A DNA stretch of 28,081 bases from a virus. The stretch is taken from IMG/VR virus record IMGVR_UViG_3300010318_000034, positions 1 through 28,081 of that record; one strand, written 5' to 3'. Made by a program: the position numbers and the translations under genes. A model generated the notes under the pieces. The model searched no databases. It was not told where the DNA came from and worked only from the letters and a program-made list of their open reading frames with translations. Of this stretch, positions 1 to 28,081 are shown piece by piece (position 1 is the first letter of the stretch; each line of letters begins with the position of its first letter).

Positions 1-1052
1 ATCTGAATTTCACGATCAAAGAATGCCATGTTACCACCAATGTAGTCGTCATTTAGGTTAATTGAGATTGATATTGTTCTTGGTTGTTCCTTAAAACTAT
101 CAGTGTGCTGACCATAATAACCACCAGTTTCATATCTCAATAGATCATAACCACTGTCAGACTTAAGGAAGCATGATGGGAAGTCTGAGATATATCTTTG
201 TGCTATGCTATTAACCTTCTTAAACAATATCGCATCTATTTTATCACGAGCGTCTTTATTCAATTCCAATACTTCTGGTGTGGAGATAGAGATAATGTCA
301 CAATTACGAACTGACCTATCCTCCACTCCTCTACCAGTTAATGCAGATCCCCATTCAGTGGTATGTTGATACTCATTTAAGATCGTTTGACAATCATCTA
401 AACTCAACGCATTCTCATATACTTTGATGTATTGTGACAGTGGAGAATCACTCTTCGGAGTAGCGTTAACAATAGGAGTAGTTTTGGTAGTCTTCTTCAC
501 CATATCATCACTATACCGATGATCCTTATCAAAATAATACTTAAAGTATGGACCATTTGTTCTTACATAATGTAAGAATACTTGGGTGCAAGATTCACCC
601 TCAAATGGTTCTCTACCATGTCTACCTACCATACCAAGATAGAGCATGGCATCTCCTGGAGCAAGTGATACACTATTCACTCTACCATCTGGAGATTCAA
701 TCCATATGTTCCATATCTCAGTACAATCTAGATTCACAGTGAGAGAGATCTCACACTGAGGTTTATCTACATGTCCAGGCAATACGTTGCCTTCTTTGTA
801 TATTCTTGCATAGGAATATGTTGGAAGAACAGATTCACCAATTAGTTGTGTGACTACATTGTTCTTCTCAACCAATAATTCCACAAAAGGAATATAATCA
901 AATTTTGCATCAGAACCTGGGACTTGAGGATCTTCCGACAGTTGATACCTGTCAGTATAATCCTTGAATTGTTTTGCTAAATCTTTTGCTCTTGACGATG
1001 ATATAAAGTTGGGGACAACTATGTAATTGTCCTCTATCAATTTTTGGTTCAT
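1..1052 (-). CDS. Double-domain Fe(II)/2OG oxygenase (prolyl 4-hydroxylase-like), partial
   Basis: The frame is open from an ATG at 1052 to the window edge, giving 350 residues with the C-terminus missing. Two oxygenase modules are visible. The first (about 1-165) has the iron motif H94-V-D96 (PGHVDKP) and a distal His at 145 (GRHGREPF). A linker rich in Thr, Ser and Lys (about 175-205) leads to a second module (about 207 onward) with YETGGYYGQHTDSF, so H316-x-D318, and the start of the strand that follows. The second distal His and the 2OG-binding Arg would lie beyond the edge. The family hydroxylates protein or small-molecule C-H bonds using Fe(II), O2 and 2-oxoglutarate. The gene starts 6 bases after the upstream stop and is probably cotranscribed with the tail module. 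The substrate is unknown; hydroxylation of a virion or host-surface protein is only an inference. Confidence 0.85.
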   Translation of the reverse strand, partial: MNQKLIEDNYIVVPNFISSSRAKDLAKQFKDYTDRYQLSEDPQVPGSDAKFDYIPFVELLVEKNNVVTQLIGESVLPTYSYARIYKEGNVLPGHVDKPQCEISLTVNLDCTEIWNIWIESPDGRVNSVSLAPGDAMLYLGMVGRHGREPFEGESCTQVFLHYVRTNGPYFKYYFDKDHRYSDDMVKKTTKTTPIVNATPKSDSPLSQYIKVYENALSLDDCQTILNEYQHTTEWGSALTGRGVEDRSVRNCDIISISTPEVLELNKDARDKIDAILFKKVNSIAQRYISDFPSCFLKSDSGYDLLRYETGGYYGQHTDSFKEQPRTISISINLNDDYIGGNMAFFDREIQ

Positions 1053-1058
1053 TCTTTA

Positions 1059-1871
1059 TCAGGTGGTTTCTTCGTCTTCTGCAATCAGTTGCTCAATTTC
1101 AGATACAACTTGTTCGGAAGAATCTTCTTCAAATAATAACTCAAGATTAAACTCACTGTCAAGTAAATTGAGATCGATGTCATCAAATCCATTTGATGCT
1201 TTACCACTCTCTTCACTCTCAGCACCAAGCAATGATTCTAAGGGAACATCATCTACGTCTACTGTATCTGCTTCCTCTACCTTAAAGTGGTTTTCATCTA
1301 CAATATCATCAAACAGAGATGGATCTGCATTCTCTTCAAAAACAGTAAGGTTATCATATCCATTTTCATATTCAAATGCTCTCTCACTCTCAGTCAGATT
1401 ACCTCTAATCTGCTCATTGCCGTAGAATAAGTTCTCATGTGCTTCTGCCACACGTTGATGAACTTTTTCCATTTGCTTGTCATGATCTTCTCTCATAGAA
1501 TCGAGGGACTGTTCATGCCTCTTCTGCATTTCTTCCATCTGATCCTCTAACTCTCTCATCGCTTCATGCCATGAGAGAGAATTTCTCTTCTCTTCTTCCT
1601 CTAATCTGCGTCTTTCTTCTTCTTGCTTATCGTTCTCAGCATTCCAATGATTGACATAACGTGCAATTAAGGAACGTGTTGCAGGTGTATTTTGTGCAGT
1701 AGATGAATCATACTCTACTTCACCACTCCCTTCAGGAGTGCCATTATCATGCCACTGGATTGCCCAAAGATGCTCAATGTCAGCAAAGGGCCAATTTTCT
1801 TGAGTAAACCAGATACCTTTGCCATCAATTGCAATATACCTGTCTGCTTCAATTAAGGTGAACCTTTTCAT
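1059..1871 (-). CDS. Acidic coiled-coil protein of the tail module
   Basis: This 270-residue protein has a folded-looking N-terminal part (about 1-75) rich in Trp and aromatics (GIWFTQENWPF, LWAIQWHDNG). A long charged segment (about 80-150) full of Glu, Arg, Lys and Gln is predicted as coiled coil, and the C-terminal tail is very acidic. I do not recognise a catalytic motif. The order of N-terminal domain, coiled coil and acidic tail, and its place right after two collar-domain proteins, resemble phage tail-fibre assembly chaperones, but that is inference from context. The ATG at 1871 overlaps the upstream stop by four bases (ATGA) and is preceded by the purine-rich AGAGAGG, so translational coupling is likely. 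Confidence 0.8.
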   Translation of the reverse strand: MKRFTLIEADRYIAIDGKGIWFTQENWPFADIEHLWAIQWHDNGTPEGSGEVEYDSSTAQNTPATRSLIARYVNHWNAENDKQEEERRRLEEEEKRNSLSWHEAMRELEDQMEEMQKRHEQSLDSMREDHDKQMEKVHQRVAEAHENLFYGNEQIRGNLTESERAFEYENGYDNLTVFEENADPSLFDDIVDENHFKVEEADTVDVDDVPLESLLGAESEESGKASNGFDDIDLNLLDSEFNLELLFEEDSSEQVVSEIEQLIAEDEETT

Positions 1872-2203
1872 TCCTCTGATACCTCTCTAACATCAGCTGT
1901 TAAAATTTTACCTTCGCTTGCTTGGTGTAGCATTTGTGCCGCAGCAGAGAGAACATTAATATTACTCTCATTTGCCTTTACCATCTCATTTCTAAATGAT
2001 TCTACCGCAGCGCCTGTGGATCTTTGCTGCTGAGAATTTTCAATTGTCAACATTGGCAACCAAGTAATTGCACAACCCCATTCATCTACTGGTTCGCCCG
2101 TTTGTGGATTCATACCCCTAATTTGAGTATACCATGAACACTTAAGACCAATACAGTCCTTCTTAATAAGGGGGCAATAATTTCCTGGTTTAATTTGTGC
2201 CAT
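1868..2203 (-). CDS. Small four-cysteine protein of the tail module
   Basis: This 111-residue protein has four cysteines in its N-terminal half with spacing C10-x6-C17-x4-C22-x21-C44, in a context rich in Trp, Gly and Pro (CPLIKKDC, LKCSWY, DEWGCA). The spacing could hold a metal ion or an iron-sulfur cluster. The C-terminal half is helical and polar. I cannot name a family. It lies between the collar proteins and the coiled-coil protein and shares an ATGA overlap with the latter, so it is probably expressed with tail genes and may be a tail accessory or assembly factor. Confidence 0.75.
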   Translation of the reverse strand: MAQIKPGNYCPLIKKDCIGLKCSWYTQIRGMNPQTGEPVDEWGCAITWLPMLTIENSQQQRSTGAAVESFRNEMVKANESNINVLSAAAQMLHQASEGKILTADVREVSEE

Positions 2204-2233
2204 AATAATTCACTTAGTTAATTTAGTATAACA

Positions 2234-2240
2234 TATTTAG
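2234..2240 (-). promoter_or_regulatory. CTAAATA box, weak late-promoter candidate
   Basis: The minus strand reads CTAAATA here, overlapping the stop codon of the collar gene that ends at 2237. It resembles the AT-rich T4-type late promoter box (TATAAATA and relatives) and lies about 30 bases upstream of the start at 2203. With only seven bases matched and an AT-rich background, it could be chance. Confidence 0.3.
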
Positions 2241-2803
2241 TTCAATGAACATAGTATAATGTCAACATACCTCACTGCCAAATCAATACCTGTTGAGGCG
2301 GTATCATTAATTGTAGCAGATCCTGAGAATGGGTGACTATGTGATCCACCTCCACCTGCAGGACCAGTAGCATTGGATCCACTGACTTGTCTAGCACCAG
2401 CGTTACTAAAAGGTGTTGATCCGCTTCCACCAGTTGGACCAAATAATGATGGGTGAGTGTGATCTGGTAATTGAGTCAATGAAAGTGTATGATTACCAAT
2501 ATTCTGTCCTGTTCCAGGTGCCAGATTAATTGTAAATGTATCGTTAATGGTTGTTATTAACTGTCCACTACTTGCAGACAACACCGTGGTAAAGTTAGTT
2601 GTTCCTCCAGAACCACCACCAGTACCAGATACAACCCTCAGTGCTTTATTGTCATGTGTCGCTACTTTTGTCCATCCAGTGGGAGCATTTGCTTGGAAGA
2701 AGAACTTCCTCGTTCCTGCTGGATACAACCAGTAAAAGGTGTTGATAGAATTTGCGGAATCTGCCAAATCAAACAAAATTCCTGTCGATGTTAGTCTCGC
2801 CAT
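2237..2803 (-). CDS. Tail collar-domain protein, copy 2 (short fibre / microcystin-dependent-protein-like)
   Basis: This 188-residue protein carries the features of phage tail collar proteins: APTGWTKV near the start, a Gly/Ser/Thr-rich middle, the hallmark LPDHTH, a second His pair (SHSHPFSG) and a hydrophobic C-terminal strand (RYVDIILC). The alternating His motifs resemble metal-coordinating sites in trimeric collar and fibre tips. It begins one base after the stop of its paralogue and shares the same order of motifs, so the two arose by tandem duplication. The N-terminal 30 residues differ from the paralogue, as expected if the two attach at different positions or act as alternate tips. 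Role: virion structural, host contact or baseplate collar. The family is clear; the exact virion position is inferred. Confidence 0.88.
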   Translation of the reverse strand: MARLTSTGILFDLADSANSINTFYWLYPAGTRKFFFQANAPTGWTKVATHDNKALRVVSGTGGGSGGTTNFTTVLSASSGQLITTINDTFTINLAPGTGQNIGNHTLSLTQLPDHTHPSLFGPTGGSGSTPFSNAGARQVSGSNATGPAGGGGSHSHPFSGSATINDTASTGIDLAVRYVDIILCSLN

Positions 2804-2804
2804 A

Positions 2805-3368
2805 TTAATCGAAGTTGCACAGAATTACGTCAATATACTGTAATCTAAGATCAATACTTCCAGATCCACTTGCTGTAAAGTTAATGGATCCTGAGAACGG
2901 GTGTGAGTGTGCTTGTCCCAAACCTCCAGGAGAGTTGACTCCTCCTGTACTATTGCTACCAGGAGTTCTGAATGAACCTCCACCACTAGAAGCGTTTGCA
3001 GTACTACCAACTAGAGAGTTGTGAGTGTGGTCTGGAATCTCACTTACAGACAGAGAGTGACCACCAACCGTACCAGAAACTGGAACATTGGTACTGAACG
3101 ATACCGTCAGATTTTGATTCGTATTGGGAAATACTGTGGTAAAAGAATTACCACCAGCACCAGAAGTTCCACCAAATCCAAAACCACCACCAGTTCCACT
3201 AACTAAACGCAATGCCTTATCATTATGTGCAGTTACCTTAGTCCATCCTGTAGGAGCACTTGCTTGATAGAAAACACTAACAGTGTTTTGTGCAAGAACA
3301 GAATACTTAGAACTTAATGACGTACCATCATCAAAAGTTATCCCCGTAGCGGTTAATGTTGCAGCCAT
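2805..3368 (-). CDS. Tail collar-domain protein, copy 1
   Basis: This 187-residue protein is the first of two tandem collar paralogues. Visible motifs are GITFDDGT near residue 10 (a typical beginning of cyanophage short-fibre proteins), APTGWTKV, a Gly-rich loop (SGTGGGFGFGG), IPDHTH, and AHSHPFSG followed by a C-terminal YIDVILC strand. The downstream copy has the same layout but a different N-terminus. The gene is the first of the late tail block: a GATAAATA box lies about 30 bases upstream of its ATG. It probably forms homotrimers at the tail tip or baseplate, and its variable Gly/Ser/Thr-rich middle is the likely surface for receptor diversity. Confidence 0.88.
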   Translation of the reverse strand: MAATLTATGITFDDGTSLSSKYSVLAQNTVSVFYQASAPTGWTKVTAHNDKALRLVSGTGGGFGFGGTSGAGGNSFTTVFPNTNQNLTVSFSTNVPVSGTVGGHSLSVSEIPDHTHNSLVGSTANASSGGGSFRTPGSNSTGGVNSPGGLGQAHSHPFSGSINFTASGSGSIDLRLQYIDVILCNFD

Positions 3369-3395
3369 CTCGCAATAATATTTCCTTTATTTACT

Positions 3396-3403
3396 TATTT
3401 ATC
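3396..3403 (-). promoter_or_regulatory. Late-promoter-like box GATAAATA
   Basis: The minus strand reads GATAAATA, matching the T4-type/cyanophage late consensus NATAAATA. It overlaps the stop codon of the gene ending at 3402 and lies about 30 bases upstream of the collar gene start at 3368, which suits transcription of the tail block. Both position and sequence support a late promoter; it is not proven. Confidence 0.6.
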
Positions 3404-3674
3404 AAGTACATTTAATCCAGAATCCATCATCAGTGAATTCCCAACCATCTGCAAGCACTGCTTGATAATTCTCATACTGTTCCTTCATTGCATCAGGAAC
3501 AAAAGGTGGCCATTGATTCCTATAAAATTCTTGAGTCCACCCATCATTATATGATGACCGCGCATGAATATCATTCATGATGTCTGGGTAGATCCGACGA
3601 CGTGGTTCATCACTACCCAATTCGCGTTCATAAACTGTCTTGCCACCATCAGGTGACTCATAGATTTTAGTCAT
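3402..3674 (-). CDS. Conserved-type small phage protein, unknown function
   Basis: This 90-residue acidic protein is rich in Tyr, Trp and Asp. It starts KIYESPDGGKTVYERELG and ends with an aromatic strand (GWEFTDDGFWIKC). No enzyme motif is visible. The start is well supported: AAGGAAG lies five bases before the ATG at 3674. It overlaps the preceding 62-residue gene by eight bases and belongs to the chain that begins upstream of talC. I do not recognise the family beyond it looking like one of the short conserved cyanophage proteins. Confidence 0.75.
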   Translation of the reverse strand: MTKIYESPDGGKTVYERELGSDEPRRRIYPDIMNDIHARSSYNDGWTQEFYRNQWPPFVPDAMKEQYENYQAVLADGWEFTDDGFWIKCT

Positions 3675-3855
3675 TGCAACTTCCTTCCTTGATGTACTTC
3701 TTACGGCACCGTTTGAGATCCTTCAACTCTTCTTTAATACGTTGATATGACTCTTCAGGTGTAATTTTGCGTGCCATCTCCATAGCAATGATAACATCAA
3801 TACGTGTACCAAAGTGCTTGAGTGCTTCTTCAAAACAGTTTAGTTCTTCATACAT
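3667..3855 (-). CDS. Small helical protein downstream of talC
   Basis: This 62-residue protein is mostly amphipathic helix, with a basic C-terminal segment (KDLKRCRKKYIKEG). It has no recognised motif. GGAGG lies nine bases before its ATG, inside the end of talC, and the gene overlaps talC by eight bases, so it is translationally coupled to the transaldolase. Function unknown; the tight coupling suggests it is made in step with TalC, but nothing shows that the two interact. Confidence 0.72.
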   Translation of the reverse strand: MYEELNCFEEALKHFGTRIDVIIAMEMARKITPEESYQRIKEELKDLKRCRKKYIKEGSCND

Positions 3856-4510
3856 TGTTTAATGCCTCCAAAGATGATTCATAATCACGCTGGAAGATAG
3901 CAAGTCCTTCACGAGTCAGAACACTATCATACATTGCATCAAATACCTTACCAGGCATAGTTACAACATCAGCACCGTACATAAAGCAACGTGATACATG
4001 ATGTGCATCACGAAGAGATGCTGCAAGCACCTGTGTCTTCATGCTATGAACTGTACGAGTAGTAGCAATAGCACGTACAAGCTCAACACCACTAAAAGAA
4101 TTGTCATTGCAACGACCTACAAAAGGAGAGATGTAAGTTGCACCTGCCTTCATTGCCATACATGCCTGTGCAACAGAGAATACCAAAGTAACGTTTGTTT
4201 TAATATTTTTTCCTACAGATAGATGACGACAGACTTGCAAACCATCAGGAGTACAAGGAACTTTAATCGTAGCAGCATCACCAAACTTTTCAGCAAGGCG
4301 AAGACCTTCATCATACATCTCAAGATCAGTACCCACAACTTCCATGCTAATATCACGGATACCAATATCAAACATCTCCTGATATACATCCTCAGGATCA
4401 CGACCACTCTTACGAATAAGAGATGGGTTTGTCGTTACACCATCAACAAGTCCAGTTTGAAAATACTTACGGACCTCATCCGTATCTGCTGTGTCAAGAA
4501 AGATTTTCAT
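3848..4510 (-). CDS. talC: Transaldolase of the small (FSA/TalC) class
   Basis: This 220-residue protein is full length for the small transaldolase / fructose-6-phosphate aldolase class. Key features are Asp6 in FLDTAD, the TTNPSL motif at 26-31, the Schiff-base Lys83 in ATIKVPCTPDG, NVTLVFS and YISPFVGR. Transaldolase moves a dihydroxyacetone unit between sugar phosphates in the pentose phosphate pathway. Cyanophages carry talC to push host carbon through that pathway, making NADPH and ribose-5-phosphate for phage DNA while the Calvin cycle is held back. The start is firm (AGGAG four bases before the ATG at 4510), with a four-base overlap with the upstream gene. It is flanked by small phage proteins and is not beside other photosynthesis genes in this window. 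Confidence 0.96.
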   Translation of the reverse strand: MKIFLDTADTDEVRKYFQTGLVDGVTTNPSLIRKSGRDPEDVYQEMFDIGIRDISMEVVGTDLEMYDEGLRLAEKFGDAATIKVPCTPDGLQVCRHLSVGKNIKTNVTLVFSVAQACMAMKAGATYISPFVGRCNDNSFSGVELVRAIATTRTVHSMKTQVLAASLRDAHHVSRCFMYGADVVTMPGKVFDAMYDSVLTREGLAIFQRDYESSLEALNNV

Positions 4511-4752
4511 TTTTCTCCTAAGGAGTATTTGTCAAGATTATACTGTGGTGGATGATGATTGTCAATTTGTGCCTGCAATCTGTTCTCAGACTCATACAAA
4601 GCATTGGTCAATTCTATATTTTCCTCTTCTAATCTCTTAACATCCATAAGAAGAGAAGCATACTTCTCTTCAAGTACATCCACCCGTGAGTTAAGAGATT
4701 CTGTGGGTTCAATTCCCCACTTGTTAAAAAACCAGTAAGGATCTTGTTTCAT
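4507..4752 (-). CDS. Small coiled-coil protein upstream of talC
   Basis: This 81-residue protein has a Trp-containing N-terminus (DPYWFFNKWGIEP) followed by a continuous heptad-like segment (about 20-65) rich in Leu, Glu and Arg, predicted as coiled coil. The tail is polar (HHPPQYNLDKY). No catalytic motif is visible. It shares ATGA overlaps with talC downstream and with the frameshifted gene upstream. The function is unknown; it may be a small dimeric or scaffold-type protein. Confidence 0.75.
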   Translation of the reverse strand: MKQDPYWFFNKWGIEPTESLNSRVDVLEEKYASLLMDVKRLEEENIELTNALYESENRLQAQIDNHHPPQYNLDKYSLGEK

Positions 4753-4980
4753 ATGATTCCCATGTATTTAAGATAACGTCTATATGCCATATAGCGACCC
4801 AAACGTGGTTGATCTTTAACACCCAATTGATGACAAATCTCACAATACATCAACCACTCATACCATGGTGTGGTAGGATCTAACTCGTGGTATGGATAAT
4901 CACTTGTAGATGAATGGGTCACGATTCTTATTCTTAAACCTCTGTATATAGTCTCTGATTTTGTTAATGAGTTTTCTCAT
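4749..4980 (-). pseudogene. Small phage gene split by a single-base frameshift (or recoded at AAG-TGA)
   Basis: The first frame opens with ATG at 4980, overlapping the upstream stop as ATGA, and encodes 26 residues (MRKLINKIRDYIQRF..., ending DPFIYK) before a TGA at 4900-4902. A second frame, shifted by +1, runs to a TGA at 4749-4751 that again overlaps the next gene as ATGA. It encodes about 50 residues with a protein-like composition (YHELDPTTPWYEWLMYCEICHQ, CHQLGVKD..., RYMAYRRYLKYMG). Skipping the T of the stop joins them as one 76-residue basic and aromatic protein. Both ends fit the gene chain exactly, so one ancestral gene is likely. Explanations: natural frameshift mutation, sequencing indel, or programmed +1 frameshift at AAG-UGA. 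A separate 57-residue gene from GTG at 4922 is possible but has poor start signals. Confidence 0.65.
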
Positions 4981-5201
4981 GGCTTATGATTTTGCATACC
5001 ATCATGATTACCATCACCAGGCAGTTTACCATATGCAAGATACTCTACTGCCTGAAGAGATCCCTGCAATCGTGCCAGATCTTCTTGAATCTTTACATAT
5101 TCAGCATAAGAATCGTACAACTCATCTGCCCTTGCGGTAAGTTGAGCAGTTCGCTTAGTGAACCTTTCAATCAGTTGTTCATAGTTCTCAGTTGGTTTCA
5201 C
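4977..5201 (-). CDS. Small helical protein with GTG start
   Basis: This 74-residue protein is mostly helical and charged, with heptad-like Leu and Ala spacing over about 5-55 and a short Gly/Asn/His-rich tail. No family is recognised. The start codon is GTG at 5201, strongly supported by AGGAGGT five bases upstream. It overlaps the previous stop as GTGA and the next gene as ATGA, so it is translationally coupled on both sides. Function unknown. Confidence 0.75.
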   Translation of the reverse strand: MKPTENYEQLIERFTKRTAQLTARADELYDSYAEYVKIQEDLARLQGSLQAVEYLAYGKLPGDGNHDGMQNHKP

Positions 5202-5452
5202 AATTTACCTCCTACAGTCCCATCAAATGTTTTAGATTCATAGTCTTGCCATCCATCTTGAAGACCTTTTAGATGAAATCTTGTTCCACTGAGACATGCC
5301 TCCTTTGTCAAAGCAGTAACGATTCCCTTACCATTCTTGCCAAATGATTCCCAAGTTCCCCACTTCTTTTCTTCCAAGCGGAAGCAATCATCAATCCATT
5401 CTACTTCTGCAATTTCTGGATGTTCAGCACTCGTCTGGTTTGATTGTGTCAT
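5198..5452 (-). CDS. Small phage protein, unknown function
   Basis: Starting at the ATG at 5452, this is an 84-residue acidic protein with a conserved-looking middle rich in Trp, Lys and Gly (WIDDCFRLEEKKWGTWESFGK) and a C-terminal Gly-rich end (FDGTVGGKL). A TTG at 5473 would add seven residues but has no ribosome-binding site and increases overlap with the preceding gene, so I prefer the ATG. The gene overlaps the previous one by 29 bases in another frame. Its 3' end carries the strong Shine-Dalgarno sequence of the following gene. Function unknown. Confidence 0.68.
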   Translation of the reverse strand: MTQSNQTSAEHPEIAEVEWIDDCFRLEEKKWGTWESFGKNGKGIVTALTKEACLSGTRFHLKGLQDGWQDYESKTFDGTVGGKL

Positions 5453-5657
5453 CTTTCTTTTTATTAAATCCAAATGGTATTGTTGATTCTTTTTCTGCTC
5501 TTAACTTATGTGCAAGAGCACAAACAGTTTCCATAACCTTTAAGGTATCTTCAGTCTTAGATCCCTCTGGCATATTGCGATGAACAATATCAAATAGAGG
5601 GAAGAACTGATTTGCTGCTTCGTATACTTCTTCAGGCGTCAGTGGTTCCTTGTTCAT
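5424..5657 (-). CDS. Small phage protein, unknown function
   Basis: This 77-residue protein has an N-terminal acidic helix (PLTPEEVYEAANQFF), a central helix (KTEDTLKVMETVCALAHKLR) and a polar, lysine-rich end. No known motif is visible. It lies in a run of short overlapping genes typical of cyanophage genomes. The ATG at 5657 has no clear ribosome-binding site and lies inside the 3' end of the upstream gene (26-base overlap), so reinitiation or coupling is likely. Confidence 0.68.
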   Translation of the reverse strand: MNKEPLTPEEVYEAANQFFPLFDIVHRNMPEGSKTEDTLKVMETVCALAHKLRAEKESTIPFGFNKKKDDTIKPDEC

Positions 5658-5793
5658 TTTTATAAGGGTGTGGTTTGTTTACTCGATTATTGACAACAGA
5701 ATTGTGAAGTTGCTTAAGTGCTTCAACAGTCTCAGGAGTTTCTTCCCAAGTCCATACATCACCAGTCTTGCCAGTAAAAGTTCGTTGTGTCAT
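5632..5793 (-). CDS. Very small phage protein, unknown function
   Basis: This 53-residue protein starts at the ATG at 5793, chosen because GGAG lies six bases upstream; a GTG at 5823 in the same frame would add ten residues but lacks such a signal. The sequence starts MTQRTFTGKTGDVWTWEETPE and continues through a helix to a polar, Asn- and Lys-rich end. It follows the SGNH hydrolase gene and overlaps the next gene. Nothing indicates its function. Confidence 0.62.
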   Translation of the reverse strand: MTQRTFTGKTGDVWTWEETPETVEALKQLHNSVVNNRVNKPHPYKNEQGTTDA

Positions 5794-5819
5794 GTTATTC
5801 TCCAACTGTGAGTATTCTA

Positions 5820-6563
5820 TCACAAACCTAACTGTGTTGCAACGTGCTTTGCAATAACATTATTTGTCTCTTCACCAGGGTGAGAGCAATCTCTTGCATG
5901 ATCAATTATCTTAAATGTAATGCAATCTGGAATATACTTCATATTTGCTTGGAATAATGTAAAGTCTACGTATTTTGTGTCACTCCACATTTGCTGAGCA
6001 GTGATCCTTGTCATCTGCAAGTGCCCATGTATATTTGAGTCATATCTTGACCATGATTTACCCAAATCACTACTATCATCAGTCCAAGAACCACAGTTCT
6101 CAATATAAAATTCTTTTTTAGTATGTGGTGGATACCTGAACAATGTACATCTATTTGCACTTGTCCAAGCAAAGACCACTGCTCTTGGTTTTGGATATAC
6201 CTGTCTTAATATGGCAGAATTATACAGTGAGAATTGCGGACTAGAACCAGGAACTCCCATATTGATTGCAGGAATGCCTGTCATCTTTGTCAATTGTGCC
6301 GATAAAGTCTCATCAATCGCCGCACCAACGCCAAAAACATTAGAACACCCAAAGATTACAATAGAATCGCTCCAAGGTATCTTATTAAACTCTGCTGTTC
6401 TATAGTAATCAGAGTTTAATTTGTATGTTACTATCTTCTGCCTATACTTCCAATCCTTTGGTTGGGTCTTTAGATTCTTTACATACCTTTCTTTAGTGTC
6501 TTTATCATAAAAGGAACATGATCCCCCATCACATCCCCTATCAAACATAGGTAGGAACTTCAT
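5820..6563 (-). CDS. SGNH/GDSL-type hydrolase
   Basis: This 247-residue protein shows the SGNH blocks in order. Block I has the nucleophile in IVIFGCSNVFGVG (Ser74, with Cys replacing the usual Asp before it). Block II Gly lies in NMGVPGSS, and block III Asn137 in AWTSANR. The C-terminal block V DxxH is at D225-C-S-H228 with SHPG. The family includes esterases, lipases and O-acetyl or sulfate-ester hydrolases and also some acyltransferases; many act on glycans. No signal peptide is seen, so it acts in the host cytoplasm or is packaged. It begins with an ATGA overlap right after the carbamoyltransferase, which suggests both act on the same molecule, for example by adding or trimming ester groups on a sugar. 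The substrate is unknown. Confidence 0.82.
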   Translation of the reverse strand: MKFLPMFDRGCDGGSCSFYDKDTKERYVKNLKTQPKDWKYRQKIVTYKLNSDYYRTAEFNKIPWSDSIVIFGCSNVFGVGAAIDETLSAQLTKMTGIPAINMGVPGSSPQFSLYNSAILRQVYPKPRAVVFAWTSANRCTLFRYPPHTKKEFYIENCGSWTDDSSDLGKSWSRYDSNIHGHLQMTRITAQQMWSDTKYVDFTLFQANMKYIPDCITFKIIDHARDCSHPGEETNNVIAKHVATQLGL

Positions 6564-7984
6564 GAAAATATTCTAATGTTGTGTTGTTTAGACCACCGAA
6601 CACAGTCATCCTCATCATTTAGCATTGGTTCACCTTTTATGTTTAAACTTGTGTTTAACAAAACAGGATGTCCTGTTACTCTACCCCAACGCATAAGAAG
6701 GTCATGTAGTCTTGGGGCATCAGACTTTCTCACTGTTTGCAATCTACTTGTACCATCAACATGAACAACTCCACGCAATAATTCTGGAGTCTTACATCTT
6801 ACTGCATGTTGCATAAATGGACTCTCAATCAAGTCATCATGCATATCAAAATACTTTGCAGCATATTCAATAGGAACAACGGGAGCAAATGGTCTAAAAG
6901 GTTCTCTACCTTTTATCTGATTTACCCTATCTTTAATTCCTGGTGCTGTTGGATCTGCTAACAAACTTCTTGCCCCTAACGCCCTGGGTCCAAATTCTGC
7001 TCTACCTCTAGCAAGTCCACAAACCTTATGTTCCATCAGATGATTTACAATGGACATATTCTGCTCCTTTTGAAGGATTTTATATCCAAGATAAGGTGTA
7101 AATGGAACTTTAATTTTTTTATGTGCTAAAACTGCTCCTATAGCAGAACCAGAATCTCCTGGTGCTGGCATTATCCAGACGTTCCTAAACTCATCATAAG
7201 CATGTCTGTTTGCAACACAATTAAGGGCACACCCACCAACCAAAACAAGGTTGTTTGTCCGTACAAGGTTTGCAGCGATCCTCAATATTTTTTTAAAGAG
7301 AATCTCATATACCTCTTGAGTTCCTGCTGCGATGTCCTCTATCGATTCATCTGGACGCCAATCATCACATCCACGATGAAAATTGATTTTGCAATTAAAA
7401 TTTCTATCGATCAACTCTTCTAATATATTATCCTTCAACTTATTCTTATCGCCAAAAGCAGACAATGCCATCAATACATATTCTTCTTCATTTGGTTTAA
7501 ATCCACAACGCTTAGTCATTGCAGAGTACCACAATCCAATGCTATTTGGATACCTTAATTGATATTTTAACTGAACATCTGGACCATTTGCTTCCCAAAT
7601 ACTCAACGTCTTAAACTCACCAATAGCATCTATTACTACAATCGCAGCACGATGGAATTTGCTGGTAAAGTAACCAGCACAAGCATGACTATAATGGTGA
7701 TTAATAAATTTATGCTTACAATCAAAGTGCTTTGTAAAGTTGTACAAGAATGGTCCTTGTCCCGCCATTAACTGTCGCAGTCTCTTTTTAAAAGGATCCT
7801 CATACCAACAGACCAATTCTGGTTCACCATACAATAAAGCATGTTTAATTAGTTGTTCATCTATGTTTGGATCATTCTTTATTTTACTAAAGCGTTCACT
7901 CTCACTAGCAAAAACAAGACTATTATTAGAAAAAACTGCTAAAGCAGCATTATGACTGTTCGCTGAAATTCCCCATGTTATCAT
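6560..7984 (-). CDS. O-carbamoyltransferase of the NodU/CmcH/TobZ family
   Basis: This 474-residue protein has both family modules. The N-terminal YrdC-unlike, kinase-fold part shows GISANSHNAA (His11), SESERFSKIKNDP (14-40 region), HHYSHA at 96-101, VVIDAIGE and the ATP-site VGGCALNCVANR (about 249-260). The C-terminal part shows GPRALGARSLLADP (332-345), KGREPFRPFAPVV and LLNTSLNIKGEPM. The family uses carbamoyl phosphate and ATP to carbamoylate a hydroxyl group on a sugar, antibiotic or Nod factor; phage relatives that carbamoylate 5-hydroxymethylcytosine have also been reported. The length is slightly short (relatives are often 550-600), with losses mainly between the modules. It overlaps the radical SAM gene by 35 bases and is coupled to the SGNH gene. 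No second carbamoylation enzyme is present in the window. Confidence 0.93.
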   Translation of the reverse strand: MITWGISANSHNAALAVFSNNSLVFASESERFSKIKNDPNIDEQLIKHALLYGEPELVCWYEDPFKKRLRQLMAGQGPFLYNFTKHFDCKHKFINHHYSHACAGYFTSKFHRAAIVVIDAIGEFKTLSIWEANGPDVQLKYQLRYPNSIGLWYSAMTKRCGFKPNEEEYVLMALSAFGDKNKLKDNILEELIDRNFNCKINFHRGCDDWRPDESIEDIAAGTQEVYEILFKKILRIAANLVRTNNLVLVGGCALNCVANRHAYDEFRNVWIMPAPGDSGSAIGAVLAHKKIKVPFTPYLGYKILQKEQNMSIVNHLMEHKVCGLARGRAEFGPRALGARSLLADPTAPGIKDRVNQIKGREPFRPFAPVVPIEYAAKYFDMHDDLIESPFMQHAVRCKTPELLRGVVHVDGTSRLQTVRKSDAPRLHDLLMRWGRVTGHPVLLNTSLNIKGEPMLNDEDDCVRWSKQHNIRIFS

Positions 7985-8807
7985 AGCGTTTCTCCCAATA
8001 ACTTACTGGTAATGTTGGGTCTTGTTTGATGTAAGGTTCTACCTTATTTGCTGGACACATTGAACAGAAGGATTCATCCTCTCTATTCAAGAACTCTTCA
8101 AGTTCTTCATCCGTACAATTGACATCCAATGGTTCATATTTTAGATATGGATTCCATTTTTCGTTTAAATTGTATTTGTTTGCTTGCATTGGAAGATATG
8201 CCAATGCAGGGCACTTCCAGAGTTTACCCTCATGTATCTGTAATGCATGTTTTGATACACACTTCTCCCAACTTTTACGAGGATTGTTGTCCTCGTAAGG
8301 CATCATCGTATTACCAAATCCTTTGTATTGAGGTATCCAGTGAGTGTTCGTAAAGTCCCAGAATTCCACATGCACCCCAAGTTCATGTCTCCATGATTTG
8401 GCAAGTTGATAACCCCTTTTGAAGCGTTTTACATAGTCTTTGTGTTTGGTGCTGTGGATTGATATTGCTAAGTTTGTCTGCGTTGCTATTAATGCCTTCG
8501 GAAGATTTGGATGATTGTGTAAAAAACTAGCATTAGATACAAGATCAATTTGTGTGTATGGATCTGGATAAATCATCCTGACCAAATACACAATGTCAAC
8601 CAACTCCTTATTCAGAGTTGGTTCACCACCAAGAATAACAAACGTCTTTGGGGTTATTCTCTGACCCCATGTATATAGCCACTCTCTAGCAGTTTCTAAA
8701 GATAAGTTACCAGAATGTCCATGATTAGAATAATGCGAACAACCCTCACATGTAAAATTACATGCGTGGGTAACGTGCAACTCTATCTGTTTAGTCGTAA
8801 CTTGCAT
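7950..8807 (-). CDS. Radical SAM enzyme with C-terminal cysteine-rich (SPASM/twitch-like) domain, paralogue A
   Basis: This 285-residue protein has the radical SAM cluster motif C16-x3-C20-x2-C23 (HACNFTCEGCSHY), the SAM-binding GGE at 60-62 (ILGGEPTLN) and downstream (beta/alpha) strands such as DLVSNASF. The C-terminal part has Cys183, Cys199 (WKCPAL), Cys231, and Cys248/Cys251 (FCSMCP), a set suited to an auxiliary iron-sulfur cluster. Such enzymes cleave SAM to start radical chemistry on peptides, sugars or other small substrates. It is clearly related to the protein at 11861-12679. It overlaps the carbamoyltransferase by 35 bases and follows two 2OG oxygenase paralogues. Its substrate is unknown; neighbours suggest a carbohydrate or peptide pathway. 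Confidence 0.9.
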   Translation of the reverse strand: MQVTTKQIELHVTHACNFTCEGCSHYSNHGHSGNLSLETAREWLYTWGQRITPKTFVILGGEPTLNKELVDIVYLVRMIYPDPYTQIDLVSNASFLHNHPNLPKALIATQTNLAISIHSTKHKDYVKRFKRGYQLAKSWRHELGVHVEFWDFTNTHWIPQYKGFGNTMMPYEDNNPRKSWEKCVSKHALQIHEGKLWKCPALAYLPMQANKYNLNEKWNPYLKYEPLDVNCTDEELEEFLNREDESFCSMCPANKVEPYIKQDPTLPVSYWEKRYDNMGNFSEQS

Positions 8808-9309
8808 AATTAAAATTAATCAACAGTCTACGGTCTGTTGTTGTACATGTTGTGCCAGTATGTTTTATCCCACACGGGAATATACAAAATCTATTAGCAA
8901 CACTATCACACTTTGTTCCATCCTCAAACAAAGTGTATCCATCATTAGTATTAATATAATAGATTCCTGTTGTTAATGTGTGAGGATAGTCATCATGGAA
9001 TCCATCCATCATTACCTTTAATTTTTCAGTTCTTATCATACAATTCGCTTTGATTCTAGCAATAGAAGACATATTTGTCCTCTCAATCAATGGTTTTAGT
9101 AATTCAAACGCTCTTGGAATGCGAACTTCAAACATTGAATGAATGTATGATGAAAAATGATAGTGCCCATCCCCAATCTGAGCACACCCTGGAACAAAAT
9201 GCCAATTGCAAGAATTTTCTATTGTTCCATCATCTAATTTACCTTCAAAATAAAGACGGATTCTATGAAAATCATCTGGATCTAGGTAGTTATCAATTAT
9301 CTGTATCAT
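8791..9309 (-). CDS. Fe(II)/2OG oxygenase, tandem paralogue 2
   Basis: From the ATG at 9309 this is a 172-residue protein. It has the facial triad GFHDDY (H105, D107) and H150 (GIKHTGT), with Arg160/161 for 2OG, and a double-stranded beta-helix pattern (GIYYINTNDGYTLFEDG, LLINFNY). An ATG at 9456 would add 49 residues overlapping the upstream gene; I reject that extension because the paralogue begins exactly where M50 does (IIDNYL). The two proteins are close relatives and their DNA is similar as well, indicating tandem duplication. Other features include conserved Cys residues (IENSCNW, GCAQ). It overlaps the radical SAM gene by 17 bases. Confidence 0.85.
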   Translation of the reverse strand: MIQIIDNYLDPDDFHRIRLYFEGKLDDGTIENSCNWHFVPGCAQIGDGHYHFSSYIHSMFEVRIPRAFELLKPLIERTNMSSIARIKANCMIRTEKLKVMMDGFHDDYPHTLTTGIYYINTNDGYTLFEDGTKCDSVANRFCIFPCGIKHTGTTCTTTDRRLLINFNYASYD

Positions 9310-9817
9310 AGGTAGAATAGTTAAAGTTAAGAACCAATCTGCGATTAGTATTGGTACACGTTGTTCCAGTATGTTTTGTTCTGGCAGGAAATCTACAAAA
9401 TCTATTAGCAACGCTCTCACACTTTGTCCCATCTTCAAACAAAGTATATCCATCATTACTATTGATGTAGTAAATGCCTGTCATCAAATCACTATTAAAA
9501 TCCGTGTGGAATCCTTGGGTAAACTCAATTATCTCAGGTGTTTTAATAACACAATTTGCTTTAATTCTAGCAATAGAACACATTCTCTCCTTCTGAATAA
9601 TAGGAGACAATAAATTAAATGAATCGCTTAGAATTGTATACTGCGAAAATATTAACTGAACAAATTGGAAATGTCCATCATTATCCAAAGTAATACCAGG
9701 ATAATACATCCAAGTACATGAATTATGAGTTGCTCCACCATCCATATCTCCCTCAAAATATGCACGGATAGTGTCATATTCACGTTGAGGAAGGTAATTG
9801 TCAATAATCTCAATCAT
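9293..9817 (-). CDS. Fe(II)/2OG oxygenase, tandem paralogue 1
   Basis: This 174-residue protein starts at the ATG at 9817; a TTG directly before it is the other possible start. It shows H104-x-D106 (GFHTDF), H149 (TKHTGT) and Arg159/160, with the same GIYYINSNDGYTLFEDGTKC block as the downstream copy. Family chemistry is hydroxylation or another C-H oxidation using 2-oxoglutarate and O2. The ATG overlaps the preceding gene by eight bases, and the gene forms an unbroken chain oxygenase - oxygenase - radical SAM - carbamoyltransferase - SGNH. Differences from the paralogue are concentrated in the region between about residues 38 and 80, a possible substrate site. Confidence 0.85.
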   Translation of the reverse strand: MIEIIDNYLPQREYDTIRAYFEGDMDGGATHNSCTWMYYPGITLDNDGHFQFVQLIFSQYTILSDSFNLLSPIIQKERMCSIARIKANCVIKTPEIIEFTQGFHTDFNSDLMTGIYYINSNDGYTLFEDGTKCESVANRFCRFPARTKHTGTTCTNTNRRLVLNFNYSTYDTDN

Positions 9818-10364
9818 CAATATACCCCGTTTTTTTCAACATCTCAACTGCTTCATCAAAAGACTTATAAAGAATCTGAAGACAAATGCACTTGCGATCC
9901 GTCATCCCGACTTCTGTTGGAATAACAGAATGGGGTTTAGATACATCCAAAAGATATGCATCTCCTGGGTGTGCCATAAACCTTACTGATTTTTTTAGAT
10001 GACCCTCATGAAATATTGCACCATTCGTTTGATTGGCAATCTTTTGCGTCTCAATCTCAGTTGATGGTGGATAATAGAATTGAGTAATACATCTACTGGT
10101 TTTAATATAAAAGTTGACAATCGCCTCAATGTCACTATCAGTATGTGGTGGAATTTGATAGTTCAATTCCATCAATGACAAAGTACATTTGTCTCTATGA
10201 TCTTCTGGAATCACTTGCAAAAGATCTTCATCATTTGTGGTGTGAACATAAGAGTATCGAATACCCATAAATCCAACGGGAGTATCAACCCCATATTCGA
10301 TCTTACTTCCAGTTTTACTGTAATGGTCAACAACGAATTGTTTGTTCAGTTTGCGATAAAACAT
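9810..10364 (-). CDS. Fe(II)/2OG oxygenase of aspartyl/asparaginyl hydroxylase-like type
   Basis: This 184-residue protein has iron ligands H74-x-D76 (IPPHTDSD) and H145 (SKPHSVIP), with R157 (TDRKCICLQI) for 2-oxoglutarate. Before H145 a short strand and turn (AHPGDAYLLD) matches a beta-helix core. It resembles enzymes that hydroxylate protein side chains or peptides rather than TET/JBP-type DNA oxidases. A strong AGGAG lies seven bases before the ATG at 10364. It follows the HNH gene by ten bases and precedes the pair of oxygenase paralogues; being first in this chain, it likely sets its expression level. Target unknown. Confidence 0.8.
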   Translation of the reverse strand: MFYRKLNKQFVVDHYSKTGSKIEYGVDTPVGFMGIRYSYVHTTNDEDLLQVIPEDHRDKCTLSLMELNYQIPPHTDSDIEAIVNFYIKTSRCITQFYYPPSTEIETQKIANQTNGAIFHEGHLKKSVRFMAHPGDAYLLDVSKPHSVIPTEVGMTDRKCICLQILYKSFDEAVEMLKKTGYIDD

Positions 10365-10374
10365 TTATAGACTC

Positions 10375-10875
10375 CTATGCATAACTATATTCACGCCATT
10401 CTGGCACGTTGCAATCTGCCAAGTCAAATGCAACTGAACTCCATGGTGCTCTTGGTTGTTTCCTGAGTTTTAACTTTGTATGTTCCAATAATTTATCACT
10501 CTTAAGAGTATTACATTTTGAGCAAGCAACTACTAAATTATCCCAACTATCTTTACCACCTTTACTCCTCGGTATTACATGATCTATAGTAAGTCTGGTA
10601 GTAGCACCACAATATTGACAGGAATTCCTATCTCTTTTATAGATCATAGATCTTGTTGGGCGGCACTCTGCAAGATAATTAACTGGAATTCTAATGTAAT
10701 TTAATAGTCTAACAACTCTAGATGAAAGTACTTGTACCTTTTGCTTTAGAACTAAAACTACCGCTCTCTTCCAATTTGTGAAATTGATTGGTTCATAACT
10801 TGAATTGAGAACTAGAACCGTTTGATAAGGTGCGATCTTTAAGTGGTCCATACAAGTTACTAGGTGTTGGGACAT
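10375..10875 (-). CDS. HNH endonuclease
   Basis: From the ATG at 10875 this is a 166-residue protein with an HNH nuclease core: C86-x2-C89 (CQYCG), the active-site D98-H99 (LTIDHVIPRSKGG), N113 (WDNLVVAC) and C118-x2-C121 (CSKCN), which bind a zinc ion. The N-terminal part (LNSSYEPINFTNWKRAV) resembles an HNH subfamily common in cyanobacteria and their phages. A TTG at 10938 in frame overlaps the preceding gene and is less likely than the ATG, which has GGTGA upstream. It may be a free-standing homing or nicking enzyme that mobilises this segment, or a DNA-maturation nuclease. The ten-base gap to the downstream oxygenase and the four-base gap upstream suggest co-expression. Confidence 0.88.
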   Translation of the reverse strand: MSQHLVTCMDHLKIAPYQTVLVLNSSYEPINFTNWKRAVVLVLKQKVQVLSSRVVRLLNYIRIPVNYLAECRPTRSMIYKRDRNSCQYCGATTRLTIDHVIPRSKGGKDSWDNLVVACSKCNTLKSDKLLEHTKLKLRKQPRAPWSSVAFDLADCNVPEWREYSYA

Positions 10876-10879
10876 TATA

Positions 10880-11113
10880 TCACCGATACATCCTATCTGA
10901 CAAGTCCAAGACAAAAAGAATTTCTTCAATGGTATCAAGCGTTCCTTGACTGGATTTAAGAATCTCCCTCTTCTTCCTCACGGCATTCATCTCCTTAAGG
11001 ACTTTTGGATTATTCTTAAGCCAAAGATACTCATCATCTGTGATGTCATCGAATTGACCCTTGTTTATCTTAGTGACTATACTAAAGTATTTAATCCTGT
11101 CTGTAGCGTTCAT
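10880..11113 (-). CDS. Small helical protein, unknown function
   Basis: This 77-residue protein is charged and helical (TDRIKYFSIVTKINKG, DEYLWLKNNPKVLKEMNAVRKKREIL), with an acidic C-terminus ending DLSDRMYR. No catalytic motif is seen. It shares an ATGA overlap with the upstream gene and ends four bases before the HNH ATG. Function unknown; small charged proteins next to HNH genes are common in phages but that is not enough to give a role. Confidence 0.68.
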   Translation of the reverse strand: MNATDRIKYFSIVTKINKGQFDDITDDEYLWLKNNPKVLKEMNAVRKKREILKSSQGTLDTIEEILFVLDLSDRMYR

Positions 11114-11871
11114 GTTTTCGATGGGTGCATAAAGTCAACAACTATTACACAACGGTAATACTTATTTGCCACTACAGGAGGTGGCATTACTGGTTGGTGA
11201 TTAATGTGTGAGTGATGAATTAATAATGAATTCTCATCACCAGGAATAATAATCTCTCTATCACCATTCTCAATAAGAGTTCCATATATCCTAGATGGAT
11301 TGTTCAGATAATAAATCATTCCCAGGTCAAAGTTCTCATGACTATGAGTATTCCTATAGTTTATGTAGAGTTCATTCTTGTAATCATCCAAATTAGTTCC
11401 CTTCATCCTCTTCGCCCAATATGATTGGACCTTGTATTCTTTAACTTTTGGATCTTTTGTTATCTCTGCATAATTGTATAGATGTTTCTTCACCAATCTA
11501 AAAAAAGTATACCAACTTGTCTTATGAACTAACTTTCTTTTGGGTAGTTGATTTGTTGCCTCTACTGACCTATCCCATTTATCCTCACAAACTCTCAACT
11601 CATCATCAATCTCTTCAAGTAAGTTGTCCATATGATATCTTGTGAGCATGTTATATGCTCTATAAATGGTATTCCCACAAAAATCAAAATACTCAAAGTC
11701 CCTATCATCATTCCAGTATGGATCCTCACAACCAGTTGGACCAACTACCCTGAATGATCTATAATATTCATCTCTAATGATCTCATCAAGTCGCTTACTC
11801 GAAGATACTCCTGCCTTATCTGCAAGTTGATTCAAAAGATCTTCCTGATCTTTTGTTAAATCAAGTGTCAT
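11110..11871 (-). CDS. Divergent 2OG oxygenase-like protein (C-terminal beta-helix), unknown target
   Basis: This 253-residue protein has an unusual helical N-terminus (about 1-110), with acidic and aromatic segments. The C-terminal half resembles a double-stranded beta-helix of the phage 2OG-Fe(II) class: NTHSHENFDLGMIYYLNNP (His176, His178), GTLIENG, IPGDENSLLIHHSHINHQ and R240 (YRCVIVVDF). The putative iron-site residues fit the H...H...R order of that class, but the acidic ligand is not clear. It may be a genuine oxygenase, or a structural relative that has lost iron. It lies between the second radical SAM and the HNH region, overlapping the former by 11 bases. Confidence 0.55.
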   Translation of the reverse strand: MTLDLTKDQEDLLNQLADKAGVSSSKRLDEIIRDEYYRSFRVVGPTGCEDPYWNDDRDFEYFDFCGNTIYRAYNMLTRYHMDNLLEEIDDELRVCEDKWDRSVEATNQLPKRKLVHKTSWYTFFRLVKKHLYNYAEITKDPKVKEYKVQSYWAKRMKGTNLDDYKNELYINYRNTHSHENFDLGMIYYLNNPSRIYGTLIENGDREIIIPGDENSLLIHHSHINHQPVMPPPVVANKYYRCVIVVDFMHPSKT

Positions 11872-12679
11872 ATTTTTTCTTCCAATAACTTACAGGTAAC
11901 AGGGGATTCTCTGGCGTAAAATAGTCCTCTTTAGCAGGACACATCTTACAAAAAGTCTCCTCCCTACGAGTGAAGAAGTCTTTTAATTCTTCTTTGCTAC
12001 AGTCAGCACTGAGAGGAGTGTATTTGAGATATGGTTGCCATTTGTCTGAGAGGTTATACTTCTCTGCTTGCATTGGGAGATATGCTAGTGCAGGACACTT
12101 CCAAAGTTTACCCTCATGTAGTTGAACACACATCTTAGACACACAAATCTTCCAACTACTTTTGGGATCATTGTCTTCATATGGTTCCATTTTATCACCA
12201 AATCCTTTATATTGACGAATCCAATGGATAATTGAAGGTCTCATCTCTACTGGAGCACCTTTAGCAATCCATTTTTTCATCAAGGCATAGATTGGTTCAA
12301 ACTTCTTTCTGTATTCAGGATCTCCATCAGAGTGAACAGATACACCTAGAGTTGTATTAGTATCAATTAGTGCCTTCCAAAGATCTGGATGCCTATCCAA
12401 AAAGAATCCGTTAGACACAATATCAATTTGAGAGTATCTCCACTTCCTCCTAGTCAAGTAAACAAACTTTGTTAAGTCTTTATGTAAAGATGGTTCACCA
12501 CCCATTAATGTAACTCTTTCTGGAGCAATCCTTCTACTCCAAGCAGTAAACCACTCATCTGCTTGTTCAAGAGTAACCGAACCAGAATGACCTTGGTTCA
12601 TATAATGAGTACACCCCTCACATGTCAAATTACATGAGTGCGTGAGATGTAACTGAATTTCGTGAGGTACTTTTAACAT
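11861..12679 (-). CDS. Radical SAM enzyme with C-terminal cysteine-rich domain, paralogue B
   Basis: This 272-residue protein has C16-x3-C20-x2-C23 (HSCNLTCEGCTHY), GGE at 60-62 (LMGGEPSLH), and C-terminal cysteines 179, 184, 195 (WKCPALAYLPM), 227, 244 and 247 (FCKMCP). Paralogue A at 7950 shares most of these blocks, including QYKGFG, PYEDN, HEGKLWKCPALAYLPMQA and LPVSYW. The main differences lie around residues 108-160, probably the substrate pocket. Radical SAM enzymes with auxiliary clusters often install C-C, C-S or epimer changes in peptides, or act on sugars. It follows a 2OG oxygenase-like gene by one base, so the same pairing of radical SAM and oxygenase occurs twice in the window. 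Confidence 0.9.
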   Translation of the reverse strand: MLKVPHEIQLHLTHSCNLTCEGCTHYMNQGHSGSVTLEQADEWFTAWSRRIAPERVTLMGGEPSLHKDLTKFVYLTRRKWRYSQIDIVSNGFFLDRHPDLWKALIDTNTTLGVSVHSDGDPEYRKKFEPIYALMKKWIAKGAPVEMRPSIIHWIRQYKGFGDKMEPYEDNDPKSSWKICVSKMCVQLHEGKLWKCPALAYLPMQAEKYNLSDKWQPYLKYTPLSADCSKEELKDFFTRREETFCKMCPAKEDYFTPENPLLPVSYWKKKYDT

Positions 12680-12680
12680 A

Positions 12681-13226
12681 CTATCTTATATTACATGCAA
12701 GGACCATTCTCTCTACCGTTGATTGATTGGTTGGAACATAATGTGCTATTGAAGATGGAAATATAACAATAGAACCCTCTTCAATGCCACTTGGTTCATA
12801 TTCCATTACATTACCATCATCCAAACTGTGGAAGGGGGCAATAAATGTTGTAGGTCTATGATAATCAGGATCATATTTAATATAACAGACCACACTTAAT
12901 GCACCCATTCCATGATTATGAACCGCATGAGAGTGTGCGATATTATATATTTGAAACCAAGAATTTTGTACAGTTGGGACTTGATTAAATCCCATCTCTT
13001 TAACACCTCTTTTCAGATCATCAAATAAAATATGTTGAATTATCATATCATATCTACTATCAGAAAGATTGAAGTCAGTTAATTGCTCACCTTCTTCCAT
13101 AATAGGTTTGCTGAAGGTATCATAGACTTGAAGCAATTTTTCCCTTTTACCTTCCCAATCAGTAATTTTGGATTGATAGAAGGGAATTACCCATTCTTTA
13201 ACAAAGTGTTCAGTGGAATTCTTCAT
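12681..13226 (-). CDS. 2OG-Fe(II) oxygenase-like protein of the TIGR02466-like phage type
   Basis: From the ATG at 13226 this is a 181-residue protein; a GTG at 13259 would add 11 residues. The C-terminal beta-helix shows H-x-x-H-x-H spacing in AHSHAVHNHGMGAL (H98-H105), then FIAPFHS, GSIVIFPSSIAHYVP (H162) and R173 (ERMVLACNI). This matches the pattern of phage oxygenases that carry HxH...H...R. The N-terminal part is helical and charged. It ends one base before radical SAM paralogue B. Family assignment is from memory of the motif pattern, and the target is unknown. Confidence 0.7.
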   Translation of the reverse strand: MKNSTEHFVKEWVIPFYQSKITDWEGKREKLLQVYDTFSKPIMEEGEQLTDFNLSDSRYDMIIQHILFDDLKRGVKEMGFNQVPTVQNSWFQIYNIAHSHAVHNHGMGALSVVCYIKYDPDYHRPTTFIAPFHSLDDGNVMEYEPSGIEEGSIVIFPSSIAHYVPTNQSTVERMVLACNIR

Positions 13227-13392
13227 TTCGTCGGCGGTCCAGGTATTCGATGACTTCACTTCTCCATTCCATCAATTCATTAAAGCATTTTTGATTGTGA
13301 GCACATTGACGCAGTTCGCTGTCTGGTTTTAAAACACTCTCGTAAAAAAGACCAAGTGCATCACGACGCTTTTCATGTTTTTCTAGATCCAT
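13210..13392 (-). CDS. Small charged protein, unknown function
   Basis: This 60-residue protein is helical and charged, with two Cys residues separated by five (QCAHNQKCF) and a basic/acidic tail (DRRRNEEFH). The start is well supported: AGGAG lies six bases before the ATG at 13392, within the end of the upstream gene. It overlaps the following gene by 17 bases when the ATG at 13226 is used. Function unknown. Confidence 0.68.
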   Translation of the reverse strand: MDLEKHEKRRDALGLFYESVLKPDSELRQCAHNQKCFNELMEWRSEVIEYLDRRRNEEFH

Positions 13393-13887
13393 TTAGATCT
13401 CCTTTTGCTTTAGTTTGAGTCCACCCACAAGTATCTTCTTACTATCAGAGTATTCTGACATATGTGGGATGTACGAGGAGAATAATAGCACCTTATTTGC
13501 TGAAGGTAGGACTTCATAAGGTTGTCTTAATATTAAAACTGTTTGTCCATCAGTACAAGTATTCAGATATAAAATAAAACTATAATCTTCGTTATGACTA
13601 TGCTTGTGTTCACCCATAGTTCCTCCATTTGAATAGTCTACCAAATGAAGATAAACATATTCTAAATTTTGTCCTACAAATTCTTCACACTTTATTCTCA
13701 AAGTATCAATATAGTTATAAAAGATATCTGCATGAGGAAAATCAAGTAGGTTTAAAGTTGCAAAACAATTTGAACTAAGACAACTTTGTTTATTATCTTT
13801 AAAAAGAGATGGAGCACTTAGGGCAAGTTTAAGTAAAGACTTACAGTATGCAACTATCTTCTCAGATACAAAGAATTCTTTAACCAT
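13393..13887 (-). CDS. 2OG-Fe(II) oxygenase-like protein, divergent
   Basis: This 164-residue protein has a beta-helix signature in its second half: YSNGGTMGEHKHSHNEDYSF (H94, H96, H98, D101), ILYLNTCTDG, KVLLFSSYIPHMSEY (H142) and a final strand (ILVGGLKL). The His-rich loop could supply the HxD/E iron ligands, but the Arg that binds 2-oxoglutarate is replaced by a Lys/Ile region, so activity is uncertain. The gene ends immediately before its neighbour's ATG and begins with an eight-base overlap with the preceding gene. The hydrophobic helix (about 12-30) is not a convincing signal peptide. Confidence 0.6.
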   Translation of the reverse strand: MVKEFFVSEKIVAYCKSLLKLALSAPSLFKDNKQSCLSSNCFATLNLLDFPHADIFYNYIDTLRIKCEEFVGQNLEYVYLHLVDYSNGGTMGEHKHSHNEDYSFILYLNTCTDGQTVLILRQPYEVLPSANKVLLFSSYIPHMSEYSDSKKILVGGLKLKQKEI

Positions 13888-14068
13888 CTACATATCCAAC
13901 AAACTCGATATCTTCAAATTGATCTGCTGTTATTTCATATTCTCCAACACGATACCAGTGTTCGCCTTCTTTATCTCCAAGGTATTCAATATCGTCACAT
14001 TGATGCTCACGCAACCATGCTTGAAGACGTTGGTGTTTAAGTTCAGTTTGTGAAATCTTCATCACCAT
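13880..14068 (-). CDS. Small protein, unknown function
   Basis: This 62-residue protein has a basic N-terminal helix (TELKHQRLQAWLREHQ) followed by an acidic, aromatic segment (DDIEYLGDKEGEHWYRVGEYEITADQFEDIEFVGYV). Two ATG codons lie two codons apart (14068 and 14062). AGAGG sits three bases before the first and nine before the second, so the second is the better placed start. It overlaps the upstream gene by 20-26 bases. No family recognised. Confidence 0.65.
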   Translation of the reverse strand: MVMKISQTELKHQRLQAWLREHQCDDIEYLGDKEGEHWYRVGEYEITADQFEDIEFVGYVDG

Positions 14069-14267
14069 AAACCTCTGTATACTTTTTAATTAAAGAATCC
14101 CGCATGTCATGATATGGAGTTAGATCCATATCATATTCATCACCAAAATTCCAATTATCAGTGTGCTGGATAGCGGCGATTGCAGCACTGATCATGGTCT
14201 TAAGACCTTCTCTGTCACATGTTATTTGTACCAATGTATCTGGAGATGAGTTAGATTCGATCTTCAT
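14043..14267 (-). CDS. Small acidic protein, unknown function
   Basis: This 74-residue protein has a hydrophobic helix near the middle (GLKTMISAAIAAIQH) and an acidic aromatic C-terminal half (NWNFGDEYDMDLTPYHDMRDSL). The ATG at 14267 has GGAGG eight bases upstream and overlaps the previous gene's stop as ATGA. No motif is recognised; it fits the pattern of short conserved cyanophage genes. Confidence 0.68.
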   Translation of the reverse strand: MKIESNSSPDTLVQITCDREGLKTMISAAIAAIQHTDNWNFGDEYDMDLTPYHDMRDSLIKKYTEVYGDEDFTN

Positions 14268-14458
14268 TTTTCAATCCTCCAATTAAGGTCACCATCTTTA
14301 TCAACCCAAAAGCAGTATTCTTTATTAAGAGATTCTAAGAGATACTTGTTCCCTTTGTCTTCTTTAATTCGACATGAATGAAATTTTAGCATACAATCTT
14401 CAAAAATGAATGTTGCTCTTGGACTAATTGGGGACACACAAATAAATTTTGTCCTCAT
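14264..14458 (-). CDS. Small protein, unknown function
   Basis: This 64-residue protein is beta-rich in appearance, with aromatic and charged residues and three Cys (FICVSPISPRATFIFEDC, KFHSCRIKEDKG, EYCFWVDKDGDLNWRIEK). No recognised motif and no signal sequence beyond a short hydrophobic N-terminus. It overlaps both neighbours by four bases (14264-14267 and 14455-14458), so it is embedded in a coupled chain. Function unknown. Confidence 0.62.
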   Translation of the reverse strand: MRTKFICVSPISPRATFIFEDCMLKFHSCRIKEDKGNKYLLESLNKEYCFWVDKDGDLNWRIEK

Positions 14459-14688
14459 GTTACAAAAACCGTCCCTGGTTTTGCTTGTGTACGATGTTGT
14501 TTTATGAAGGTCATCGCAGACTTTTCAGTGCGACATTCCTTCAGATGCTCTCCATTATACACCACCATGAGCGATTTTTTACCAATTATGGGGATAGCAG
14601 CATAACCATCTCTGGTTACAAACCCCTCCGTACAATCCTTGTAAAAATTGTAGATCTCTCGCAGTTCTTTTTTAGTTGGTTCAGTCAT
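14455..14688 (-). CDS. Small protein, unknown function
   Basis: From the ATG at 14688 this is a 77-residue protein; a GTG directly before it is the alternative. It has an N-terminal basic helix (PTKKELREIYNFYKDC), a hydrophobic strand (GYAAIPIIGKKSLMVVYNGEH) and a basic, Thr/Phe-rich end. The start overlaps the upstream stop by one base (TGATG), which typically means reinitiation. No family recognised. Confidence 0.65.
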   Translation of the reverse strand: MTEPTKKELREIYNFYKDCTEGFVTRDGYAAIPIIGKKSLMVVYNGEHLKECRTEKSAMTFIKQHRTQAKPGTVFVT

Positions 14689-14867
14689 CACTCGTTGTAT
14701 TTGATGTAATGTGGTTTTTCAGTGTCAAAGACCGTCCATTTGGCAATATTGAGACACATTAAAATAGTTTCATGTTCTCTGTGTTCTCTTGGTGTTCCTC
14801 GATACATGTAACGACGTTGGAATGCACACTGCCAAACATACTTATAGATCTTATCCTTTTCGGTCAT
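14688..14867 (-). CDS. Very small phage protein (59 residues)
   Basis: The frame opens at the ATG at 14867 and stops at a TGA at 14688-14690. It encodes 59 residues: a basic N-terminal helix (MTEKDKIYKYVWQCAFQRRY), then RGTPREHREHET, a Cys-containing stretch (ILMCLNIAKW) and a polar end. Both boundaries support a real gene: the start overlaps the upstream stop as ATGA and the stop overlaps the next ATG as TGATG. It is easily missed because of its length. Function unknown; no motif recognised. Confidence 0.72.
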   Translation of the reverse strand: MTEKDKIYKYVWQCAFQRRYMYRGTPREHREHETILMCLNIAKWTVFDTEKPHYIKYNE

Positions 14868-15292
14868 GATAAACTAACGGTAATGCGTGGTTCAACATGA
14901 ACGGGATTATGGTACACAAATTTAGGAATGTACAGTCCATCGCCTGGATTTAATGTAACAGAGTCCCCATCATCAAACACATACATCATCTTACCCAAAG
15001 ATTGTACGATCAACACATCCTGATCATCATTATGTCTACCCATTGTAACTGCTTCTTTATGCCTAGAAGAGTAAATATGCATATCACGATATCCATGTCG
15101 GGTAAACTTCGTCTTAATATTTTGAAGTAGTCCAGGAACAACACCACAGTGAATTACCAAATCAGTGGTATCACTAATTTTACTGTATGTTTCTGCTTCC
15201 TTCTCATATGTAATTTGTTGATCAACATGATCCCAAGTAATACCAATAACAAATTGATACTGTTTTGGGTAGTAGCGGTAGTTTTCTGTCAT
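14864..15292 (-). CDS. JmjC/cupin-like Fe(II)/2OG oxygenase, short
   Basis: This 142-residue protein has a cupin core with the layout of ROX/JmjC-type oxygenases: MGRHNDDQDVLIVQSLG (H87-x-D89 and the following strand), YVFDDGDSVTLNPGDGLYIP and FVYHNPVHVEPR (H128, R136). The first part (about 1-70) is a beta-rich entry domain. ROX enzymes hydroxylate His or Arg in ribosomal proteins; here the target is unknown and the protein is much shorter than family members. It lies directly after the helicase with an ATGA overlap (15289-15292), so it belongs to the helicase transcript. I am sure of the double-stranded beta-helix fold, less so of activity. Confidence 0.72.
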   Translation of the reverse strand: MTENYRYYPKQYQFVIGITWDHVDQQITYEKEAETYSKISDTTDLVIHCGVVPGLLQNIKTKFTRHGYRDMHIYSSRHKEAVTMGRHNDDQDVLIVQSLGKMMYVFDDGDSVTLNPGDGLYIPKFVYHNPVHVEPRITVSLS

Positions 15293-16527
15293 CGTTTGAT
15301 AGTAGCAATAGCGGGTTGACCTTGAACAAATACAGTGTCCACAACGTTTTGGAGACGCTTCACTGTGGAGATGCCCACGTTGCTGTAGACAGGAACATGA
15401 ACCAATCCAAAAGATTTGGTGTAATCTTGGAGTTTGCCAGGAATAAGAGTGCCCTCTTGGATACGTTTGATGTCATCCAAGTGAAGACGAATCACACGAC
15501 CAACAGACTGGCACATCTCAATGACATTCATCTGACGCATGAGCACTAGAGAAGTCAGACCAGGAACAGAGATCCCTTCACTAAGAATAGAATAGTGAAG
15601 AACGATAAACTTCTTATCGGGATCAGCACCAAACTCACGGATAAGATTGAAGAAGTGCTCACGAGTGATCTTCTTGTCGTTAAGGAATGCACCATGCTTA
15701 CTGGTAATCCACAGAAGATCGTAACCCATTGCCTGAACCTCAGTCATGAAGTCAGTCTCAGCAAGCATACGCATCATGACCTTAGTGTTGGGTGCTGCGA
15801 TCAGCACCTTCTCCATGTGCTCTTCATTGTAGAGAGTATCTAGAAGGGTCATGCAGTCCCTCTCTGCTGCTTCCTCTCCCTTTACACGGATACTACCAAT
15901 ATTGATAGCATTGATCTTAGGGGGAAGAATAGACCCGTTGTTGATCAAACGAGGAGCAGGAACATTGTAAATGATCTGACCATACACGTCAGAGTCATTC
16001 ATACCATGCTTCTTGTAAGTAGAAGAATACTTAGGAGTAGCAGTGAAGAAATAACAGCGGTTGCTAATAGAAGAGAAATGCTTGGTGGAACCAAAGAAGT
16101 TCTTCTTGACGGAATTGTGCGCTTCATCGAAGTAGATAGAGTCAACAGCAATCCCTGCCTCTTGAATACGATGCAGAGAGTGATAGGTAGTAACGATCAA
16201 CCTATTGCCCCGAGTATGGTAACACCAAGAGTAAATCTCATTGGGTTTGGTGGTTGTGAAGTATGGAAGATCATTACCAGAGTGAACATGCATCACAGAA
16301 GCATTTGTGATGTGTTCCATAAACTCAGCAGACAACTGCCGAGCAAGCATGAGGCGGGGAGCAACAACCACAATGGTCTTGTCACCCGCCTCAAACTGAC
16401 GCTTGGCATCCATGATAGCAATTAAGGACTTGCCACCACCTGTGGGAACCACAATGATGCCCTTGTTCACCTGAGACATGATCTCAAGAGACTCGGACTG
16501 ATGGGGACGAAGTTGCATAGGTGTCAT
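15289..16527 (-). CDS. SF2 DEAH-box helicase
   Basis: This 412-residue protein starts at the ATG at 16527; the ATG at 16518 is also possible and a TTG at 16551 is unlikely because it lies upstream of the predicted transcription start. Helicase motifs are clear: motif I VPTGGGKS (27-34), Ia VVVAPRLMLARQL, II DEAH (134-137), III FTATP, and VI QSVGRVIRLH. It resembles UvsW and type III / ISP restriction helicases in layout, with no fused nuclease. It is preceded by a terminator and a TATAAT box, so its transcription restarts after the methyltransferase unit. Likely roles: DNA remodelling, replication-fork processing or a partner of the methyltransferase proteins. Its base composition looks GC-richer than the small-gene region. 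Confidence 0.9.
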   Translation of the reverse strand: MTPMQLRPHQSESLEIMSQVNKGIIVVPTGGGKSLIAIMDAKRQFEAGDKTIVVVAPRLMLARQLSAEFMEHITNASVMHVHSGNDLPYFTTTKPNEIYSWCYHTRGNRLIVTTYHSLHRIQEAGIAVDSIYFDEAHNSVKKNFFGSTKHFSSISNRCYFFTATPKYSSTYKKHGMNDSDVYGQIIYNVPAPRLINNGSILPPKINAINIGSIRVKGEEAAERDCMTLLDTLYNEEHMEKVLIAAPNTKVMMRMLAETDFMTEVQAMGYDLLWITSKHGAFLNDKKITREHFFNLIREFGADPDKKFIVLHYSILSEGISVPGLTSLVLMRQMNVIEMCQSVGRVIRLHLDDIKRIQEGTLIPGKLQDYTKSFGLVHVPVYSNVGISTVKRLQNVVDTVFVQGQPAIATIKR

Positions 16528-16539
16528 AGCGATAGAGAT

Positions 16540-16545
16540 ATTATA
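16540..16545 (-). promoter_or_regulatory. TATAAT -10 box candidate upstream of the helicase
   Basis: The minus strand reads TGTATAATATC here, a perfect TATAAT box just after the terminator at 16550-16571. It lies 13 bases before the ATG at 16527 and 22 before 16518. No good -35 box is found at the right spacing, so an activator-dependent phage promoter is possible. The same TGTATAAT element appears after the terminator at 20152-20174. Confidence 0.5.
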
Positions 16546-16549
16546 CAGC

Positions 16550-16571
16550 AAAAAGACCCCCCGTGGGGGGT
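16550..16571 (-). terminator. Rho-independent terminator after the half-methyltransferase gene
   Basis: Two bases after the stop codon at 16573, the minus strand has a GC-only stem (ACCCCC paired with GGGGGT, loop of four) followed by TCTTTTTG. The hairpin and T tract fit a factor-independent terminator. It separates the methyltransferase unit from the helicase transcript. Confidence 0.8.
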
Positions 16572-16572
16572 G

Positions 16573-16989
16573 TCAATTCAAAAACTGGTCAAGGGTCACT
16601 GGTCCATCTGTACCATCAAATCGATAATGATATGTAAGAGCATCAGCACACACATAATGAGGATGGTCTGTGGGAATATCAAGTCTCCTACACATCTCTT
16701 TATGATTGTCTTTCATCAGTTCAACTGCATACAACATATTATCAATCACATGCTGTTCACTATGGTACTTCTTTAATTCTTCATAAAGGCAGACAATGAA
16801 GTTGCCATCACCAGCACAGTTGTCCATGAACCTAGAGTTTGGATTCTTCAACTGATCAATTGGAATATCCCGAATCATTTGATTGATTAATTCAGGAGGA
16901 GTAAAGACTTCTTGGGTCTGTTTGATCCTCTCGTCAGAACGATCAAGAGTAGACCCATGAAGTTTGTTGTGACTGTTCTTAGATGGCAT
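16573..16989 (-). CDS. Half-length N6-adenine methyltransferase protein (SAM-binding part only)
   Basis: This 138-residue protein contains the SAM-binding motifs of gamma-class N6 methyltransferases: motif X TQEVFTPPELINQM (25-38), motif I FMDNCAGDGNF (54-64), motif II AVEL (88-91) and motif III VCADAL (113-118). It ends at QFLN without motif IV (NPPY), and the stop is followed at once by a terminator. Enzymes of this class are normally several hundred residues long, so this one cannot methylate alone. It overlaps the large helicase-methyltransferase gene by 11 bases and is coexpressed with it. It could be a decayed remnant or a functional SAM-binding subunit that partners the large protein. 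The N-terminal 20 residues are polar and basic. Confidence 0.82.
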   Translation of the reverse strand: MPSKNSHNKLHGSTLDRSDERIKQTQEVFTPPELINQMIRDIPIDQLKNPNSRFMDNCAGDGNFIVCLYEELKKYHSEQHVIDNMLYAVELMKDNHKEMCRRLDIPTDHPHYVCADALTYHYRFDGTDGPVTLDQFLN

Positions 16990-19900
16990 TATGACGCTCC
17001 AAATATTCTACCTCGTCGCTGGTAAAACCAAATTGGTTAGATAGATCCTGATAGTTCGTGATGTCAGGTACTTCCGCATTTTTAATAGCAGGAGTAAATC
17101 CTGCAGTCTTTTTATAATTGTCCACAAAAAACTTAATAGTCGGATTGTCAAAGATCGCGCTAAGACGATTCCCCTCTTCTTGCGAAGTAATAGGGCACCA
17201 GCAATTAAGCATACCAACATATCCATTAGAGATAAACCTCTTCTTGTAAGTGGATGAGAAGGGGACAATAAACTTCAAAACGTCACTAGTGGTGGGAACA
17301 ACATCAGTGCGCTCTACTTTATCTGCGGACTTATAGATCTCATACTTACCATTAGGGGTGTAGTCCTCAGTGGCAATCGCCTGACCCATCTTCAAGGGAA
17401 TACGAGGATGCTTTGAATTGGCAATCTTGTTGAGAATAGAATGCTTAAGTGCAGCATCTCCAACCAGAGGAAGACCATCACGCAAATCCCAGGTAAAAGA
17501 ACCATCATGGGTGATAACAATAGTCTTACCCTGATACGGTTCATTTACAAGGTGCCAACGGCAGATGGCAACACCTTCGGTAAAATAATCATCTGCAGTG
17601 TAATCAATGAGTTTGAGATTATAAACCGTAGAGAAGAGTTGGAGGAATTTCTTACCCTTACCAGTATTACCAAGCACAGATGCAGGAGTCACCTCACACA
17701 TATCTCCACCAGGGGCAAGCAATTCAAGGTGCTGCTCAACAATCTTAGTCCACAGTTTATTGTTCCGCGCCTTCTTGGTGGGGTCATTGTATGGGGGGTT
17801 GGCGAGGATGGCAGTGAACTTCATGTTGGGATGGGAATCGACCACTTTGACACTAGTATCCACATATTTTACACGATTGCGGTGACTATCGCAACTCTCC
17901 CATACAGTGAGATTGCTGGGATCAAGACCACGCTCAAGAAGACGAGCAGTGTGGGATCCACTGGGATCACCAAACATATAGGTTTGGGACATGTCCTTAC
18001 AATCATTGATCATGATATCAAAGAGGGTTGTAGGAATAGACTGTTGAATGGCAGAGGAGACTGAGAGACCATTGATAGTCTCAGACACAGACTCCCTCAT
18101 GCTCTTCTGAATGCTGTTGGACACTAGTCCAATGCGGCGGGTCAACAACTCCATGCTGTGGGGGTTCAGATTGATGACCTGAGAGAGAATACCCTCAGTG
18201 TCACCAGTGACAGAAGGATAAATCTCAGAACCAATCACATCCTTAATGGAATATACATTCTGACCACTACGAATAATGTAAAACATGGTCAGAGGAATAG
18301 TCTCAAGCAGTGCCTTAACAGTCTGCTTCTTCAGAGTGTCAAGGTCATCAGACTTTTTTACACGCTCAGTCTCCATGACGACACAACTCTTGTTGTTAGC
18401 ACCATTGTCATTCAACTGAGACTCCTTCATCACAGTGGTCAGGGAAGACTTGAGATTAAATACAAAATCTCCAACTCCACTGAGATCCAGAGACTCAACA
18501 ATGCTGGTCACAGTAGAAATGCTGCTCTCAACATCTGCTGCCAAAGCATCCTCAAATGCTTCTTTAGACAGTTCTTGGAACCCATCATTCCACTCGTGGA
18601 TGTTGGTGAAGTCAACGACACTGAACTGAGACAGAGCAGGGTTGTTGTCACATGCCAGTTGGAACGCTGTGTGAATGGCACGGAGGCATCGCTGAGCATC
18701 AAAATCAATCACCCACCAGTCATGTTCACCAGAACCACCACGGAAGGCAAACTGAGTCCAGAACTCAATCGATTCCCCACCACGGCAATTAATAACAGTA
18801 TCAATCTTCTTAGCAGTCACACCAAGAACATTTGCAGATTGGGTAATAATCAGTGCTTTGGAGTGCTCATCCAGAAAGCGATTAATGTCATCTTGATCAT
18901 TCTTAGTGTCAGAGGTAACTACCAGAGCAGGATAATAGCAGTTAACCAACTCTTGGAATGCATGACATGCCTTCACGCTGGGCATTGCCATCATATGAAA
19001 AGATCCTTTAAAAAGACGATCTTCTCCAACACGAATCTCGCGCTGAGGTCCAAAATAAGTGTGAACAAAATCACGAACAAGAGTCTCATGAAGGAACTTA
19101 TCGCCCTTCATGGTGAAGATGTTCTTCATTGCATCAGGATCATCGCCAAAGATCTCCTGATAAGCAGAGGTCTGATACTTTGCAAAAGCAACTTTCATCT
19201 TGGGACGCTTGAACACGTTACGTTGAACGTCTAGTTGCTCATCAAAATAGGTGTAGACAAACTTCTGGCGATCATCAGGGAACATCCAGCAGAGTTTGTG
19301 GGCAGTACCAGAGATGTAGCAAATACGAGTATCGATTGCATTGCGGAGTTGAACAAACTGGTCCGCAGTGCCGCCGATATGTGCTTCATCAAAAGCAATG
19401 AAGTCAACATTGCTGATCTTATCCAGACGCTTGATAAAACTCTGGACAGTACCCCAAAGAACTACATTGACATCGCGCTCCTTCCAATACTCAAGGTAGG
19501 TCTCCCAACCAGGATCCTGGACAGAGATGTATTTGACAGTAGGGAAGAACTCATTAGAATCCGCCTTCCAAGACCCCTCAGGAGACTTCTGACGGGAGCA
19601 AACCAAAGATACCTTATAACCACTATCTACAATGTGTTTTAGGACCATTGCAGACTTACCTGCACGGCACTTAGCAAACAATAGAAACTCATTGCTAACA
19701 CCCCATGCAGCAGCAATTTTACTAAGGAACTGTTGCTGATACTGACGTGGTTTGAATTCAGTATATTCCTTCTGCTTGCCAGAGAAAAACTTCTCCTCCA
19801 TCATCTGGACAAGGATCTCAATCGTATAGAACTTGAGATCAAACTCAAAGGTCTCCTGACCAATCTTCTTGACACCAGGAAGAGTCATCAACCACTCATG

Positions 19901-20113
19901 GATGATGGTGTCATGGTGGTGATCCTTATCATCACGAGTAGACACGTTCTCCCACCAAGCACAACGGACGTACTTAGAATCCAACTGGGTAAGAACCTGC
20001 TTCGCCTTACCGTAGTCACGACCACGGTGACGGTGCTCCCAAGTGAAGTGGGTCTCTCCGACGTTGAAGGAGTTGGTGGAACCTTTGAGGGTATCAACGT
20101 AGATGTTGATCAC
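16979..20113 (-). CDS. Helicase - N6-adenine methyltransferase fusion (type ISP/IIG-like)
   Basis: From the GTG at 20113 this is a 1044-residue protein; a TTG at 20137 lies upstream of the predicted transcription start and is unlikely. Domains in order: an N-terminal region (about 1-95) with a weak GIY-YIG/T5orf172-like pattern (IYVDTL, SFNVGET, EHRHRG, DTIIHEWL). Next is an SF2 helicase with Walker A AKCRAGKS (147-154), DEAH (242-245), motif III-like ISGTAH and a C-terminal helicase lobe (QFAFRGGSG). A linker follows, then a methyltransferase with motif I GDPSGSHTA (about 715-723) and NPPYND at 772-777, and a target-recognition-like end. This order is that of single-chain type ISP restriction-modification enzymes. 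Alternatives are a phage antirestriction DarB-like protein or a solitary methyltransferase. The nuclease assignment is tentative. It overlaps the following gene by 11 bases. Confidence 0.87.
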   Translation of the reverse strand: MINIYVDTLKGSTNSFNVGETHFTWEHRHRGRDYGKAKQVLTQLDSKYVRCAWWENVSTRDDKDHHHDTIIHEWLMTLPGVKKIGQETFEFDLKFYTIEILVQMMEEKFFSGKQKEYTEFKPRQYQQQFLSKIAAAWGVSNEFLLFAKCRAGKSAMVLKHIVDSGYKVSLVCSRQKSPEGSWKADSNEFFPTVKYISVQDPGWETYLEYWKERDVNVVLWGTVQSFIKRLDKISNVDFIAFDEAHIGGTADQFVQLRNAIDTRICYISGTAHKLCWMFPDDRQKFVYTYFDEQLDVQRNVFKRPKMKVAFAKYQTSAYQEIFGDDPDAMKNIFTMKGDKFLHETLVRDFVHTYFGPQREIRVGEDRLFKGSFHMMAMPSVKACHAFQELVNCYYPALVVTSDTKNDQDDINRFLDEHSKALIITQSANVLGVTAKKIDTVINCRGGESIEFWTQFAFRGGSGEHDWWVIDFDAQRCLRAIHTAFQLACDNNPALSQFSVVDFTNIHEWNDGFQELSKEAFEDALAADVESSISTVTSIVESLDLSGVGDFVFNLKSSLTTVMKESQLNDNGANNKSCVVMETERVKKSDDLDTLKKQTVKALLETIPLTMFYIIRSGQNVYSIKDVIGSEIYPSVTGDTEGILSQVINLNPHSMELLTRRIGLVSNSIQKSMRESVSETINGLSVSSAIQQSIPTTLFDIMINDCKDMSQTYMFGDPSGSHTARLLERGLDPSNLTVWESCDSHRNRVKYVDTSVKVVDSHPNMKFTAILANPPYNDPTKKARNNKLWTKIVEQHLELLAPGGDMCEVTPASVLGNTGKGKKFLQLFSTVYNLKLIDYTADDYFTEGVAICRWHLVNEPYQGKTIVITHDGSFTWDLRDGLPLVGDAALKHSILNKIANSKHPRIPLKMGQAIATEDYTPNGKYEIYKSADKVERTDVVPTTSDVLKFIVPFSSTYKKRFISNGYVGMLNCWCPITSQEEGNRLSAIFDNPTIKFFVDNYKKTAGFTPAIKNAEVPDITNYQDLSNQFGFTSDEVEYLERHNAI

Positions 20114-20139
20114 GAATGCTAAGATCGCTGTACCCAATA

Positions 20140-20145
20140 ATTATA
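20140..20145 (-). promoter_or_regulatory. TATAAT -10 box candidate upstream of the helicase-methyltransferase gene
   Basis: The minus strand reads GGTGTATAATTATTG here, a perfect TATAAT box six bases past the T tract of the fibre terminator. A transcription start about 6-7 bases downstream would leave a leader of about 20 bases before the GTG at 20113. No clear -35 box is present, as at the helicase promoter. The box argues against the TTG at 20137 as translation start. Confidence 0.5.
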
Positions 20146-20151
20146 CACCAT

Positions 20152-20174
20152 AAAAAAGGGGGGCAGTGCCCCCC
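20152..20174 (-). terminator. Rho-independent terminator after the fibre gene
   Basis: The minus strand has GGGGGGC - ACT - GCCCCCC (seven base pairs, three-base loop) followed by six T. The hairpin lies eight bases after the TAA of the fibre gene. It is the strongest terminator in the window and fits the end of a late transcript. Confidence 0.9.
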
Positions 20175-20182
20175 GTGACAGT

Positions 20183-23100
20183 TTAGAGACTGTCCAATCG
20201 CGCCTTAAGTTCGTTGATCTGTTCCTGCTGCTCTTTGATTGCCTCAATCAGAACCGCAACCATGTTTGAATATGCAACAGACTTAACCCCATCTGGAGAT
20301 TCAAATACAAGTTCAGGAAGAACCTTTTCAACCTCTTGTGCAATAACACCAATCTCACGCTCTGGTTGACCGATACGATTGAAGTATACACCTCTTAGGT
20401 CAAGAACTTTACTCAGAGCATTGCCAATTCCAACAACATTCTCCTTCAGTCTCTCATCAGAGTTTGCAGTAACAGTACCTGAGAACGTTGCATTACCAGT
20501 GTTTGCAATTCTCAGTCTTTCTTGAGGAGCAGATGCACCAGACCCTTGCGTACCAAAAATCAATCCAAACTGACCAGAGGTTCCTTCAGATACACCTTTG
20601 ATGTAACCACGCTCACCACTGTTACCAATATCATTACCTTCAAATTTAATTCCACCATACTCATACGATGCATTGAGTGCTGGGTCAGTCTGTAAGAATC
20701 TCAGGAAGTTACCATTAAGATCTCCAGTTGTCGCAGCATCAGTTGTAATTAGAACATCATTCTGGAAGGTGGAGATACCAATTGCTTTGATGGTATTAAA
20801 GTTAACCTGCTGATTAAATGTACTAATACCAGTATTAACAATCCAACCGTTTGGAATATTCCAAAGTAACGAACTGGTCCTAAATTCAACGTTATTCTCG
20901 AAGAGAACAGGACCACTTGCATAAAGAGAATATCCTGGTTTTGCTGAGGTTGTCTCAATACCTACGTTAGCAGTTGTTGAGATACCAACACCATCAAACA
21001 CCCAAACGTCAGACACGTTTGACAGACCAGATCCATCTCCTTTGAAGGAACCACTCCAGAGACCAACATAATAGTTGTCTGCTGCTGACTGAATCGGACC
21101 AAACTTCTTCCAATTATTGTCATTAGTGTAGACCCATCCAACTTCTCCACCAGAATTTGGTTCTGCATCATAAACAACATTACCAACGTTACCAGCAACT
21201 TGTGGAGTAGAGATACCAACTGTGTATTCTCTAGCAATTGTCTGATCACCTTGAACAAGTAAACTATTTGCCTCAACAGGACTATTAATAGTTACCTTTT
21301 CATTGAATACAACTGGTCCATTAAATTCAGAGATAATATCATTCTCTTTACCACCATCAACCTTCAGTCCTCTTGCTACTGTAAGTTGTTCTGTAGAATC
21401 AACGTCAAATCCAACTGCGCCAGTATCACTAGTGATGTCCTCACCAGTTACTGTTGGGACTGGTGCATTTGTGATCAAATCTTGACCCGTAGATCCACTA
21501 GTAAACTTGTTAACAGTGTAAGCATTACCTTCGTCATCTAAACCATTATAGAATGGTGTACCACCGTTTACAGATACTGATTGAGAGAGTAGTCTCTCGA
21601 TTTGCTTGAATTGTCTATCTTGTCTTTCAGGAAGAGCGGTTGAATAGTTACCAGGACCAAAACCAAGATATTCAAAGGTGTGTCCAGAAGCACGAATGAT
21701 AGAGTTTCTTCTAAATTCTACTGGTTGGAACTTAACCTTTCTTATGACTGATCCTACTGGGTGTGTTTGTTTTTGCGATCCAAACAATCCACGGAATACA
21801 TCAATAGCAGTGTCTGTAGTAACAGACTCACTGATTCTCATGAATTCATTATCTATTACAAGATAATCACCAACATCCCAACCCATGTGAGTTGCATTTG
21901 TGACTGTCAGAGTATTCAGTGTTGGGTCATTCAATGCTGCTGCCAGACTACTTGTAATTCCAGCATAAGAAGGAACAAGTCTTGAAGATGCTGCCTCATC
22001 AGCAAAGTCAATAAGTGCATCTTGTGCGTTGACACCTGTCTGATAGATAAATCCACCACCAGTAGGTGCGACTACTGTAGTACCAACACCAACTTTGACT
22101 GCAAGACTAATTACATTATATACAGTATCAACACTCCAATGACCATTAATTACTGGAGCGTTAACTCCACCAATAACAATACTATTACCAACTAATAATC
22201 CATGTGACTTATTAGTTGTAAAGCTGGCAATACCAGATATGTTGTCATATGATACTGAACTGATTCCAATTGCTTCACCAGTTAAATATGCAGTAACGTC
22301 GGACAGAACTGCAGAGTTAACGTTAGTAAGTCCATTAGTATTAATTCCAGTTACACTTGCTGGAGCAGCAAATTGCTCTCGATAATAGACAGTGCTTGCG
22401 GATGATACATTTATCTTAGATGTACTTCCCGTTTCAATAGATGTAATTCTATACAGATTATTATAATCGTGGAATCTATCGTCCCTGATACCATCAATTC
22501 TGAATACATCACCAATACTGTTGTGAATTTGTTCAACTGTCAGATAACCTGCGACAAATCCTACAGTAGTACCAATGCCAGTCACCGCAAGAGTGTTACC
22601 AACTCCAAATGCAGAACCACCATCTACAATTTTAACTGCAGAAATTGAACCAGCAGCATCAATCTCTACGTTTGCAGTAGCATATGCACCAGTCGTTGAT
22701 CCAGCAAATCCAACCAACTTAGCATTATATAATGTTTGAACGCTACCAGAACCATCACCATAATTTAAACCTGCACTACTAATTCCAACTTTAGTAATAA
22801 AGTTGAATCCATGGTCATCTTCTGTTGTAATCGTATGTGCGGTTCCAGAAGAAGATTCAATCTCTACAATATTAAATCCTGTTAGATAATCTCTAGTTCT
22901 CTTGTTAATTACTTCCTTTGTAAGACTATTCTTTGGATCATTTACTTCAGTAAGACCAATTGGAGTTGGAAGTGCAAAAGTTCTAGTCTGATTTGGGTCA
23001 GATGTTGGGTTATCTCTATCAAGTTGAGGATAAAGATTTTTGACGGGTTGACTAAATCTAAGTTCTTGGAATGGTGTTACCGCAGGTGTTGCTGAGGAAT

Positions 23101-25999
23101 CGACCAGTGTTAGGTGATAAACACCATCCTTTGCATTTGGAATATACTCTTGAACTTCCTCTTTCTTATAAACAAAGAGAGTATTGTTAAATTCTTTTCT
23201 TTCAAATCTAGGAAGTTCAGTTGTTCTAAGATTTACATTGTTATCAAAAGTACCTGGGTTTGTGGTTAAACCAACAGTAAATGACTTTCTATCTGGACGA
23301 CCTGTTACCGAGAATACACCGTTAAATCCAGTGTACCCCAATCCAGTAGTATTTGCAGAAGATACGACATTAAAGATCTGAACTTTGGATCCTATTGACA
23401 ACTCGTGAGGAGTTTCTGTATGGAATGTTGCAATACCAACAATACCATCCCACACTGCACTGGCAACAGTTCTTGGATTTCTCAGTTCAGAAGTATTAGA
23501 TAAGATGACAGGGTTTACGCTCTTAAACTTAGCAACTTCTTGATTGGTAAATCCAATAGTCTGACTTGATTCCTGAAGAACAAATGAATCTTTAGGAGGT
23601 CTTCCTAAAACAGTAGAATCTCTAGGTACAACATATCTTACCTTATAGATTCTATCTTCAAGAGATCTGTTGTCTGGTGTTCTAGAGAAGAATGTTTTTG
23701 GTGTAGCAGCACCTAAAGTAGCAGTTCCAAGACCAACAATAGTGTTGTAGATCTCATTATTATCGGCAACAGTAATATACCATTGTGCGCGAGTGCTATC
23801 ATATTGAATTGGGTGTGCAATATCACCAGACTTCTTATCAGATACTCTAGATTCGATCGTAAGAATACCACCTTTGCTGTTAACTACAACAGAAGATGCG
23901 CTAATTGTATCATTAAGAGTTTGTGCTAACTTAATCTGATCAGTATTAATACCAGCAGTAATTGCATAATAAACTCTATTATGATCCAGTCCATCAGGAA
24001 GTTCACCGTCATCACTTAAAATACGAAGTGATTCACCACTTTGGAACTGGTGAGGAGAGGTAAGAGTGAAGATATTGGAAGTAATACTATTAATACCAAT
24101 AGCGGTTCTACCAACAGTTGATAATTTTTTGGAGGATACTTCATAAATGCCTGTTCCCTGAGTTTCAGGCATGATAATGCGAGCAACTTTGGTCTCTGGT
24201 TGAGCACCAACGTTAATAATTACCTTCAGTTCATCATCAACTTTAGCACCAATTCTATATCCTTCTAATACAGATTTTGGAGGAACGTTTTCATTGCTCT
24301 CATTGTAAATATAAAGTCTATTATCATTACCAACATCAATTGTTTGCTGAACATCAATTGCAGCAAATTCAATTGTTACTTCATTTCCACCAAGTTTTTG
24401 TGGGGGGAGAATGTGAGTGATGAATCCAGTATCATCTCTAGGGAATGCATCATTTCTAAATCCACTACAAACAATAGCTTTTGCACCAAAGTTGGAGTTA
24501 GAGTTTGTGATTGAGTGGTCACCACCAGTCTCAGCAACAAAGTGATTTGCATAACCAATAGCGAACACAGACACCAACTGCAAGAATGCATCATTTGATG
24601 CCTTGATGTGGAAGTTCTCGTAGTTTGGTTTATATACCGCAGAAGTATTTGTATGAAGATTACTTACCGCTGTACTATCTTCATAAACACCAGATACTGC
24701 ATTATACTTGACAAACGCCCTATCGTCTTTTTGCAGACCAATACCAGTAAACTGGGCAACAACCATGGATTTAAATCCATCCGCCTTGCTACCATCAGCA
24801 TGAAGACCGCACATACCGTATACAGAACGGAGTGAGCAGTTAAAGATATATGGAGACGCTGAAGTTACAGAGTCAACAACAATGTTAAGTGTAGGAGCAC
24901 CAGATACAATACTTGGAAGTGCATTCGCTGGTGGTGTAGATACCTCGTATGTAATTCTTGTGCTACTTGCTACAGTATCAATAACAAATGATCCATTGTA
25001 TCCACCCGTTGGAATACCCTCAATTCTAATTGGGGTATCTACATCAAGACCTGCAAGAGGTTCTACAAGATCAACTGTAACTGTTGTACTAGAAGTAGAA
25101 CCGTCACCCGCTTTAATACTACTAATACCTACATTCTGTCCTTTAGAACCAACAATTCTATATTCATCAATCTTGGTCTGAATATCAAGACCACTATCTG
25201 GATAATCTGGTTGAATCTCTCTTCCACTAGAAGGACCATAAACGAGACCAATCTTCTCATAATAGATATCAAGGTCTGTTCTATTAGAAGAATAATTTAA
25301 GAATGTGTCATTAAATCCTACTGGATTTACACCATCAGCATACTCAAAACAAGTTACTTTATGGTGAGAGAAATTAGGAACATATTCTGTCGTACCATAA
25401 TCTTTGAATACCCTAGAGTTGGGATCTGCATCAAAGAATGTAAACTGATAGAAGTAACAAGTACCTGTTACACGGAACAAGCAAGTCTGCTTGATATCAT
25501 CATCTGCAGGATCAGGAACAAACTTAGGACGAATCTTCGTCTTACGAAGGTCCATACCAACAATAGATGTACCACGAGGAATAATTACACCCCCGTAGAC
25601 AGAGTTCATCTTATAAAGATCGTTCTCAAAACTATCAATATCAAAATTAGTATCTAGTGTAAACTGAGTAAGATCATTTGAACTCGTGCCGCTACGAGTT
25701 AACCAATTATTACCTACAATTGGATCATCATGTACAGGAATCCATCCTGGTCTGTTATCGATTAAGTGTTCGCCAGGATAAACGATAATTGTTGTTCTAC
25801 TAAATCTATCGTTATCAAGTCCCTTCTGATATGAGAATCTCGCTGCCTCGATCAGTGCTCTCTGAATAGTTTTAAAAGGTCTAACCAGAGAGTTACCTTG
25901 GTTCTCAATACTATCAGTTGAGTCAATACTTGAAGGATCAACGTAAAGGATATCGCCTCTACTATTTTTCAGAAAATTATCTAAGCGACTAAGACCCAT
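20183..25999 (-). CDS. Giant tail fibre with C-terminal S74 intramolecular chaperone
   Basis: This 1938-residue protein is the largest in the window. The N-terminal part (DNFLKNSRGDILYVDPSS, SLVRPFKTIQRAL, TTIIVYPGEH) has the style of cyanophage fibre and pectate-lyase-like fibre starts. The long middle is beta-rich with repeated short strands, Gly, Asn and Thr, as in extended trimeric fibres. The C-terminal 92 residues form a peptidase S74 chaperone: SDERLKENV (Ser1847, with the Lys of the catalytic pair in ERLK), GVYFNRIG, EIGVIAQEVEKVLPELV and a C-terminal coiled coil (EAIKEQQEQINELKARL). The chaperone trimerises the fibre and then cleaves itself off at the Ser. It is preceded by a late-promoter candidate and followed by a terminator, so it forms its own late transcript. 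Exact attachment site on the virion is inferred. Confidence 0.93.
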   Translation of the reverse strand: MGLSRLDNFLKNSRGDILYVDPSSIDSTDSIENQGNSLVRPFKTIQRALIEAARFSYQKGLDNDRFSRTTIIVYPGEHLIDNRPGWIPVHDDPIVGNNWLTRSGTSSNDLTQFTLDTNFDIDSFENDLYKMNSVYGGVIIPRGTSIVGMDLRKTKIRPKFVPDPADDDIKQTCLFRVTGTCYFYQFTFFDADPNSRVFKDYGTTEYVPNFSHHKVTCFEYADGVNPVGFNDTFLNYSSNRTDLDIYYEKIGLVYGPSSGREIQPDYPDSGLDIQTKIDEYRIVGSKGQNVGISSIKAGDGSTSSTTVTVDLVEPLAGLDVDTPIRIEGIPTGGYNGSFVIDTVASSTRITYEVSTPPANALPSIVSGAPTLNIVVDSVTSASPYIFNCSLRSVYGMCGLHADGSKADGFKSMVVAQFTGIGLQKDDRAFVKYNAVSGVYEDSTAVSNLHTNTSAVYKPNYENFHIKASNDAFLQLVSVFAIGYANHFVAETGGDHSITNSNSNFGAKAIVCSGFRNDAFPRDDTGFITHILPPQKLGGNEVTIEFAAIDVQQTIDVGNDNRLYIYNESNENVPPKSVLEGYRIGAKVDDELKVIINVGAQPETKVARIIMPETQGTGIYEVSSKKLSTVGRTAIGINSITSNIFTLTSPHQFQSGESLRILSDDGELPDGLDHNRVYYAITAGINTDQIKLAQTLNDTISASSVVVNSKGGILTIESRVSDKKSGDIAHPIQYDSTRAQWYITVADNNEIYNTIVGLGTATLGAATPKTFFSRTPDNRSLEDRIYKVRYVVPRDSTVLGRPPKDSFVLQESSQTIGFTNQEVAKFKSVNPVILSNTSELRNPRTVASAVWDGIVGIATFHTETPHELSIGSKVQIFNVVSSANTTGLGYTGFNGVFSVTGRPDRKSFTVGLTTNPGTFDNNVNLRTTELPRFERKEFNNTLFVYKKEEVQEYIPNAKDGVYHLTLVDSSATPAVTPFQELRFSQPVKNLYPQLDRDNPTSDPNQTRTFALPTPIGLTEVNDPKNSLTKEVINKRTRDYLTGFNIVEIESSSGTAHTITTEDDHGFNFITKVGISSAGLNYGDGSGSVQTLYNAKLVGFAGSTTGAYATANVEIDAAGSISAVKIVDGGSAFGVGNTLAVTGIGTTVGFVAGYLTVEQIHNSIGDVFRIDGIRDDRFHDYNNLYRITSIETGSTSKINVSSASTVYYREQFAAPASVTGINTNGLTNVNSAVLSDVTAYLTGEAIGISSVSYDNISGIASFTTNKSHGLLVGNSIVIGGVNAPVINGHWSVDTVYNVISLAVKVGVGTTVVAPTGGGFIYQTGVNAQDALIDFADEAASSRLVPSYAGITSSLAAALNDPTLNTLTVTNATHMGWDVGDYLVIDNEFMRISESVTTDTAIDVFRGLFGSQKQTHPVGSVIRKVKFQPVEFRRNSIIRASGHTFEYLGFGPGNYSTALPERQDRQFKQIERLLSQSVSVNGGTPFYNGLDDEGNAYTVNKFTSGSTGQDLITNAPVPTVTGEDITSDTGAVGFDVDSTEQLTVARGLKVDGGKENDIISEFNGPVVFNEKVTINSPVEANSLLVQGDQTIAREYTVGISTPQVAGNVGNVVYDAEPNSGGEVGWVYTNDNNWKKFGPIQSAADNYYVGLWSGSFKGDGSGLSNVSDVWVFDGVGISTTANVGIETTSAKPGYSLYASGPVLFENNVEFRTSSLLWNIPNGWIVNTGISTFNQQVNFNTIKAIGISTFQNDVLITTDAATTGDLNGNFLRFLQTDPALNASYEYGGIKFEGNDIGNSGERGYIKGVSEGTSGQFGLIFGTQGSGASAPQERLRIANTGNATFSGTVTANSDERLKENVVGIGNALSKVLDLRGVYFNRIGQPEREIGVIAQEVEKVLPELVFESPDGVKSVAYSNMVAVLIEAIKEQQEQINELKARLDSL

Positions 26000-26017
26000 T
26001 TTATTACACTAGTTGCT

Positions 26018-26040
26018 GTTATGATTTATTTATTCATAAC
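26018..26040. repeat. Perfect 7-bp inverted repeat upstream of the fibre gene
   Basis: The arms are gttatga (26018-26024) and tcataac (26034-26040), with a nine-base AT-rich loop. It lies between the 54-residue gene and the fibre gene. The late-promoter-like box overlaps its loop. There is no T tract, so it is not a convincing terminator; it may be an operator-like site or a transcript 5'-end stem. Confidence 0.6.
26027..26034 (-). promoter_or_regulatory. Late-promoter-like box AATAAATA upstream of the fibre gene
   Basis: The minus strand reads AATAAATA, matching NATAAATA of T4-type late promoters, 27 bases before the fibre ATG at 25999. The fibre ATG has no good Shine-Dalgarno sequence (only AATAAA before it), so leader structure may matter. 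Second strong late-box match in the window, after 3396-3403. Confidence 0.65.
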
Positions 26041-26043
26041 AGA

Positions 26044-26208
26044 TTACATAGAATCCATCATGTACTCCACTGTATTGGCAACATCATGCATGGCATCTTT
26101 AAGAACTGGTTGTTGACCAGATTCCATTCTCACCATGGGACGACGATTATCAGTAAGGGTCCATCGCCATAATTTCATTTCTTCGCAGTACCAGAGATTA
26201 ATCCTCAT
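26044..26208 (-). CDS. Very small phage protein (54 residues)
   Basis: The frame opens at the ATG at 26208 and ends at TAA 26044-26046, giving 54 residues. It starts MRINLWYCEEMKLWRWTLTD, followed by a basic Met/Arg segment and an acidic helix (KDAMHDVANTVEYMMDSM). It overlaps the preceding gene's stop by 11 bases (26198-26208). The aromatic, patterned N-terminus and the fit in the gene chain make a real gene likely. It is the last gene before the fibre promoter region. Function unknown; no motif recognised. Confidence 0.72.
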   Translation of the reverse strand: MRINLWYCEEMKLWRWTLTDNRRPMVRMESGQQPVLKDAMHDVANTVEYMMDSM

Positions 26209-27298
26209 GTGCTGGGTTACTCCAATCAGATGTAAAATTTCTTAAATACTCAATTTTATCTAGCATATTCTGATTATCAAGAACAAACTCTTCGTTTGCA
26301 AAATGTAATATACAGTTATTCTCCAATGCTAGGTTCATAATATACTTTCTTCTAACAGAGTTGTCTGGAAGAGAGAATATACTAAACATTAAGATATGAT
26401 CAACATTTCCCTTTGTGATTAAATATTCCAAATAATTGTGATTTCTTCCCTCATTATCGCCAGTTTGATGTGGGAATGTGTATCCCATTCTATTACAATA
26501 CTCTTTAACTACTAACGTTTGGAAGTACAAATCAATATTTCTAGTTTTAAATCCTTCATACTCCGCATACATAACTACATTTTGATCGTCAGATATCGTT
26601 ATACTTCGAGATTGAATATCAGTATCACCAAGAATTCTAAAATATGCTCCTGGCCATTTTCGATGGGGTTGTCCATCACGGAGTAAAATTCTAACGTCAA
26701 TACTCATTCGTGTTTTTCCAGTTGTATTTGGAACTGCACCATGAATATGTTCTTGAGTAAACAATAAGAATTGTCCCTCTTTAATATTTACTGGACGACA
26801 AACTCTGTTACATGTCTCTTGAAATTCTTCATACGACCAATCTTGCTCTAAGCATTGCTTGGTAATTAACCGACTTGCGTCAAGATGAATAATTTGAAGA
26901 GAATTACTATCGTATGCATCAGTAAATGGCAACCAGACCGTTCTCATTCCAAGTCCGTTACCAACCCATTTACCTTGATGAAATGGTAATACTGTTCCAG
27001 TCTTATCCTGATTAGGAACTGTTATTCTAATGTTACCAAACTTTTGAACCAGTGCGTCACTAGGCAGAAGAGGGAATACGTATCTAGCAATTATCTCATC
27101 GAATTTGACATAAAAGTCAGTATCTGCGAGATCTTTGCCAATTAATTTTACAAGTTCTCCAATATTTTTTGCTGGGACAAACTCATGCAATAATGCTAAA
27201 TCATTGACATCTGGATAATATTTTTTGACACATTCCAATACAGTATCACTTAAGAAGTAATCTGAAGAATCATAATCATATATTTTTGCGTCAAACAT
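26198..27298 (-). CDS. 2OG-Fe(II) oxygenase fused to a 'sporadic carbohydrate cluster' (LIC12192-like) domain
   Basis: This 366-residue protein has two parts. The N-terminal part (about 1-210) looks like a phytanoyl-CoA/StrG-type oxygenase: GTVLPFHQGKW (H107), WLPFTDAYDSNSLQIIH, EHIHGAVPN (H186) and R197-x-S-I-D. The usual acid after the first His (HxD) is Gly109 here. The C-terminal part (about 230-350: YFQTLVVKEYCNRMGY, HILMFSIFSLP, RRKYIMNLAL, CILHFANEEFVLD) recalls the small LIC12192-type proteins found with such oxygenases in surface-carbohydrate clusters. If right, this is a natural fusion of two usually separate genes. It suggests action on a sugar or polyol. The assignment rests on recalled motif patterns. 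It starts seven bases after the preceding oxygenase. Confidence 0.72.
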   Translation of the reverse strand: MFDAKIYDYDSSDYFLSDTVLECVKKYYPDVNDLALLHEFVPAKNIGELVKLIGKDLADTDFYVKFDEIIARYVFPLLPSDALVQKFGNIRITVPNQDKTGTVLPFHQGKWVGNGLGMRTVWLPFTDAYDSNSLQIIHLDASRLITKQCLEQDWSYEEFQETCNRVCRPVNIKEGQFLLFTQEHIHGAVPNTTGKTRMSIDVRILLRDGQPHRKWPGAYFRILGDTDIQSRSITISDDQNVVMYAEYEGFKTRNIDLYFQTLVVKEYCNRMGYTFPHQTGDNEGRNHNYLEYLITKGNVDHILMFSIFSLPDNSVRRKYIMNLALENNCILHFANEEFVLDNQNMLDKIEYLRNFTSDWSNPAHED

Positions 27299-27304
27299 AG
27301 TCTA

Positions 27305-27841
27305 CTAAGGTCCTGACGGAGGTTGATCAAGATAAATGTTACCAGATATTGTTCTTCCCCTATTACCACTCATAACAAAGTGCTCAACCCATGATGGGAA
27401 AATAATCATATGACCCGATGGAATTTTAGGAATAAAATCCATTGGTATTGTATTTGCATAGGTTCCCCACTGATTCATAATCTCCTTGCGAGCAGGATTC
27501 ATGAATACGGTTCTAGAGTGTTCTACAGTATCATAAACTATAAAACTCCACTGTGCTCCAGAATGAATGTGTGGATCTTGCCAATCAGATTCTTCATACT
27601 CATTTCGCCAAACTTGACCAATTGCAAATGGTTTATCTGAGAATTGACCAATACACTCATGTATTATGCCACAGAGGTATTCATAAGACTCTTCAGTTAA
27701 AGAATCATTTCCCAAAGTCGTATTGACCTGACTAAGGAATGATTTATTAAATTCTGCATCAATAAAATTAATCTTACTAAGATCAATTTCTTCTACAAAA
27801 AAAGGAACCGTAAAGATTCCATGGGGGTTTCTAAATTCCAT
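27305..27841 (-). CDS. 2OG-Fe(II) oxygenase of the TIGR02466-like phage type
   Basis: This protein (178 or 179 residues, with ATG at 27841 or 27844) has the beta-helix pattern DPHIHSGAQWSFIVY (His92, His94), TVFMNP, IPSGHMIIFPSWVEHFV (H155) and R164 (GRTISGNIYL). The H...H...R order matches the phage-type 2OG oxygenases also seen at 12681. The N-terminal half is helical and may bind a partner. It overlaps the upstream gene by 11-14 bases and precedes the fused oxygenase by a six-base gap, so the two are probably made together. The substrate is unknown. Confidence 0.8.
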   Translation of the reverse strand: MEFRNPHGIFTVPFFVEEIDLSKINFIDAEFNKSFLSQVNTTLGNDSLTEESYEYLCGIIHECIGQFSDKPFAIGQVWRNEYEESDWQDPHIHSGAQWSFIVYDTVEHSRTVFMNPARKEIMNQWGTYANTIPMDFIPKIPSGHMIIFPSWVEHFVMSGNRGRTISGNIYLDQPPSGP

Positions 27842-28076
27842 CATCTAATTCTGCTAGCATTTCTGGGTTTTCTAATTCCATCTCAAAAAAACAAGGATGA
27901 CATTCTTCCATAATCAAATACCCAGATGCTATAAACAAATCTTCTGCAGTATATCTACGTTGATGTGTATTTGCAGCAATAGTACATGAATAATTGGATT
28001 CTTCTTCCTCTGTTAATTCGTCCCAGGTAAATGGTATTCCATTAATGAAGTACATGTTGACCACTCGCTCTGGCAT
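27831..28076 (-). CDS. Small acidic protein, unknown function (5' end at window edge)
   Basis: The frame encodes 81 residues from an ATG at 28076; an ATG at 28055 (MYFINGIPFTWDEL) is also a plausible start, and the true start could lie beyond the window. It has an acidic, beta-rich composition (TWDELTEEEESNYSC), a hydrophobic segment (DLFIASGYLIMEECHPCFFEM) and a Glu-rich end. Cys residues (C30, EECHPC) could bind a metal. It overlaps the downstream oxygenase by 11-14 bases. No family recognised. Confidence 0.6.
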   Translation of the reverse strand: MPERVVNMYFINGIPFTWDELTEEEESNYSCTIAANTHQRRYTAEDLFIASGYLIMEECHPCFFEMELENPEMLAELDDGI

Positions 28077-28081
28077 TCCAA

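Follow-up and report, generated by a model that had tools for sequence, protein, structure and literature searches.

A conserved radical SAM, oxygenase and carbamoyltransferase gene cassette of uncultured cyanophages and its possible role in glycan tailoring

Related clusters in phages and bacteria

The LPS/sugar clusters of the T4-like cyanophages P-SSM2, S-CAM3 and S-SCSM1 lie in hypervariable regions and combine a Nol-like carbamoyltransferase with nearby 2OG oxygenases, as does the locus described here. They differ in that heptose, GDP-sugar or transferase genes adjoin a longer carbamoyltransferase (28-31% identical to ours), and in the stretches examined neither an SGNH nor a radical SAM gene is annotated. 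Radical SAM genes gained as cassettes have been mentioned in passing for the host recognition cluster of pelagimyophages (PMC7029224), and this brief description, on which our comparison is based, likewise concerns a hypervariable region with tail fibres in marine T4-like phages. The cyanophage isolate S-SCSM2R (PQ898602) carries a radical SAM relative (42% identity) with 2OG genes, but it is set among glycosyltransferases, an amidinotransferase and an aminotransferase-type gene, and no carbamoyltransferase-SGNH pair is found in the stretch examined.

The O-carbamoyltransferases TobZ, NodU and NovN share with the cassette enzyme the N and C domains and the HxxxH/D and GRxEFGPRALGxRS motifs, while the latter belongs to a shorter phage clade. 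In the crocagin cgn cluster, a 2OG enzyme (CgnC), an SGNH-fold protease (CgnD) and a carbamoyltransferase (CgnI) act in one pathway. That cluster has a peptide precursor and the peptide-binding proteins CgnB and CgnE, has no close sequence kinship to the cassette and, in the portion of the source consulted, is described with no role for a radical SAM enzyme. Our search of the literature on cyanophage radical SAM and carbamoyltransferase combinations found no description of the exact gene combination reported below, in agreement with the initial annotation, which knew of no such phage system.

A conserved cassette of thirteen genes

The DNA analysed (the window) is a stretch of 28,081 nucleotides from the IMG/VR record IMGVR_UViG_3300010318_000034. 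Thirteen tightly packed minus-strand genes fill positions 5820-13887 (Table 1), with intergenic distances of -35 to +28 nt. Two of them code for radical SAM enzymes, probably of the twitch type, and six (oxA to oxF) for proteins resembling 2OG oxygenases. The remaining five are a short O-carbamoyltransferase gene, a gene for an SGNH-fold protein, one for an HNH endonuclease and two small ORFs. All ORFs of the initial annotation were recovered at their positions on the minus strand, and the HNH gene and the two small ORFs were added to its list. Likely starts were chosen by homologue length. The family assignments also held when examined by Pfam, PHROG, motifs and AlphaFold2 with Foldseek, with oxB and oxC retained as oxygenase-like only.

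Table 1. Features of the cassette and its surroundings in the window
Feature	Position	Strand	Remarks
Collar-type tail proteins	2237-3368		flanking
SGNH-fold enzyme	5820..6563	-	247 aa; S74 in G-C-S motif, D225-x-x-H228; core gene
Short O-carbamoyltransferase	6560..7984	-	474 aa; HHxxH, D119, GRAEFGPRALGARS motif
Radical SAM A	7950..8807	-	285 aa; CX3CX2C (C16, C20, C23), GGEP; core gene
oxF	8791..9309	-	PHROG 274; tandem homologue of oxE (56% identity); likely start 9309, 172 aa
oxE, 2OG-Fe(II) oxygenase	9293..9817	-	PHROG 274; invariant HxD...H...R
oxD, 2OG-oxygenase-like	9810..10364	-	H74-x-D76...H145...R157
HNH endonuclease	10375..10851	-	likely start 10851
77-aa ORF	10880..11113	-	overlaps oxC by 4 nt; in 24/37 complete loci
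oxC	11110..11871	-	2OG-oxygenase fold plus extra N-terminal helical region (AlphaFold2 and Foldseek); core gene
Radical SAM B	11861..12679	-	272 aa; CX3CX2C, GGEP, auxiliary-cluster cysteines
oxB	12681..13226	-	2OG-FeII_Oxy_5 family (Pfam 1.3e-10); likely start 13226, 181 aa
60-aa ORF	13210..13392	-	T4-like gene cluster 43; general cyanophage gene, not cassette-specific
oxA, 2OG-Fe(II) oxygenase-like	13393..13887	-	164 aa; core gene; no annotated-phage match
TATAAT	16540..16545	-	immediately upstream of helicase; most of the relatives compared have an almost identical TATAAT-like motif in this position
Terminator-like GC hairpin and T-run	16556..16571	-	between methylase and helicase genes; exact hairpins in 3 relatives
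Tail fibre	20183-25999		flanking
SpoChoClust_2 (2OG oxygenase) and SpoChoClust_1 fusion	26198..27298	-	carbohydrate-cluster protein; outside cassette

The cassette is carried by uncultured viruses that infect cyanobacteria of marine and fresh waters. The gene order is collinear in all 52 IMG/VR loci, and dN/dS, mostly 0.02-0.25 against three relatives, indicates purifying selection on most of the genes. Together these make a chance assembly untenable. Variation is nevertheless present among the 37 complete loci: oxE/F and oxB are each missing from 13 and radical SAM B from 10, and oxE homologues are widespread outside the cassette. Such a make-up could suggest loosely assembled auxiliary genes that have a hypervariable site in common but act on separate, unrelated substrates. 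We consider this quite unlikely, as oxA, oxC, radical SAM A and SGNH (the core set) occur together in 37/37 complete loci, the carbamoyltransferase, SGNH and radical SAM genes are grouped again in another phage lineage (L126), and radical SAM-SGNH adjacency recurs in further phages. The core genes therefore do not occur independently of one another, which upholds the co-inherited tailoring unit first proposed from the sequence.

The cassette always lies between a helicase/tail-fibre side and collar-like genes, and PHROG 274 and 2OG genes adjoin tail genes in ordinary cyanophages too, so that the flanking tail fibre or collar-type tail proteins could be the proteins decorated. Position alone is weak evidence here, because the region is a known hypervariable one (PMC7029224). 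The transcription signals point the other way. A late-promoter-like ATAAATA precedes both tail genes by about 28 nt and is found nowhere near the cassette within the window, and the terminator-like hairpin stands between the helicase and cassette on one side and the tail fibre and methylase on the other. Modification of virion tail proteins is thus an unlikely function. The TATAAT upstream of the helicase is a candidate start of a helicase-cassette transcript, and the HNH gene has its own promoter-like TTGTCA-18-TATAAT at 10903-10874. No known RNA was detected in the window by Rfam.

Enzyme families and what they argue against

The two radical SAM enzymes are paralogues (54% identity) with Pfam support of 9e-11 and 1.5e-12. 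C16, C20, C23 and GGEP are invariant, as expected for the superfamily, and so are four C-terminal cysteines (C183/C199/C248/C251 in radical SAM A numbering), a pattern that suggests a twitch-type enzyme. A PDB search with the radical SAM profile gave 7wzv as the top match (1.8e-16), covering most of the protein. The identities viperin and MoaA were rejected, the profile matches being generic and below cut-off. The tree of A and B has long branches and served for grouping only.

The motif HxD/E...H...R/K is found in oxA, oxD, oxE and oxF. The candidate ligands of oxA are H98-x-E100...H142...K150 (HNE...H...K), and the invariant HxD...H...R of oxE and oxF holds throughout the PHROG 274 alignment. 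The only matches to oxD are distant ones in two Roseobacter phages. PHROG 274 carries the database label "DNA endonuclease V", which we rejected for oxE and oxF because of this motif and because the PDB, searched with the oxE profile, yielded no match, T4 endonuclease V included. For oxB (H114/H116...H173...R184) and oxC, motif inspection showed HxH patterns and no clear HxD/E carboxylate ligand. Although the family of oxB and the fold of oxC match 2OG-Fe(II) oxygenases (for oxC, AlphaFold2 pLDDT 74 and best Foldseek E 1.5e-6), both were for this reason filed as oxygenase-like only.

For the carbamoyltransferase, both Pfam domains were detected (Carbam_trans_N 1.5e-40, Carbam_trans_C 5.4e-50), and the NodU/TobZ motifs appear as HHYSH, the metal-site Asp D119, PAPGD and GRAEFGPRALGARS, so the TobZ/NodU active site is retained at the sequence level. 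A phage enzyme of the same superfamily carbamoylates 5-hydroxymethylcytosine in DNA (PMC8670742), and with oxygenases and a DNA methylase close by, the cassette enzyme could be imagined to cap hydroxymethylated phage bases in the same way. It is only 26% identical to the DNA enzyme, however, and at two positions named in PMC8670742, which align with TobZ G421 and R423, it has G and R in place of the C and T of the DNA enzyme. Moreover, none of 14 cassette or related records (mostly fragments) contains a thymidylate synthase/dCMP hydroxymethylase homologue, and one clade does without the carbamoyltransferase. Carbamoylation of 5-hydroxymethylcytosine in the phage DNA is therefore disfavoured, and DNA hypermodification of this kind highly improbable.

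The carbamoyltransferase is present in 31/37 complete loci, and the clade lacking it (6/37) keeps radical SAMs, oxygenases and SGNH. The chain previously proposed, in which an oxygenase makes a hydroxyl that the carbamoyltransferase caps, is for this reason unsupported as it stood, so that carbamoylation would be a late step or an optional one at most.

The SGNH fold was confirmed by Foldseek from a predicted structure with pLDDT 90.6, and S74, D225 and H228, which correspond to the catalytic Ser and Asp-x-x-His of SGNH hydrolases, are invariant. In segment 130-138, the expected site of the block III Asn (oxyanion hole), the sequences have no invariant Asn, while R138 is invariant. The top Foldseek match is CgnD (E 1e-5, 14% identity, TM 0.47), with E. 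coli TesA nearly level (2e-5). Relatives in other phages directly follow a radical SAM gene, and the same neighbourhoods hold additional radical SAMs, an SDR epimerase or an aminotransferase-like gene.

The CgnD match, the joint pathway of CgnC, CgnD and CgnI (PMC10070186), and the peptide-maturase profiles matched by the radical SAMs would fit a RiPP-like unit. In such a unit, the radical SAMs and oxygenases would modify a peptide or host protein, SGNH would act as leader peptidase and the carbamoyltransferase would finish the product. CgnD is barely better than TesA, however, the profile matches are generic and far below the family cut-offs, and relatives are located in glycan loci. No dedicated precursor was found within the cluster: the 60-aa ORF, matched in 450 cyanophage records, was dropped as a candidate, and the 77-aa ORF is missing from 13/37 complete loci. 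This explanation is doubtful.

Glycan neighbourhoods and a possible pathway

In cellular genomes, genes related to the radical SAMs (35-48% identity) are often found next to glycosyltransferase genes. We observed four NodZ-like fucosyltransferase paralogues and a GT2 (L071), GT2 (L074 and L084, with the same cluster in L077 and L079), GT34 (L072), a GT28-like gene (L082, same cluster in L073 and L076), and GT25-sulfotransferase with GT2 (L086, same clusters in L087-L089). In phage loci L046-L060, an amidinotransferase-like protein accompanies the radical SAM relative in many members, and L046 adds UDP-glucose dehydrogenase and an SDR epimerase. Cyanophage relatives of the carbamoyltransferase are set among GDP-sugar, heptose or transferase genes.

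These neighbourhoods of the radical SAM and carbamoyltransferase relatives and those of the SGNH relatives, together with the TobZ/NodU active site of the carbamoyltransferase and the SpoChoClust protein in the window, lead us to favour, with a probability of about 0.5, a unit for tailoring glycans or sugars that a T4-like cyanophage carries in its hypervariable region for host recognition. Several points count against it. The neighbour association was read without a random control, and around several cellular radical SAM relatives different genes are found (PAP2, fatty acid desaturase, patatin and POR at L068, L078, L083 and L070). Radical SAM, 2OG, SGNH and carbamoyltransferase enzymes occur in peptide pathways too. 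Finally, neither the cassette nor the window contains a glycosyltransferase; the earlier statement that glycosyltransferase and sugar-nucleotide enzymes are absent stands for this 28-kb fragment, but not for near relatives (119-126 kb), which encode heptose, GDP-sugar and transferase-like genes elsewhere.

In a glycan-tailoring pathway, radical SAM A, with B helping where present, would act on a sugar or cyclitol unit through demanding C-H chemistry (for instance an oxidation, an epimerisation or a dehydration), and the 2OG oxygenases would hydroxylate this unit or oxidise it further. The carbamoyltransferase could cap a free hydroxyl using carbamoyl phosphate, and the SGNH enzyme may remove or transfer an acyl or ester group. 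The result would be an altered surface glycan of the infected cell, or a glycan built with the phage's other sugar genes. A bolder and rather unlikely proposal is that the cassette yields a molecule edited by radical SAM chemistry, oxidised several times and carbamoylated, of a kind so far undescribed from viruses. It would be an aminocyclitol-like sugar or else a modified peptide or protein, and would serve early in infection to change host surface or physiology.

With 52 collinear loci, the cassette is common in metagenomes. It is not visible in culture collections, since SGNH, oxA and oxC have zero matches among 50,697 annotated phage records. Its minimal set for testing consists of the four core genes. 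By exchanging genes for sugar decoration, phages can alter host recognition and superinfection, and a radical-SAM-based cassette would bring into this host-recognition contest a chemistry that we have not found described for cyanophages.

Gene content and encoded proteins

The sequence examined is an IMG/VR virus record of 28,081 bases. Every cassette ORF listed in the initial annotation was found on the minus strand, and an HNH gene and two small ORFs (60 and 77 aa) are further members. Intergenic distances range from -35 to +28 nt. A JmjC/cupin-like protein (14864-15292) lies between the cassette and the helicase and is found in 11/37 complete loci.

Features of the cassette, in order of transcription, and of the boundary near the helicase
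Feature	Position	Strand	Remark
oxA	13393-13887	-	1st
60-aa ORF	13210-13392	-	2nd
oxB	12681-13226	-	3rd
radical SAM B	11861-12679	-	4th
oxC	11110-11871	-	5th
77-aa ORF	10880-11113	-	6th
HNH endonuclease	10375-10851	-	7th
oxD	9810-10364	-	8th
oxE	9293-9817	-	9th
oxF	8791-9309	-	10th
radical SAM A	7950-8807	-	11th
carbamoyltransferase	6560-7984	-	12th
SGNH	5820-6563	-	13th, last
terminator-like hairpin	16571-16556	-	between tail-fibre-methylase and helicase-cassette sides
TATAAT	16545-16540	-	same boundary; unusually near helicase start

Curated Pfam cut-offs are passed by the carbamoyltransferase, radical SAM A, radical SAM B, and oxB. By sequence comparison, the carbamoyltransferase active site is of the TobZ/NodU type, and both radical SAM proteins carry CX3CX2C, GGEP, and four twitch-type C-terminal cysteines. 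Among the six 2OG-oxygenase-like proteins (oxA-oxF), oxE and oxF are PHROG 274 members with an invariant HxD...H...R, while the motif reads H-x-D...H...R in oxD and HNE...H...K in oxA. A Pfam search gave no match for oxC; its predicted structure matches 2OG-Fe(II) oxygenases (best E 1.5e-6). Since a clear HxD/E was found in neither oxB nor oxC, these two may be atypical oxygenases or not hydroxylases. The SGNH-fold protein gave a confident model (pLDDT 90.6) with CgnD and E. coli TesA as structural matches; in the alignment, S74 and D225-x-x-H228 are invariant, and no clear block III Asn can be seen. PHROG 274, widespread in cyanophages (window members at 8791-9817), is named "DNA endonuclease V" (denV) yet has the 2OG-oxygenase motif HxD...H...R; judged by sequence, this label looks wrong.

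Conservation as a unit

Cassette loci were gathered with three separate baits (radical SAM A, SGNH, and oxC), and gene order is collinear in 52/52 loci examined. The core of oxA, oxC, radical SAM A, and SGNH is invariant (each in 37/37 complete loci), which speaks against a loose collection of unrelated genes, a disfavoured explanation. Presence is lower for oxD (32/37), the carbamoyltransferase (31/37), HNH (28/37), radical SAM B (27/37), oxB (24/37), and oxE/F (24/37). Loci without the carbamoyltransferase form one clade by similarity, so that its absence may reflect a single loss. The observation in the initial annotation is thus confirmed, and its interpretation receives partial support: the genes form a conserved unit with an invariant core, but the motifs of oxB and oxC and the incomplete presence of the carbamoyltransferase do not support, as stated, the proposed chain in which an oxygenase makes a hydroxyl that the carbamoyltransferase caps.

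Because the 52 loci share ancestry, collinearity alone does not amount to many independent events, and independent recurrence is smaller. In the single-cell virus AG-345-D19, a run of adjacent genes comprises two SGNH-like genes, a carbamoyltransferase (44.6% identity), and a different radical SAM, and in several further phages an SGNH homologue is directly preceded by a radical SAM. Phage clusters L186 and L189 have a radical SAM, an SGNH homologue, and a methyltransferase-like gene in that order, with further radical SAMs and 2OG oxygenases.

Against relatives L002, L006, and L025, dN/dS is 0.02-0.25 for most cassette genes, the top values being 0.39 (oxB) and 0.31 (SGNH) versus L025. The oxE-oxF block (8791-9817) is near-identical to that of L002 (dS 0.01-0.04), whereas dS is roughly 0.7-1.5 in the adjoining genes, a pattern suggestive of recent recombination at this block.

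Carriers, genomic position, and expression

Photosystem proteins of the psbA/psbD type and T4-like structural genes were recognised from the sequences of two long relatives, G001 (119 kb) and G002 (126 kb), so that the carriers are, by gene content, cyanophages. The long tail fibre gene of the window is conserved among cyanophages, the 60-aa ORF is present in 450 cyanophage records, and the corresponding interval of S-SM2 contains three 2OG genes alongside variable tail genes; the cassette therefore lies in a known hypervariable host-recognition region. Radical SAM cassettes are mentioned for this region in pelagimyophages (PMC7029224). A comparison with 50,697 phage records gave only two matches for radical SAM A and none for SGNH, oxA, or oxC. 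A contig filed under a Rhodobacteraceae MAG (PAHT02000089.1) holds the whole cassette with cyanophage helicase, transaldolase, and tail genes, and is probably a misbinned phage contig.

The window contains two copies of the late-promoter-like ATAAATA, against 8.4 expected by chance; each lies about 28 nt upstream of a gene (the tail fibre and a collar-like gene), and neither is in the cassette. The cassette sequences of 24 relatives, 210 kb in all, contain 10 sites. In G001, the coding strand carries 21/23 sites; many lie 20-41 nt ahead of structural genes, and one is upstream of a gene in a separate sugar region. The TATAAT-like motif at the helicase is kept in most relatives, and the hairpin is exact in three. 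Judged by sequence alone, site placement and this boundary together suggest early or middle expression of the cassette, although the TATAAT is unusually near the helicase start. These timing signals weaken modification of tail proteins, a possible role to which the cassette position points. A perfect minus-strand promoter, TTGACA-17-TATAAT (4537-4565), lies directly upstream of the transaldolase gene.

Candidate substrate

Bacterial radical SAM relatives have glycosyltransferase neighbours in 13/24 loci (L067-L090), an uncontrolled count in which some calls were made by shared gene cluster instead of a separate Pfam scan. The S-SCSM2R relative sits among transferases, and cyanophage relatives of the carbamoyltransferase are located among sugar genes. 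Elsewhere in its genome G001 has heptose-type and epimerase genes, and G002 yielded one match to GT25 as well as strong matches to epimerase families. At 26198-27298, the window encodes a SpoChoClust_2-SpoChoClust_1 fusion, joining a sporadic-carbohydrate-cluster 2OG oxygenase (TIGR04324) to a LIC12192-type protein (TIGR04323), with no match in annotated phages. Together with the TobZ/NodU-type active site of the carbamoyltransferase, these observations favour a sugar as the candidate substrate.

The strongest rival is a crocagin-like peptide-tailoring pathway, because in crocagin biosynthesis a carbamoyltransferase works in one pathway with a 2OG enzyme and an SGNH-fold protease (PMC10070186); a dedicated precursor was looked for in the cluster and none was found. 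Carbamoylation of 5hmC in DNA is disfavoured by the carbamoyltransferase sequence and by the lack of a hydroxymethylase among 14 cassette or related records, most of them fragments.

Large viral clusters (L046-L060) with several radical SAMs, 2OG oxygenases, and amidinotransferase-like and aminotransferase-like proteins, with a B12-binding radical SAM in L055 and UDP-glucose dehydrogenase in L046, are perhaps worth their own study.

Our literature search found no published description of the present cassette. It is a conserved cyanophage tailoring cassette, and action on a sugar is the best supported reading, at about even odds.
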